Shown here one piece after another: positions 1 through 64,000 of a DNA stretch of 64,000 bases; positions within the stretch are counted from its first letter, which is position 1; each line of letters begins with the position of its first letter. Position numbers and translations under genes: made by a program. The DNA lies in contig NZ_CP108549.1 in the NCBI RefSeq assembly GCF_036010325.1, positions 7,998,001 through 8,062,000 on the forward strand. The letters run 5' to 3'. Below the pieces are notes generated by a model. It ran no database searches, was not told the DNA's origin, and saw only the letters and a list, made by a program, of their open reading frames with translations. Origin of the DNA: Streptomyces sp. NBC_01210 (GTDB lineage Bacteria > Actinomycetota > Actinomycetes > Streptomycetales > Streptomycetaceae).

Positions 1-190
1 GCGGCGAGTCCGGCTTCGACGAGTCGTGCCGGACGAAGACGACCGGCCGCCCCGTGGCCTGCCATACGTCGATGAGCGAGGCGATGTTCTCGTCAGCCTC
101 CGGGTTGTTCCGCCGACCCCAGAAGTCCAGCTCATCGAAGCCCTTCTGTACGTCCACCACGACCAGTGCTGCGCTCTCTGCAATCTTCAT
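1..190 (-). CDS. Isochorismatase-family cysteine hydrolase (N-terminal part)
   Basis: The reverse strand opens with an ATG at 190 and reads MKIAESAALVVVDVQKGFDE, then continues to the window edge; the C-terminus lies outside. The VVVDVQKGF segment, with its early Asp, is the classic first strand and catalytic Asp of the isochorismatase/nicotinamidase superfamily, and RPVVFVRHD is the expected next strand. Members hydrolyse amide or vinyl-ether bonds in the cytoplasm. The specific substrate cannot be told from 63 residues. It is divergent from the GlxA-type regulator at 265, about 75 bp away, an arrangement in which the regulator often controls the hydrolase. That link is inference. Confidence 0.8.
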   Translation of the reverse strand, partial: MKIAESAALVVVDVQKGFDELDFWGRRNNPEADENIASLIDVWQATGRPVVFVRHDSSKPDSP

Positions 191-264
191 GTCCACGATC
201 CTGCCGCCCCGGTCCACTCGGCCCCAGAGGTGCACAAGTCAGCGATCGATGGTTTACTGCCACG

Positions 265-1281
265 GTGTCCGCCGACCCCGTCCCGTACCGTGTCGCCCTC
301 GTCAGCTTCCCGGGCGTACGAGCCTTCGACGTCTCGGTCATCACCGAGGTCTGGGGCACGGATCGCACCGACCGCGGCGTCCCCGCCTTCGACCTGCGCC
401 GCGTCGCCGCCGACACCACGCCCGTCCGCATGCGCGGGGGTCTCAGCCTCACCCCCGACCGCACCCTCGCCTGGCTGGCTCGTGCTGATCTGATCCTGGT
501 CCCCGGCCTGGACGACCATCTCACCCGCGCCCCGGAACCAGTACTCGAGGCCCTGCGCCGCGCACACGTCCGCGGCACCACCATCGCCGCCCTGTGCGGC
601 GGCGCCTTCACACTCGCCCAGGCCGGGCTCCTCGATGGCCGCCGCGCGGTTACACACTGGAACCTCGTCGATCTGCTCCGCGCCCATCACCCTCGCGTCA
701 CCGTCGAATCCGACGCGCTCTTCATCGAGGACGGCAGCATCTGGACCGCCGCCGGTACGGCCGCCGGCATCGACCTGTGCCTGCACTTGGTCCGCACGGC
801 TCACGGCGCCGAGGCGGCCGCGACGATCGCCCGCTCGATGGTCACGGCCCCCTTCCGTACCGGGACCCAGGCCCAGTTCATCGAACACCCCACCCCGCGC
901 ACCGACCGCGACGCCGACGCCCTCGCATCCGTGCGCGAATACGCCCTCCATCACCTCCACGAACCGCTTGGCGTCGCCGACCTCGCCGCCCACGCGGGCA
1001 TGTCGGCACGTTCCTTCGCCCGCCACTTCGCCGCGGCCACCGGCGCGACGCCCCTGCGCTGGCTCCTGGACCAGCGCATCGCCGCCGCCCAGAAGCTCCT
1101 CGAACACACCGACCTGCCCATGCCCGAGGTCGCCCGCCGTACGGGTTTCGGCAGCGAGATCACGATGCGCCAGCACTTCGCCGCGCGCCTCGCCACCAGC
1201 CCGCGCGCCTGCCGCGCCTCCTTCGCCTCCCACGCGTCGCGCGGACCGGGCACCGAACCCCCGGCGTCGGCCCACGCCTGA
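265..1281 (+). CDS. GlxA-type AraC-family transcriptional regulator
   Basis: The 338-residue product has a DJ-1/PfpI (class I glutamine amidotransferase-like) N-terminal domain, roughly residues 5-170, with the ALCGGAFTLAQAG nucleophile-elbow region. A C-terminal AraC double helix-turn-helix follows, with the elements GVADLAAHAGMSARSFARHF and PMPEVARRTGFGSEITMRQH. This pairing defines the GlxA regulator group; ligands are usually unknown. I chose the GTG at 265 because homology starts at once with PYRVALVSFPGVRAFDV. The frame stays open further upstream, but that part reads unlike the family and overlaps the divergent isochorismatase start. It probably controls the hydrolase at 190-1 (inference). 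Confidence 0.85.
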   Translation: MSADPVPYRVALVSFPGVRAFDVSVITEVWGTDRTDRGVPAFDLRRVAADTTPVRMRGGLSLTPDRTLAWLARADLILVPGLDDHLTRAPEPVLEALRRAHVRGTTIAALCGGAFTLAQAGLLDGRRAVTHWNLVDLLRAHHPRVTVESDALFIEDGSIWTAAGTAAGIDLCLHLVRTAHGAEAAATIARSMVTAPFRTGTQAQFIEHPTPRTDRDADALASVREYALHHLHEPLGVADLAAHAGMSARSFARHFAAATGATPLRWLLDQRIAAAQKLLEHTDLPMPEVARRTGFGSEITMRQHFAARLATSPRACRASFASHASRGPGTEPPASAHA

Positions 1282-1397
1282 CGGCTCGCCGCGCCGGTTC
1301 GTCCTTCCGTGGACGGGGCAGCCGGGCACGTTTCAGCGCAGGGCCGCGGGGACGCGGGTGCGCAGGGTCTCGTTCTCGATGGTGTCGGCGTAACGCC

Positions 1398-1835
1398 AGG
1401 CTGCGGCGGCTGCTCGACGTAGGGGAAGCCGCGCCCCCCGCGGACGTCTCCGCCGCCTTGGACCTCCCCGAGGGCGGTACGGCGCTGCTGCGTCGCCAGG
1501 TGCTCATGCTCGACGACGAGCCGGCGGAACTGGTCACGTCCTACTACCCGCTGGACATCGCCCGGGGTACGGCGATGATGGAGCGCCGCAAGATCAAGGG
1601 CGGCACGCCGACGCTCCTCGCCGAATTGGGGTACCCGCCTCGGCTGAGCGTGGACAGGATCTCCGCGCGAGTGCCTACGCAGCAGCAGTCCAGGTCACTG
1701 CAACTTCCCAGCGATCTGCCGGTCCTTCGGACCCTGCGCGTGGTTTACAGCGACCACGATCGCCCCATCGAAGCCACCGTCATGGTCAAGGCAGGTCATC
1801 TCTACGAGCTTCAGTACGAGTTCACCCCGGAGTGA
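1398..1835 (+). pseudogene. GntR-family regulator remnant: UTRA effector domain only
   Basis: From about 1398 the frame reads a good HutC-type UTRA ligand-binding domain: DVGEAAPPADVSAALDLPEG, then LLRRQVLMLDDEPAELVTSY and YPLDIARGTAMM, ending TGA at 1835. The N-terminal winged helix that every GntR regulator needs for DNA binding is missing. The bases just before it (1284-1395) do not read as one, and no sensible start codon exists. On the opposite strand 1332-1395 looks like the tail of another broken gene (reverse reading WRYADTIENETLRTRVPAAL then stop). I read this as a decayed junction, not a functional gene; a truncated effector-only protein is less likely. Confidence 0.65.
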
Positions 1836-1892
1836 CAGGCCAACCGTTGGGAGCATCCGCGCCAGACCTGGCCGCCTCCCGCCCGTGGCCCC

Positions 1893-2651
1893 TCACCAGG
1901 GCGCGACACCCTCTTCCGTGATGAAGGCCCGGTCGGGCAGCTCATCGGGGGCTGCGGTGGCGAAGCGCACAACGGTCCGTGCGCCGTCGCGAACTGTCTT
2001 CGTACCCGCGAAGTTGTTCATGTCCGTCGCGACGTATCCGGGAGAGACCGAGCAGACGGTGACGCCCGATTCCCTCAGCTGGTCGGCGAGGAGCACTGAG
2101 GTCATGTTCAGGGCCACCTTGGACGCACAGTACGGAATGAGGTCCGCTCGTCCCGCCGGTCCGCTTCCCGTGGTCCGTGCGAAGGTGGCCAGCGCGCTGG
2201 TCACATTCACCACCCGGCCCCCAGCGGTGCGCAGCGCGGGCAGCAACGCCTGCGTGAGCGCGAACGCTCCGACGAAGTTCGTCTCGAGCGTGCTCCTCAG
2301 CGTCTCGACGGAAATCTCGTCGAGGGGCAGGCGTTCCCCCCGGACCACTCCGCTCACTCCTGCGTTGTTGACGAGGATGTCGAGACGGCCGAAAGATCCG
2401 TCGACGAGCTCGGCGACCGACCGGATCGTTTTCTCCTCGGTCACATCCAGCCGTGCGAATCGGATGTCACCGCCCTCGGCCGCGAGTTCGGCCGCAGCGG
2501 CGCTGCCCAGCTCGTCGTTCCGGGCGGTGAGCAGAACGCTCATCCCCAGCGCCGCGAGTTGTCGGCTGATCTCCTTGCCGAGCCCCTTGTTGGCGCCGGT
2601 CACCAGTGCCGTACGCCGTGGGGTGGCTTCGTGCCGCTCGGAGTCCATCAT
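1893..2651 (-). CDS. Short-chain dehydrogenase/reductase (SDR)
   Basis: This 252-residue classical SDR has the NAD(P) motif TGANKGLG near residue 19, NNAG near 95, a catalytic Ser in NVTSALATF and the YCASK Tyr-x3-Lys pair near 175, followed by SPGYVATDMN. It reduces or oxidises a carbonyl/alcohol using NAD(P)H in the cytosol; the substrate is unknown. Its ATG overlaps the stop of the upstream MFS gene (2648-2651, ATGA), so the two are translationally coupled. It may be a tailoring enzyme of the neighbouring cluster or part of an unrelated efflux pair. The sequence does not decide. Confidence 0.85.
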   Translation of the reverse strand: MMDSERHEATPRRTALVTGANKGLGKEISRQLAALGMSVLLTARNDELGSAAAAELAAEGGDIRFARLDVTEEKTIRSVAELVDGSFGRLDILVNNAGVSGVVRGERLPLDEISVETLRSTLETNFVGAFALTQALLPALRTAGGRVVNVTSALATFARTTGSGPAGRADLIPYCASKVALNMTSVLLADQLRESGVTVCSVSPGYVATDMNNFAGTKTVRDGARTVVRFATAAPDELPDRAFITEEGVAPW

Positions 2652-4120
2652 CCTCGGCTCCGTTCCTCAGCGGCGGGCGACGCCGTCCCGGGCCTGGCGG
2701 CGGGGGCGGCCTGCGCTTGCGGCGGCGGGGTGACACGCAGCCAGAACAGGCTGATGAGCAGTGCGACGCCGGCGACGACGGTGGAGAAGGCGAAGACGCC
2801 CACATACGCGTCGAGGTTCGTGCCGCCGCCGTCCTCGGTGCGCTGCTGCACGATCACCGCCAGTGCGGCGATGCCCAGCGCGCCACCGAATTGCCGTGCG
2901 GTGGTGTTCATACCGCTTGCCGCGGCGAACCGGGTGGGCGGAGCGCTCAGCGCCGCCGCAGCCGAGGTCCCCATTGTGGCCGCCCCCATGCCGATGCCGA
3001 CCAGGCATCCCGCGGGCAGCCAGAAGGTCAGGAACGAGGGGGTGTCGGTGAGCCCGAAGACCATCCAGAGACCGCACGCCAGGAAGGCCAGCAACCCGGA
3101 CAGCGTGGCGCCTCGGGGTCCGCCCAGTCGCGGGGCCAGCCGGCTCATGGCCAGCGCGGCGACGGACGCCGCGACCGCGCCCGGTGTCATGGCAAAGCCC
3201 GCCTTGAGCTCGGAGTAGTGCCAGGAGCCGGTCAGGTAGAGCACGCTGACGAGCAGCCACGGGTATTGCGCCATGCCGTACAGGAGCGACACCACGTTCG
3301 TGACGGCGAAGGAGCGATTGCCCAGCAGAGACGTCTCGAGGGCAGGCGCCGGATGCTTCCTGGAGCGCAGCACGGCGACGACCGCACCGGCGGCTCCGCC
3401 CAGCAGGCAGGCCAGTGTCCTGCCGTCCCACCAGCCCCAGGTGCCGCCCTCCGTGACTCCCACGGTCATTGCACCGACCGCGAGAGCGACCAGAAGGGTG
3501 CCCAGCGGGTCCGGAATCTGCCTCTTGTCCGAGCCGGCGGGGCGGGGCAGCAGCCGTACGGCCGCGATAATCAGCAGGAGACCGAAGGGGAGGTTGACGT
3601 AGAACACAGAGCGCCAGCCGAACAGGTCGACCAGCACCCCGCCGACGCTGGGGCCGACCGCCGCGGCGAACGCCGAGGCCGCGCTCCACAAGCCGATCGA
3701 CTTCACCCGTTGGTCTGCCGGCCCGTCGAGCAGCAGGATCGCCAGCGATGCCGGGATCATCGCGGCGGCGCCCACCCCCTGCAGCCCGCGGGTCGCGATG
3801 AGTACAGGGAGGTTGGGCGCAACACCGCACAGCAGCGAGGCCACGGTGAAGATCCCGATGCCGAGAAGGAAGAGACGTCTCCGGCCCAGTACGTCCGCCA
3901 GCCGCCCGGCCGGCACCAGGAGCGCCGCGAACATCACCGCGTAGGCGCTGATGACCCAGGAGAGATTGGGTAAGGAGGCGGTGGGGAAGTCCTTGGACAG
4001 ATCCGGCACCGCCAGGTTGGTGACCGTGGAGTCGAGCATCGCGAGGAAGGTGCCCCCTGACGCCGTCAGAGTCACCGCGAGGTATCCCCGCCGCTTGCGG
4101 GCCGGTTCGGATGTCGTCAC
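2648..4120 (-). CDS. DHA2-type (EmrB/QacA) MFS multidrug exporter
   Basis: The 490-residue membrane protein has about 14 predicted segments. It carries the DHA2 signatures LDSTVTNLAVPDLSKDF in TM1, GRLADVLGRRR (MFS motif A) and the motif-C-like AAVGPSVGGVLVDLFGWRSVF. Drug:proton antiport in the cytoplasmic membrane is the family role, so self-resistance or product export is plausible. The start is the GTG at 4120, with GGGAG nine bases upstream. Codon 50 is TTA (3973-3971), rare in Streptomyces and read only by the bldA tRNA. It is followed with a 4-nt overlap by the SDR and preceded by a palindrome at 4153-4170 that separates it from the diiron gene. Confidence 0.88.
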   Translation of the reverse strand: MTTSEPARKRRGYLAVTLTASGGTFLAMLDSTVTNLAVPDLSKDFPTASLPNLSWVISAYAVMFAALLVPAGRLADVLGRRRLFLLGIGIFTVASLLCGVAPNLPVLIATRGLQGVGAAAMIPASLAILLLDGPADQRVKSIGLWSAASAFAAAVGPSVGGVLVDLFGWRSVFYVNLPFGLLLIIAAVRLLPRPAGSDKRQIPDPLGTLLVALAVGAMTVGVTEGGTWGWWDGRTLACLLGGAAGAVVAVLRSRKHPAPALETSLLGNRSFAVTNVVSLLYGMAQYPWLLVSVLYLTGSWHYSELKAGFAMTPGAVAASVAALAMSRLAPRLGGPRGATLSGLLAFLACGLWMVFGLTDTPSFLTFWLPAGCLVGIGMGAATMGTSAAAALSAPPTRFAAASGMNTTARQFGGALGIAALAVIVQQRTEDGGGTNLDAYVGVFAFSTVVAGVALLISLFWLRVTPPPQAQAAPAARPGTASPAAEERSRG

Positions 4121-4152
4121 TACTCAGCACTCCCGAAAAAACTGGATGCGGA

Positions 4153-4170
4153 AAGGCCGGATCCGGCCTT
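4153..4170 (-). terminator. Palindrome between diiron and MFS genes, probable terminator
   Basis: AAGGCCGGATCCGGCCTT is a perfect 18-bp palindrome that can fold as a 7-bp stem with a GATC loop. In the minus direction it is followed about 12 bases later by a run of six T. It lies just after the diiron gene stop (4193), which fits an intrinsic terminator. A regulator site in front of the MFS gene is the alternative. Confidence 0.5.
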
Positions 4171-4192
4171 CAGATATGTAGGTTGCGCACCG

Positions 4193-5275
4193 TCAGACGT
4201 CGGCGCCGCCCAGCGTGATCACCTTCTCGACCTGCTCGATCCTGGTGCGGTCGAGATCGCTTGCGATCTTCTCGTCCTGCTCCATGAGGGAGTCGAGATC
4301 GTGATGCTCGTAGCCGATGATTCCCATCTCACCGAACGCATGCTTCATCTTCCGTCCGAAGAGGCCGATGTCCTTGAGTGTCGGCACAATGCGGGAGAAG
4401 AGATGGCTGCGGAAGGCACGGAAGTGCTCGGAGTTGCGCATGAACTCGATGCACTCGTCCGCATCGATGTCGAGATTGTGCCAGACCTCTTCGCCGACGA
4501 ACCGCTCCTGCATCTGGTAGCACGCCTCGATGCAGAACTCTTCACGCTCGTCCCGTTCCGCCTGGGTGAGTTCGGGGTAGTACTCGCGAAGCGCGAGCCG
4601 GCCGAATGCCACATGCCGGGCCTCGTCCTGCATCACGTAGGTATTGAGTGCCTGGGCGAGCGGCTCCGTGGCGTTGTCCCGGATCAGCCCGAACGCGGCC
4701 AGTGCCAGCCCTTCGATGAGAACCTGCATGCCCAGGTATGTCATGTCCCAGCGGGAGTCGGATACGACGTCATTGAGGATGGACTTGAGGCTGGGATTGA
4801 TCGGGTATGCCAGCCCCAGTTTCTCTCTGAGGTAGCGCGAATAGACCTCGACGTGCCGGGCCTCGTCCATCACCTGAGTTGCCGCATAGAACTTGGAATC
4901 AAGATCGGGCACAGTATGAACGATCTTCGAAGAGCAGATTAGTGCACCCTGCTCACCGTGCAGGAATTGCGAGAACTGCCAAGAAGCGAGGTGATGGCGA
5001 ATAACGCCCTTGTCCTTCTGGCTGAGCTTGTCCCATACTCGGGATCCATAGATGGCAATTGTCTGTTCCGGCACGCCCATGGGGTTGCTGATGTCGATGT
5101 CGATCGACCAGTCAATCCGCTCGGCCGCATCCCACTGTTTCTGCTTGCCCTTCTCGTACAGACTGAGCAGCCGGTCGCGGCCCTCGTCGTACTCCCAGTC
5201 GAACACCGTCGTTCCCCCACCGGGAACTTGCCACCGTGTCTGTTCGACCGGGAGTGCATAGATTCGTGTGCTCAC
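4193..5275 (-). CDS. Ferritin-like diiron oxygenase-type protein
   Basis: The 360-residue protein shows a complete ferritin/R2-like carboxylate diiron set: a Glu in FLHGEQGALI, ExxH in MDEARHVEVY, a Glu in LIEGLALAAF and a second ExxH in MQDEARHVAFG. These are spaced as in a four-helix bundle. Family members use the diiron centre to activate O2 for N-oxygenation, hydroxylation, desaturation or C-C cleavage; AurF-type N-oxygenases are relatives. The substrate is unknown, probably an intermediate of this cluster. The start is the GTG at 5275, with GGAGGAA about seven bases upstream. It is transcribed away from the LAL gene, with a PimM-like palindrome at 5379-5394 in its promoter region. I cannot name it more precisely. 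Confidence 0.75.
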   Translation of the reverse strand: MSTRIYALPVEQTRWQVPGGGTTVFDWEYDEGRDRLLSLYEKGKQKQWDAAERIDWSIDIDISNPMGVPEQTIAIYGSRVWDKLSQKDKGVIRHHLASWQFSQFLHGEQGALICSSKIVHTVPDLDSKFYAATQVMDEARHVEVYSRYLREKLGLAYPINPSLKSILNDVVSDSRWDMTYLGMQVLIEGLALAAFGLIRDNATEPLAQALNTYVMQDEARHVAFGRLALREYYPELTQAERDEREEFCIEACYQMQERFVGEEVWHNLDIDADECIEFMRNSEHFRAFRSHLFSRIVPTLKDIGLFGRKMKHAFGEMGIIGYEHHDLDSLMEQDEKIASDLDRTRIEQVEKVITLGGADV

Positions 5276-5835
5276 GCGCGTTCCTCCAAACAGCGACAGC
5301 CCGCGCACTCGGACAGAGCAGGTGCACGGGTCAGAGGAAGTACGCGCCAAGTCTGGTCCACTCAAGGCTCACTAGGCACTGGGGATAACCCTGGGCAGGG
5401 ACAGGGGTCGATCAGTCTCGCCCGTGCCTGCTTGTCGGCCCAAACCCCCCGGATCCGGATACCGGCAACCCGGCCGGGCCGGCGGCGCCCCACCGCCGCC
5501 GCGTCACGGTGCAAAACAAGACACCCACAATTGATCTCCCCTTGTGGCCACCGCGAATCAGCCATTATTTTCAGCAAGTTCAGGTCAAACTCCTCGCCCA
5601 TGCCGTGCCCCGCGGGGCTCACCCCGCGCGCGATTCGAACACTCCCTGCCTACGAACTCATGTCGAAGACGGCGGTCGGCATGCAGATTGCAGGGGTAAT
5701 GGCAATATGCACGTCACATCGAGCACCTGTGCGGTCACCCGCCCTGCTGCTAATGTGCGAAGCGTAGTGTGCGAAGCACGGGGGAGCGGTCCGCACCAAC
5801 GCGGATGTGCGCCCTACTGCCACGACGGGGGGGCG
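5276..5835. other. Divergent intergenic region, diiron gene / LAL regulator
   Basis: This is a 560-bp non-coding stretch between divergent starts. The only clear element is the palindrome at 5379-5394. The LAL frame stays open upstream to 5509, but that part reads like random translation. A motif resembling a tRNA T-loop near 5631 has no pairing stem and was rejected. I see no other gene. Confidence 0.6.
5379..5394. promoter_or_regulatory. PimM-like LuxR operator upstream of the diiron gene
   Basis: CTGGGGATAACCCTGG matches the PAS-LuxR (PimM) consensus CTVGGGAWWTCCCBAG at 14 of 16 positions and lies 104 bp upstream of the diiron start. The LAL regulator next door has a LuxR helix-turn-helix, so it is the first candidate to bind here. 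That assignment is inference, since PimM itself is a PAS-LuxR and not a LAL protein. Confidence 0.5.
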
Positions 5836-8800
5836 ATGGCACGTACCGGCCGTAATCTACGTCAGTTAGCTATTTCACCCGATTCGGAAATGTGGGATAC
5901 AGCAGAATCTGCAACCACTCCCGCACAAACAGAGACTCTCGCCGGACGGCGAGATGTCTTGAGTGCGCTGAGTGGCGCCCTCCGTCAGGTAGGGGCGCGG
6001 CAGCCAGTTGCCCGGCTTGTCAAAATAACGGGAGACCCAGGCATTGGCAAGACTGCGGTACTGGGCAAGTTCGCCGGCATCGCCCGTTCCGGAAACTCCC
6101 ATGTATTCACCGGCAGGGTCAATCGACATGATGATGACGCACCATTCGGTCTGATCTCGGACGCGTTCGACGACCAGCATGATCTCGTGCGCGCAGCAGT
6201 GGAGGGGCTTCCCCCCTGGCAGCGCGAGGATTTGAACACGGTGCTCCGGCTGACCATGGACTTCGACCGAGAACGTGCGGCGGACGCTGTGAAGTCCATG
6301 GCACAGACCGGCTTCCGCGCCGTACGCGAATTTCTGGAACAGCTGTCCGTGCCCAGGCTGGTTCTTGTCCTTGACGACTATCACGTCGCCGATCCAGCCT
6401 CCGTTGAACTCCTGGCGAGTCTGTTGCGCAGGCCACCGCGGGCTCCTGTGCTGTTCGCGCTCGCCTATCGGAATCGGCAGGCAACCCCATCGCTGCAGGC
6501 GGCCCTCCGCGGCCGGTCCGAGCAGGTGATCGTCGAGCACATACACCTGGAACCGCTTCTGGAAGAGGAAGTGGGCGAGATGCTGGCCGGTGAGGCCACC
6601 GCGTTCAACCGCCGGCACCTGTACCGGGAGAGTGGTGGAAACCCGGGATATCTGAAGGCGCTCATCTCCGAACAGCCGGTCTTCACCGCACGTGACGATC
6701 TGTCCCGGCTGAACCAGACCCCACGCTTTGGCAACTACGCCCGGTACACCGAGGAACTGGCCCCCCTGCGACCGGAGATGAGGGAGGTGGCGGATGCCGC
6801 CGCGGTCGTCGGCCACGAGTTCGAAGCCGGGCTGCTCACTCAGATGCTGGGCCGGAACGAGACCGCGGTGCTGGGCACGATCGGCGAGTTGATCCGGCGA
6901 GATCTGGTCCACCCGGTGGTACCCGGCCAGTACTTCGCCTTCCGTCACCCGGTGGTCCACCGGGCCGTATACAACCACAGCGAACTGAGCTGGCGCGTGG
7001 ACATGCACCTCCGTGCCGACGAAGCTCTGTGTACGCGTGGCGCCCCAGCCGTCGAGCGCGCCCCGCATGTGGAGCAATGGATCAAGCATGGCGATCTCCC
7101 CGCCGTCGAAGTGCTCGACGAAGCGGCCCGCACCGTGGCCTCCACCGACCCCGGTAGGGCATCGGCCTGGCTCACCACCGCACTGCGCGCCCTCCCGCAG
7201 CAGCCCCGCTTCGAGGGCCGGCGGGCCAGGATGATGACCCAGCCCGCAGAGGCGCGAGGGGCGATGGGCCAGCTGCAGGAGTGCCGCGATCTGATGCATG
7301 AGGCGCTGAGTATCCTGCCCAGGGAGCCGGCACCCCAGCACGCCGAAGCCGTGGCCTTCGCCGCGATGGTGCAACGGCTGCTCGGACGCCGCGAGGAGAC
7401 GGACGCCATGCTGCGCCTGGAGCTCGATGCTCTCGGCAGCGAGGACGCCCTGGTCCGCGCATCTCTCAAGTTCGAAATAGCCGCCGGACAGCTGCACAGC
7501 GGCGACCCGTTGGGCTGTTATCAGTGGGCTCAAGAGGCGCTGACCGTGGTGGAGCGGCACGGGCACCGCCCCCTGCAGGCGTCCTGCCTCGGCCTCATGG
7601 CCATGGCGAACACCGCCAACGGGCGGACAGGACTCGCTCATGAGCTGCTCGGACAGGCAACCACGATCCTGGACGGGATGCTGGACAGCGAGCTCGCGCA
7701 GAGCCTGGACGCAGTGATGTGGATCGGCTGGAGCGAGGTGCTGCTCGAACGCTGGGACGAAGCACTCCGGCACTTCGACAAGGGGGTCAGCTTCGCCACG
7801 CGCAGCGGTTACCGGCTGTTCATGCCGCACCTGCTGGCCGGCAAGGCGTTCGTACTCCGCGACCGGGGCAAACTCACCGAGGCACAGATCGCCGTCGAGC
7901 ACGCGGTCTACCTCGCCGAGCGCACGGACAGCCCGGAAGAACTCGTCAACGCCTACGCGGTGCAGGGATACGTGGACATCGCTCTCGGCAATCTCGACGG
8001 CGCGCTGCAGAACTCCTTCGCTGCCACGCTGCAGCCCCGGCACTCGGCCAGCAGCTGGAAGGAAGCACTCGCCCTGCGGATTCTGGCTGAAGCCAGGTTG
8101 CTCAACGGCGACCCCGAGGGATGTCTGGCTCTGGTTACCGACGCGGGCGGTGCCGACCTGCCGACCGCCGACGCCGGTTCTCGGGTCGCCTGGTACGAGT
8201 TGCTTGTCCGGGCGGAGCTCGCCGCGGGCCGGCCGGGGCGGGCGGCGGACTGGGCGCAGCGGGCCATGCACGCGGCGAACCTCCTCGAGCAGCCCGGCCG
8301 TATAGCTCTGGCAACTCTGGCCGAAGCGCAGGTGCTGCTTCGTCAGAACCCGGATGCGGCCCTGGCTCCCGCACAGCATGCCGCGGCGGGGCTGGAGGAG
8401 GCGGGCCGGGCGATCGACGCACTGCGCGCTCGCGTGGCCGTGGGCCTCGCGTTGTGGCAAGAGGGCCGATTCGACGACGCGGCACAGGAGTTGAAGGCGA
8501 CCCAGCTGGCCTGCGAGCAGCTGGGAGCCACCGCTCTGGCGCGAGCGGCGCGCGTCGAGCGCCGCAGGCTGGCCGCCCGCGCTCCACACGCCAGGAGCAC
8601 CGATTCGGAAAGCAGCGTTATCGCTCTGACCGGCCGGGAGCAGCAGATTGCCGCGCTCGTGAGCGACGGGCTGACCAACCGGCTGATCGCCAAGAAGCTG
8701 CATATCGCGGAGAAGACCGTGGAGATGCATCTGTCCAATGTCTTCGCCAAACTCGGTGTGTCGAACAGGGCAGCCGTCGCCGCGACAGTGACCCGCGAGG

Positions 8801-8838
8801 GCCCGGACTCCCTGCCCGACTCCGTCTCAGGGCACTGA
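5836..8838 (+). CDS. LAL-type LuxR-family transcriptional activator
   Basis: This large ATPase regulator has 1000 residues. Walker A is GDPGIGKTAVLGKF (about residues 70-83) and Walker B is LVLVLDDYHVAD (about 175). A long helical tetratricopeptide-like middle follows, and then a C-terminal LuxR helix-turn-helix (LTGREQQIAALVSDGLTNRL, with EKTVEMHLSNVFAKLGV). LAL proteins are typical pathway activators of Streptomyces clusters. I chose the ATG at 5836, just after a G-run. With it codon 11 is TTA (5866-5868), implying dependence on the bldA tRNA. If the next ATG (5890) is used, the TTA is not translated. It is divergent from the diiron gene and followed by a terminator at 8856-8881. Confidence 0.9.
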   Translation: MARTGRNLRQLAISPDSEMWDTAESATTPAQTETLAGRRDVLSALSGALRQVGARQPVARLVKITGDPGIGKTAVLGKFAGIARSGNSHVFTGRVNRHDDDAPFGLISDAFDDQHDLVRAAVEGLPPWQREDLNTVLRLTMDFDRERAADAVKSMAQTGFRAVREFLEQLSVPRLVLVLDDYHVADPASVELLASLLRRPPRAPVLFALAYRNRQATPSLQAALRGRSEQVIVEHIHLEPLLEEEVGEMLAGEATAFNRRHLYRESGGNPGYLKALISEQPVFTARDDLSRLNQTPRFGNYARYTEELAPLRPEMREVADAAAVVGHEFEAGLLTQMLGRNETAVLGTIGELIRRDLVHPVVPGQYFAFRHPVVHRAVYNHSELSWRVDMHLRADEALCTRGAPAVERAPHVEQWIKHGDLPAVEVLDEAARTVASTDPGRASAWLTTALRALPQQPRFEGRRARMMTQPAEARGAMGQLQECRDLMHEALSILPREPAPQHAEAVAFAAMVQRLLGRREETDAMLRLELDALGSEDALVRASLKFEIAAGQLHSGDPLGCYQWAQEALTVVERHGHRPLQASCLGLMAMANTANGRTGLAHELLGQATTILDGMLDSELAQSLDAVMWIGWSEVLLERWDEALRHFDKGVSFATRSGYRLFMPHLLAGKAFVLRDRGKLTEAQIAVEHAVYLAERTDSPEELVNAYAVQGYVDIALGNLDGALQNSFAATLQPRHSASSWKEALALRILAEARLLNGDPEGCLALVTDAGGADLPTADAGSRVAWYELLVRAELAAGRPGRAADWAQRAMHAANLLEQPGRIALATLAEAQVLLRQNPDAALAPAQHAAAGLEEAGRAIDALRARVAVGLALWQEGRFDDAAQELKATQLACEQLGATALARAARVERRRLAARAPHARSTDSESSVIALTGREQQIAALVSDGLTNRLIAKKLHIAEKTVEMHLSNVFAKLGVSNRAAVAATVTREGPDSLPDSVSGH

Positions 8839-9054
8839 CGCGACGGGGTCCAGAGGGACGGACCTGCTTGCCGGTCCGTCCTGCCCGAGGTGTTCGGCCG
8901 ACAGGCCGCACCTCAGGCAGGACGGGTCGTCCGCGCCTGTGGCCGGGCCGTCCTTCCCGTCGGGCACACCCATGCCCGGACCCAGTGGAATCCCGGCAGA
9001 GATCCCGATGAGCGTCCGCAACTGTGCGTTCAGACCCTCCCGTGCGTGCGCCAT
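8827..9054 (-). CDS. Hypothetical 75-aa protein with a CxxC pair (doubtful)
   Basis: The ORF directly follows the carboxylase gene in the minus direction, 31 bp downstream of its stop. An AGGAG lies 11 bases before the ATG at 9054. The peptide starts MAHAREGLNAQLRTLIGISA and contains one SCLRCG pair; I recognise no family. It does not look like the epsilon subunit that often accompanies acyl-CoA carboxylases. Its 3' third overlaps the LAL terminator hairpin, which argues against a real gene. A partial tandem repeat (TGACAGGAC twice) lies in its leader. Confidence 0.3.
   Translation of the reverse strand: MAHAREGLNAQLRTLIGISAGIPLGPGMGVPDGKDGPATGADDPSCLRCGLSAEHLGQDGPASRSVPLDPVASVP
8856..8881 (+). 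terminator. Intrinsic terminator after the LAL gene
   Basis: GGACGGACC and GGTCCGTCC form a perfect 9-bp stem with an 8-base loop, beginning 18 bp after the LAL stop codon. There is no T-run, as is common in Streptomyces. It also falls inside the doubtful convergent ORF at 8827-9054. Confidence 0.65.
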
Positions 9055-9085
9055 GTGAACAGCAACTCCTGTCCTGTCAGTCCTG

Positions 9086-10690
9086 TCAGAGTGGAATATT
9101 GCTGTGCTTCTTCGGCAGCGGCGCGACCCGCTTGTTCCGCAGGGCGCGCAGCGCCCTGATCACGGAAATCCGCGTCTCGGACGGCGCGATGATGTCATCG
9201 ACGCAGCCGCGTTCGGCCGCGGCATAGGGGCTGGTCAGCGTCTCCTCGTACTGTTCGGTAAGGGACCGCTCCAGCGTCACGGGGTCCTCGGCCGCGGCGA
9301 GATCGCGGTGGAACAGCAGGTCGATGCCGCCGCGTGCGCCCATCACGCCAATCTCCGCAGTGGGCCAGGCGAAGCAGATGTCCGCGCCCAGCTCCTTCGA
9401 GCCCATCACCGCGTACCCGCCGCCGAACGCCCTGCGGGTGATGACGGTGATCTTGGGCACGGTGGATTCGATGTAGGCGAACCCGAGTTTGGCGCCACGG
9501 CGGATGATCCCCCCGTACTCCTGGACCGTGCCCGGCAGGAAGCCGGGAACATCGACCAGGGTCAGGATCGGAATGCCGAACGCATCGCAGAACCGGACGA
9601 ACCGAGCGGCCTTCTCCGCGGCGTCGATGTCCAGCGAGCCGGCCAGGTGCATGGGCTGGTTGGCCACCACGCCGATGGTGTGCCCTTCCATCCTGGCGAA
9701 CCCGCACAGAATGTTCTGCGCAAACTGCGGGTGCACTTCGAGCAGGTCCGCGTCGTCCACGAGCCGTTCGATCACCTGGTGCATGTCGTACGGCTGCTCG
9801 GAGACGTCCGGGATCACCGAGTCCAGTTCAAGGTCCCGGGCCGTGCCCGCCGGATCGACACGTGTGGGGTAACTCGGCGGCTCAGCAAGGTTGTTGCTCG
9901 GGAAATACGACAACAGGTCCTTGACGTACGCGAGCGCGTCCTCCTCGTCGGCCGCCATGTAGTGCGCGTTGCCCGTCCGCCGCGCATGAACGCTCGCCCC
10001 GCCGAGCTCTTCCAGGCCCACCGTCTCACCGGTCACCGAGCGGATCACGTCGGGACCGGTCACGAACATGTGTGAGGTCCGGTTGACCATGACGATGAAG
10101 TCCGTCGCGGCCGGGGTGTACACCGCGCCGCCGGCGCACACGCCCATGATGACCGAGATCTGCGGGATCATTCCCGACGCGGTGACCACCCTCCTGGCCA
10201 CCTGGCCGTACGCGGAGAGGGCCAGCACGCCCTCTTGGAGCCGCGCGCCGCTGGAGTCGTTCATACCGATCACCGGGCAGCCGATCTGCATGGCGATGTC
10301 GAGGAGCTTGCCCACCTTCTCCCCGAACACCTCGCCGACGCTGCCGTTGAAGGAGGTCGCGTCCTGGGCGTACACGCACACCTGACGGCCGTCGACGGTT
10401 CCCAGGCCAGTGATCACGCCGTCGCCCATCGGGCGTCGGCTGTCGATGCCGAAGTTGGTCGAGCGATGGCGGGCCAGCGGGTCGGTCTCCATGAAGGAGC
10501 CGTCGTCCAGGAGCAGTTCGATGCGCTCGCGCGCGGTGAGCTTTCCCAGTACGTGCTGCCGCCGCGCTGCCCGCGGCGATCCCGGCTCGCGTGCCAGCTG
10601 CTGCCGTTCCCTGAACTTCTCGATGCGCTCTGCGGTGGTGTGCCGTACGGCACGTGCCGGCTGGGGTGTGGACTCGGGCCGCGCGGTCAT
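9086..10690 (-). CDS. Acyl-CoA carboxylase carboxyltransferase (beta) subunit
   Basis: The 534-residue product is a full-length AccD5/PccB-type carboxyltransferase. Its N-terminal half has KLTARERIELLLDDGSF, GGAVYTPAATDFIVMV (acyl-CoA site) and SGARLQEGVLALSAYG. The C-terminal half has LVDVPGFLPGTVQEYGGII and AFGGGYAVMGSKELG. It transfers CO2 from biotinyl carrier protein to acetyl-, propionyl- or longer acyl-CoA, making malonyl-type extender units. No biotin carboxylase (alpha) subunit is encoded nearby, so it must borrow the primary-metabolism one. The start ATG (10690) overlaps the FMN-reductase stop by four bases. In the cluster it probably supplies the extender for the PKS or the KAS set. 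Confidence 0.92.
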   Translation of the reverse strand: MTARPESTPQPARAVRHTTAERIEKFRERQQLAREPGSPRAARRQHVLGKLTARERIELLLDDGSFMETDPLARHRSTNFGIDSRRPMGDGVITGLGTVDGRQVCVYAQDATSFNGSVGEVFGEKVGKLLDIAMQIGCPVIGMNDSSGARLQEGVLALSAYGQVARRVVTASGMIPQISVIMGVCAGGAVYTPAATDFIVMVNRTSHMFVTGPDVIRSVTGETVGLEELGGASVHARRTGNAHYMAADEEDALAYVKDLLSYFPSNNLAEPPSYPTRVDPAGTARDLELDSVIPDVSEQPYDMHQVIERLVDDADLLEVHPQFAQNILCGFARMEGHTIGVVANQPMHLAGSLDIDAAEKAARFVRFCDAFGIPILTLVDVPGFLPGTVQEYGGIIRRGAKLGFAYIESTVPKITVITRRAFGGGYAVMGSKELGADICFAWPTAEIGVMGARGGIDLLFHRDLAAAEDPVTLERSLTEQYEETLTSPYAAAERGCVDDIIAPSETRISVIRALRALRNKRVAPLPKKHSNIPL

Positions 10691-11295
10691 CTGGTTGCCC
10701 CCGCCATGGCCTCGCTCGAGCCACCGAACGCCATGGCGAATTCGGTCACTTGCCGGCCGACCGTCAGCAGCTGCGTCTCGAATCGGCGGCCGGTCTCGAT
10801 GTCGCTTGAGGTCAGAGGATGTTCGGTCGTGTTCAGCGTGACGCCCAACGGGGTCGGCCAGCCGCGCAGCGCGTGCACGATGGACCGCAGCGCGCACAGG
10901 GTGGTCCCTGCGGACTGCCACCCGGCGGCGGTGACCACACAGCCGACTGCACGCCCGTCCAGATAGGGCCGGGGGTCGTCACTGAGATCCTCCAGATAGT
11001 CCAGCGCGTTCTTGACCAGCCCCGAGACGCCGCCGTGATAGCTGGGGCTGGCCAGCAGCACGCCGTCCGCGCGGGCGAGTGCGTCGAGCAGTTCGAGGGC
11101 GGTCTCGCTGCGCTCCGTATGCTGCGGCTGGAAGAGCGGCAGCACGCCCAGAGATCCGGCATCGAAGAGACGGGTCCGGGCACCGGCCTCCGCCGCGCCC
11201 CGCAGCGCCATTGCCAGCGCCTTGTCCGTCGTCGATCCAGGTCGTCCCGTGCCGCCGATGCCGACGACCAATGGCTTCAACTCGCTCGGCCACAT
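10687..11295 (-). CDS. NADPH-dependent FMN reductase
   Basis: The 202-residue flavodoxin-fold protein of the SsuE/NADPH-FMN reductase family has VVGIGGTGRPGSTTDKAL at the phosphate-binding loop and LLASPSYHGGVSGLVKNALD at the flavin contact. It makes free reduced FMN from NADPH. The embedded luciferase-like monooxygenase in NRPS2 needs exactly this cofactor, so the pair is functionally coherent. I took the ATG at 11295; a TTG two codons earlier sits better behind GGGAG and is an alternative. It is co-transcribed with MbtH upstream and coupled to the carboxylase downstream (ATGA at 10690-10687). Confidence 0.88.
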   Translation of the reverse strand: MWPSELKPLVVGIGGTGRPGSTTDKALAMALRGAAEAGARTRLFDAGSLGVLPLFQPQHTERSETALELLDALARADGVLLASPSYHGGVSGLVKNALDYLEDLSDDPRPYLDGRAVGCVVTAAGWQSAGTTLCALRSIVHALRGWPTPLGVTLNTTEHPLTSSDIETGRRFETQLLTVGRQVTEFAMAFGGSSEAMAGATR

Positions 11296-11336
11296 GGCCA
11301 AGTCAATCGTCTCCCTTCCCGGCCGTGGCCGGCGGT

Positions 11337-11543
11337 TCAGCCGACGCGCACGCTGCGTGGGCGCAGATCCGTCCACACCTCTTCGATGTGAGCGAGGCAC
11401 TCCTCCTTGCTGCCGGAGAACCCCTCTGCGTGCCAGCCGTCCGGCATCGGCAGCGACACGTCCCAGATCGAGTACTGCTCTTCCTCGTTGAGCACTACTG
11501 CATAGCTGCCGGCTGCTTCCGGAGTGCTGCCGTGGTCCGCCAT
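11337..11543 (-). CDS. MbtH-family NRPS chaperone
   Basis: The 68-residue protein shows the family signature: [22 protein letters not shown] with the conserved Trp residues, then [20 protein letters not shown] ahead of RPRSVR. MbtH-like proteins bind adenylation domains and make them soluble and active. It lies between the amidohydrolase and the FMN reductase in the NRPS operon, so it presumably serves the three A domains here. Confidence 0.95.
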
Positions 11544-11561
11544 GAGTTGCCTCTCCCCCCG

Positions 11562-12797
11562 CTACTTGCGGGTGTCCTTGATGATGGTGCCGCCCTTCAT
11601 CACAAGGACGACGCGGTCGGGGTTGTCGAAGAGTTCGGGCTCGGCGAGCGGATCGAAGTCCACCGCGACGAGATCGGCGTACTTGCCCGCCTCGATCGAG
11701 CCGATCCTGTCCGCGACGCGCATGATGGAGGCGTTCACCGAGGTGGCCGACATGATCGCCTCCCGCGCACCGAGGATCTTGGCTTTGAGCGCGATTTCCA
11801 GGCCCCGCCGGTTCTGGTTCGGCCCGATGAGGTCGGAGCCGGAGCCGACGGGGACGCCGGCCTCCCGGGCGGCCAGCAGCCCGTCGGTCATGCCCTGCAT
11901 CGTGTCGCCGACGCGTTCGCGGATCTGCGGCGGCAGTCCGTGCTGTTCGAAGTTCTCCGTGAGGACCTGCGCGATGGACAGGGTCGGCACGAGGCTGACG
12001 TTGCCGGCCGCCATCATCGCGGCGGTTTCCTCGTCGATCCCGGTTCCGTGCTCGACGCACTCCACGCCCGCCTTCACGGCGTTGTGGATGCCCGCGACGT
12101 TGTGCGCGTGGACTGTGACGTAGGTGTGCCGGGCCCGTGCCTCGGTCACCGCCGTGGCGATCTCCTCGATGGTGAACTGGGTGTCGTCCAGCGAGTCGGC
12201 GATGGACACCACCCCGCCGGTGACTGCCATCTTGAGGAAGCTCGCGCCCTGCCTGAAACACTCACGAGCGGCCTTGCGCACCTCGTCACTGCCGTCGGAG
12301 ATACGGCCCACGGCGGTCAGCCCGCGCACCCGGAAATGAAACGTCTCATCCGGCGGCAGGAACGGCGAACCGAGGTGCCCGTGTCCACCGCACTGCACCA
12401 GGGGGGACGCGGACGCCCAGATCCTGGGCCCGGGCACGAGCCCACGGCCCACGGTGCGCAGCACTCCATGGTCGATCCCGCCGCAGTCGCGGACCGCGGT
12501 GAACCCGGCTTCGACGGTCTGGCGCAGCGTGCGGAAGATGTCCGCGGCCCGCTCGGCGACGGACAGTTCCATGTTGAGGATGGCCCGCGACTCGCTGGAG
12601 TGCCCGAGGTGGACATGCGCGTCGATGAGGCCGGGCAGCAAGGTCAGCCCGCTGAGGTCGACGAGGTCGGCATCGCGCGCCGGTCCCCTTACGTCCGCGT
12701 CGGCGATCCGTTCTCCGTCGATCAGCACCGAACCCCGGGGCACCGGGTCGCCGCCCAGTCCGTCGATGACCGTGGCGCCGGTCAGGAGTTGAGGCAT
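11562..12797 (-). CDS. Metal-dependent amidohydrolase (imidazolonepropionase-like)
   Basis: The 411-residue cytosolic TIM-barrel amidohydrolase keeps the metal ligands: HxH in LIDAHVHLG, a Lys in SFLKMAVTGG, His in YVTVHAHN and VEHGTG, and the final Asp in GSGSDL. The small N- and C-terminal beta-sandwich strands (LLTGATVIDGLGG, AGKYADLVAVDFDPL) are present. The family hydrolyses C-N bonds, including Xaa-Pro dipeptides and N-acyl groups. Placed 6 bp after the PKS stop, it likely acts on the peptide product, for example by removing a protecting residue or opening a ring. The reaction itself is inference. Confidence 0.88.
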   Translation of the reverse strand: MPQLLTGATVIDGLGGDPVPRGSVLIDGERIADADVRGPARDADLVDLSGLTLLPGLIDAHVHLGHSSESRAILNMELSVAERAADIFRTLRQTVEAGFTAVRDCGGIDHGVLRTVGRGLVPGPRIWASASPLVQCGGHGHLGSPFLPPDETFHFRVRGLTAVGRISDGSDEVRKAARECFRQGASFLKMAVTGGVVSIADSLDDTQFTIEEIATAVTEARARHTYVTVHAHNVAGIHNAVKAGVECVEHGTGIDEETAAMMAAGNVSLVPTLSIAQVLTENFEQHGLPPQIRERVGDTMQGMTDGLLAAREAGVPVGSGSDLIGPNQNRRGLEIALKAKILGAREAIMSATSVNASIMRVADRIGSIEAGKYADLVAVDFDPLAEPELFDNPDRVVLVMKGGTIIKDTRK

Positions 12798-12803
12798 GTC
12801 TCG

Positions 12804-15800
12804 TCACTTCTCCGTCCTGGTGGTGGTCGCGCCGCCGTCGGGCGCGGGCAGCAGTTGCCGGCGTACGAAGAACCCGAGCATCCGCTGGAAGAAGGAGGCG
12901 TCCAGGGCTGGTGCGGGTGCCAGGTTCGGCGTCCGCAGGACGCTTCCGCAGTCGATCGCGGGCATCCGCCGGTCGGGCACATCTCCGAGCATGGCCATCA
13001 GCGGTGCCAGGGCGTTGTCCTCGCCCTCACGGTCCACCTGCTCGATGAGCGCCGCACGCCACTCCTCGAAGGGCACGCTGCGCACGGGATACCCGAACTC
13101 CCTGATCCTCTGGAAGATGTGGTTCCACTCGAGCGGCTGCGGGTCGATGGTGTGGAACGTCCGGTTCCGGGATTCCGGCCGCTGGGACAGTCCGACGACC
13201 AGCTTCGCCAGGTGGTCCACCGTGCCGACGGACAGTTCGTACGCACGTAGCGGCGCAAGCCCCAGCTGGACGCATCCCTGGATGACTTTGGTGATGTAGT
13301 CCTCGCTGTTGGCGGCGCCGTTACGGCTGTCGCACAACACCCCGCCCGCGCGGTAGACGGACACCGGGATCCCGCGCTCCCGCGCAATCCCGACCAGACC
13401 TTCGGCCACCCATTTGCTCTGGCTGTACGAGGTGTCGTGACCGACCGGCGGAGGCAGCGGATCGTCCTCGCGGAGGGTGTCCCGCTCGCCGGTCATCGCA
13501 CCGGCGAGGACCGCCAGCGTGGAGATGTGATGCACGGGTTTGAGGCGCGACCGGGCAGCCAGCCGCAGAATCTCCTGGGTGCCGAGCACATTGGCCGACT
13601 TCAGGGCACGGTAGGGACGTACGAAGTTGACCCATGCGCCGCAGTGGTAGATGGCGTCGACCTCTGTGGCCAGCTCGTCGAAGCCGTCCGGCGTCAGGCC
13701 GAGCAGCGGCTTGGCCAGGTCGCCGGTCACCACGCGCAGCCGGTTCCCGGGCACCGCCAGGCCGTACGAGTCCAGCGCGGCGCGGACCCGTTCCACTCCC
13801 TCCGCCACGTCCGCGGCCCGTACGAGGCACAGGACCGTGGCGTCCGTACGTTCCAGCAGCTCGGCGCAGAGGAAAGCGCCGACGAAGCCGGTGGCGCCGG
13901 TGAGCAGCACGGCCCTCGGCGGTCCGTCGTGCGGAGCGGGCAGATCGCCCGCCCGGATGTCCTCGTCGAGCAGCACCTCGTCCTCGAGGACCGGGCCCGA
14001 CGGAACAGCCGGGGCATCCGTGCCGCCCAGCGCCCGTTCGACCATGGCGGCCAGCGCCGCCACCGTCGGCGCGCGCAGCACGTCCCGGGCGGCGAGGCCG
14101 GTGACGCCCATGCGCCGCAGCTGACGGGTCGCCTGCGTCACCATCAGCGAGTGCGCTCCCAGATCGAAGAAGTCGTCGTCGACTCCGATCCGGTCGACAC
14201 CCAGCAAGCTGCACCAGATGTCGGCTACTTGGCGTTCCGCCTCGGTGCGTGGAGCCACCTGCCCGTCGGCGTGGTCCCCGACCGCCTCGGATGCCGCATC
14301 CTCGAAGTCCGGCTCCGGCTCGGTGTGCGGCCGGGTCCGCTGCGCCTCGACCCAGTACCGCTTGCCCTGGAACGGATAGGTGGGCAGCGGCACACGGCGC
14401 GGGGCGGCCTCGCCGTGGAAGGCGTTCCAGTCCACGGGGACCCCCTGCTGCCACAACCGGCCGACGGCGGTGACCAGGTGGGCCAGATCGGGCGTCGGGT
14501 CGCGCGGCAGTCCCATCGTGGAGACCGCGACCGGAGCCGGCGCCATTCGCTGGGCGGTGGCCAGCGACGTCAGCGCCTTGCCCGGGCCGACCTCCAGCAG
14601 CATCCGGCCGGGCCGGTCCAGAACGCTGCGCACTCCGTCGGCGAACCGCACCGGCCGGCGCAGATGCTGCGCCCAGTACGCGGCGGATGTGGCCTCCATC
14701 GGAGTGATCCAGGTGCCGGTGACGCTGGAGACGAAGGGTATCTCCGGCTTGGACAGCGCAAGTTGCTCGACCTTGCGGGTGAATTCTTCGAGATAGGGAT
14801 CGACCATCCACGAGTGGCTGGCCACCGGCACGCTCACCTTGCGGCAGTCGATGTCGCGAGCGCGCAGATCCGTGAGGAGCGCCGCGATGTCCTCGTCCGG
14901 CCCTGCGACCACCGTCAGATCGGGCGCGTTGACCGCCGAGACCGACACTCGGTCGGACAGCAGGTGCAGCAGCTCCTCCTCGGGCAGCTGCACGACGAGC
15001 ATCCGGCCCGGCGGCATCTTCGCGAACAGCTCGCCCCGGGCGAGGGTGATGTCGAGCGCGCCCGGGAGGGTGAACACTCCGGCGAGGCAGGCAGCAACGT
15101 ACTCGCCGAGGCTGTGCCCGATCATCGCTGCTGGGCGTACGCCCCAGGCCATCAGCTGACGCGCCAGCGCGTACTCGATGGTGAACAGCGCGGATACCAC
15201 GCCGGCCCCCTGGCCGCGTCCCATAGTGGCGGCGCCACCGGCGAGTTCCTTGCCGCTCAGGGCGGTGAAGGCGGCGGGGAAGAGCAGCCTGCGCAGGTCG
15301 AACCCAAGCCTCGGCGCCAGCAGCTCGGCACACCGGTCCACCTCGGTACGGAACACCTTCTCCGAGCGGTAGATGTCCAGGCCCATGTCCGGGTGCTGCA
15401 TGCCGCCGCCGGGGAAGGCGAAGACCGCCTCGTGCTTCCCGTCGGGCGCGGCTCTGGTGATCAGCCGGTCCGGCTCCTCGCCCCGCAGCGCGCGCACCGC
15501 GTCCGCCGTGTCCGTACAGACCGTGAACCTCCGCAGCCCGAAGCTCCGTCGGCCGTCCTGCAGCGTGAACGCCACGTCGGCCAGGGTCTGGGACGAATCC
15601 GCGCGGTCGAGGTGGGCGGCCAGCCGCTCGGTCGCGGCATCCACGGTGGTCCGGTCACGTCCGGAGACGGGCAGCAGCTGCCACTCCCGCGGCTGCGCCG
15701 GCGAGGGCTCGGCGGCTGCGGCCGGTGCCTGTTCGATGACGACGTGTGCGTTGGTGCCGCCCACCCCGAATGAGCTCACCCCGGCCCGCCGCGGTCCGCT

Positions 15801-17039
15801 CGCCGGCTGCCAGTCGCGGGCGCCGTTCGGCACATAGAACGGCGTGTGTTTCAGCCGGAGTTCGGGGTTGGGCCGGGTGAAGTTCGCGGTGGGAGGGATC
15901 TGCGCGTGATGTACGGCGAGGGCGGCCCGCATGAGTCCGGCGACGCCCGCCGCCGCGTCCAGATGCCCGATGTTGGCCTTGACCGAGCCCAGCGCGCACT
16001 GGCCCACGGCGTCGGCGGACAGCTGGAACGCCTGCGTCAGTGCGGTGACCTCGATCGGGTCGCCCACTTGAGTGGCGGTGCCGTGCGCCTCCAGATAGCC
16101 GATGGTGGAGGGATCGACGTTGGCAATCGCCAGCGCCGAAGCGATCACCCGGGCCTGCCCGTCGACGCTGGGGGCGGCGAATCCCGCCTTCATCGAACCG
16201 TCGTTGTTGACCGCGGAACCCCGGATCACGGCGTAGATGTGGTCACGGTCGGCCAGCGCCTCGGACAGCCTGCGCAGCACGAGCACCACAGCGCCGTTGC
16301 CCGGCACCGTGCCGCCGGCCGTCGCGTCGAACGGGCGGCAGCGGCCGTCGCCGCTGAAGAGCCCGCTGTCCGCGACCGGATAGCCGGCCTTCAGCGGCAC
16401 ATTGACCGTCACCCCGCCGGCCAGCGCGACATCGCACTCGTAACTGAGCAGCGACTGGCAGGCCACGTGGGTGGCGACCAGCGAGGTCGAGCAGGCCGTC
16501 TGCACCGTGTAGGCCGGGCCGGTCAGGTCGAGCAGATAGGCGATCCGGGTGGCAAGGAAGTCCTTGTCGTTGAACATCCGCGTCGCGGGGGCCATCGGCG
16601 AGCGCAGGAAGCGCGTATTGGTGTTCAGGTTCTGGGCCATGTACTTGTTCATGAACGAGCCTGCGAACACGCCGACGGTGCCGTCGAAGCGTGCCGGGTC
16701 GTGACCGAAGTCCTCCATGGCCTCCCAGGCGGTCTCGCAGAACATGCGCTGCTGGGGGTCCATCGTCTCGGCCTCGCCCGCGTTGAAGCCGAAGAACGAG
16801 GCGTCGAAGTGGTCCGCGCCTTCCAGATGACCGGACGCGGGGACATAGTCGGGATCGGCCAGCGTCTCCTCGTCGATGCCCGCGGCCGCCAGCTCCTCCC
16901 GGCCGAACCAGGTGATCGACTCCACCCCGTCGCGCATATTGCGCCAGAAGTCATCGACCGTCCTGGCCCCCGGTACTCGGCAGGCCAGGCCGACGATGGC
17001 CACCGGCTCAACGCCGTCCAGCTCCTCGCCGCCCGTCAC
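12804..17039 (-). CDS. Type I PKS module KS-AT-ACP-thioester reductase
   Basis: This is a 1411-residue single module. The KS (about 10-440) has Cys183 in QTACSTSL, His319 in EAHGTAT and His359 in ANIGHL. The AT (about 535-845) has Ser643 in GHSLGEYVAA; the VASHS motif near 742 is neither the clear malonyl nor methylmalonyl signature, so the extender is unsure. The ACP (about 930-1000) attaches phosphopantetheine at Ser964 in GAHSLM. The terminal reductase (about 1043-1400) has LLTGATGFVG and Y1205SQSK. There is no KR, DH or ER, so the product entering the reductase should be a beta-ketoacyl thioester, released with NADPH as an aldehyde or alcohol. The start overlaps the NRPS2 stop (ATGA), which fits Gly-loaded NRPS2 passing its chain here. 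Confidence 0.93.
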   Translation of the reverse strand: MTGGEELDGVEPVAIVGLACRVPGARTVDDFWRNMRDGVESITWFGREELAAAGIDEETLADPDYVPASGHLEGADHFDASFFGFNAGEAETMDPQQRMFCETAWEAMEDFGHDPARFDGTVGVFAGSFMNKYMAQNLNTNTRFLRSPMAPATRMFNDKDFLATRIAYLLDLTGPAYTVQTACSTSLVATHVACQSLLSYECDVALAGGVTVNVPLKAGYPVADSGLFSGDGRCRPFDATAGGTVPGNGAVVLVLRRLSEALADRDHIYAVIRGSAVNNDGSMKAGFAAPSVDGQARVIASALAIANVDPSTIGYLEAHGTATQVGDPIEVTALTQAFQLSADAVGQCALGSVKANIGHLDAAAGVAGLMRAALAVHHAQIPPTANFTRPNPELRLKHTPFYVPNGARDWQPASGPRRAGVSSFGVGGTNAHVVIEQAPAAAAEPSPAQPREWQLLPVSGRDRTTVDAATERLAAHLDRADSSQTLADVAFTLQDGRRSFGLRRFTVCTDTADAVRALRGEEPDRLITRAAPDGKHEAVFAFPGGGMQHPDMGLDIYRSEKVFRTEVDRCAELLAPRLGFDLRRLLFPAAFTALSGKELAGGAATMGRGQGAGVVSALFTIEYALARQLMAWGVRPAAMIGHSLGEYVAACLAGVFTLPGALDITLARGELFAKMPPGRMLVVQLPEEELLHLLSDRVSVSAVNAPDLTVVAGPDEDIAALLTDLRARDIDCRKVSVPVASHSWMVDPYLEEFTRKVEQLALSKPEIPFVSSVTGTWITPMEATSAAYWAQHLRRPVRFADGVRSVLDRPGRMLLEVGPGKALTSLATAQRMAPAPVAVSTMGLPRDPTPDLAHLVTAVGRLWQQGVPVDWNAFHGEAAPRRVPLPTYPFQGKRYWVEAQRTRPHTEPEPDFEDAASEAVGDHADGQVAPRTEAERQVADIWCSLLGVDRIGVDDDFFDLGAHSLMVTQATRQLRRMGVTGLAARDVLRAPTVAALAAMVERALGGTDAPAVPSGPVLEDEVLLDEDIRAGDLPAPHDGPPRAVLLTGATGFVGAFLCAELLERTDATVLCLVRAADVAEGVERVRAALDSYGLAVPGNRLRVVTGDLAKPLLGLTPDGFDELATEVDAIYHCGAWVNFVRPYRALKSANVLGTQEILRLAARSRLKPVHHISTLAVLAGAMTGERDTLREDDPLPPPVGHDTSYSQSKWVAEGLVGIARERGIPVSVYRAGGVLCDSRNGAANSEDYITKVIQGCVQLGLAPLRAYELSVGTVDHLAKLVVGLSQRPESRNRTFHTIDPQPLEWNHIFQRIREFGYPVRSVPFEEWRAALIEQVDREGEDNALAPLMAMLGDVPDRRMPAIDCGSVLRTPNLAPAPALDASFFQRMLGFFVRRQLLPAPDGGATTTRTEK

Positions 17040-20000
17040 GCCCCACTCCGTTCCGCTCGCCGCTTCGCCTGCCGGGCGAACGCGTCGGCCCGCCTGCCCG
17101 CCGCCTTGCGCACCCGGTCCAGTCCGTCGCCGCCCCCCGCCGCGCCTGCCGGACCCGCGCCGCCTGCCGCACCCGCTGTGTCGAACGCGGCGACCAGAGC
17201 CCGCGCCGTGGGGTAGCGGAAGATGTCCACGAGGGACAGCCGATCGCCCAGCACGGGCTGCAACCGCGCCCTGGCCTGCACGGCGAGCAGCGAATTTCCG
17301 CCTGCCTCGAAGAAGTTGTCGTCCATGCCGATCCGGTCCGCGTGCAGCACCTCGGCCAGTGCCTCGGCCACGTGACGCTCCTTGTCGTTGTCCGGCGGCC
17401 GGTAGACGGCAGCCCGCCGGTTCTCCAGGGCGGGCAGCCTTGCGCGGTCCACTTTCCCGTTGGCCGTCATCGGCAGAGCGTCGACGAAGACGACGTCCGC
17501 GGGAACCATGTAGTCCGGCAGTGACTTGGCTCCGAACGCCTGCAGTGCGGGACCGGTCAGGGCGTCCGTTCCGTGCGGGACGGGCACGCAGTAGGCAACA
17601 AGGCGGCTGTGCCCGCCGTCCCCGCGCACCGTGACGAGGACGCTTCGTACATCGGGATGTGCGCCCAGCGTGTTCTCGATCTCGCCGAGCTCGATGCGGT
17701 GGCCGAGGACCTTGACCTGGTGGTCCAGGCGGCCGAGGAACTCCAGCTCACCGTCTGCACGCCGACGCACCAGGTCGCCGGTGCGGTAGAGCCGCGCCCC
17801 CGGCTCCGCGGAGAAGGGGTCCGGCATGAAGCGTTCCGCGCTGAGCGCGGGCCGGTCGAGATAGCCGCGCGCGACACCGGGGCCGCCGAGGAGCAGCTCC
17901 CCGGGGACGTTGGCGGCCGTCGGCCGCAGATAGGCGTCGACGACATACGCCCGTACGTTGGCCAGTGGCCGCCCGATCGTCACCGACGTCACCGGCCGGG
18001 GACCGCCCACTGGCGCCGTCGTCGCCCAGACCGTCGCCTCGGTGGGCCCGTACATGTTGTGCACCCTGCCGGGCAGCAGTGTTGCCAGCCGCTCGGCGAG
18101 CGGGGCGGGCAGCGCCTCGCCGCCGACCAGCAGCCGGTCCAGCCCGGCCAGGGCGGCGGCGGCCTCCTCGTCCTCGGCCAGCAGCCCCGCCACCGAGGGC
18201 GTGCACTGCAGATGGGTGACCCCGTGCCGTACGAGCTGTGCCGCAATGGGCTCGTCGGCCTGCGCGGTGCGACGCCGGGACTCGCTCAGCTCGCGTGTCG
18301 TCGCGAGATGTTCCAGGGAGGCGAGCACTCGCTCGTGCTCGACGCCGAAGTCGATGAGGCAGGCGACCTCGTCCACCTCGATCGACTTGAGCCGGTCGAT
18401 CACATCGGCGCAGTGCTCCGGCGTGCCCAGCAGCCCCGACGTTTCGAAGAACCGGTCGAAGGCCTGCGCGACGAGGTGGTCGAGCTCGTCCTCGGGCAGC
18501 GTACGCAGATCGATCTCTCGCCCCATCGCCCGGCCGAGACCGGTCAGCAGGTCGAAGGAGGACTTGATGTACGCGCACAGGGGCTCGCGGACGGTCTCGC
18601 GCACCTCGTCGGTGTCGGTCCCGACGAAGGTGTGGAGCATGACCGTCACCTGGCCGTTGCCCGGATGCCCGGCCTCGCGCCAGGCCTGCCGGTAGAGCTG
18701 GATCTTCTCCGCGAGCTGCTCGACGCTGTGCCCGAGCAGATGGGTCAGCAGCCCCGCGCCGCTCTCTCCGGCGAGCTGGAAGGTCTCCGGGCTGCGTGCG
18801 CTGGTGACCCACACCGGAAGTTCGTCCTGCAGGGGCGGCGGGAAGATGCGTACGTCCGTCTCGGCGTCGGCCCCGTTGCGACGGCGTACGGTCTGCCCTC
18901 GCCACAGCCGGCGCAGCTCGTCGAGACCGCTCATCATGGCTTTCTTGCGATCGGCGTAGGCGTCGGGCGCAAGTACGAAGTCGTCCGGCTGCCAGCCGGA
19001 GGCGACCGAGATGCCGACCCTTCCGTGGGAGATGTTGTCCACGACGGACCACTCCTCGGCTACCCGGAGCGGATCGTGCAGAGGCAGGACGACGCTGCCC
19101 GCCCGTACGGCCACGCGCTCGGTGATCGCCGCGATCGCGGACGCGGTGACCGACGGATTCGGGTACAGGCCGCCGAACTCGTGGAAGTGCCGCTCCGGCG
19201 TCCATACGGCCGAGAACCCGTTCCGGTCGGCGAACTTGGCGCCTTCGGTCAGCAGCCGGTAAGCATCGCCCGGCTCGCCTCCCCGGTCGCCGCCGAAGTA
19301 GAACAGGCTGAGGTCCACCGGCTGGGCCTGCACGGAGGAGGTGACGGTCATGCCGCCCGCCCCGGCGCTGTGCGCACTCGGTTCGTCGCCACGGATGACC
19401 ACCCGGTAGCCGTGTGCCAACGTCCACAGCAGTTCCAGCACTGAGATGTCGAAGGACATGCTGGTGACGGCAAGCCAGGTGTTCGGGGAGTCCCCGCCGA
19501 GCACCTTGTCCATGCCGCCGAAGAACGTCTGGACATTGCGGTGCGAAACCATCACGCCCTTGGGCCTGCCGGTCGAGCCCGAGGTGTAGATCACATACGC
19601 CAGATGCTGCGGCGAGACGGTGCCGGCCGGGCTGGGCCCGGCAGGTGTCACGTCCCGCTCGGGCGCATCGAGCAGCAGCAGCGAAGCGGGCAACCCCGCG
19701 ATGCGACGGGCCAGGGACACTCGCGTCACGATCACCGGCGTGCGCGAGTCCTCGGCCATGAACGCGATCCGGTCCGCCGGATAGCCGGGGTCGAGCGGCA
19801 GATACGCGCCGCCGGCCTTGAGGACGGCCAGCAGTGTGACGACCAGGTCGGGCGAGCGGTCCAGATAGACGCCGACGGGAACGTCCGCGGCGACGCCGTA
19901 TGCACGCAGCCGGGCGGCCAGCGCCTCGGCGCGCCGGTCCAGTTCGCGGTATGTCATCGCGTCCTGCGGCTGCTGGTCCGCACCCAGCAGTGCTGGGGCG

Positions 20001-21499
20001 TCCGGTGTCCGCGCGGCCTGCTCTGCAATCAGCTCGTGGACCAATACGCCCGGTACGGGCTCGGCGGGCGGGTTCCAGTCCACGAGGACGTGGCGGGTCT
20101 CGTCCGGTGACAGCACGGGCAGTTGACGCAGCGGGGTGTCCGGGGCGGCCACGGCGGCGGCGAGGACAGCGCTGAATTGATCGCCGATCGAGAGCGCCGT
20201 GTCCTTCTCGAAGAGGTCGGTGCTGTACTCGAGGCGGGCCGACAGCCGGTCGCCGACGCGGGTCAGGCTCAGGGTCAGGTCGAACTTGGCGGTCTCGGTG
20301 TCGCCCGGCACCAGCCGTACCTCGCAACCCGGCAGGACCAGGCCGTCCGCATCACCCTCGTGGTAGCTGAACATGAGCTGGAAGAGCGGGTTGTGGGCCG
20401 GGTCACGGCTGGGCTGAAGCTCCTCCACCAGCTTCTCGAAGGGCAGCTCCTGATGCGCGACCGCGGACCGGCTCTCGTCCCGGGCGCGAGCCACCAGCTG
20501 CTGGAAGGTCGGCTCGCCGGAGACGTCAACGCGCTGCACCACGGTGTTGGTGAAGAAGCCGATGAGCGGCTGCAGGCCGGCCTTGGTCCGTCCCGCCACG
20601 GGCGATCCGACGATCACCTCGTCGCCGCCGGCCCGGGAGTGCACCACGGCAGTGAACGCGGCCAGCAGCACCGCGAACGGCGTGGCGCCGCTGGAGCGGG
20701 CCAACTCGCCCACCCGCTCGGTGACATCGGGGCCGATGGCGAAGTCCAGATGGTCGCCCAGGTGGCTCTGCGTGGGAGGCCTCGGACGATCCGCGGGCAG
20801 CGTCGCGAGGGCCGGGGCCCCGGCCAGCCGCTCCCGCCAGTAACCCAGCATCTCCTCCAGCGGCCCCCCCCGTGAGCCGGGCCATCTGGTCCTCGGCGAA
20901 GGCTGCGTACTGCCTCTCCACCGGTGCAAGCTCCGGCTCCCGACCGTCCATGAAAGCCCCGTACAGGGCGGACAGTTCGCTGCCGAGGACGCCGAGCGAC
21001 CAGCCGTCACAAGCGATGTGATGCAGGCTCAGGCAGAACCAGTGTTCGTCGGGCGCGAGCCGCAGCAGCAGGGCCCGTACGGGCACGTCCGAAGCCAGAT
21101 CGAACGGCCGGCCGGCCTCCTGCCGGCACTCCTGCTCCGCCTCGGCCGCCGGGTCGGGCCGGGCGGACAGATCGCGGACCGGGATGGTCACGGGCTCCGC
21201 CGGCCGGACGAACTGGCGCGGCGTGCCGTCCACCGACCGGTAGACCGTACGCAGCACGTGATGTCGGCGCACCACCTGGCCGAGCGCGTGCTCCATGGCG
21301 GCGACGTCCAGCGGGCCGCTGATCCGGTAGATCAGGGGGACGACGTAGACAGCGCTGCCCGGGTCGAGCTGGTCGAGGAACCACAGGCGCTGCTGAGGGT
21401 AGGAGAGAGGGTAATGGCGCTCCGAGATACGCCGCTTGAGCCGCTCCGCGAGCCGGGCACGCCGGTCGTCGGCCGTGCCGCCGGAGAGAGCGCCGTCCG

Positions 21500-21503
<4 letters not shown>
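17036..21503 (-). CDS. NRPS module C-A(luciferase-like monooxygenase)-PCP, Gly-type, with an apparent frameshift
   Basis: The condensation domain (HHIACDGWS) starts at the ATG 21503, which overlaps the NRPS1 stop. The reading frame breaks in a run of eight C (20864-20871); with seven, one 1488-residue protein results and LTGGPLEEMLGYWRERL reads through. The A domain has YTSGSTGRPKG and NMYGPTEATVWA. Between motifs A4 (FDISVLELL) and A5 sits an insert of about 350 residues of the natural-product luciferase-like monooxygenase type (VDLSLFYFGGDRG, then WTPERHFHEFGG). The specificity residues I extract, D-I-L-Q-L-G-M-V-W, are almost the standard glycine code. The PCP is FFEAGGNSLL. MtaG/MelG of the myxothiazol type have the same architecture. 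Sequencing error at the C-run is likelier than a broken gene. Confidence 0.88.
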
Positions 21504-26623
<5,120 letters not shown>

Positions 26624-26698
26624 TTCTTTGGGCTCCCCGATTGCACTCGACCTGCGGTGACTGACTAAGCCTTTCTGGCATATCCCGCACAAGATCGC

Positions 26699-27565
26699 TC
26701 ACTGCGACGGAGTGAAGCTCCACCGCGCAGTTTCTGCTGATTCGATGACAAGTCGCGAGGTCTCGCCGAATCGGAACTCCCTGGGGATCGAGGATTCGTA
26801 TACCTCGGGGTCCAGGCCGATCTCGATTTCCGTTACGCGTTCCAGCTGATCGCCGGTCTCCAGCCGGACGGTGAGGCCCGGACCACGCAGTTCATGTACT
26901 CCCGGAGCAGTTTCGGCCCCGGTGTAGCCGAAGACCGCGAGCGCGTCGGCGAGGCGTCGGCCGCGCTCCGCGGCAACCGAGATCGTCACGCCGGTGACAT
27001 CCCTCATCAGCCGGTTTCCCCCCGCCGGAGCCCCGAGCGCCGCGTCCAGATAGTGCTTCCGGGGCAGCGTCCCGTCCGGTGCCGGCTGGGCGCCGAGGGA
27101 CTGGAAGTACTCGGGCGTCACCTCGTTGAGGAAGAGCAGCAGCGGGCTGGCCTCACCCAGGTCGACGCTGATCAGGTGGTACCAGGGCTGCTGCTCGTCC
27201 GTGCCTTCCACCGAGCGACGTACCAGGTCATGGTGGTACTTGACCTCGCCGGAGGCGTCCAGCAAGGCGCGGGCACGCTGCGCGGAGCCCGGCTCCTCGA
27301 ACGAGAACACCAGGCCGCCCGTGAGAGGCGACGCGCTGGGTAGATCACTGCCGAACAGCTCGATCAAAGTGTTCTCACCGGCCACTCCGAGTGTGGAGTA
27401 CTGCCCGGCGACCGAGCTTTCCGCCTCCTTGCGCTTGATCCTCCCGAAGCGCTGAGTCAGGAATCCACTCGCCGACACATCGCGATGCGCGGCCCCGTCG
27501 AGCAGCACCATGACGTGGTCGAGGCGAGGCACCGGCCTCCAGTTCGCTGCAGATCCACTCGTCAA
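26699..27565 (-). CDS. VOC-superfamily-like protein of unknown function
   Basis: The protein has 288 residues. It begins RLDHVMVLLDGAAHRDVSASG and later VTGVTISVAAERGRRLADAL, two beta-alpha-beta-type openings reminiscent of the glyoxalase/dioxygenase (vicinal oxygen chelate) fold and of DUF5829-type Streptomyces proteins. Metal ligands cannot be assigned with confidence. The start is the TTG at 27565, with GGAG seven bases before it. It is the first gene of the NRPS operon, 75 bp ahead of NRPS1, so it is probably a tailoring, resistance or binding protein for the product. I do not recognise a specific function. Confidence 0.6.
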   Translation of the reverse strand: MTSGSAANWRPVPRLDHVMVLLDGAAHRDVSASGFLTQRFGRIKRKEAESSVAGQYSTLGVAGENTLIELFGSDLPSASPLTGGLVFSFEEPGSAQRARALLDASGEVKYHHDLVRRSVEGTDEQQPWYHLISVDLGEASPLLLFLNEVTPEYFQSLGAQPAPDGTLPRKHYLDAALGAPAGGNRLMRDVTGVTISVAAERGRRLADALAVFGYTGAETAPGVHELRGPGLTVRLETGDQLERVTEIEIGLDPEVYESSIPREFRFGETSRLVIESAETARWSFTPSQ

Positions 27566-27688
27566 GCGTCTGCTCCGATCCGGTCAGAATTGGCGGTCCG
27601 ACGAATAGTCAATGTGCACCGCATAAACGCGGTTGCTCTCGGCGGACTCCGGAGCCAGGAGTCTTGCATCCGCTACCCCTGTAAGGCA

Positions 27689-27725
27689 CCGGGGGAATCC
27701 CTGGGCACCCTGGGGGAGCCCCTGG
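27689..27725. promoter_or_regulatory. Tandem PimM-like palindromes in the SARP / NRPS-operon divergent region
   Basis: CCGGGGGAATCCCTGG (27689-27704) and CTGGGGGAGCCCCTGG (27710-27725) match the PimM consensus at about 13 and 12 of 16 positions and share GGG-n-CCCTGG with the site at 5379. They are the main feature of the 326-bp region 27566-27891. A TTGACA at 27754-27759 could be the SARP -35, but no good -10 follows. I infer LAL control of both the SARP gene and the NRPS operon. Confidence 0.45.
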
Positions 27726-27891
27726 GTTGCCCCCTGTACCCGCCAGAACTGCCTTGACACTCCCTCTGTCACACGACAACTATTGGCGTCTGAACAATTT
27801 GATCAACGCGAGATCGCGGTAGCCGTAAATCGGACGCCATTGCGATGCCGCCGACTGGACGCCCGACGAGTCGAATTGACTTAGGAGTGTC

Positions 27892-28695
27892 GTGCACATC
27901 GAAATTCTTGGCACCGTCTCCGTCACAGTGGGCGGTCACGAACGCGAAATCCGCGCGAACAAGGTACGCGCCATGTTCGCCACCCTGGCGCTGGAACCCG
28001 GACGGGCGATCTCCCATCTCGAACTCGCCGACGAGCTGTGGTCCGGCCAGCCTCTCGGCAATGTGCACAACGCACTCCAGGCGCATGCAGCGCGCTTGCG
28101 GAAAATCCTTGACGGCCCTTCTCAGGAGCGCGCGGACGGGACCGTGCTGCGCGCCGTGCACAACGGCTACGTACTGGACATCCCGCGCGAGTCCGTGGAC
28201 GGCAACCGATTCCTCGACCTCGCGGCGCGGGGCTCGGCGGCCTTGCGCCGCGACCCCTACCGGGCACTCGAACTCCTGGAGTCGGGGCTGCGGTTGTGGC
28301 GCGGACCGGCCCTGCTGGACGCCGGAGACGGCCTGCGGTGCAGGGCGGCGGCCGCCCTGTTCGACGAGCGCCGGCTGACCATGTGGGAAGACCTCATCAC
28401 TGCCAGACTGGCCGTCGGCGATGTCCGCCAGGCAGCCGCCGAACTGCGCCGACTCGTCGCCCAGCACCCCCTGAACGAGCACTTCTGCGCGCAGCTGATG
28501 ATGGCCCTGTACCGCTCGGGACGACAGGGCGAGGCGCTGACCCTGTACCACCGCACCCGTCATCGACTGGATGAGGAACTGGGTGTACAGCCGGGCCTGC
28601 CCCTGCAACAGCGCTACGCCGAGATCCTGGCCCAGGACCCCGCGCTCACGCTGACCGGGGTCAGCCGACCGTCAGCCATCGGTCAGATCGCATGA
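27892..28695 (+). CDS. SARP-family pathway-specific activator
   Basis: The 267-residue protein has an OmpR-type winged helix (HIEILGTVSVTVGGHEREIR, ISHLELADELW) followed by the bacterial transcriptional activation domain (LYHRTRHRLDEELGVQPGLPL). No ATPase follows, so it is a short SARP such as ActII-ORF4. SARPs bind direct repeats about 11 bp apart and recruit RNA polymerase. Three such repeat sets occur in this window, one inside the 3' end of this very gene (28660-28702). The start is the GTG at 27892 behind AGGAG. Its stop overlaps the start of a 22-codon ORF leading to the KAS III gene. Confidence 0.93.
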   Translation: MHIEILGTVSVTVGGHEREIRANKVRAMFATLALEPGRAISHLELADELWSGQPLGNVHNALQAHAARLRKILDGPSQERADGTVLRAVHNGYVLDIPRESVDGNRFLDLAARGSAALRRDPYRALELLESGLRLWRGPALLDAGDGLRCRAAAALFDERRLTMWEDLITARLAVGDVRQAAAELRRLVAQHPLNEHFCAQLMMALYRSGRQGEALTLYHRTRHRLDEELGVQPGLPLQQRYAEILAQDPALTLTGVSRPSAIGQIA

Positions 28696-28702
28696 ACACG
28701 GT
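28660..28702 (+). promoter_or_regulatory. SARP operator and -10 element for the KAS III operon
   Basis: GTCA occurs at 28660, 28671 and 28682, exactly 11 bp apart, within the last codons of the SARP gene. Eleven bases after the third repeat is CACGGT (28697-28702), which fits the loose -10 form CAnnnT. The sites at 35156 and 38031 have the identical geometry. This should be the SARP-driven promoter of KAS III, ACP, KAS II and the GMC oxidoreductase. Confidence 0.7.
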
Positions 28703-28760
28703 GAGCATGCCGGGCATGCCCAACGTGCTGAGCGTGCCGCACATGGGCGACATCCGATGA
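28692..28760 (+). CDS. 22-aa leader-like ORF coupling SARP to KAS III
   Basis: The ORF begins ATGA over the SARP stop and ends with a TGA lying inside the KAS III ATG, so both junctions are 4-nt overlaps. The peptide is Met-rich (MNTVSMPGMPN...). No family is recognised. It may simply carry ribosomes from the SARP message to KAS III, because no ribosome-binding site is seen before 28757. From the predicted SARP promoter (-10 at 28697) its own start would not be transcribed. Confidence 0.4.
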   Translation: MNTVSMPGMPNVLSVPHMGDIR

Positions 28761-29758
28761 CCCGGGCCGCGGTACTCACCGGCATCGGCGGCTGCCTGCC
28801 GCCCCGCGCGGTGTCCAACGAGGAGATTGCCGCGGCGTCCGGTGGCTCCGACGAGTGGATACAGTCCCGGACCGGCATCCGCCAGCGGTACTTCGCCGCG
28901 CCCGGAACGGCCACCTCGGATCTCGCGGTCGGGGCCGGCGAGCAGGCGCTCAAGTCCTCGGGCGACCCATATGTGGACACCGTCGTCGTGGCGACGTCCA
29001 CGCCCGACCGGCCCTGTCCGGCGACCGCGCCCACTGTGGCGACGCGGCTCGCGCTGTCCGGCGCGGCGGCGTTCGACATTTCCGCCGTGTGCACGGGATT
29101 CATCTACGGTCTCGCCAACGCCGCCGGGCTGATCGCGTCCGGTTCGTCCACCCGCGCCCTGGTCATCGGGGCGGACACGTTCTCCAGCATTCTCGACCCG
29201 ACGGACAGGACGACCTCGGCGATCTTCGGTGACGGCGCGGGCGCGGTGGTGCTGCGCGCGGGGGAGCCCGACGAACCGGGCGCCATCGGCCCGTTCGACC
29301 TCGGCAGCGACGGGGAGGGCCGCGATCTCATCACCGTGCGTGCCGACGGCTCGGAGCAGCGCCTGACCGGGCTGCCCGCCGAGGCCGCGGACCGCTACTT
29401 CGCGATGGCCGGCAAGGAGGTCTTCCGGCACGCGGTACAGCGCATGGCGAAATCCTCTACCACGGCGCTCGACCGGGCCGGCTGGCGCCGTTCCGACGTC
29501 GACTGGCTGGTCGCCCACCAGGCCAACGCGAGGATCCTCAACCGGCTCGCCGACGAACTCGACATCCCGCGCGAGCGCGCCGTCAGCAACATAGCCGAGG
29601 TCGGCAACACCGCGGCCGCGTCCATCCCGCTGGCCCTCCACCACGCGCATGCCACCGGGATGCTGCGCCCCGGTGACCAGATACTGCTCACCGCCTTCGG
29701 CGGCGGTCTCACCTGGGGCTCGTCCGTACTGACGTGGCCGGAGACCGGCCTGTCGTGA
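28757..29758 (+). CDS. 3-oxoacyl-ACP synthase III (FabH/RedP-like)
   Basis: The 333-residue KAS III has the catalytic Cys in ISAVCTGFIYGL (about 114), His in VAHQANARI (about 255) and Asn in EVGNTAAASIPL (about 285), plus FGDGAGAVVL. It condenses an acyl-CoA starter with malonyl-ACP to begin a chain. The order KAS III, ACP, KAS II on consecutive genes copies the RedP-RedQ-RedR arrangement that makes the acyl starter of prodiginines. Reductases and dehydratase are absent and would come from the cell's fatty acid synthase, if the chain is reduced at all. Confidence 0.93.
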   Translation: MTRAAVLTGIGGCLPPRAVSNEEIAAASGGSDEWIQSRTGIRQRYFAAPGTATSDLAVGAGEQALKSSGDPYVDTVVVATSTPDRPCPATAPTVATRLALSGAAAFDISAVCTGFIYGLANAAGLIASGSSTRALVIGADTFSSILDPTDRTTSAIFGDGAGAVVLRAGEPDEPGAIGPFDLGSDGEGRDLITVRADGSEQRLTGLPAEAADRYFAMAGKEVFRHAVQRMAKSSTTALDRAGWRRSDVDWLVAHQANARILNRLADELDIPRERAVSNIAEVGNTAAASIPLALHHAHATGMLRPGDQILLTAFGGGLTWGSSVLTWPETGLS

Positions 29759-29850
29759 CACCGGCCCGGCGTGACACCGGGGGCGGTGCCACTGCCCCCG
29801 GCCCCTGCGCACCACCACAGGACAGCACCACCGGAGAAAGGGAATCCGTG

Positions 29851-30099
29851 ATGACAGCCATGTACGACACCCTCGCCGACATTCTGGTCAACCGTTTCCA
29901 GGTCGAGCGATCGGAGATCAAACCGGACGTGACTTTCGAGGACCTGGAGATGGACTCTCTCTTCCTCGTGGAGCTGCTGCTGGTGGTGGAGAAGGAACTG
30001 GGCGTAAAGATCAGCGACGACGCCGCGTCGCCCCGCGACACCATCGGGCGGGCGGCCGAGGTGATCGAGGAGCAGGCGGCCGCGGCGAAGACGTCATGA
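29851..30099 (+). CDS. Discrete acyl carrier protein
   Basis: This 82-residue ACP has the phosphopantetheine site in LEMDSLFLVELLLVVEKELG. The flanking DVTFEDL and GVKISDDAA are as usual for type II carrier proteins. I chose the ATG at 29851, with GGGA seven bases upstream; GTG 29848 or ATG 29860 are alternatives. It lies between KAS III and KAS II, and its stop overlaps the KAS II start (ATGA). It should carry the chain built by those two enzymes. Confidence 0.92.
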   Translation: MTAMYDTLADILVNRFQVERSEIKPDVTFEDLEMDSLFLVELLLVVEKELGVKISDDAASPRDTIGRAAEVIEEQAAAAKTS

Positions 30100-31319
30100 C
30101 CGTTGCTCCCGTCGCCGTCACGGGGCTCGGCCTGGTCACCGCCGCGGGCATCGGCACCGAAGCGAGCTGGCGAGGCGTGTGCGAAGCCCTGCCGACGGCC
30201 AAACGCGATCCCGCCCTCGAAGGCCTGCTGGTCGATATCTCGTACACGGTCCCGGGGTTCAGCGCGGCCAAGCTCGTCGGGCGCCGCAGTACCCTCGTCC
30301 ACGACAGATTCGTCCAACTGGCCATCGTCGCCGCGCGGGAGGCCGTTGCCGACTCCGGGCTCGACCCCAAGACGTGGGACGGCGCGCGCGTCGGCGTCGT
30401 CATGGGCTGCGGGCTCGGCGGCGTCTCGACCTGGGAGCAGCAGCACCGGACCCTGCTCTCCGAAGGGCCGGGCTCGGTCTCCGCGCTGCTGATCCCCCTG
30501 CTGGTGCCGAACATGGTCGCGGGTCATCTCGCCATGGAGTTCGGCGCCCGCGGACCCAATTTCGTCACCGCGACGGCCTGCGCCTCGGGCGCGACCGCGA
30601 TCGGAGTCGCGACACAGCTGCTGCACGACGACCGCTGCGATGTGGTGATCACGGGCGGCAGCGAAGCGGGTGTGAGCCCGTTGATTGTCACCGGGTTCGC
30701 GCAGATGGGGGCGCTGTCCCGACGGCTGGACGAACCGGCCGCCGCGTCCCGCCCGTTCGACGTGGATCGTGACGGCTTCGTCATCGGCGAGGGAAGCGGC
30801 GTACTGATCCTGGAACGGGAGACGGACGCACGGGCCCGTGGGGCGCGCGTCCGCGCCAGGATCGCGGGGTACGGAGCCTCCGCCGACGCCCACCACATGA
30901 CGGCCCCGGACCCGCAGGGCGTCGGCGCCCGACAGGCCTTGGAGGCGGCGCTGGCCTCGGCCGACGTGTCCCCGGGCGACGTCGACCACGTCAACGCGCA
31001 CGGCACCTCGACGCCGCTGAACGACGCGGCCGAGTCCAAAGTTCTGCACCAGGTGCTGGGCACGCGTGCGACGGTGACGTCCGCCAAGGGCGCGGTCGGT
31101 CACTCCCTCGGTGCAGCGGGCGCGATCGAGGCGGCGCTGACCGTGCTCACCCTGGAGAACGAGACCGTGCCACCGACGGCGAACCTGGAGAACCTGGATC
31201 CGGAAATCGAGCTGGACATCGTCGAGAAGGGCCCCCGAGCCCAGCACATCGATGTGGCAGTGAGCAACTCGTTCGGCTTCGGCGGCCAGAACGCGGTCCT
31301 GGTCTTCACCTCGGCGTAA
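30096..31319 (+). CDS. 3-oxoacyl-ACP synthase II (FabF/RedR-like)
   Basis: The 407-residue KAS II keeps the complete Cys-His-His triad: TATACASGATAIG (about 165), VNAHGTSTPLND (about 303) and KGAVGHSLGAAGAIE (about 338), with SNSFGFGGQNAVL at the end. An intact Cys shows it is a chain-elongating enzyme and not a chain-length factor. It elongates the acyl-ACP started by KAS III. No chain-length-factor partner is encoded, so this is a fatty-acid-like and not an aromatic type II system. Confidence 0.93.
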   Translation: MTVAPVAVTGLGLVTAAGIGTEASWRGVCEALPTAKRDPALEGLLVDISYTVPGFSAAKLVGRRSTLVHDRFVQLAIVAAREAVADSGLDPKTWDGARVGVVMGCGLGGVSTWEQQHRTLLSEGPGSVSALLIPLLVPNMVAGHLAMEFGARGPNFVTATACASGATAIGVATQLLHDDRCDVVITGGSEAGVSPLIVTGFAQMGALSRRLDEPAAASRPFDVDRDGFVIGEGSGVLILERETDARARGARVRARIAGYGASADAHHMTAPDPQGVGARQALEAALASADVSPGDVDHVNAHGTSTPLNDAAESKVLHQVLGTRATVTSAKGAVGHSLGAAGAIEAALTVLTLENETVPPTANLENLDPEIELDIVEKGPRAQHIDVAVSNSFGFGGQNAVLVFTSA

Positions 31320-31366
31320 AAGCTCCCTCACCCCAAACCCGACGACCCGTCAACGGAGGTCGGCCC

Positions 31367-32932
31367 GTGGCCGAATCGCTCAGCAACGGTCCCTTCGACA
31401 TCATCGTCGTGGGTGCCGGTTCCGCCGGTTGTGTCGTAGCGCGACGGCTGATGGACCAGGGCGCGAACGTCCTGCTTCTGGAAGCCGGCGGCCAGGCCAC
31501 CAACCCGGCCATCGACGACCCGCTGCGGTTCGGTGAACTGTGGTTCAGCGAGCAGGACTGGGCGTACCGCACCACGCCTCAGGAGCACGCGGCCGGCCGC
31601 AGACTGCACTGGCCGCGCGGCCGGGTGCTGGGCGGGTCGAGTGCGCTCAACGCGTTGATCTACGCCCGGGGCGCGGCGCTGGACTACGACCACTGGGCCT
31701 ATCTCGGCAATGACGGCTGGTCGTGGCGGGACGTGTTGCCGGTCTTCCGGGCCATCGAGGACTACGACTCCGGGGCGGACGAACTGCACGGCTCGGGCGG
31801 GCCGCTGCCGGTGCTCACCAAGTACCACGCCGATCCGATCCACGACGCGCTGATCCAGGCGGCGTCGGAGACCGGTATCCCCTTTCAGCCGGACTACAAC
31901 TCAGGTAGCCCTGAGGGGATTTCGAAGGCCCAGTTCACCATTGCCGACGGCCGCCGGTGCAGCGCGGCCGCGGCCTATCTCGACCCGGTCGCCCACCTGC
32001 CCGGCCTTACCGTGATCACCGGGGCCCGCGTGCGGCGCGTACTCCTCGAAGGCAGCCGTTGTGTCGGCGTGGAGTGGCTGCGGGAGGAGATCGTCGAGAA
32101 GGCCACCGCCCGCGCGGAGGTGGTGATCAGCGCAGGCGCGATCGAGTCGCCCCGGCTGCTGATGCTGTCCGGCATCGGCGCCGCCGCCCAGCTGCGCTCC
32201 ATGGGAATCGATGTGGTCGCCCATCTTCCGGGCGTCGGACGCAACCTGCACGACCACGTCCTGGCACCCGTCATCTTCAGCACAGAGCGCCCCGTCGGTC
32301 GCCCCTCGCCGGGCCTCGGCCCCGCCCAGACGCATCTGTTCTGGCGCAGTCGGCCGGGGCTGCCGGTGCCGGACCTCCAGCCGCTGCACTTCCCGGTCCC
32401 CATGTACCAGCCGGGGATGACAGGGCCTCCCAGTGGCTTCACCCTGCAGGCCGGGATCGTCCGGCCCACTTCCCGGGGGGCGATCCGGCTGACCGGCGCG
32501 CAACCGGAGGACGAGCTGCTCATCGACCCCGGCACACTGCGTACGGGAGCGGACGTGGACAGCCTGGTGGCCGCCACGGTCTTGTGCCGGGACATCGGAC
32601 GCTCGTCGGTCCTGCGTGAGGAGTGGGGCGCCCGTGAGCTGTACCCGGGCCCCGACGTGGGCGAAGTCGTCGGCGACCCGGAACTGCGCGAATATCTGCG
32701 GCGCACGGTGACGACTTATCACCACCAGTCAGGCACCTGCAAAATGGGCGTGGACGCCGATGCCGTCGTCGATCCGCAGCTGCGGGTGTACGGCATCGAC
32801 GGACTGCGGGTCGCCGACGCCTCCGTGTTCCCGGCGATCACGACGGGCAACGTCCATGCGCCTGCCCTGATGGTCGGGGAGCAGGTCTCCCGGTTCATCG
32901 CAGCCGACCACGGGACGGCCTGGGCCGCCTAG
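31367..32932 (+). CDS. GMC-family FAD oxidoreductase
   Basis: The 521-residue flavoprotein of the glucose-methanol-choline family has the Rossmann motif VVGAGSAGCVVARRLMDQGA, the first GMC signature RGRVLGGSSALNALIYARG, the second VISAGAIESPRLLMLSGIG, and catalytic-site regions YHHQSGTCKMG and GNVHAPALMVGEQ. It oxidises an alcohol to a carbonyl, or a relative reaction such as dehydrogenation, using O2. The start is GTG with GGAGG seven bases upstream. It follows KAS II by 47 bp in the SARP-controlled operon and probably tailors the product or its acyl chain. Confidence 0.92.
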   Translation: MAESLSNGPFDIIVVGAGSAGCVVARRLMDQGANVLLLEAGGQATNPAIDDPLRFGELWFSEQDWAYRTTPQEHAAGRRLHWPRGRVLGGSSALNALIYARGAALDYDHWAYLGNDGWSWRDVLPVFRAIEDYDSGADELHGSGGPLPVLTKYHADPIHDALIQAASETGIPFQPDYNSGSPEGISKAQFTIADGRRCSAAAAYLDPVAHLPGLTVITGARVRRVLLEGSRCVGVEWLREEIVEKATARAEVVISAGAIESPRLLMLSGIGAAAQLRSMGIDVVAHLPGVGRNLHDHVLAPVIFSTERPVGRPSPGLGPAQTHLFWRSRPGLPVPDLQPLHFPVPMYQPGMTGPPSGFTLQAGIVRPTSRGAIRLTGAQPEDELLIDPGTLRTGADVDSLVAATVLCRDIGRSSVLREEWGARELYPGPDVGEVVGDPELREYLRRTVTTYHHQSGTCKMGVDADAVVDPQLRVYGIDGLRVADASVFPAITTGNVHAPALMVGEQVSRFIAADHGTAWAA

Positions 32933-33008
32933 AGCGCATCGACGCCGATACTGAGCGGTCGTCGCCACCGCCCGACCGGTGCCGGGTAACAAGGCCGATG
33001 CCCAGGTT

Positions 33009-33175
33009 TGGCGGAACTCCGGCCCACCCGCCCAGTGCCAGGGCGTCACCGTGACGGCCGACGACGCCTGCATCAACACCGGGCTCATTGTCCCGCACCG
33101 CAAACGTCCCGGTCGGCCGCTACTGGCGGGCGAGGAGGCGGACAACGCCGCCCATCGCAAGGCCCGGAACACGCT
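33009..33175 (+). pseudogene. IS5-type transposase 3' remnant
   Basis: The plus frame reads CINTGLIVPHRKRPGRPLLA, then GEEADNAAHRKARN. This is the region just before the final catalytic Glu of IS5-family DDE transposases. The conserved continuation (RVEHVFARMK...) is missing, and no start or terminal inverted repeat is visible. It occupies most of the 243-bp gap between two convergent cluster genes and records an old insertion. Confidence 0.6.
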
Positions 33176-34048
33176 TCAGGCCGGAGCCGCCCCGAGCTTG
33201 CGGGGCGCGTGCCGCTCCACGAACTCTTCGAGCTCCGGCACCGTCAGGTCCATGGGCGGTACGACGACGAGCCGATCCACTCCGAGTTCCGCGTACCTGC
33301 TCACCGTGGCGACGTCCAGCGGCCGGGCCGGGGCCACGGAGATCTTGAGCGGTCTGTCCTGCCGTCCGGCGCGGTCGGAGAGCTCCTTGAGCGTGCGCAC
33401 CTGTTCCGCGGTGGAGCGTACGCCGACGAGATAGCCGAACCACTCGTCGCCGTGGGCGACCGCGCGCCGATGTGCCGCGGCACTGTGTCCGCCGATCGCC
33501 AGTGGCACCCGGCGCTGCAGGGGCCGCGGGCGGGCGTCGACGCACTCGAAGTCGGCATGCGAGCCGTGAAAGACGGGCTTGTCCATGTACCACAGCGCGT
33601 TGATGGCCTGGAGGTACTCATCCGCCCGTGCGCCACGGCCGGCCATAGGGACGCCCACCGCGCTCATTTCGGGCTCCAGATAGCCGACGGCGGCCCCGAA
33701 GATCAGGCGGCCCGCGCTGACCACGTCCAGGCTGGCCAGCTGCTTGGCCAGTACCACGGGGTTGCGCTGCGGAAGGACGACGCAGCCGGTGCCCAGCCTG
33801 ATCCGCTCCGTGTGGGCCGCCAGATGCGTCAGGGCCACCACGGGATCGAGCAGTGGAGTGTCCGGCTCCAGCGGCGACTCCTCGGTACGAGGGCGGGGCA
33901 GGACGACATGGTCGGCCGCCCACAGCGAGTCGTAGCCGAGCCGTTCGGCCTGCTGGGCGATGCGGGCCGAGACCGCCGGATCCGCCGCGGCGTTCATATT
34001 CATCCCGAACAGGCCGACAGTGGGGGTGGTTGATGCCATGACGGTCAT
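33176..34048 (-). CDS. Stand-alone luciferase-like (F420- or FMN-dependent) oxidoreductase
   Basis: The TIM-barrel protein has about 290 residues: PTVGLFGMNMNAAADPAV, GYDSLWAADHVVLP, IRLGTGCVVLPQRNPVVLAKQ, LDVVSAGRLIFGAAVGYLEPE and VPLAIGGHSAAAHRRAV. These are typical of the LLM class, F420-dependent, TIGR03619-like. F420 is the likelier cofactor, but FMN cannot be excluded. The start is the ATG at 34048, just after the stop (34050-34052) of the hydrolase, so the two are coupled; a GTG at 34057 is possible. It is distinct in type from the monooxygenase embedded in NRPS2. Confidence 0.85.
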   Translation of the reverse strand: MTVMASTTPTVGLFGMNMNAAADPAVSARIAQQAERLGYDSLWAADHVVLPRPRTEESPLEPDTPLLDPVVALTHLAAHTERIRLGTGCVVLPQRNPVVLAKQLASLDVVSAGRLIFGAAVGYLEPEMSAVGVPMAGRGARADEYLQAINALWYMDKPVFHGSHADFECVDARPRPLQRRVPLAIGGHSAAAHRRAVAHGDEWFGYLVGVRSTAEQVRTLKELSDRAGRQDRPLKISVAPARPLDVATVSRYAELGVDRLVVVPPMDLTVPELEEFVERHAPRKLGAAPA

Positions 34049-34049
34049 G

Positions 34050-35096
34050 CTAACCACGCCCGACGATCGTTGCCGTTCCAGCCGTCGGGCCGCTCTGCCG
34101 TGCGAGGAACGTTTCGACCACCGTGCGAAAACGGACGGGTTCCTCGAGATGCGGCATGTGGCTCGACTCCTCGAAGAGGACCCACTCAGCCTGGGGCACG
34201 CCGCGTTGGATCTCCTCGACGGCGCGGGGCGTCACTTCGTCGTGCCGTCCGGATACGAGCAGCACGGGAACCCGCACCCGGTCGAGTCGGTCGCGGATGT
34301 CCCAGCTCCGCAGAGTTCCGGTCATGGTGAATTCACTGGGCCCCATCATGGCTTCGTACACCGTGGGATTGGTTCCCACGTACTCAAGGGTTCGACGGAG
34401 TTCACCGGGCACGGGACGGGCGCGGCACACATGACGTCCGTAGAAGGCACGTACCGCCGTCTGATACTCCGGCGAGCCGGTGGTTCCCGCCGCCTCGTGG
34501 CGCTCGATCGGCTCCCGTACGTCCGGGGGAAGTTCCCTCAGCAGCCGGGCGACTTCCTCGCGGTAGGTCCACGACGACGCGAATCCGTCGGCGACGACGA
34601 TCGACCTCAGCCCCGGCGGCCGCCGGACGGCCAGCTCAAGCGCCAGCATCCCACCCCACGAGTGTCCCAGTACGTGAAAGTCGTCTGCGATGCCCAAGTG
34701 ACCGATCAGTACCTGAAGTTCGTCCACGAACAACTCGGGCTTCCAGAATTGGGCAGGGGCGTCCCCGTGGTGCTCGGAGCGCCCGTTGCCGACCTGGTCG
34801 TACAGCACGCAGGTCCGCCCCGTGCTCACGAGCTCGGCGACCGAGGTGAGGTAGTCGTGGGTCAGCCCCGGGCCGCCGTGGCAGATCACCAGCGGAGTCT
34901 GCTCGGGACCCTGGCCGGAGCCAGGGTCGGGCAAACTCACCACGCGGTACCACGTCTTATGCCCCTGCCACTCCACCGTGCCCTCGATCACGGTTGCGCC
35001 GTCCAGTGCCGTCAAGGCTGCCTCCACGTCCTCGGATACTCCGGGCCCCGCACCATCGGCGGGTGGGCATACGTGGCGCATCGTCGCCGCGCCCAC
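34050..35096 (-). CDS. Alpha/beta hydrolase, proline-iminopeptidase type (S33)
   Basis: The 348-residue hydrolase has the oxyanion motif CHGGPGLTHDY, the nucleophile elbow LGHSWGGMLALE, an Asp in SGRHDEVTP and His in SSHMPHLEEP. HGGPG plus GHSWGG marks the prolyl-iminopeptidase branch of S33. It would cleave an N-terminal residue from a peptide or hydrolyse an amide/ester. A maturation step on the NRPS product is plausible, as is detoxification. The start is GTG 35096 or ATG 35081; neither has a strong ribosome-binding site. It is divergent from the methyltransferase operon. Confidence 0.87.
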   Translation of the reverse strand: MGAATMRHVCPPADGAGPGVSEDVEAALTALDGATVIEGTVEWQGHKTWYRVVSLPDPGSGQGPEQTPLVICHGGPGLTHDYLTSVAELVSTGRTCVLYDQVGNGRSEHHGDAPAQFWKPELFVDELQVLIGHLGIADDFHVLGHSWGGMLALELAVRRPPGLRSIVVADGFASSWTYREEVARLLRELPPDVREPIERHEAAGTTGSPEYQTAVRAFYGRHVCRARPVPGELRRTLEYVGTNPTVYEAMMGPSEFTMTGTLRSWDIRDRLDRVRVPVLLVSGRHDEVTPRAVEEIQRGVPQAEWVLFEESSHMPHLEEPVRFRTVVETFLARQSGPTAGTATIVGRG

Positions 35097-35155
35097 TGAC
35101 AGCTCGCTGACGCCCGGCTGACCGCTCAGGCGGACCGGGGCGGGAGCCCGGCGCG

Positions 35156-35198
35156 GTCAGCAATCGGTCAGTCACCCGTCAGCCCACAGGGCCAGGCT
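35156..35198 (+). promoter_or_regulatory. SARP operator and -10 element for the methyltransferase operon
   Basis: GTCAG occurs at 35156, 35167 and 35178, exactly 11 bp apart. The -10-like hexamer CAGGCT (35193-35198) begins 11 bases after the third GTCA. The spacing is identical to that at 28660-28702 and 38031-38073. It lies 77 bp upstream of the first methyltransferase and may also affect the divergent hydrolase. Confidence 0.72.
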
Positions 35199-35270
35199 GA
35201 TCCGTGACCGGTGACAGGCGCCCTCGCGCGCCGGGTCACGCGACCACAGTGCGATGCCGTATGGAGGCAG

Positions 35271-35705
35271 ACCCTTGAGCGATGCGCAACCGACCCAGGC
35301 CACGGAGATCGCAGCGGCAGTCAGGCAGGTCCTCGGCGACTCGCTCGGCTACCTCTACCCCGCCGCACTGCGCGTGGCCCTGCGTAACGACATCGCCGAC
35401 CACCTCACCGACGGTCCCAAGACGGCCCAGCAACTCGCCGAACTCACCGGCGTACACGGCCCTTTCCTCCACCGGGTACTGCGCTTCCTGGCAACCCGCG
35501 GCATCTTCAGGGAAGACCAGTCCTCGGCCTTCCACCTCACTCCCGCCGCACACGTCCTGCGCACCGACACCCCCTACTCCGTACGCTCCACGGCCCTGCT
35601 GCTGACCGATGAGATGTACTGGCAGTCGACCGGACGCCTCGAGGACACCGTCCGCGAGGGCGGCACCGTCTTCAACGACATCTTCGGCGCCCCCCTCTTC
35701 GACTA
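35271..35705 (+). repeat. Direct repeat copy A (5' part of methyltransferase 1)
   Basis: These 435 bp are repeated at 36351-36785 (offset 1080) with about 14 differences, near 97% identity including synonymous sites. Downstream the two genes diverge sharply. This is a recent tandem duplication or gene conversion limited to the N-terminal dimerisation domain. Confidence 0.9.
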
Positions 35706-36306
35706 TCTCGACCAGAACGAGGAGAGCGCAGGGATCTTCCACACCGGCATCGCCGATCTGTCGACCATCGAGCAGGGCGGCATCGCGGGAAGTTACGACT
35801 TCCCGGAGACCGGGAAGATCGTCGACATCGGCGGCGGTCCCGGCGGCTTCCTGCGCACGGTGCTCGCTAACAACCCTGGCTTGCAAGGCATGTTGTACGA
35901 ACAGGACGCGGTGCTCCAGCAGCATCAGCTCGACGACGAGGCGATCGAGGGCCGTTGGGAGACGGCCGAGGGGAACTTCTTCGACGTCGCGCCCACCGGC
36001 GGCGACATCTACGTCCTCAAGCGCGTTCTGCACGACTGGAGCGACGACGACAGCCTCCGGATTCTTCAGGCCGTCCGGAAGGCCATGTCCGACCAGTCCC
36101 GCCTCCTGGTCATCGACGCCGTGGTGCCGCCCGGCAACGATCCGCACCCGGCCAAGCTGTACGACGTGGCGATGATGACGATCTTCGACGGCAAGGAGCG
36201 CACCGAGCCGGAGTTCAAGGAACTCCTCGGTGCCGCCGGCCTCCGGCTGGTGCGGGTCGTCCCCACTCCGGGGACGGTGTCAATCATCGAAGCGGTGACG
36301 GCCTGA
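35275..36306 (+). CDS. SAM-dependent O-methyltransferase 1
   Basis: The 343-residue plant-type/hydroxyneurosporene-like O-methyltransferase has an N-terminal winged-helix dimerisation domain (about 1-100). The SAM domain has an intact motif I (KIVDIGGGPGGFLRTVL), LKRVLHDWSDDDSLRIL with the catalytic His, and a C-terminal ERTEPEFKELLGAAGL. It methylates a hydroxyl of a small molecule. I chose the TTG at 35275: GGAGG lies eight bases upstream, and identity with the second copy begins just before it. It is driven by the SARP operator at 35156 and followed 48 bp later by its paralogue. Confidence 0.9.
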   Translation: MSDAQPTQATEIAAAVRQVLGDSLGYLYPAALRVALRNDIADHLTDGPKTAQQLAELTGVHGPFLHRVLRFLATRGIFREDQSSAFHLTPAAHVLRTDTPYSVRSTALLLTDEMYWQSTGRLEDTVREGGTVFNDIFGAPLFDYLDQNEESAGIFHTGIADLSTIEQGGIAGSYDFPETGKIVDIGGGPGGFLRTVLANNPGLQGMLYEQDAVLQQHQLDDEAIEGRWETAEGNFFDVAPTGGDIYVLKRVLHDWSDDDSLRILQAVRKAMSDQSRLLVIDAVVPPGNDPHPAKLYDVAMMTIFDGKERTEPEFKELLGAAGLRLVRVVPTPGTVSIIEAVTA

Positions 36307-36350
36307 GCGGCTGACAGCCAACTGCTCATGAACAAGACACAGGGAGACGA

Positions 36351-36785
36351 ACCCTTGAGCGATGCGCAACCGGCCCAGGCCACGGAGATCGCAGCGGCAG
36401 TCAGGCAGGTCCTCGGCGACTCGCTCGGCTACCTCTACCCCGCCGCACTGCGCGTGGCCCTGCGTAACGACATCGCCGACCACCTCACCGACGGTCCCAA
36501 GACAGCTCAGCAACTCGCCGAACTCACCGGCGTACACGGCCCCTTCCTCCACCGGGTACTGCGCTTCCTGGCAACCCGCGGCATGTTCAGGGAAGACCAG
36601 ACCTCGGCCTTCCACCTCACTCCCGCCGCACACGTCCTGCGCACCGACACCCCCTACTCCGTACGCTCCACGGCCCTGCTGTTCACGGATGAGATGTACT
36701 GGCAGTCAGCCGGACGCCTCGAGGACACCGTCCGCGACGGCAGCACCGTCTTCAACGACATATTCGGCGCCCCCCTCTTCGACTA
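36351..36785 (+). repeat. Direct repeat copy B (5' part of methyltransferase 2)
   Basis: This partner of 35271-35705 is about 97% identical over 435 bp. Identity stops abruptly at the codon after LFDY, which marks the likely end of the converted or duplicated tract. Confidence 0.9.
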
Positions 36786-37386
36786 CATCCAGGGCGAAGG
36801 GGAGCGCGAGCGGCTCTTCAGCGATGCGATGGACACCATGTCCATGACGGAGCAGAGCGGCATCGTCGCCAGCTACGACTTCCCTGAGACGGGAACGGTC
36901 ATCGATCTCGCCGGCGGTCTGGGCGGCTTCCTGCGCACCCTGCTCACCAGGAATCCCGGTCTGCACGGCGTCCTTTTCGAACGTGAATCTGTCCTCCAGC
37001 GGCACACGTTGGACGACGCCGCGATCGAGGGGCGCTGGAAGACCGCCGTGGGGGACTTCTTCGAGGCCGTACCGCCCGGTGCGGACTTCTATGTCCTCAA
37101 GCGCATCGTCCACGACAAGAGCGACGCCGACAGTCTGCGCATTCTGCGAACCGTACGCGGCGCCATGACCGAGCGGTCGCGCCTCCTGATCGTCGACGCG
37201 GTGCGCCCGCACGTGGACATCTCGCCGTCCGTCACCATCTCCGACGTGTTGATGCTGACCGTGTTCGAGGGACGAGAACGCACCGAGCAGGAACTGGAGG
37301 AGCTGCTCGCCGCCGCTGACCTCAAGTCGCTCAAGGTCATCTCCACGCCGGGAACACTGTCCATCGTGGAGGTCGCTCCGGTCTGA
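36355..37386 (+). CDS. O-methyltransferase 2, with a degenerate SAM motif
   Basis: The 343-residue tandem paralogue is almost identical to methyltransferase 1 for the first 145 residues and clearly different afterwards. Motif I reads VIDLAGGLGGFLRTLL, having lost the first Gly of GGGPG and the Pro. The catalytic region is LKRIVHDKSDADSLRIL, where the Trp after HD is Lys. The His is kept, so it may still methylate, but it could instead have changed substrate, or work as a partner or a SAM-assisted enzyme of another kind. The start is the TTG at 36355 behind GGGAG. It is co-transcribed with copy 1. Confidence 0.85.
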   Translation: MSDAQPAQATEIAAAVRQVLGDSLGYLYPAALRVALRNDIADHLTDGPKTAQQLAELTGVHGPFLHRVLRFLATRGMFREDQTSAFHLTPAAHVLRTDTPYSVRSTALLFTDEMYWQSAGRLEDTVRDGSTVFNDIFGAPLFDYIQGEGERERLFSDAMDTMSMTEQSGIVASYDFPETGTVIDLAGGLGGFLRTLLTRNPGLHGVLFERESVLQRHTLDDAAIEGRWKTAVGDFFEAVPPGADFYVLKRIVHDKSDADSLRILRTVRGAMTERSRLLIVDAVRPHVDISPSVTISDVLMLTVFEGRERTEQELEELLAAADLKSLKVISTPGTLSIVEVAPV

Positions 37387-37475
37387 CACGGAAGTGGCTG
37401 ATTCTCCCTGCCGAGGATGATCCCCACTGTTACCGTCCAGAATTCGGCTCGTCCCAGCACACCTCGGAGGCAGGC

Positions 37476-37913
37476 ATGACCCAGCACGAGACGACCGTGG
37501 AGCGCGGCATCGTCGAACCCGGCTACACGCACTTCGACGAGCTCGATTCGATGGGCTTCGTGCACAACGCCCGCTACATGGTGCTGGTGGAACGGGCGTT
37601 GACCACATTCTGGGCACGCAAAGGATTCGCGTTCACCGACGGGAAGTACACCCACCCCGACGTGTTCCTGGCTGTGGCGGAGTTCTCGATCAGTTACCGG
37701 GCACCCATTCGCGGCACCGGTGAGATCGGCATCCACCTCTGGATAGACAAACTCTCCGACTCCAGCGCGGTGTACGGATTCCGCGTACTGTCCGCGGACG
37801 GCGGCGTGGTGCATGCCGAGGGGCAGCGAGTGCACATCCGGCTCGACCCCAAGACGCTGCGCCCCACGTCATGGAGCCCTGCCTTCCACGAGGTTGCAGA
37901 GACCCTGCTCTGA
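37476..37913 (+). CDS. 4HBT-type acyl-CoA/acyl-ACP thioesterase
   Basis: The 145-residue hot-dog-fold protein has YTHFDELDSMGFVHNARYMV, matching the 4-hydroxybenzoyl-CoA thioesterase motif with the catalytic Asp, and EFSISYRAPIRGTGEI. It hydrolyses thioesters in the cytosol. GGAGG lies before the ATG, and the gene ends the SARP-controlled operon ahead of the strong terminator at 37969. It may release the chain made by KAS III-ACP-KAS II or edit mis-primed carrier proteins. Confidence 0.9.
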   Translation: MTQHETTVERGIVEPGYTHFDELDSMGFVHNARYMVLVERALTTFWARKGFAFTDGKYTHPDVFLAVAEFSISYRAPIRGTGEIGIHLWIDKLSDSSAVYGFRVLSADGGVVHAEGQRVHIRLDPKTLRPTSWSPAFHEVAETLL

Positions 37914-37968
37914 TCGTCGGCCGCCGGCGCCCTGATACGAGGGCTGATCAGCGGTGGAGATGTCGCAT

Positions 37969-38000
37969 TACGGCCCCGGGCTTGTCGGCCCGGGGCCGTA
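37969..38000 (+). terminator. Strong intrinsic terminator closing the methyltransferase-thioesterase operon
   Basis: A perfect 13-bp stem (TACGGCCCCGGGC with its complement) encloses a six-base loop TTGTCG, starting 55 bp after the thioesterase stop. The rest of the 351-bp gap 37914-38264 holds the SARP operator at 38031 and the leader of the MFS gene. Confidence 0.85.
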
Positions 38001-38030
38001 GGCATGTCCAGGATGCGCCATCGGGACCGT

Positions 38031-38073
38031 GTCAACGCCGTGTCAGCGTCCGGTCAGCCACCCGGACCAAACT
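38031..38073 (+). promoter_or_regulatory. SARP operator and -10 element for the MFS transporter
   Basis: GTCA occurs at 38031, 38042 and 38053, exactly 11 bp apart. CAAACT (38068-38073) begins 11 bases after the third repeat. The geometry equals that of the two other SARP sites, so the transporter belongs to the cluster regulon. The leader to the ATG is about 185 bp. Confidence 0.7.
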
Positions 38074-38264
38074 GTCCGTATTCACACGTCACACCAACGG
38101 CACCGCTGCCGGCCAGGTCTACGGCAGGGGGCCGCGATTCGCGCCGTATCGCCCGTTCGAACGCTTCCAGCAGGGTCCTGGGCGACTCGAGACGCCCGGT
38201 CACCTGGTGATCGGCTGCGCCGGCTCATAGGACCGGGCAAACGCCACCCGACCGAAAGGCCACG

Positions 38265-39554
38265 ATGATCCCTGAAGCCCGGTCCGCCCCTGCCACCACC
38301 CCTGTGCCGGACACGCTCGCCGAACCGGTCACGCGGGTCGGCCGAAGGTTCGTGGGCGGCATCGCGCTCGTCAGTCTGGGCATGTGGACCGCGTTGTACA
38401 CCCCGATACAGGTACTGCTCGCCCAGCAGCTGGAGACGATCGACCCGGGCCACAAGGAGTCGGCACTCGGTCTGGTCACCGGGCTCGGCGCGGTGATAGC
38501 ACTGGTCGCCACCCCGATCGCGGGCGCCCTGTCGGACCGCACCACCTCGCGTTTCGGCCGCCGCAGGCCCTGGCTGGCCGGCGGCGCGCTGGGCACAGCG
38601 CTGGGCCTGGGGATCCTGGCCCCGCAGACCACGGTGACAGGCGTCGCGCTCGGCTGGTGCCTGGTGCAGCTGTCGCTCAGCGCGATGCTCGCAGGCCTGG
38701 TCGCCGAGGTGCCCGACCATGTCCCGATCGCGCAGCGTGCCGTCGTGAGCGCGTGGGTGGGAGCCACTCAGCCCCTGGCCGTCGTGCTCGGTACGGTCCT
38801 GGTGACCGTCGCTGTGAGCGGACCCCACAGCGGTTACCCCCTGGTCGCCGCCGTCGTGGTCCTGTTCGCCGTGCCGTTCGTGTCGTCGGTCAAGGACGCC
38901 CGGCTGCCGCGCTCCGCGGTGCCCGCCGTGGGCTTGTCGCGATTCCTGGCCGGGTTCTGGATCAGCCCTCGTCGCCACCGCGACTTCGCCCTTGCGTGGC
39001 TGACGCGACTGCTCGTACAGCTCGGCAACGCCACAGGAACGCTGTACCTGCTCTACTTCCTGCGCGACGAGGTGCACTACGAACAGCGGTTTCCCGGACG
39101 CGAGGCCGAACAGGGGCTGCTGACTCTCGTCGTCCTCTACACCGTCGGCATCGTGCTCACCGCGTTCATCGGCGGTGTGGTGTCCGACCGGCTCGGCCGG
39201 CGCAAGTCGCTGGTCACGGCGTCCGGTGTGGTGATCGCGCTCGGCTCGGCTTTGCTGGCGATCTGGCCGACATGGCCGACCGCGCTGGTGGCCGCGAGCC
39301 TGATGGGCCTCGGTTACGGCGTCTACGTCTCGGTGGACCAGGCGCTGATCACCCAGGTGCTGCCCACCGCGGGCGACCGAGGACGGGATCTCGGTGTCAT
39401 CAACATCGCGAACTCCATCCCGCACGTGCTGGCACCGGCCATCGCCGCCGTACTGGTCACTCACTTCGGAGGCTACCCGGCGCTCTTCGCGTTCACCGCC
39501 GCCCTCACGCTGCTCGGCGCTGTCCTGGTGCAATGGATCCGGAGCGTGCCCTGA
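38265..39554 (+). CDS. MFS transporter, predicted exporter of the cluster product
   Basis: The 429-residue protein has about 12 membrane segments. MFS motif A occurs in both halves: GALSDRTTSRFGRRRPW after TM2 and GGVVSDRLGRRKSLV in the second half. The N-terminal 25 residues are polar and cytoplasmic. The substrate is unknown. It sits beside a beta-glucosidase and looks somewhat like sugar-type MFS proteins, but its own promoter carries the SARP operator, tying it to the biosynthetic cluster. It is the last gene before the tRNA-like scar at 39761. Confidence 0.87.
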   Translation: MIPEARSAPATTPVPDTLAEPVTRVGRRFVGGIALVSLGMWTALYTPIQVLLAQQLETIDPGHKESALGLVTGLGAVIALVATPIAGALSDRTTSRFGRRRPWLAGGALGTALGLGILAPQTTVTGVALGWCLVQLSLSAMLAGLVAEVPDHVPIAQRAVVSAWVGATQPLAVVLGTVLVTVAVSGPHSGYPLVAAVVVLFAVPFVSSVKDARLPRSAVPAVGLSRFLAGFWISPRRHRDFALAWLTRLLVQLGNATGTLYLLYFLRDEVHYEQRFPGREAEQGLLTLVVLYTVGIVLTAFIGGVVSDRLGRRKSLVTASGVVIALGSALLAIWPTWPTALVAASLMGLGYGVYVSVDQALITQVLPTAGDRGRDLGVINIANSIPHVLAPAIAAVLVTHFGGYPALFAFTAALTLLGAVLVQWIRSVP

Positions 39555-39724
39555 CGGCAGCAGGGGCGGAGCTCGACCGCCGGACTCACGACCCGTCCCT
39601 TCGCACCCTGTCGCCCCACGCGTTCGAGCGATGAAGCTGCCGATGCTCCGGATACAGGCCTGCGGCAGCGACCTTGCCGGGTGCGTCATTGTCGCCGCCG
39701 AGGCCGACAAGGCAGAACAAAGAA

Positions 39725-39752
39725 ACCACAGGTCAGATGCCTGACCTGCGGT
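39725..39752. terminator. Bidirectional terminator between MFS and beta-glucosidase genes
   Basis: An inverted repeat with arms ACCaCAGGTCAG and CTGACCTGcGGT and an ATGC loop lies between two convergent genes. Confidence 0.65.
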
Positions 39753-39760
39753 TACCTTTG

Positions 39761-39808
39761 AGTCGCCTTCGGGATTCGAACCCGAGACCTGCGCAAGACG
39801 AGTGCGCA
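39761..39808 (-). other. tRNA-like 3' fragment, possible integration (att) scar
   Basis: On the minus strand this piece folds as an anticodon arm (5-bp stem GCGCA/TGCGC, 7-base loop CTCGTCT with U33 and a CGT anticodon), a 5-base variable loop, a perfect T arm (TCGGG-TTCGAAT-CCCGA) and the 3' acceptor strand AGGCGAC. No D arm or 5' acceptor strand is found upstream, where the beta-glucosidase gene ends. A segment from the anticodon loop to the 3' end is what tRNA-targeting integrases leave behind. The C at position 37 of the loop is unusual. Confidence 0.5.
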
Positions 39809-39817
39809 GGCCTGCGA

Positions 39818-41173
39818 TCACGCCGCCCTGCGCGCCCTTCGCGACGCGGCGCGGATGATGTCCGCGTACCGGTGCCCGCTGCCCTTGATGGTGCGGCGCT
39901 GCGTCGCGTAGTCGACGTGGACAAGGCCGAACCGCTTGTCGTAGCCGTACGCCCACTCGAAGTTGTCCAGCAGCGACCAGGCGAAGTAGCCGGCGACCGG
40001 CGCGCCCTGGCGGGCGGCCCGTCCACAGGCCGCCAGGTGCTCCTCCAGGTACTGGACGCGCTCGGGGTCGTCGATCGTCCCGTCCGCCCGGACGACGTCC
40101 GGATAGGCCGAGCCGTTCTCGGTGACATGGATGCGCTGCGCGCCGTATTCCTCGGTCAGTCGGAGGAGGAGTTGTTCCAGGCCGTCCGCATGGACCTCCC
40201 AGTCCATGGCCGTGTGCCGGGCGCCCGGTAGATAGATCTGTTTGGCGTACGGCACGGGGCCGGTCGGGTCGGCGGTGACGATCTGGCGGAAGTAGTAGTT
40301 CAGCCCCAGCCAGTCCAGCGGCGCCGCGATGGTCTTCACGTCACCTGCGTGCTCCGGAAGTTCGACGCCGTACAGTTCGAGCATGTCCTGCGGATAGCCG
40401 CGGCCGTGGATCGGGTCGAGCCACCAGCGGTTGGTGTGGCCGTCCGCCCGGACGGCGGCGGCGTGGTCCTCCGCGCGATCGGTCGCCGGCTCGATCGGGC
40501 TGAGGTTGTTGACGATGCCGACGCGCGCGTCGGACGAGGCCGCGCGGATCGCCTGGACGGCCAGACCGTGGCCGAGGTGCAGATGGTACGAGGCGTGCAC
40601 CGCGGCCCTGAGATCGGTCAGGCCCGGCGCCATCCGGCCCTCCAGATGGCCGATCCACGCCGAGCAGAGTGGCTCGTTGAGCGTCGCCCAGTCCTTGACC
40701 CGGTCGCCGAGCCGTTCGGCGACGGCGGAGGCGTACACCGCGAAGTGCTCCGCGGTCTCGCGGGCCGGCCAGCCGCCCTGGTCCTGGAGCGTCTGCGGCA
40801 GGTCCCAGTGGTAGAGCGTCGCGAACGGCGTGATGCCCGCGTCGAGGAGACCGTCGACCAGCCGGTCGTAGAAGGCGAGGCCCGCCCTGTTCACCGGCCC
40901 GTCTCCGCCGGGCACGATCCGCGGCCAGGCGATCGAGAACCGGTAGGCGCCGATGCCGAGTTGCTTCATCAGCCCGATGTCTTCCGGCCAGCGGTGGTAG
41001 TGGTCGCAGGCCACATCGCCGGTGTCGCCGCCCGCGACCGCTCCCGGCGTGTGGGAGAAGGTGTCCCAGATCGACGGGGAGCGGCCGTCCTCGGCCACGG
41101 CCCCCTCGATCTGGTACGCGGCGGTGGCTGCGCCCCAAGTGAAGTCGGCCGGAAGGGCGTTGAGGTCGTTCAC
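39818..41173 (-). CDS. GH1 beta-glucosidase
   Basis: The 451-residue family 1 glycoside hydrolase has the N-terminal signature [20 protein letters not shown], the acid/base Glu in [13 protein letters not shown] and the nucleophile Glu in [12 protein letters not shown], ending [16 protein letters not shown]. There is no signal peptide, so it cleaves imported oligosaccharides in the cytosol. The start is the GTG at 41173, where homology begins ([13 protein letters not shown]). It is the last gene of the sugar ABC operon and probably under the ROK regulator at 44524. Confidence 0.93.
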
Positions 41174-41205
41174 GGACTGCCTTTCTGCTGGGGTCGGTGG
41201 ACGGA

Positions 41206-42069
41206 TCACTTGACGGCGCCCGCGGTGAGGCCGGCGACGAGATAGCGCTGGAGCAGCAGGAACCCGGCGACCACCGGCACGCTGACGACAAGCGAAGCGG
41301 CCATGACCTGGTTCCAGTAGACGTCGTTCTGGGTGGCGTAGCCCTTGAGCCCGACGGAGAGCGTGCGGGTGACGTCGTTCGTCATCACGGAGGCGAACAG
41401 CACTTCGCCCCAGGCCGTCATGAACGCGTAGACGGCCACGGCGACGATGCCGGGGACGGCGGCCGGCACCACGACCCGGAAGAGCGCGCCGAGCGGTCCG
41501 CAGCCGTCCACCATCGCGGCCTCGTCCAGATCCCGCGGGATCGAGTCGAAGTAGCCGATCAGCATCCAGATGGAGAAGGGGAGCGAGAACGTCAGATAGG
41601 TGAGGATCAGCCCGCCGCGTGAGCCGTACAGGGCGATGCCGGTGCTGTTCCCGATATTGACGAAGATCAGGAACAGCGGAAGCAGGAAGAGGATGCCGGG
41701 GAACATCTGGGTGGACAGCACCGTGATGGTGAAGACCCGTCGGCCGTGGAATCGGTAGCGGCTCACGGCGTACGCGGCGAACACCGCGATCACCACCGAC
41801 AGGACGGTCGCCGCACCCGCCACGATCAGTGAGTTGAGGAAGTAGCGGGCGAGCGGAACGGTGTTCCAGATGTCGAAGTACGGCCGGATCGTGAGCCCCG
41901 ACGGAATCCACTGGAACTTCCCCGACACGTCCTGCAGCGGCTTGACCGAGCTGCTGACCATCACATAGACGGGAAGCAGCGCGAACGCCGTGAGGAACGT
42001 CAGCACGACGCGGCGCGTCCAGAGAAACGACTGCGGCGGCGCACTCGGAGACCTGGGCGGCTTAGGCAT
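41206..42069 (-). CDS. Sugar ABC transporter permease (MalG-type)
   Basis: The 287-residue inner-membrane permease has about six segments. Its EAA loop, [31 protein letters not shown], contacts the ATPase. The ATG at 42069 has GGAGG about eight bases upstream and overlaps the end of the first permease gene. No ATPase is encoded here, so a shared MsiK-type subunit presumably energises it, as in other Streptomyces sugar importers. Confidence 0.9.
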
Positions 42070-43066
42070 CGGCGCCCCTCCTTCCACGGGAGGTGAGCAG
42101 CAGATGGACGGCCGTCACCAGCAGCAGGAACAACAGCAGCAGGACCGACATCGCGGATCCCGAGCCGAAGTTCCAGGCGACGAACGACGACTGGTAGATA
42201 TGGACCGAGATCAGGTCGGCGGCCTCCGGAGCGGCCCTGCCGAACAGCACATACGGCGTGTTGAAGTCGTTGAAGGTCCACAGGAACAGCACGAGCACCA
42301 GTACCTGGTTGACCGGGCGCAGCGACGGCAGCGTGATCTTGCGGATCTGCTGCCAGACGCCTGCGCCGTCGATCGCCGCCGCCTCGTACAGCTCGCGCGG
42401 GATGTTCTGCAGCCCCGCCATGACGATGAGGAAGGCGAACGGCCAGGACTTCCAGACCGCGACCACGACCAGCGCGATGAAGCTGTTGTCGCCGATCAGC
42501 CAGAAGGACGGCTGGTCGGTGAGGCCGAGCTGGTCGTGCAGCACATGGTTGATCAGGCCGTTGTCGCGCTGGAACATGAAGGCCCAGGTGATGACGGCGG
42601 CGTACACCGGCAGGGCGTACGGGGTGAGGAAGACGGCACGCAGGAAGCCGCGGCCGCGGAAGTTCTCCTGCATCATGATCGCCGCGCCGACGCCGAACAG
42701 CCAGGACAGTCCGACGGCGAAGACGGTGAACAGGCAGGTGACGTAGAAGGAGTGGAGCAGGGCCTGGCCGATCGGCGCGTCGAAGTCGACGGCGACCTTG
42801 TAGTTGTCGAGCGCCGCCCAGGGGGCCTCGCCCCAGTTGCGGATGTAGAACTGCGTGAGTCGGCGGAAGCTCATCACGATGCCCATGACCATCGGAATGA
42901 GATGGACGAGCAGTTCGAGCACGACGGCCGGCAGGAGCAGGAGATAGGGCAGACCGCCGTGGCGGATACGGTCCGGGATACGCGGAAGTCGTCTGCGCGC
43001 GTCCCCCTTGCCCGAGCCCGCACCGCTGTCGGCCCGGTCCGTCCGGCCGGGAGCCACGGTGGTCAT
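42062..43066 (-). CDS. Sugar ABC transporter permease (MalF-type)
   Basis: This 334-residue permease begins with a polar, Arg-rich cytoplasmic N-terminus of about 38 residues before the first membrane segment. The EAA motif is IPRELYEAAAIDGAGVWQQIRKITLPSLRP. It pairs with the MalG-type permease that overlaps its 3' end and with the binding protein 11 bp upstream. Confidence 0.9.
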   Translation of the reverse strand: MTTVAPGRTDRADSGAGSGKGDARRRLPRIPDRIRHGGLPYLLLLPAVVLELLVHLIPMVMGIVMSFRRLTQFYIRNWGEAPWAALDNYKVAVDFDAPIGQALLHSFYVTCLFTVFAVGLSWLFGVGAAIMMQENFRGRGFLRAVFLTPYALPVYAAVITWAFMFQRDNGLINHVLHDQLGLTDQPSFWLIGDNSFIALVVVAVWKSWPFAFLIVMAGLQNIPRELYEAAAIDGAGVWQQIRKITLPSLRPVNQVLVLVLFLWTFNDFNTPYVLFGRAAPEAADLISVHIYQSSFVAWNFGSGSAMSVLLLLFLLLVTAVHLLLTSRGRRGADA

Positions 43067-43076
43067 AGGGAAGCCC

Positions 43077-44381
43077 TCACTGCTGCATCTGCTGCTGGGC
43101 CTTGGCCAGGCGTGCCCTGACGGACTCGGTCGTCACCGGCAGTCCGGCCGCGGCATCCGCCCACAGCTGCTTGACGGCGGTGCCGACAGCCGTCTCGAAC
43201 TGCGACTCGGTCGGCACCTGGGGCAGCGGCGCGGCGCCGGCGGTCAGCGTGTCGCGCAGGACCTTCAGATCGGGCGCGGAGAACGCCGGGTCCTGCTGCG
43301 CGGCCTTGACCGGCGGAATGGATCCGTACGTCTTGTTGAGCAGCTTCTGCTCGGCGTCGCTCGTCATGAACTTCACGAACTTCTTGGCGCCGTCGATGTT
43401 CTTCGTGTTCTTGAAGACCGCCATATTGATGCCCGCGACCATGGAGTTGGTGTTCCGGCCGGTGCCGGGAGCGCCGGCGGGGACCGGTACGGGCGCCACG
43501 CCCCAGTCCGCGGGCTTCATGCCCTGCGCGGCGAACGTCGATGCGGCGGCCTGCCACAGCACCATGGCCGTCCTGCCGCGTGCGAAGTCCTGGAGGGACT
43601 GGTTCTGGGCGTACTCCGCGTTGCCGGGAGCGATGATCTTGTCCTTGGCCATGAAATCGACATACTGCTTCACCGCGGCGACTGCGCCGTCCGAGGTGAA
43701 GGTGGGCTTGGCCGAGGAGTCGAAGAAGTCCGCGCCGTGCTGCTTTCCGAGGACAAAGACCTGGTGGATGTTGTTCGCGAGGTTTCCGCCTTCGGCGCCC
43801 AGCGCCCATTTCCCGTTCTTCGAGAGCTTCTTGCCGTCCGCGACCAGCTGGTCCCAGGTGGCCGGCGGCTGCGAGATGCCCGCCTCGGCGAACATCTTCT
43901 TGTTGTAGTAGAGCGCGTACGCGAGCGAGTACAGCGGTACGGCCGCGGGGTCCTTGCCCTCCGCCCCGGCCGAGGCGACCGCCGAACCGACGAAGCGGTC
44001 ACGTCCGCCGATCGCGTCGAAGTTCTTCCGGTCCCAGGGCAGCAGTGCGCCGGTCGCCTGGAGGGAGGCCGACCAGGTGTTGCCTATGTTGAGGACGTCG
44101 GGGCCCTGGCCGGACGTGGTGGCGGCGAGGATCCGGTTGAGGAGATCGGACCAGGGGACCACCTCGAGCTTGACCTTGATGCCCGTCTGCTGCTCGAACT
44201 TCTTGAGTTCGGGTGTGAGGATCTTCTTGTCGGCTTCGATGTCGGGGCCCTGATTGGAGGCCCAGTACGTGAGCGTCTTGGGCGATTCGTTGCTGCCGCC
44301 TCCGTCGGCGGAGGTGCCCCCGCCGCAGCCTGTGACGGCGGCGAGTGCGGTGACGGCTGCTGCGGCTCTGATCGTGCGCAT
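43077..44381 (-). CDS. ABC transporter sugar-binding lipoprotein
   Basis: The 434-residue extracellular solute-binding protein family 1 member has a short signal with lipobox AAVTGC (Cys about 19) and a Gly/Ser linker. LTYWASNQGPDIE, LPWDRKNFDAIGG, VPLYSLAYALYYNKKMFAEAG and TSDAEQKLL are typical of cello-/beta-glucoside binding proteins. With the GH1 enzyme the likely ligands are beta-linked gluco-oligosaccharides (inference). Confidence 0.9.
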   Translation of the reverse strand: MRTIRAAAAVTALAAVTGCGGGTSADGGGSNESPKTLTYWASNQGPDIEADKKILTPELKKFEQQTGIKVKLEVVPWSDLLNRILAATTSGQGPDVLNIGNTWSASLQATGALLPWDRKNFDAIGGRDRFVGSAVASAGAEGKDPAAVPLYSLAYALYYNKKMFAEAGISQPPATWDQLVADGKKLSKNGKWALGAEGGNLANNIHQVFVLGKQHGADFFDSSAKPTFTSDGAVAAVKQYVDFMAKDKIIAPGNAEYAQNQSLQDFARGRTAMVLWQAAASTFAAQGMKPADWGVAPVPVPAGAPGTGRNTNSMVAGINMAVFKNTKNIDGAKKFVKFMTSDAEQKLLNKTYGSIPPVKAAQQDPAFSAPDLKVLRDTLTAGAAPLPQVPTESQFETAVGTAVKQLWADAAAGLPVTTESVRARLAKAQQQMQQ

Positions 44382-44437
44382 GAGAGGTGGCCCCTTCCCG
44401 GGGGTGGCTGCGTTCGGTTCCCGAACGGTCTCCCTGG

Positions 44438-44460
44438 CTTAATTCATGCCGTGATTTAAG
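44438..44460. promoter_or_regulatory. Inverted-repeat operator of the sugar locus (ROK target)
   Basis: CTTAATTCA-5 nt-TGATTTAAG is a near-perfect AT-rich inverted repeat in the 142-bp divergent promoter region between the binding protein and the ROK regulator. A second perfect repeat, CGTTCGG-TTC-CCGAACG, lies at 44411-44427. The ROK repressor is the obvious candidate to bind one or both. Confidence 0.6.
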
Positions 44461-44523
44461 AGGTGAGGGAAGTGCGCGTCAAGGTCTGCGGCCGGGGTAT
44501 GTTGCGTCCAGGGAAGGAGCATC

Positions 44524-45798
44524 ATGGCGGAGCGCGACAGACGGACAGTGCGCGACCTGCGGCGCGGCAACCGCGCCCGGGTACTGCAACGGTTGTATTT
44601 CGACGGCCCGTTGAGCCGCCAGGAGCTCGGCCCCGCTACCGGGCTGAGTTCAGGATCCATCAGCAACGTCGTCTCGGAGCTCGTCGCCGAGGGAGTGCTG
44701 GAGGAGGCCGGAGTGGTCGACTCCGACGGCGGCCGCCCGCGCACCCTGCTGCGCGTCACCCCCGGCGGCGGACTGGTGATCGGCATCGACATCGGCGAGA
44801 CCCGCGTACGTGTCGAACTCTTCGACCTCTCGCTCACCGAACTCGCCCGCACCGAAAGCCCGCTGGCCCAGCACGGCTACGACGTCGAGCGCATCGTCGC
44901 CCATGTCCGCACCGGCGTCTTTGACGTCCTGCGGGACGCGGACGCAGACGCGACGAGTCTTCTCGGCATCGGGATCGGCGTCCCCGGAATCATCGAACAG
45001 GACACCCCCGACGGCGCGGTCGTACACGGCCAGACCATCGGCTGGAGCGCGGTGCCCTTCGAGAAGCTCCTCCGCGCCGCCGTCGAACTGCCCCCAGAAG
45101 TACCGCTGTTCATCGACAACGGCGCCAGGACGCTCGGCCAGGCCGAAATGTGGTTCGGCGGCGGCCGCGGCGCCCGCGAGGCCGCCGTCGCGCTCATCGG
45201 CTCCGGAGTCGGCGCCTGTGTCGTGCACGCCGCCACGCCCGACGAGAACGCCAGCAGCAGTGCGCTCGAATGGGGCCATACGACCGTACGGATCCGGGGA
45301 CGACGGTGCCGCTGCGGCTCTCTCGGCTGTCTGGAGGCGTACGCGGGCGCGGAAGCGCTGCGCGAACGCTGGCAGGAGGCGGGCGGACCGCCGGCGGCCG
45401 ACGTCGACGACGAGGCCGGGCTGGCCGCGCTGCTCTCCGCGGCCTTCCCCGGCCCGGACGGCCCCGAGCCCGACCCGGTGGCACTCTCACTGCTCGACGA
45501 CACCGCCGAGTACCTGGGTGCGGCCGTCGCCGACCTGATCAACCTCTTCCGGCCCGAACGCATCCTGCTCGGCGGTTGGGCCGGACTGCTGCTCGGCCCG
45601 CACCTCCTCCCCGAAGTGCGCCGGTACGCGGGGGAGTACGCTCTGCGCCACGCAGGCGCCCGCACCACCATCGAACTGGGACAGCTCGGTCCGGACGCGG
45701 TCACCGTCGGCGCTGCGACACTGCCGCTCGCCGACTTCCTGGCGCGTGGCGGCAGTCGGCCGCCGGCCGTCACCCGGGCCACAGTGCGCGGGAGCTGA
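44524..45798 (+). CDS. ROK-family transcriptional regulator
   Basis: The 424-residue protein has an N-terminal winged helix (about 10-75, PLSRQELGPATGLSSGSISN) and an ROK sugar-kinase-like domain with VIGIDIGETRVRVELFD. The zinc motif RCRCGSLGCLEAY and EWGHTTV are present. ROK regulators repress sugar-uptake genes until the cognate sugar binds. It is divergent from the ABC/GH1 operon, with an inverted-repeat operator between. Confidence 0.93.
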   Translation: MAERDRRTVRDLRRGNRARVLQRLYFDGPLSRQELGPATGLSSGSISNVVSELVAEGVLEEAGVVDSDGGRPRTLLRVTPGGGLVIGIDIGETRVRVELFDLSLTELARTESPLAQHGYDVERIVAHVRTGVFDVLRDADADATSLLGIGIGVPGIIEQDTPDGAVVHGQTIGWSAVPFEKLLRAAVELPPEVPLFIDNGARTLGQAEMWFGGGRGAREAAVALIGSGVGACVVHAATPDENASSSALEWGHTTVRIRGRRCRCGSLGCLEAYAGAEALRERWQEAGGPPAADVDDEAGLAALLSAAFPGPDGPEPDPVALSLLDDTAEYLGAAVADLINLFRPERILLGGWAGLLLGPHLLPEVRRYAGEYALRHAGARTTIELGQLGPDAVTVGAATLPLADFLARGGSRPPAVTRATVRGS

Positions 45799-45802
45799 CC
45801 CC

Positions 45803-45832
45803 TTGTCATGGCGCGTGCGGTGCACCTAGTTT
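45803..45832 (+). promoter_or_regulatory. Candidate vegetative promoter of the Rpf-like gene
   Basis: TTGTCA (45803-45808) and TAGTTT (45827-45832) are separated by 18 bases, a fair sigma-HrdB match. A 44-bp leader with GGGGGAG precedes the ATG at 45877. Confidence 0.45.
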
Positions 45833-45849
45833 GGCCGCTTGTGATGTGA

Positions 45850-48054
<2,205 letters not shown>

Positions 48055-48218
48055 AGAGACCACGATCTCCCGCTTCAGCGTTCACGTCGTCGTCCTTGAG
48101 CAGGCACTTGGACCTACTGCCGAAGTAGTACGCGCGTCGGTCAAATCCCCCTCTCGGCGGGGGCGCACGTCGGCGAGAGGGAGACCGACCGGCTCGGTTC
48201 CAAGACGTACTCACCCAT

Positions 48219-49058
48219 ATGGACGCATACGGCGTTCTCCGTCCAGTGTCCCCGCCCCGGCCGGGCATCGCGAGCCGTGACTACGGTGACCTGGTGCGGG
48301 CATTCCGCATGTCAGGGGCAGAACACCTCGTACGGGTGATGACAGAGAGCGGGAGCGTGGGCGTGGATCTGGAGGAGGTGGGCTCCGTCGGTGGCTTCTT
48401 CGCCCTGCGGACCGGCACACCGGGCGAGCGGCAGCTCCCGCTGGCGCGGCTGTACGCGGGTGACACCGCGCCGCTCACGGCCCGTATCGACACGGTCGCA
48501 ACCCGCCTTCGCGCCCCCGAGCGCAGGGTCGCCGCCTCCATCGCCCACCTGGGACTCGCCGCCCGGCTCTGGTCGGTCGCGCTGGGCTCCGCCGCACTGT
48601 ACGGACAGCTGCCCGACCTCGACCCCACGCGGCTGCACTGGGACCCGGACCGCAGCGCCCCCGACGATCTGCGGCTGACCGTCGCACATCCGTTGCCGGC
48701 GACCGCGGAAACGGTCCGTGAGGTGGTGCAGTACGGCCACCTCGTGCCCCTGGCGGACGCGCTCCACGCCGACGTACGGATCTCCCGGCAACTGCTGTGG
48801 GGCAACGCGGGCTCCGCACTCGCCGGGGCCGTGCGCGAACTCCACGCCTGGGCGCGGCGCAGTGGCCGGCCGGAAGTGGGCGAACGGGCATCGGCGCTCG
48901 CCGCCGGACTCTTCGCCCACCCCGATCTGTCCGGCACGGTCCACGGTCCCGCGCTGCGGCGCCGCAGCTGCTGCCTCTACTACCGCTGCCCGGGGGGCGG
49001 GCTGTGCGGCGACTGCGTCTTCGACCGTCCGCCGCGGCGCTCCGCGCAGCGGTCCTGA
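48219..49058 (+). CDS. FhuF-like ferric-siderophore reductase with 2Fe-2S motif
   Basis: The 279-residue protein ends with the FhuF-C motif CCLYYRCPGGGLCGDC (Cys-Cys-x10-Cys-x2-Cys), which binds a 2Fe-2S cluster, in front of a charged tail. FhuF proteins reduce iron bound to hydroxamate siderophores in the cytosol. The N-terminal two-thirds are weakly conserved. It is divergent from the DMT gene; an iron box is not obvious in the 164-bp gap. Confidence 0.8.
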   Translation: MDAYGVLRPVSPPRPGIASRDYGDLVRAFRMSGAEHLVRVMTESGSVGVDLEEVGSVGGFFALRTGTPGERQLPLARLYAGDTAPLTARIDTVATRLRAPERRVAASIAHLGLAARLWSVALGSAALYGQLPDLDPTRLHWDPDRSAPDDLRLTVAHPLPATAETVREVVQYGHLVPLADALHADVRISRQLLWGNAGSALAGAVRELHAWARRSGRPEVGERASALAAGLFAHPDLSGTVHGPALRRRSCCLYYRCPGGGLCGDCVFDRPPRRSAQRS

Positions 49059-49217
49059 CCGCGGTCTTCCGCGCACGCCGTATGTGAGTGACCATCGTGG
49101 GGTGCTGTTTCTTCCCGGGGGACGCAGTCCCCGATTGCGGCTCCGCCGCGGGCCGGCCCCCCGGCCGGAAAGCAGGCCATGGGGGCTGAACCAACCGCCT
49201 TCGCGAGGTGAGTCTCC

Positions 49218-50381
49218 GTGAAGGTGGGACTGCTCACGCGTGAGTTTCCGCCGGACGTCTACGGGGGCGCCGGGGTCCATGTGGAGTTCCTGGCCCGGGA
49301 GTTACGAGCTCTCGCCGACATCGAGGTGCACTGCTGGGGAGAGGGCGCGGCCGAAGGGGTCCTGCGCCACCAGCCGCTCGCCGGACTCGACGGCGCTAAC
49401 GACGTACTGCGCACCTTCTCCGTCGACCTCGCGATGGCCGCCGAGCTCCAGGGCCGCGAACTGGTCCACTCCCACACCTGGTACGCCAATCTCGCCGGTC
49501 ATCTCGCCAAACTGCTCCACGGCGTACCGCATGTGATGACCGCGCACTCGCTGGAGCCGCTGCGCCCCTGGAAGACCGAGCAGCTGGGTGGCGGCTACGC
49601 CCTCTCCAGCTGGGCCGAGCGCACGGCGATCGAGGCCGCGGACGCGGTGATCGCCGTCTCCCGCGGTATGCGCGCCGACATCCTCGCCTGCTATCCCGCC
49701 CTCGATCCGGACCGGGTGCATGTCGTCCACAACGGCATCGACACCCGTCTGTACCGTCCCGACCACGAGACGACCGCACTCGAGCGGATCGGCCTCGACC
49801 CGCACCGCCCGTTCGTCCTCTTCGTCGGCCGTATCACCCGGCAGAAGGGCGTCCCGCATCTGCTGCGCGCCGCCCGCTCCTTCGACCCGGACGCCCAGCT
49901 GGTGCTGGCGGCCGGCGCCCCCGACACCCCGGAGATCGGACATGAGTTCCGGGAGCTGGTCGAGGAGCTGGACCGCGTACGCGACGGGGTGCACTGGATT
50001 CCCGAGATGCTGCCGCGTCCGCAGGTGATCCAACTCCTCAGCCATGCCGCGGTGTTCGTCTGCCCCTCGGTGTACGAGCCGCTGGGCATCGTCAATCTGG
50101 AGGCCATGGCCTGCGGAACGGCTGTCGTCGCGTCGGCGGTCGGCGGCATCCCCGAGGTCGTGGAGGACGGACGCACGGGACTGCTCGTGCCCTACGACGC
50201 CGCTCACCCCGAAGCCTTCGAGTCGGGTCTCACCCAGTCGGTGAACCGGGTTCTCGACGACGCCGGGGAGGCAGCGAGGATGGGCGCGGCCGGACGGGAT
50301 CGCGCGGTTCGTGAGTTCGGCTGGGACCAGGTGGCCCGGCGCACGTACGAGGTGTACGAGGAGTTGCTCAAACAGCCATAG
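49218..50381 (+). CDS. glgA: Glycogen synthase (actinobacterial type)
   Basis: The 387-residue GT4-fold glycosyltransferase has [20 protein letters not shown] at the N-terminus, [25 protein letters not shown], and [20 protein letters not shown] with the conserved Glu pair. It elongates alpha-1,4-glucan, or in the mycobacterial GlgM mode makes maltose-1-phosphate, from ADP-glucose. The start is GTG. The ADP-glucose pyrophosphorylase follows at once, which supports glycogen metabolism. Codon 29 is TTA (49302-49304), suggesting bldA-dependent, developmental expression. Confidence 0.9.
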
Positions 50382-50427
50382 CGGCCATGGCGGGCATGGC
50401 GGGCATGGCACGCATAGAGGGGGCGCG

Positions 50428-51645
50428 ATGCGCGGTGGACCTTCGGTGCTCGGAATCGTACTGGCCGGCGGGGAGGGCAAGCGGCTGATGCCGCTCACCG
50501 CCGACCGGGCAAAACCGGCGGTGACCTTCGGCGGCATGTACCGGCTCGTCGATTTCGTCCTCTCCAGCCTCGTCAACGGCGACATCCTGCGTATCTGCGT
50601 ACTGACCCAGTACAAGTCGCACTCGCTGGACCGCCATGTGACCACCACCTGGCGGATGTCGAGTCTGCTCGGCAACTACGTCACGCCCGTACCGGCCCAG
50701 CAGCGGCTCGGCCGGCGCTGGTATCTCGGCAGTGCGGACGCGATCCTGCAGTCACTCAACCTCGTCAACGACGAACAGCCCGACTACATCGCGGTGTTCG
50801 GCGCCGACCACGTCTACCGGATGGACCCGCGGCAGATGCTGCAGCGGCACATCGAGAGCGGAGCCGGCGTCACCGTCGCCGGGATCAAGGTGCCGCGCGC
50901 CGAAGCGTCCTCCTTCGGGATCATCACACCCGCCTCCGACGGCGCCCGGGTCGAGCGGTTCCTGGAGAAACCCGCCGACCCGCCGGGGCTGCCGGGTGAC
51001 CCCGACCGGGTATTCGCCTCCATGGGCAACTACCTCTTCTCCACCAAGGTGCTCGTGGACGCTCTCCACCGGGACGCCGAGGACGAGCGCTCGGTCCATG
51101 ACATGGGCGGCTCGATACTGCCGATGCTCACCGAGCGCGGTGTGGCACACCTCTACGACTTCGATGAGAACCATGTGCCCGGTGAGAGTGCGCGGGAGCA
51201 CGGTTACTGGCGTGATGTGGGCACCATCGACACGTACTACGAAGCCCATATGGATCTGATTCCGGACCGTCCGGTCTTCGACCTCGACAACCGGCGCTGG
51301 CCCCTCTACACCCACTCCGGCCAGCTGCCGCCCGCCCGCCTCATCGGCGCGGGCATCGCGAGCGAGTCGATCATCAGCCCCGGCTGTGTCGTCCGCGGCC
51401 AGGTCACCCGGTCCGTGCTCTCGCCCGGCGTTGTCGTCGGAGAGGGGGCGGTGGTGCAGGGCTCGGTCCTCCACGACAACGTTCGCATCGGTCGGGGTGC
51501 GGTGGTGCGTGGCTCGATCCTGGACAAGAACGTGGATGTCCCGCCCGGCGCGACGATCGGCGTCAACCCCGAGCGCGACCAGGAGCTTTACACCGTCTCG
51601 AAGAACGGAGTCATCGCGCTGGGGAAGGGCCGGCGCGTGCTGTGA
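50428..51645 (+). CDS. glgC: Glucose-1-phosphate adenylyltransferase
   Basis: The 405-residue enzyme has the nucleotidyltransferase signature [39 protein letters not shown] and FLEKPAD, then a C-terminal left-handed beta-helix ([20 protein letters not shown]). It makes ADP-glucose from ATP and glucose-1-phosphate for the adjacent glycogen synthase. In the 46-bp gap before it, three 9-bp repeats (GGCCATGGC then GGGCATGGC twice, 50383-50409) are present; their role is unknown. Confidence 0.95.
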
Positions 51646-51814
51646 GGCTTGCCGGCCCAAAGAGGGGCCCCGCGGCTGATTGCCGATCGTGCCACCCGGG
51701 AATCACAGGGGTGAGGGGCCTGTCGTTGCGTGGATGCCTCCGACGGCTGCCCCAGTCGGTTTTCTTGGCCTGAACCGGCTGCCGAGACTGCCCAGTGAAG
51801 AACGGAGTGATTCC

Positions 51815-52231
51815 ATGCGTGCGCACAGGCAAGCCCGTCGGCGAGCCGCATGCGCGACGTACACCCTGCCGCAGGCAGAGACATCGGCCCGCTGGGCGCG
51901 GCATCTGACGACCGCCTTCCTCACCAGCGGACGCGGCGAGGAGGTGTCCGGGGACCAGGTGGAAGACGTGACCCTGGTCGTCTCTGAGCTCGTCACCAAT
52001 GCCACCCGGCACGGCCGCAGCGGCTGCCGACTCCGGCTGCACATCGACACCGGACTGGTCACCGTCGAAGTGGAGGACAGCAGTCCCATACCGCCGCGGT
52101 TGTGTTCAGCGCAGGAGTCGGACGAGGGCGGGCGGGGCATCGCGTTGGTGCGTCAGCTCGCGCAGCACTTCGCCGTGCGCGGCGGACCCGGCGGCGGCAA
52201 GACCGTACAGGCCGTACTCGCCTCGAGCTGA
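51815..52231 (+). CDS. RsbW-type ATP-binding protein (anti-sigma/histidine-kinase-like)
   Basis: The 138-residue HATPase_c domain protein has the N box LVVSELVTNATRHG, ISEL-type helices and GRGIALVRQLAQHF as the G box. Streptomyces has dozens of such serine-kinase anti-sigma-like proteins; partner and signal are unknown. I chose the ATG at 51815, with GGAG seven bases upstream. Its stop codon lies inside the terminator stem. Confidence 0.88.
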   Translation: MRAHRQARRRAACATYTLPQAETSARWARHLTTAFLTSGRGEEVSGDQVEDVTLVVSELVTNATRHGRSGCRLRLHIDTGLVTVEVEDSSPIPPRLCSAQESDEGGRGIALVRQLAQHFAVRGGPGGGKTVQAVLASS

Positions 52232-52254
52232 AGGAGAGCGGCTCTCCTTCAGCT
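52226..52254. terminator. Bidirectional terminator between RsbW-like gene and exopolysaccharide operon
   Basis: AGCTGAAGGAGAG and CTCTCCTTCAGCT form a perfect 13-bp stem with a CGG loop, between two convergent genes. Confidence 0.85.
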
Positions 52255-52260
52255 GTGCCC

Positions 52261-53070
52261 TCAGCACGGCTGGCGCCACACCCCCAGATCGAGCTTCTTG
52301 CGCATGGAACTGAGCCCCAGCTGACGAGCACGCTTGCAGAACTTGTCGACCGGGAGCGCGTACTCGACATGGAAGACGGCCTTGCCGGCCTTCACAAAAG
52401 GTGTCAGCGCCGCACAGTCGCCGTACTGCGCGCATTCCTCGTTCACGGCGAAGTCGAAATCGCCCACCAGCTGGGGCACTTGAGGCAGATCGTTCTTCAG
52501 CCCCACCGACAGGCCGCGCTCGTGCGCCAGGCGCGCGATCATGCGGTTGTACGCGAGCTGGTGCGCGGCGGTCAGCGGAAAGCCGGTCTCGTTGAGATAG
52601 GCGTCCAGCAGATCGGGCTCGACCGCGTCGAAGCCGCGTGACCGGCAGATGTCCATGCGCTCGGCCATCAGCGGGCGGAGGGTGTCGAGACGGCGGATGT
52701 CCAGCCAGCGTTCGCCCTCCCAGCCGTTCTGGCCGCCCAGGACGGCGGCGGAGAAGTTCCTGTGGTCGGGGCGGAAGGACTCCCATGCGCCGGCGTTGAT
52801 GTAGCAGATGACCTTGCGGCCGGCCCGGTGTAGCCGGCGGACGGTCGCCGCGTCGTTCTCGAAGCCGTCGATGTCGTAGACCGGTACGTCGACCCGGTCG
52901 TCGATCGGGCCGTCGAGCTGCCACTGCCAGGCGGTACCGGGCCGCGGCAGCCAGCGCGGTCCCGGAGTGGGGTGATCGGGGGTGGGGTCCGGAGGCGGGG
53001 CCGAGCAGGCTGCCAGCAGCAGAAGAGCGAGGCCGAGGATCACGGTCCGCAGCCGGGTCGTGCAGTTCAT
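52261..53070 (-). CDS. GH114-type endo-alpha-1,4-polygalactosaminidase lipoprotein
   Basis: The 269-residue exported protein has a lipobox LLLAAC (Cys about 21). A GH114 (DUF297) TIM barrel follows: VPVYDIDGFEND, VICYINAGAWESFRPDHRNF, WLDIRRLD and GFDAVEPDLLDAY with the acidic catalytic pair. Relatives include the N-terminal hydrolase of PelA and fungal Ega3, which cut galactosamine-rich polymers. The ATG at 53070 overlaps the upstream stop (ATGA). It ends the exopolysaccharide operon, as expected for a processing or release hydrolase. Confidence 0.87.
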   Translation of the reverse strand: MNCTTRLRTVILGLALLLLAACSAPPPDPTPDHPTPGPRWLPRPGTAWQWQLDGPIDDRVDVPVYDIDGFENDAATVRRLHRAGRKVICYINAGAWESFRPDHRNFSAAVLGGQNGWEGERWLDIRRLDTLRPLMAERMDICRSRGFDAVEPDLLDAYLNETGFPLTAAHQLAYNRMIARLAHERGLSVGLKNDLPQVPQLVGDFDFAVNEECAQYGDCAALTPFVKAGKAVFHVEYALPVDKFCKRARQLGLSSMRKKLDLGVWRQPC

Positions 53071-53726
53071 GAGGCCTTCCGGAGAACGGGCGGCAGGGCC
53101 GACCACGGGTTGGGCCCGTGGCCGGGTACGGCGCAGTGCACCGCGGCACGGCGGAGTTCCGCGGTACGGGCGGCGAGCCCGCAGAGCCCGGCCGGCACCC
53201 CGTGCACCAGGTGACAGAAGCGGGCCGGCGGATGACCGGCGGTCCAGGACGGGGCGGCCGGGGCCGCCCGGTAGGCGTCCCAGCCGCCCTCGAAGGTGAC
53301 CAGCAGATCGGCGAGCGCCGCGTAGCCGGCGGCGGGATGGACGCCCGGGTTGAGCGCGACGGTCTGGCCGCCGCGGGCCCTGGCGGCACGGGTCAGCCGC
53401 CGATAGTGGCGCAGCCCGGCTGCGTCGGGAGCGACCTGGTCGAGGAAGAACCCGTCCGTGGCATACCAGTCGCGGTAGCGCTCGAAGTCGTGCACGACCG
53501 CCCGGGCCGGGCGGCGCCCGTAGTCGGTGTCCGCGTATCCCAGCACCCGTACACCGGCCGCCCGCAGCGCGCGGACGGCGGTGGTGAACGCCGGGTCGGG
53601 GGCGTCGCCGGGTCCGTCATCGATATTGAGCACGACGCCGTAGAGAAGTGGTGCGGATGCGACGAGGACGTTCCAGGCGTCGGGGTTGACGGCGGGGTGG
53701 ACGTACATCGGCACGAGGAGTGTCAT
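53067..53726 (-). CDS. Spherulin-4 (Sph3/GH135-like) glycosidase
   Basis: The 219-residue spherulation-specific family 4 domain has LLVPMYVHPAVNPDAWN, VVLNIDDGPGDAPDPAF, RVLGYADTDYGRRP and GFFLDQVAPD. Fungal Sph3 of this family cleaves the N-acetylgalactosamine-containing polymer galactosaminogalactan. No signal peptide is evident, so it may act in the cytoplasm or be anchored through a partner. It is translationally coupled on both sides (ATGA at 53726-53723 and 53070-53067). Confidence 0.85.
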   Translation of the reverse strand: MTLLVPMYVHPAVNPDAWNVLVASAPLLYGVVLNIDDGPGDAPDPAFTTAVRALRAAGVRVLGYADTDYGRRPARAVVHDFERYRDWYATDGFFLDQVAPDAAGLRHYRRLTRAARARGGQTVALNPGVHPAAGYAALADLLVTFEGGWDAYRAAPAAPSWTAGHPPARFCHLVHGVPAGLCGLAARTAELRRAAVHCAVPGHGPNPWSALPPVLRKAS

Positions 53727-53878
53727 GCGTGACGGCCCTCCGTTGCCGTGCCGGCGGAGCCCGGATCGCCGCGGTGCGGCAGGTGGTTGCCGGGCGCGGG
53801 CCGGATGCTCGCCGCCGGTGCGCCGTTCTCTGCGGCCCAGCCGTCGAAGCACACGACCCGCCCCGTCGCCCCGGTCAT
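53723..53878 (-). CDS. 51-aa ORF of unknown function, coupled on both sides
   Basis: It starts MTGATGRVVCFDGWAAENGA and ends in a His-Ala-TGA that overlaps the spherulin-4 ATG. Its own ATG overlaps the stop of the epimerase gene. Two exact 4-nt overlaps in one operon argue that it is translated. I recognise no domain; it has one Cys and is rich in Gly, Ala and Pro. It may be a small accessory peptide, or the worn N-terminal stub of a larger gene. Confidence 0.5.
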   Translation of the reverse strand: MTGATGRVVCFDGWAAENGAPAASIRPAPGNHLPHRGDPGSAGTATEGRHA

Positions 53879-54771
53879 CGGGCTGCCCCGGCCGGGGCCG
53901 ATGACTCCCACAGAGCGGTGAGGGAGTCGTCCAAGGTGCGTTCCGGTCGCCAGTCCAGCGCGGCACGCGCCGCCGCGATGTCCGCGCACTGCCAGGACAC
54001 GGCCGGCGAACGCGCCGAGCCGTCGCCCGTCTGCTCGAGGCGGCCGCGGAAGCCGGCCACCCTCACCAGTGAGTCCGCCAGTTCGCGTACCGCGGTGGCG
54101 CGGCCGCTGCCGATGTTGAGTACGGGCGGCAGCGGCCCGGCAGCCGTCGCCGCGCGGACGGCCGCGTCCGCGACGTCCCGTGCGTCGACGAAGTCACGGT
54201 GCGCGGACAGATCGCCGACCTGGACGGCGCCCTCGTCACCGGCACGCCGCAGCTCGCCGGCGAGCCGTCCGGGCAGCCCTGCGGCGGGCGCACCGGGACC
54301 GACGGGGTTGAAGACGCGGAGCACGACCGCGTCGAGTCCGGAGGAGTTGACGGCGACCGTACCGGCCAGCTTGGTGGCTCCGTACGGGCTCAGCGGCCTG
54401 GTTGCGGCCGACTCGGCGACGGGCGAGCCGGGTGCGGTCGGCCCGTACTCCGCGGCGGACCCGAGATGGACGAGCCGGGCGCCCGGTGCCGCGTCCCGCA
54501 GCGCCTCGCAGAGCGCGGCCGGACCGCGCGCGTTGATGTCGGTGAGGTGTACGGCGCTGCCGGCCACCGCGCCCGCGCAGTTGACGACAACGGAGGGCGA
54601 GGCCGCGTGCAGCGCCTCCGCGAGGAGGCCGGGACCGGCGGTGAGGTCGAAGGGCACATCGGCCGCCGCGGACCGCCCGCCGACGAGCAGCCGCACGCCC
54701 GGCAGGGCGCGCAGCTGCTCGGCGGTGTGCCCGCCCAGGAATCCGGTGGAGCCCAGGAGGAGGATGCGCAC
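53875..54771 (-). CDS. NAD-dependent sugar-nucleotide epimerase/dehydratase
   Basis: The 298-residue extended SDR starts RILLLGSTGFLGGHTAEQL (NAD-binding GxxGxxG) and has the catalytic YGATK and LRVFNPVGPG. It would epimerise, dehydrate or reduce a nucleotide-linked sugar for the polysaccharide. The start is the GTG at 54771 with AGAGG upstream. It lies between the nucleotidyltransferase and the 51-aa ORF. Confidence 0.87.
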   Translation of the reverse strand: MRILLLGSTGFLGGHTAEQLRALPGVRLLVGGRSAAADVPFDLTAGPGLLAEALHAASPSVVVNCAGAVAGSAVHLTDINARGPAALCEALRDAAPGARLVHLGSAAEYGPTAPGSPVAESAATRPLSPYGATKLAGTVAVNSSGLDAVVLRVFNPVGPGAPAAGLPGRLAGELRRAGDEGAVQVGDLSAHRDFVDARDVADAAVRAATAAGPLPPVLNIGSGRATAVRELADSLVRVAGFRGRLEQTGDGSARSPAVSWQCADIAAARAALDWRPERTLDDSLTALWESSAPAGAAR

Positions 54772-54779
54772 GGAACCTC

Positions 54780-55493
54780 TCACGCTCCCTTGAGGAGGAG
54801 ACCGCGGTGGGTGGTGAACTCCGCGTTCGCCCGGTCGTAGTCGTCGGGGCGGCCGATGTCGAGCCAGTAGCCGTCGAAGTCGTAGGCGTGCGGCGGGTTC
54901 TGGGCCTTGAGCAGGTCCAGCACGAGCTCGTCGAAGCCGAGCGGCAGACCGGGCGTGTAGCCGGCGAGGGTTTCCCGGTTGAGTCCGTACACGCCCATGG
55001 AGACGCGGTAGTCCATGCTCGGCTTCTCGGCGAAGCCGACGACCTTGCCCGACTCCGTGGTGAGCACCCCGAAGTCGATGGCGACCTTGCGGGCGTAGGT
55101 GGCGACGGTGAGCGGTGCGTCGGACTCCCGGTGCTGCCTGATGACGTCCCCGTAGTCGAGGTCGGTGAGGATGTCGCCGTTCATGACGAGGAACTCGTCG
55201 GGCAGCCGGTCCATCATCGTGAGCAGCGGGCCCATGGTGCCGAGCGGGCTGTCCTCGGTGGAGTAGCCGACGCGCAGGCCCCATTGGGAGCCGTTGCCGA
55301 CGTACGCGCGGATGATGTGTCCGAGGTGGCCGATGGCGATGGTGCAGCTCGTGAAGCCGGCGGCGGCGAGCTGGCGCAGCACTATCTCGAGGATCGCGTG
55401 TTGGTCACCGATGGGCACCAGCGGCTTCGGTAACGCGGTGGTGTACGGGCGGAGGCGGACGCCCTTGCCTCCGGCGAGGATCACTGCGTGCAT
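54780..55493 (-). CDS. Sugar-1-phosphate nucleotidyltransferase
   Basis: The 237-residue RmlA/GDP-mannose-pyrophosphorylase-like enzyme has AVILAGGKGVRLRPYTTALP, KPLVPIGDQ, LVMNGDILTDLDY and VVGFAEKPSMDY. It activates a sugar-1-phosphate as an NDP sugar. It lacks the C-terminal beta-helix, so it is the short form typical of polysaccharide clusters. Confidence 0.9.
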   Translation of the reverse strand: MHAVILAGGKGVRLRPYTTALPKPLVPIGDQHAILEIVLRQLAAAGFTSCTIAIGHLGHIIRAYVGNGSQWGLRVGYSTEDSPLGTMGPLLTMMDRLPDEFLVMNGDILTDLDYGDVIRQHRESDAPLTVATYARKVAIDFGVLTTESGKVVGFAEKPSMDYRVSMGVYGLNRETLAGYTPGLPLGFDELVLDLLKAQNPPHAYDFDGYWLDIGRPDDYDRANAEFTTHRGLLLKGA

Positions 55494-55562
55494 GAAGACT
55501 CCCCTGTCAGTACTGTCGGTGTTCTGTTGGGTGGCGCTTGCGGACGCGGTGGTCGAGCGCGG

Positions 55563-56564
55563 TCAGACGTTGTAGATGCCGGTCTTGTAGCGGGCGAGGT
55601 TCGCCGGGTCGCGGAAGAAGCCGATGGTGTGCGCGAGCCCGTCCGTCAGGTCGAGCTCGGGCTGCCAGCCGGTGGCCGCGCGCAGCCGGGCGGCGTCGGC
55701 GACCAGCCGCATCACCTCGGAGCCCGTCGGCCGGATGCGCTCTTCGTCCTCGCGTACGTCGAGATCGACGTCCATCAACTTGCCGATGAGCCGGTTGAGT
55801 TCGCCGATCGAGATCTCACTGCCGGTCCCTGCGTTGAAGGTCTGGCCGACGACGTCCTCGGCCGGCGCGGTGCCGACGGCGAGAAAGGCACGTGCGGTGT
55901 CCTTCACATAGAGGAAGTCCCGTGTGGGGCGCAGATCCCCGAGCGTGATGACCCGTTCGCCCGCCGCGACCTGGCCGATGACGGTCGGGATGACCGCCCG
56001 CATCGACTGGCGCGGCCCGAAAGTGTTGAACGGGCGCAGGGTGACCACCGGAGTGTCGAAGCTGGCGTGGTAGCTGTCGGCGAGCCGGTCGCCGCCGGCC
56101 TTCGAAGCGGCGTACGGGGACTGGGTGTTGATGGGATGGTCCTCGGTGATCGGCACGGTCTGCGCGGTGCCGTACGTCTCGCTGGTGGAGGTGTGCACCA
56201 GACGGGGGATCCCCAGCTTGCGCACCGCCTCCAGCACATTGAGAGTGCCCGTGACATTGGTGTCCACGTAGCTGTGCGGGGCCCGGTACGAGTACGGGAT
56301 CGCGATCAGTGCGGCGAGGTGGTAGACGGCCTCGGCTCCCTCGGCGAGCTGATACACGGAGCCGGGGTCGCGGACGTCCCCGAGGACGATCTCGACCTGG
56401 TCGAGGGTGTCGGGAGAGAGCGTCTCCAGCCATCCGTAGGAGGAGAAGGAGTTGTACTGGGCCATGGCGCGGACCCGGAAGCCGGCGGCGACGAGTGTCT
56501 CGGTCAGATGCGATCCGATGAACCCCTCGGCTCCGGTGACGGCGACAAGTGCGTTGGTTGTCAC
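55563..56564 (-). CDS. NAD-dependent 4,6-dehydratase (LegB/GDP-mannose-dehydratase type)
   Basis: The 333-residue extended SDR has VAVTGAEGFIGSHLTETLVA, GDVRDPGSV, HLAALIAIPYSYRAPHSYVD, TSTSETYGTAQ, YAASKAGGDRLA and LRPFNTFGPRQSMRAVIPT. This is the subgroup annotated as NAD-dependent 4,6-dehydratase LegB. It modifies the NDP sugar made by the neighbouring nucleotidyltransferase. Which sugar is not determinable. Confidence 0.9.
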   Translation of the reverse strand: MTTNALVAVTGAEGFIGSHLTETLVAAGFRVRAMAQYNSFSSYGWLETLSPDTLDQVEIVLGDVRDPGSVYQLAEGAEAVYHLAALIAIPYSYRAPHSYVDTNVTGTLNVLEAVRKLGIPRLVHTSTSETYGTAQTVPITEDHPINTQSPYAASKAGGDRLADSYHASFDTPVVTLRPFNTFGPRQSMRAVIPTVIGQVAAGERVITLGDLRPTRDFLYVKDTARAFLAVGTAPAEDVVGQTFNAGTGSEISIGELNRLIGKLMDVDLDVREDEERIRPTGSEVMRLVADAARLRAATGWQPELDLTDGLAHTIGFFRDPANLARYKTGIYNV

Positions 56565-56615
56565 GAAAGCTGCTCCTCTGTTTCGGTGGTCGGGTGCGGT
56601 GGTGTCAGAACACGG

Positions 56616-57977
56616 TCAGCGGTGTGCGGTGGGCCGGCCGAACAGCCGGCAGGCCCCGGCGACCAGAACGGCCGCCGCTGCGGTACGACAGATCAGTTGG
56701 ACAGGGCTCGGTGGCAGCCCCGCGGGCAGCGCCGCGGCCTCGGCTGCCGCGGCGACGAGACAGACGGCGGCAGGCATCCAGGCCACCGAGAACGCCTGGA
56801 GCAGCAGCGCAGTCCAGAGCACGGCGCCCAGGACGAGCAGCGGCGCGATCCCGGTCCCGGCGACCAGCGCGCCGAGCGCGAGCACCGCCAGATACGCGCC
56901 GAGGCAGAGCGCCAGGGCCCGGCAGGCGCGCAGGGTGAAGCCGCGTGAGGTGGTGCTCTCGCGCAGTGCGGCGACGGCGAGCGAGCGATAGCGGTACAGC
57001 AGCCACTCGGCGAAGCCCATGCTGAGCGTGAGGACGACGACCGAGCGTGGATCGCCGGCCCCGGCCAGCGCCGCGAGCACTCCTGCGGCCAGCCCGAACA
57101 GTCCGTACGGCAGCGAGCGCAGCAGCTTGGGCCTGGCTGCGGCGGCGGTGGGCGCGGACCGCAGCGTCCCATGGATCGCATGCCCGGCGGCCGCGACCGC
57201 GAGTGTCACCGTCGCGAGCAGCAGCCCCAGCGCGAGCGGCGCCGGGAGCCGCCACACCGAGGCCGCCGCCGCGCCTGCCGCGACGGGCAGCAGGGTGAGC
57301 AGCAGTACGCGTTCGCGGCCGAGGACGAGCAGAACGCTCGCCGCGGCGAGATAGCAGGACTGTCCGCCGGCGAACGCCGCGCCGGTACCGGGGCCCGAGA
57401 CGAGCAGACCCGTGACGGCGGCCCCCAGAGCTCCGGCCGGGCCGCCGATACGCAGGGTGCGCCCGGCGGCTGCCCGCCCCTCGGCAGCGAGCCGCAGATA
57501 CGCGCGGTGGCTGAGCGCCTGGTTCCAGGCCCAGGCCGCCAGCGCGGCGGCGATCAGCCCGGAGACGTCCGCCGTGCCGTGCCACAGCCCGGCGCCGAGT
57601 ACGTACGCCAGCCCGGGCAGTGCGAAGACCAGACCGCGCAGCGCACAGCGCAGATGGTCGGGCCGCCAGGGGTCGGGTGCGGGCGGCGGCTCCGGGTAGT
57701 GGCGCGGCACCCGTGCGTAGAGGTCCTCGGCGAGCGTGAACAGATCCGGACGCGCGTAGCGCTCGCTGATCTGATCCCCCGTCAGGCCGTCCGATTCGAG
57801 CAGCGCGGCCACCTCGTACGGGTGGACGGCGACCGCGACCTGCTCGACCAGGCGCTCGGCCAGCTCGTCGATCGGGTCCGCCGCCCAGCTGGGCCGGGCG
57901 CGGGTCCTGCTGCGCGGCCTGGGTACGGCCGGCAAGGTGTCGCCTTCGCCCGGCACCAGGCGTAGCGGGCCGCTCAT
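56616..57977 (-). CDS. Polytopic membrane protein of unknown function (exopolysaccharide operon)
   Basis: The protein has 453 residues. A soluble N-terminal part of about 110 residues (PIDELAERLVEQVAVAVHPY) precedes roughly ten hydrophobic segments rich in Ala/Leu. Its ATG overlaps the stop of the glycosyltransferase gene (57974-57977), so the two are made together. By position it could be the membrane-export partner, as PelG is for PelF, but I see no convincing PelG motif. Confidence 0.75.
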   Translation of the reverse strand: MSGPLRLVPGEGDTLPAVPRPRSRTRARPSWAADPIDELAERLVEQVAVAVHPYEVAALLESDGLTGDQISERYARPDLFTLAEDLYARVPRHYPEPPPAPDPWRPDHLRCALRGLVFALPGLAYVLGAGLWHGTADVSGLIAAALAAWAWNQALSHRAYLRLAAEGRAAAGRTLRIGGPAGALGAAVTGLLVSGPGTGAAFAGGQSCYLAAASVLLVLGRERVLLLTLLPVAAGAAAASVWRLPAPLALGLLLATVTLAVAAAGHAIHGTLRSAPTAAAARPKLLRSLPYGLFGLAAGVLAALAGAGDPRSVVVLTLSMGFAEWLLYRYRSLAVAALRESTTSRGFTLRACRALALCLGAYLAVLALGALVAGTGIAPLLVLGAVLWTALLLQAFSVAWMPAAVCLVAAAAEAAALPAGLPPSPVQLICRTAAAAVLVAGACRLFGRPTAHR

Positions 57978-59473
57978 GCGAGTACCCCGACCGTCTGCTG
58001 GGACGCCGTGGATCCGGTCGCCGATTCGGCGGTGCCCAGGGCGAGTTCGAGATAGATGGAGCGGAAGGTGTCGACGGTCTGCCGGAGCGTGAACTGCTCG
58101 ATCACCCGCAGCCGCGCCGCCTCGCCCATCGCGCCGCGGCGCTGCGGATCGCGCAGCAGCTCCAGTGCCGCTGCTGCCATCGCCTCCGGCTCCCGTGGCG
58201 GTACGACAAGACCGCTGTCGCCGACGGCCTCGCGCACTCCGCCGACGTCGGTGGAGACGGTGGCGCGCCCGCAGGACATGGCCTCGATCAGCGTGAACGG
58301 AAAGCCCTCGCTGATGCTGGAGAGCATCACGACATTGCCCGCCGCGTAGGCGTCGCGTATGTCCTCCACTCGTCCTTCGAAGGTGACGGCATCGCCGTGT
58401 CCGAGCTCGGCGGCGAGCGCCTCGCAGCGCTCCCGATACGCCTCTCCGCCGCGCGGTGTGCCACCGAAGAGCCGCAGCCGCGCCTCGGGTATCTCCTTCC
58501 GTACGAGCGCGAAGGCCCGGATCAGCGTCTGAAGATCCTTGATCGGGTCGACGCGGCCGGCCCAGCTGAGCGTGGGCGCGTCCGGTTCGGGTCCGGCGGG
58601 CGGGAAGGCCGCGGGGTCGACGCCGTTGTAGACGGTTCGGATGAGCTGCGGATCGGCGCCGCCGCGCTCCTCCCAGAGGCGGTTGTAGCGGTTGCCGGGC
58701 GTGACGAGCGCGGCCACGCGGTACGTCTCCTCGGCGAGCAGCCGGAAGAAGCCGAGCAGCAGCGCCTTCACCGGCCAGCGGTAGGGGCCGGTGCGGTAGC
58801 CGAGATAGCGCTCGCGCAGATAGACGCCGTGCTCGGTGAGCAGCAGCGGTACGCCGTACAGCTGCCTGCCCGCCAGACCCGGCAGGACCGCGATGCCGCC
58901 GCTGACCGCGTGGGCGACGCCGTACTGCGGTGGCGCTGCCGCCAGTGGCCGCAGTGCGTGCTCCAGCAGGTCGGTGGCGGTCAGCGCGTCGTGCAGTGTG
59001 GGCCGGGAGGCGTAGACCGGCAGGTCGGGCCGGTTCCAGACGCCCACCAGGGTGCGCACGGCCTGGTCGGTGCGCAGTGCGGGTGCGAGCACACCGTCAC
59101 GGGCCGAGCGGGCCAGTTCGTACAGAGCGGGTCCGAAGTGCGCCTCGGACGCCGGGTCGAGGAGCGAGGTCAGGAACTTCTCGTACGCGGCCATCAGCAG
59201 CCGCAGCCTTCTGCCGCGCGGCGCGGTCCCGGTCGGGTCGGGCCCCCACATGGGGACGGAGACGGGCGGCGAGACATGTGCGGGCAGCTCCCAGGCGAGG
59301 GTCTCCCGCCCGGTGCCGGTCACCGCGATGACCTGGAAGTCGAAGTCGGGCATTCCGCCGACGAGTTGGTCGCACCACACGCTCACGCCGCCGTGGCTGT
59401 GCGGATAGGTGCCTTCGGTGAGGAGGGTGACCAGATGCGCGCCGGACCGCGGCGCGCGAAGTGGCTCGGCCAT
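57974..59473 (-). CDS. PelF-like family 4 glycosyltransferase
   Basis: The 499-residue cytosolic GT-B enzyme starts with HLVTLLTEGTYPHSHGGVSV and CDQLVGGMPDFDFQVIAVTG, the DUF3492 region typical of PelF. Then come TEHGVYLRERYLGY, VYNGVDPAAF, WAGRVDPIKDLQTLIRAF and SSISEGFPFTLIEAMSCGRA with the conserved Glu. PelF polymerises a GalNAc/GlcNAc-type polymer from UDP sugars. It is preceded by the deacetylase and followed by the membrane protein. Confidence 0.9.
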   Translation of the reverse strand: MAEPLRAPRSGAHLVTLLTEGTYPHSHGGVSVWCDQLVGGMPDFDFQVIAVTGTGRETLAWELPAHVSPPVSVPMWGPDPTGTAPRGRRLRLLMAAYEKFLTSLLDPASEAHFGPALYELARSARDGVLAPALRTDQAVRTLVGVWNRPDLPVYASRPTLHDALTATDLLEHALRPLAAAPPQYGVAHAVSGGIAVLPGLAGRQLYGVPLLLTEHGVYLRERYLGYRTGPYRWPVKALLLGFFRLLAEETYRVAALVTPGNRYNRLWEERGGADPQLIRTVYNGVDPAAFPPAGPEPDAPTLSWAGRVDPIKDLQTLIRAFALVRKEIPEARLRLFGGTPRGGEAYRERCEALAAELGHGDAVTFEGRVEDIRDAYAAGNVVMLSSISEGFPFTLIEAMSCGRATVSTDVGGVREAVGDSGLVVPPREPEAMAAAALELLRDPQRRGAMGEAARLRVIEQFTLRQTVDTFRSIYLELALGTAESATGSTASQQTVGVLA

Positions 59474-59614
59474 GTGGAACTGCTCCCCTGGGTGCGAGAA
59501 GGGAAGGGGCGCCTCGCCCGTCGGGCAGGCAGGGGCGCGTGGATGCCGCGGCGCCCGGGGCAGGGCTGGGCCCCGGGACCGCGAGAGGTTCGTCTGTAGC
59601 TGGTGCTGCGGTTG

Positions 59615-61768
59615 TCAGCCCGTCACGCCGTACGGAACGCGCTGGCGCACACCCGACGGAAGCGGCAGCCGTGGTGCGGCCGGCGGGACCGGCGTGGCCT
59701 TCGGCGTCTTCGCGGTACGGGCAGCGGGCGTCGCGGCGGCGGGCAGGGAGAGGCTCACCCGGTCCTGGAGCAGTCCGGGCGCGACCCAGCCGGAGACCGA
59801 ACCGGCGTAGGGGCTGCCGAAGCCGGTGGTGCCCAGGAACAGGTTCTGCCGGGTGCCGGCCGGCGTGGTGGCGGTGACCCGTACCCCACTGGGAGCCTGC
59901 ACCGTGACGGCGTCGCCGATGCGGTACGCGGTCACCTGGCCCGCCTTGACGGCGGTGTTCCAGGCGGCACGGTCGCGCAGCTCCGCGCCGATGTCGCGGT
60001 GGCGCAGATTGACCAGTGGGGTGTTGTCGGCGTACAGCGCCGCGTAGTCGTCGAGGATGCGGTTCAGCACCGGGTAGGCGATACGGTCCTCGGCCAGATT
60101 GGACTGGTGGATGTAGTGCGGCCGCGGGTCGTTGGCGAGAACGTGGCCGAGTCCGATGCGGGCCTCCAGCGGGACCACGTAGGACGCGTATCCGGTGCCC
60201 GTGTCGAGCGGCTCCTCCAGACAGGTGGAGTTGGCCGCGGTCTCACAGATGCCGCTGCCGCCGTCGGAGGCCCTGGTGTAGATCCAGTTGTACTCGTCGA
60301 TCTGCTCCCGGGTGTGGCCCGCGTTGTAGAAGACGTTCATCGGGTAGCGGGGCACCGTGCGGGCGGGGCCGACCTGGCGCTGGGCGGGGTCGCGGGAGTT
60401 GTCGGAGCCGAGCCAGCCGACGGAGTTGGCGACGAGTGCGGGCGCGAGGTTCGGGCTGTCGTCCGGCTGCTGCGGCAGGATCTTCATTCCGGAGTGCTCA
60501 CCGGTGATCAACTCGTCCGTCTGCAGCGGGAGTCCGGCGCGCTGGCCCCAGGCCCGGTTGTCGCCGATCTGCGCGGAGATCTCGGCCTGGCTGACGTACT
60601 GCGTACTGCCGTCGGCGTTCTTGGTGCACACCCAGGGGACGACGGTGACGTTCTGGACGCAGCCGAGGAAGGGGTGGTTGTAGGTGTGGTTCACCCAGCG
60701 GTAGGTGTTTCTGTCGGCGGTGAGCTGCTGTGCGAGCGGGTCGCTGCCGGCGTTCTCCTCCTTGAACAGCTCGCTGCCGCCGCCGTTGAAGACCATGTCC
60801 AGTGTGAAGCCCTTGGTGGCGGACCACTGGGCCGCGTACTGCGCGTCCGCGGCCGTCATCCTGATCGGGTCCGGCTCGCCGCCCTGGCCCGGGGGGCAGT
60901 CCACGTCGCCCGGCGTGCAGTTGAGCACGCTGTCCCAGCGGTCGTCGGCGGCGAAGACATCGTCGACATGGACGGCGAAGTAGTTGCGTGCCGCGCCGAT
61001 CATGACGCCCTGCGTCAGCCAGTTCACGATGCCGCGGGCCAGCAGCCGGAACTGCTGCTGGTACTGGTTGTAGACGAACGTGACGACAAGTTCGCGGCGG
61101 CCGTCGTGGCGGTACTCGCCGACGATCGAACCGCGCTGCTGCGAGCCGGGCAGCGGTGCCTCGACGTAGCTGGTGAAGTCCGCGCCCGCTGCGGGCCTGG
61201 CGACATGTGCGTAACTCTCGCCCACGGAAGGGGAGTTGTCCTCGAAGGGCACGGGCCCGTCGAGATAGCCGAAGGGACCGGCCTTGCCGGCGGCCGTCAC
61301 CTCGGCCCGCGCACCGTCCAGCGAGCCGCTGTACCCGCCGTTGACCGGGTAGTCCAGACCGACCTCGGGACGGGCGTAGGTGTACGCGTCGACCTGCGGG
61401 ATCGCGAAACTCTGCTCGTACGAGGCCAGCGCCGCCAGCTCGGCGGCGCCCACTCCGGCAGGACTGTCGCTGGGCAGCACCACGGCCTGGTACTTGGCGC
61501 GTGGACGCCCGTCCACCGTGTCGGCGAGGAAGCCCGCGTCGATCACCGGCCGGTTCGTCCCGGAAAGATCGAGCAGGGTGTACGGCGTTCCCGAGCCGTC
61601 GAGTTCGGCGGCGATGGCTGCGGTGGCGGGACCCCCGTCGTCCACCACCAGCACCTTCAGATCGATACGCGGCACCGGTGCCGCGACGGCCCCGGTGGCA
61701 GGCGCGGCGAGCGCCAGCAGAAGTGCGCTCGTAGTGGACAAGGCAGCCGTGCGGACGGTGCGCCCCAT
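59615..61768 (-). CDS. Secreted Agd3-like (CE18-type) polysaccharide deacetylase
   Basis: The 717-residue protein has an N-terminal signal (ALSTTSALLLALAAPATGAV) and an N-terminal domain resembling the carbohydrate-binding part of Agd3. A deacetylase barrel follows with the metal Asp pair in AVHVDDVFAADDRWD, the His pair in NHTYNHPFLG, and DELITGEHSGMK. A Pro/Ala-rich C-terminal extension closes it. Agd3 deacetylates N-acetylgalactosamine in galactosaminogalactan. It is first in the operon, so the polymer is probably made partly cationic outside the cell. Confidence 0.85.
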   Translation of the reverse strand: MGRTVRTAALSTTSALLLALAAPATGAVAAPVPRIDLKVLVVDDGGPATAAIAAELDGSGTPYTLLDLSGTNRPVIDAGFLADTVDGRPRAKYQAVVLPSDSPAGVGAAELAALASYEQSFAIPQVDAYTYARPEVGLDYPVNGGYSGSLDGARAEVTAAGKAGPFGYLDGPVPFEDNSPSVGESYAHVARPAAGADFTSYVEAPLPGSQQRGSIVGEYRHDGRRELVVTFVYNQYQQQFRLLARGIVNWLTQGVMIGAARNYFAVHVDDVFAADDRWDSVLNCTPGDVDCPPGQGGEPDPIRMTAADAQYAAQWSATKGFTLDMVFNGGGSELFKEENAGSDPLAQQLTADRNTYRWVNHTYNHPFLGCVQNVTVVPWVCTKNADGSTQYVSQAEISAQIGDNRAWGQRAGLPLQTDELITGEHSGMKILPQQPDDSPNLAPALVANSVGWLGSDNSRDPAQRQVGPARTVPRYPMNVFYNAGHTREQIDEYNWIYTRASDGGSGICETAANSTCLEEPLDTGTGYASYVVPLEARIGLGHVLANDPRPHYIHQSNLAEDRIAYPVLNRILDDYAALYADNTPLVNLRHRDIGAELRDRAAWNTAVKAGQVTAYRIGDAVTVQAPSGVRVTATTPAGTRQNLFLGTTGFGSPYAGSVSGWVAPGLLQDRVSLSLPAAATPAARTAKTPKATPVPPAAPRLPLPSGVRQRVPYGVTG

Positions 61769-61786
61769 GTATGTGTTCCTCCCCTG

Positions 61787-61819
61787 AAGGGCATGCCGGA
61801 CATGGCCCGGTATGCCCTT
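61787..61819 (-). promoter_or_regulatory. Inverted repeat in the leader of the exopolysaccharide operon
   Basis: AAGGGCATGCCGG and CCGGTATGCCCTT form a 13-bp stem with one mismatch and a seven-base loop, 18 bp upstream of the deacetylase ATG. It could be an operator or an RNA element hiding the start. The rest of the 532-bp gap 61769-62300 shows no gene; the ArsR operator is at 62268. Confidence 0.45.
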
Positions 61820-62267
61820 GCCCCCCTGCGGTGGTCGACGTGTCCCGGCGACGCCCCGCGTGTCCCGCTCTCTGTCGGATCACATAGTGAGGTGCCTTTT
61901 GGGGGATCTGTGTGGGCATTGTGAAACCTGGCGCAAAGTGGCTGCGAAGCGACTGTCGGGATGATCGGGGAATCGCCGCCATTCGCGCCTCTGCGAAAGG
62001 GCGGCCCGCTCCCGGCCCGCGACCGGGCATCCAGGTCGGAACGTCCGAAAGCGGTTGCCGGGCGCCGGGCGACCTTCAAGGGTCTGGACCACTGAAGATT
62101 CTGGGGCGTGACTCGCTGGATTCAGCCAACGTTGCGCCGCGGCCGCGGCCGCGGTCGGCCGCCGGCTTCCCCGGTGCGCCCACACGCTCCGCACGGCACA
62201 AGCGGGCGCACCTCCGAGCGGACGCACGAATTCCGCAATCTCCTCAGCCGACAAGCGATTCTGTCTG

Positions 62268-62283
62268 GACAAATTTATTTGTC
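62268..62283. promoter_or_regulatory. Palindromic operator upstream of the ArsR gene
   Basis: GACAAAT-TT-ATTTGTC is a perfect 7-bp inverted repeat, unusually AT-rich for this DNA, ending 17 bp before the ArsR ATG. This is the size and place of an ArsR/SmtB-type self-regulation site. Confidence 0.65.
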
Positions 62284-62300
62284 GGTGGGAGGGTGGAGCC

Positions 62301-62921
62301 ATGTTGGACGTGACCGTGATCGAGGACTCGGCGGCCGCCGCCGTCTCGCTGGACCCCATGCGTTCCCGGCTGCTCGCCGAGCTCGCCACCGGGCCCGCGT
62401 CGGCGGCCATGCTCGCGGGCCGTGTCGGACTGCCCCGCCAGAAGGTGAACTACCACCTCAAGGCGCTGGAGCGGCACGGCCTGGTCGAGCTGGCCGGCGA
62501 GCGCAGGAAGGGCAATGTCACCGAGCGGCTGATGCGGGCCACGGCGGCCTCGTATGTGATCTCGCCGCTCGCCCTGGCCGCGGTCCAGCCGGACCCGGCC
62601 CGCTTCCGCGACCAGCTCTCGGCGCGCTGGATGCTCGCCGTCGCCGCGCGTCTCGTACGTGATGTCGGCACCCTGATCACCGGGGCCACCAAGGCCCGCA
62701 AGCGGCTCGCGACCTATGCGCTGGACGGCGAGGTCCGCTTCGCGTCGGCCGCCGACCGGGCCGCGTTCGTCGAGGAACTGACGCACGGCGTCGGCGCCCT
62801 GATCGCCAAATACCACGACGAGAACGCGGAGGGCGGCCGCGAGCACCGGATCGTCGTCGCGCTCCACCCCACCGTCAAGCCCGATCCCCCTGCCACCAGG
62901 GCCATCGAGGAGTCGTCATGA
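62301..62921 (+). CDS. ArsR-family winged-helix regulator
   Basis: The 206-residue protein has an N-terminal ArsR helix-turn-helix (DPMRSRLLAELATGPASAAM, GLPRQKVNYHLKALERHGLV) and a longer C-terminal ligand domain without the metal-binding Cys motif. The pairing with an AHSA1/SRPBCC gene is a common Streptomyces module. GGAGGGTGGAG precedes the ATG. It overlaps the next ORF by four bases. Confidence 0.9.
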   Translation: MLDVTVIEDSAAAAVSLDPMRSRLLAELATGPASAAMLAGRVGLPRQKVNYHLKALERHGLVELAGERRKGNVTERLMRATAASYVISPLALAAVQPDPARFRDQLSARWMLAVAARLVRDVGTLITGATKARKRLATYALDGEVRFASAADRAAFVEELTHGVGALIAKYHDENAEGGREHRIVVALHPTVKPDPPATRAIEESS

Positions 62922-63064
62922 GGAAGCAGCTCATCGACCCCGTCGTCGGCAGCGGCAAGCGCCTCTCCCAGGATGAGCCCGCCAAGACCCCGCTCGAGGT
63001 CGTCCGGTCCACGACGGTCGGCTCGGGCGTCCACCACGTGATCCACGCGCCCAGGAGCGCCTGA
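62918..63064 (+). CDS. 48-aa ORF of unknown function
   Basis: The ATG overlaps the ArsR stop (ATGA); the peptide begins MRKQLIDPVVGSGKRLSQDE and ends before the AHSA1 gene, which has its own AGGAG. Position and coupling suggest a real small gene of this three-gene operon. No family is recognised. Confidence 0.5.
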   Translation: MRKQLIDPVVGSGKRLSQDEPAKTPLEVVRSTTVGSGVHHVIHAPRSA

Positions 63065-63079
63065 ATATCAGGAGTCATC

Positions 63080-63808
63080 ATGTCCAAGGAATTCGAGATC
63101 GTCCGCGAGTTCGAGGTCGACGCCAGTCCCGAGCAGGTGTGGGACGCGATCACCACCGGCACGGGCGGCTGGCTGTGGCCCATGGAGTACGAGCCCAGGG
63201 AGGGCGGCGCCGCGCCGTTCGGCGGCACCGTCACCGCGTGGGACCCGCCGCGGCATCTGACCGGCCGCACCGAGAGCCCGGAGGACGTGCCGCAGCAGTC
63301 CTTCAACCAGCTCGAGCATGTCATCGAAGAGCGCGAGGGCGGCGGCTCCTGGGTGCGCTATGTGCACAGCGGCATCTTCGTCGACGACTGGGACAACCAG
63401 TACGACGGTGCCAACAAGCACACCGACTTCTATCTGCACACCCTGCAGCAGTACCTCAAGCACTTCACCGGCCGCACCGCCACCTTCGCGACCCTCGAGG
63501 CTCCCGCCGCCTCCAACGGCCCGGGCGGGCTCGAGGTCGTCAGCCGCGGGCTCGGACTGCCGGACGACGCGGCCCAGGGCGCCACGGTACGGGTCGAGGT
63601 GCCCGGCGCCGGTCCCCTCGACGCGGTCGTCGACTTCCGTAACCCGTACTTCATCGGGCTGCGCACGGACGAGGCGATGTACCGCGTCTTCGGCAGGAAC
63701 CACTTCGGAGCGCCGGTCGGCGTCAGCGTGCACGACTTCGCCGGTGGCGCTGACGCCAAGAAGAACGAGGACGCCTGGCAGACCTGGCTCACCGGCCTCT
63801 TTGCGTGA
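63080..63808 (+). CDS. AHSA1/SRPBCC-domain protein
   Basis: The 242-residue protein has FEIVREFEVDASPEQVWDAI at the N-terminus and WDPPRHLTGRTE, the START/Bet v1-like helix-grip fold of the AHSA1 family. Such proteins bind hydrophobic ligands; the function here is unknown. AGGAG lies eight bases before the ATG. It is controlled with the ArsR regulator upstream and ends at a strong terminator. Confidence 0.88.
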   Translation: MSKEFEIVREFEVDASPEQVWDAITTGTGGWLWPMEYEPREGGAAPFGGTVTAWDPPRHLTGRTESPEDVPQQSFNQLEHVIEEREGGGSWVRYVHSGIFVDDWDNQYDGANKHTDFYLHTLQQYLKHFTGRTATFATLEAPAASNGPGGLEVVSRGLGLPDDAAQGATVRVEVPGAGPLDAVVDFRNPYFIGLRTDEAMYRVFGRNHFGAPVGVSVHDFAGGADAKKNEDAWQTWLTGLFA

Positions 63809-63818
63809 CCGGGGAGAA

Positions 63819-63849
63819 GGGCCCGGCCGGTGCGGATCCGGCCGGGCCC
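63819..63849 (+). terminator. Strong intrinsic terminator after the ArsR-AHSA1 operon
   Basis: GGGCCCGGCCGG and CCGGCCGGGCCC form a perfect 12-bp stem with a seven-base loop, 11 bp after the AHSA1 stop. Confidence 0.85.
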
Positions 63850-63899
63850 CTCGCCGTGCCGGGACCGGTGCGGATCCCGGCATTTTGCCCACACCTCAT

Positions 63900-63935
63900 C
63901 ACTCAGTAAAGTTGCGCTTTTGAAACTGCTGAGTG
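63900..63935. promoter_or_regulatory. Inverted repeat upstream of the last gene
   Basis: CACTCAG and CTGAGTG, with partly matching inner bases (AGTT/AACT), frame an AT-richer segment 41 bp before the ATG at 63977. This is a plausible operator or promoter region. Confidence 0.35.
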
Positions 63936-63976
63936 GGCGCTACGGCGAACGAGTGATCGAGGAACGGCAAAAGCGA

Positions 63977-64000
63977 TGACGGTGACAGAGGACAGCCCGG
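63977..64000 (+). CDS. Start of an unidentified gene cut by the window edge
   Basis: ATG at 63977 reads MTVTEDSP and runs off the window. AGGAA lies 11 bases upstream and an inverted repeat further up. Nothing can be said of its function. Confidence 0.4.

Follow-up and report, generated by a model that had tools for sequence, protein, structure and literature searches.

In the myxothiazol and melithiazol modules, an oxygenase is inserted between motifs a4 and a5 of a Gly adenylation (A) domain, and the proposed route leads through alpha-hydroxylation and cleavage of the carbinolamide to release by a TE domain (PMC10204066). The same source places the insert of SolF (solanimycin) at a8-a9 and proposes alpha-hydroxylation there too, with the hydroxyglycine retained and the chain continued, open-chain hydroxyglycine being rare and prone to break. 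The first three modules of the necroxime line (OXY, DH and MT) have been proposed to convert a Gly primer to an oxime side chain (PMC7318616), and the free-standing Sky39 forms the hydroxyglycine of skyllamycin, which is kept in skyllamycin-type peptides (PMC9321520). For 38 corallorazine-like clusters whose Gly A domain contains a MOx, the authors inferred truncated products; their reference cluster ends in T-TD (PMC11342130). According to PMC8739492, luciferase-like monooxygenases (LLMs) of PKS pathways either alpha-hydroxylate polyketide chains or oxidise them in Baeyer-Villiger fashion, and the monooxygenase domain of PuwE has been proposed to hydroxylate the polyketide part (PMC4219810). 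The LLM family, the insertion site, the pairing with Gly and the retention of an oxidised glycine are each already known from print, and passages of PMC10951976, PMC12144821, PMC10127204, PMC9396620 and PMC12971057 have no direct bearing on the module described here.

The window analysed is a stretch of 64,000 nucleotides from Streptomyces sp. NBC_01210 (NZ_CP108549.1, positions 7,998,001 to 8,062,000), and it holds the following features, numbered from its first letter.

9086-10921, minus strand: acyl-CoA carboxylase carboxyltransferase subunit (PF01039; TIGR01117 under its cut-off; true start uncertain)
10687-11295, minus strand: NADPH-dependent FMN reductase (PF03358, 88.9 bits)
11337-11543, minus strand: MbtH-like protein (PF03621)
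11562-12797, minus strand: amidohydrolase (nearest NCBIfam model Xaa-Pro dipeptidase, 232.5 bits, under the cut-off of 500)
12804-17039, minus strand: PKS, KS-AT-ACP-TR (TR, thioester reductase; domain searches)
17036-21010, minus strand: ORF with the remaining C domain, A-N, LLM, A-C and PCP (domain searches)
17186-17371, minus strand: PCP (PF00550, residues 1214-1275)
17453-18271, minus strand: A domain, C-terminal part, A5-A10 (TIGR01733 from residue 914, PF13193 to 1186)
18299-19312, minus strand: embedded LLM (TIGR04020, 520.5 bits, residues 567-904; structure match 6ket)
19379-20026, minus strand: A domain, N-terminal part, to beyond A4 (PF00501, residues 329-544)
20526-21503, minus strand: ORF encoding the initial portion of the C domain in the A(LLM) module (PF00668 positions 2-184)
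20864-20871: frame change point of the module, an 8-base homopolymer (C8)
21500-26692, minus strand: NRPS 1, A-PCP-C-A-PCP, codes DAFTVAAVW and DAFFLGGTF (Pfam, codes)
26699-27565, minus strand: DUF5829 protein adjoining the NRPS (PF19147)
28757-32932, plus strand: KAS III, ACP, KAS II and GMC oxidoreductase genes

By Pfam, the first A domain of NRPS 1 has no C domain before it. The sequence-only reading had placed the A(LLM) module at 17036-21503 and joined it to the PKS by an ATGA overlap; the PKS as next gene stands, but the C-A(LLM)-PCP module occupies two reading frames in this assembly, with the break inside the C domain, its overlap with the PKS gene is GTGA, and the ATGA lies upstream, between the stop of NRPS 1 and the start of the ORF at 20526-21503. 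Alignment of the window to the intact protein P0001 (1488 aa) breaks at 20869-20871, inside the C8 run, and the relatives in loci L009 and L010 (1480 aa each) are likewise unsplit. The PKS, with KS, AT, ACP and TR and with the KS Cys and AT Ser in their motifs (TACSTS and GHSLGEY), is a cis-AT module with reductive release.

The presence of an LLM between A4 and A5 was confirmed by its match to positions 1-339 of the 341 in TIGR04020 (MupA/Atu3671-type LLM), whose curated cut-off is 244.45 bits; among the 18 matches to this model in the whole genome, it alone exceeds the cut-off. In an AlphaFold2 prediction (32-row alignment, mean pLDDT 84.3), the LLM takes the family fold, with the A core formed around it, and a pTM of 0.64 that leaves the orientation of A domain and LLM unfixed. 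The closest solved LLM is the PuwE monooxygenase domain (6ket, TMt 0.92, 51% identity), and the predicted A core matches engineered TycA over 383 residues at 1.9 Å. The conserved LLM positions are retained, which, together with the model, supports a domain that looks intact. For two close pairs, the window against L009 and against L010, NG86 estimates of dN/dS were 0.060 and 0.054 for the LLM, 0.20 and 0.23 for the C part, 0.23 and 0.22 for A-N, 0.20 and 0.21 for A-C, 0.11 and 0.11 for KS, 0.18 and 0.14 for AT, and 0.20 and 0.22 for TR, so that the LLM is the most constrained of the large domains compared in both pairs; the short domains gave 0.05 and 0.11 (PCP) and 0.16 and 0.07 (ACP).

A scan of genome contigs matched 345 stretches, 331 of which encoded relatives; we kept the best 80 loci, with 84 LLMs (81 embedded in A domains), and these 81 modules are thus a sample by similarity and no census. 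The next domain was a KS within 2.6 kb in 23 modules and a KS further on in 5, a C domain in 9, a TE in 6 and a TR in 1; the remaining 37 had none from a tblastn panel made up of the window's own domains and one TE from P0102, and so may hold off-panel domains or run into a contig edge. In the taxonomic order to which the window belongs, Streptomycetales, an LLM over the cut-off is present in 127 of 293 genomes. Ten of the best 29 loci fetched from these 127 genomes were A-embedded, and the start of a KS came next in four, two of which (L126 and L127) share their contigs with L037 and L019. In a phylum-wide sample, where at most two candidates per genome were scored, the A(LLM) unit appeared at E ≤ 1e-150 in only 3 of 396 genomes, its own included, and is therefore not common. 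Of the relatives that the sequence-only reading had proposed for comparison, A-Ox modules followed by a KS were available, but no LLM was found under the names MtaG, MelG or lobatamide among the best 120 of 7949 and of 7998 scoring matches. We take the first two to be the myxothiazol and melithiazol A-MOx modules, and lobatamide presumably starts from a Gly-OXY primer module, as necroxime does. The term MtaG-like therefore rests on the papers and on architecture, namely that of L033, in which PKS domains are followed by C-A(LLM)-PCP-TE. In two loci from the window's genus, L124 and L125, A-C-A(LLM)-PCP is followed by genes for KS-AT-ACP-C-A-PCP-C; these form a separate lineage, in which Gly(LLM) stands in the middle of a long hybrid line (L124, 2431-9442; L125, 2356-9367). 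A Burkholderia glumae plasmid (L089, 8209-18146) encodes an NRPS with A(LLM) and then a thioester reductase gene, along with a fatty acyl-AMP ligase, two acyl-CoA dehydrogenases, an ACP, a P450 and an FMN reductase, and resembles the corallorazine-like MOx clusters of PMC11342130. The NCBI name for A(LLM) NRPS modules is 'FMN-dependent luciferase-like monooxygenase'; ichD of the ichizinone cluster carries this name in PMC12144821 and might be an A(LLM) module, not a free enzyme.

The nine code residues of the window's A domain are DILQLGMVW, with Q, L, G, M, V and W supplied by the C-terminal part. Their reading as a Gly-type code is supported. D[IM][LV]Q[LMF]GM[VI]W describes 84 of the 84 other embedded A domains (81 from the kept loci, 3 from plasmids), although code position 322 is biased to M, since HNMYGPTE, among the six peptides used in the scan, spans it. 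The mapping of code positions and the assignment to Gly follow what we assume to be the usual scheme. With the window, the Gly-type code is present in 85 of 85 embedded cases, and the unit is accordingly a Gly-type A domain plus LLM, irrespective of the downstream domain.

In a tree of 70 LLMs (18 near-duplicates omitted), with three LLMs that lie outside A domains and adjoin PKS domains as outgroup, the window falls inside a set of 22 (SH-aLRT 99), of which 20 are followed directly by a KS, one by a TR and one by a KS further on, the KS being displaced in two. A careful tree, again of 70 rows (L089, L063 and L061 dropped; L124, L126 and L128 included, the cuts of L124 and L128 being over-long), recovered the same set and one duplicate with support of 100/99. 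The clade spans nine genera (Streptomyces, Kitasatospora, Actinokineospora, Actinophytocola, Micromonospora, Nocardia, Jidongwangia, Salinispora and Amycolatopsis) and one Acidobacteriota MAG (L024), in which the KS lies 3.8 kb downstream. Loss of the PKS in the Nocardia locus L016 was considered and ruled out, a KS-AT gene being present on the opposite strand; its AT motif is GHGDGEY. A single origin of KS coupling is unsupported, as the six KS-coupled rows outside the clade need four label changes in the careful tree, two of them forced by starred branches.

Two main architectures make up the clade. Group 1 (the window, L009-L015, L017 and L028, with L024 and L025 similar) has KS-AT-ACP-TR, and group 2 (L018-L023, L037, L046 and L076) has KS-AT with no TR seen. 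In six of the nine group 2 loci (L018, L021, L023, L037, L046 and L076), the AT motif reads GEGDGEY instead of GHSLGEY, and L019, L020 and L022 gave no match to the motif pattern. The loss of the AT Ser suggests that in the six GEGDGEY loci a carrier-bound extender may be delivered in trans, a route that we presume to be like that of FkbH. Pfam searches, run for L021 alone among the group 2 loci, identified acyl-CoA dehydrogenase and HAD-hydrolase genes after its KS-AT (15608-18118), in which the Ser is replaced. The A1/A2 codes are DAFT[VI]AAVW/DA[FY]F[LIM]GGTF in group 1 (the L015 contig is without A1), DAFTVAAVW/DAFFLGATF in L016, DAFTIAAVW/DAWFLGHVV in L024, DAFLLGAVI/DPFFMGLTL in L025, and DVQFLTLVK-like/DAWFLGHVV in eight of nine group 2 loci (L046 begins inside the module). 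The peptide part is therefore variable, whereas the pairing of Gly(LLM) with a KS is constant. We take the A1 code of the window to be aromatic-like and the A2 code branched aliphatic-like.

All 22 clade members have H at LLM residue 197, where 44 of the other 45 embedded LLMs have Q; a motif pattern for this residue gave H in 59, Q in 83 and no match in 89 of 231 database proteins. As a marker of cutting against non-cutting enzymes it was rejected, for KS-coupled LLMs outside the clade (L040, L049, L057, L071, L124, L125 and L128) keep Q, and H197 thus marks lineage only. No residue separating KS-coupled from TE-coupled LLMs in general was found.

Between the amidohydrolase and carboxyltransferase genes of the operon lie those for the MbtH-like protein and the FMN reductase. 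The latter likely supplies FMNH2 to the LLM, as would fit a two-component, FMNH2-using enzyme, and gene and predicted fold together speak for a putative FMN-dependent oxygenation. By tblastn, relatives of the reductase occur in five of the nine other group 1 loci (L009-L012 and L017); within the locus DNA there was no match in L013, L014, L015 (a short contig), L028, L016, L024, L025, any group 2 locus or any other locus. MbtH relatives were found in L009-L012, L017, L013, L016, L025 and L028, in eight of the nine group 2 loci (L046 excepted) and, outside the clade, in L030 and L042. The carboxyltransferase subunit possibly serves extender-unit supply, and the amidohydrolase could trim the peptide after release; relatives of the latter adjoin the PKS-TR gene in L009-L011, L016 and L028. 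On the other side of the line, DUF5829 relatives stand beside the NRPS in L009-L014, L024, L025 and L028, and in group 1 loci the NRPS is also neighboured by relatives of several genes from the KAS III/ACP/KAS II/GMC block. A free-standing second LLM, of F420 type (33176-34057, minus strand; TIGR03619, 239.3 bits, over the cut-off), shares a block with a GMC oxidoreductase, two O-methyltransferases and a 4HBT thioesterase. An AurF-like N-oxygenase gene lies near the cluster (4193-5365, minus strand; PF11583, 56.4 bits), and a relative 84% identical to it lies near the cluster in L013 (24436-25470). The A1/A2 codes and the neighbouring genes pointed to no known compound.

From the domains, the Gly-type code, the LLM score, the KS and AT motifs, the operon and its conservation in the clade, we infer collinearity, the A1 and A2 substrates, the alpha carbon as the site of oxidation, retention of the chain, the role of the FMN reductase and the product as follows. 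The line would join aa1, aa2 and Gly, add one polyketide extension and release its product reductively. With FMNH2 from the operon's reductase, the LLM would alpha-hydroxylate the PCP-bound glycyl or peptidyl-glycyl thioester; the uncut chain would pass to the KS and be extended once, and the thioester reductase would set free an aldehyde or alcohol bearing the oxidised glycine. Alpha-hydroxylation of the PCP-bound glycyl without obligatory cleavage is the most likely reading from sequence and analogy, and we put it at roughly 0.52. The KS kept through the clade indicates that the module is no MtaG-type terminus, and chain retention is further supported by the constraint on KS, AT and TR, by the nine related modules followed by C and by the mid-line order in L124 and L125; that gene order and those nine modules would be hard to reconcile with a compulsory release at Gly. 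Against it count the frame split in this strain's assembly, the four of nine other group 1 loci in whose DNA the FMN reductase was not found, the failure of any LLM residue to separate KS-coupled from TE-coupled domains in general, the scarcity of the A(LLM) unit in the phylum-wide sample, the truncation that the authors of PMC11342130 read from corallorazine-like MOx domains, and the rarity and fragility of open-chain hydroxyglycine (PMC10204066).

That the enzyme must act without cutting, as had been claimed, goes too far: non-cleaving action is likely given the conserved KS, and cleavage leaving a glyoxylyl-PCP keeps a small share of the probability. The dipeptide would then leave as an amide and the glyoxylyl-PCP would prime the KS, so that the products would be the peptide amide and a small aldehyde of polyketide origin. 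The route reported for myxothiazol and melithiazol starts from the same insertion site (PMC10204066), truncation was inferred for MOx clusters ending in TD (PMC11342130) and the operon includes an amidohydrolase, but a KS kept throughout the clade, the cost of keeping KS, AT and TR under constraint for glyoxylate only, and the mid-line positions of related modules make such splitting unlikely, if the least so of the alternatives. Slightly less probable still is a pre-condensation oxidation of the Gly-PCP amine by the LLM, to N-hydroxyglycine or an oxime, as may occur on the Gly primers of oxime pathways; the Gly of necroxime, proposed to end up as the oxime side chain in a PKS product (PMC7318616), is a primer, whereas in the window a C domain precedes the A domain, so that the Gly nitrogen is expected to be acylated. 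A silent relic that passes Gly on unoxidised, for which the frame split and the ability of SolF to skip hydroxylation (PMC10204066) might speak, is improbable in view of the LLM's constraint, its conserved positions and the reductase in the operon. Action on the KS-extended beta-keto chain and not on Gly, after the manner of PKS LLMs (PMC8739492) and of the three PKS-adjacent LLMs that form the outgroup, is the least probable of all, given a Gly-type A host in every one of the 85 embedded cases, KS following or not.

In the literature searched, which covered few subscription journals, we found no description of this cluster or its product, nor of a Gly module with the LLM at A4-A5 that passes its chain to a cis-AT KS and on to reductive release. 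The kind of Gly-LLM unit by which chains are ended in myxothiazol is here wired to a KS and, in group 1, to a reductase. A comparison of both wirings would show what governs the fate of an alpha-hydroxyglycyl chain, cleavage or continuation. That choice matters for the engineering of amides and of oxidised-glycine units, and the comparison could also lead to the compound made by a cluster common to several actinomycete genera. Should the chain be split after all, one assembly line would make two products across nine actinomycete genera and the Acidobacteriota MAG.

The suggestion that this is a different use of the domain is not supported as it stands, precedents being SolF, the necroxime OXY, Sky39 and the corallorazine-like MOx with TD, and KS- or C-followed A(LLM) modules being frequent among the 81. 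By the published description, MtaG and MelG share with the window a Gly-activating A domain with the monooxygenase at a4-a5 (PMC10204066), but their lines end with a TE and an amide is released, whereas the window's module has KS-AT-ACP-TR next. SolF module 4 likewise has a Gly A domain with a flavin monooxygenase, a retained hydroxyglycine and a continuing chain, and differs in its insert at a8-a9 and in the peptide modules that carry out the next extensions (PMC10204066). The corallorazine-like clusters combine a MOx inside a Gly A domain with a reductive release domain (PMC11342130) but pass directly to T-TD, with no PKS module between. PuwE, the closest solved LLM, sits in a hybrid PKS-NRPS after an aminotransferase (PMC4219810). 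Necroxime, by its published description (PMC7318616), also has an oxygenase-modified Gly in a PKS line, but there Gly is the primer, the product an oxime and the PKS of trans-AT type, whereas the module described here carries, in two frames, the C domain that a Gly-OXY primer module lacks.
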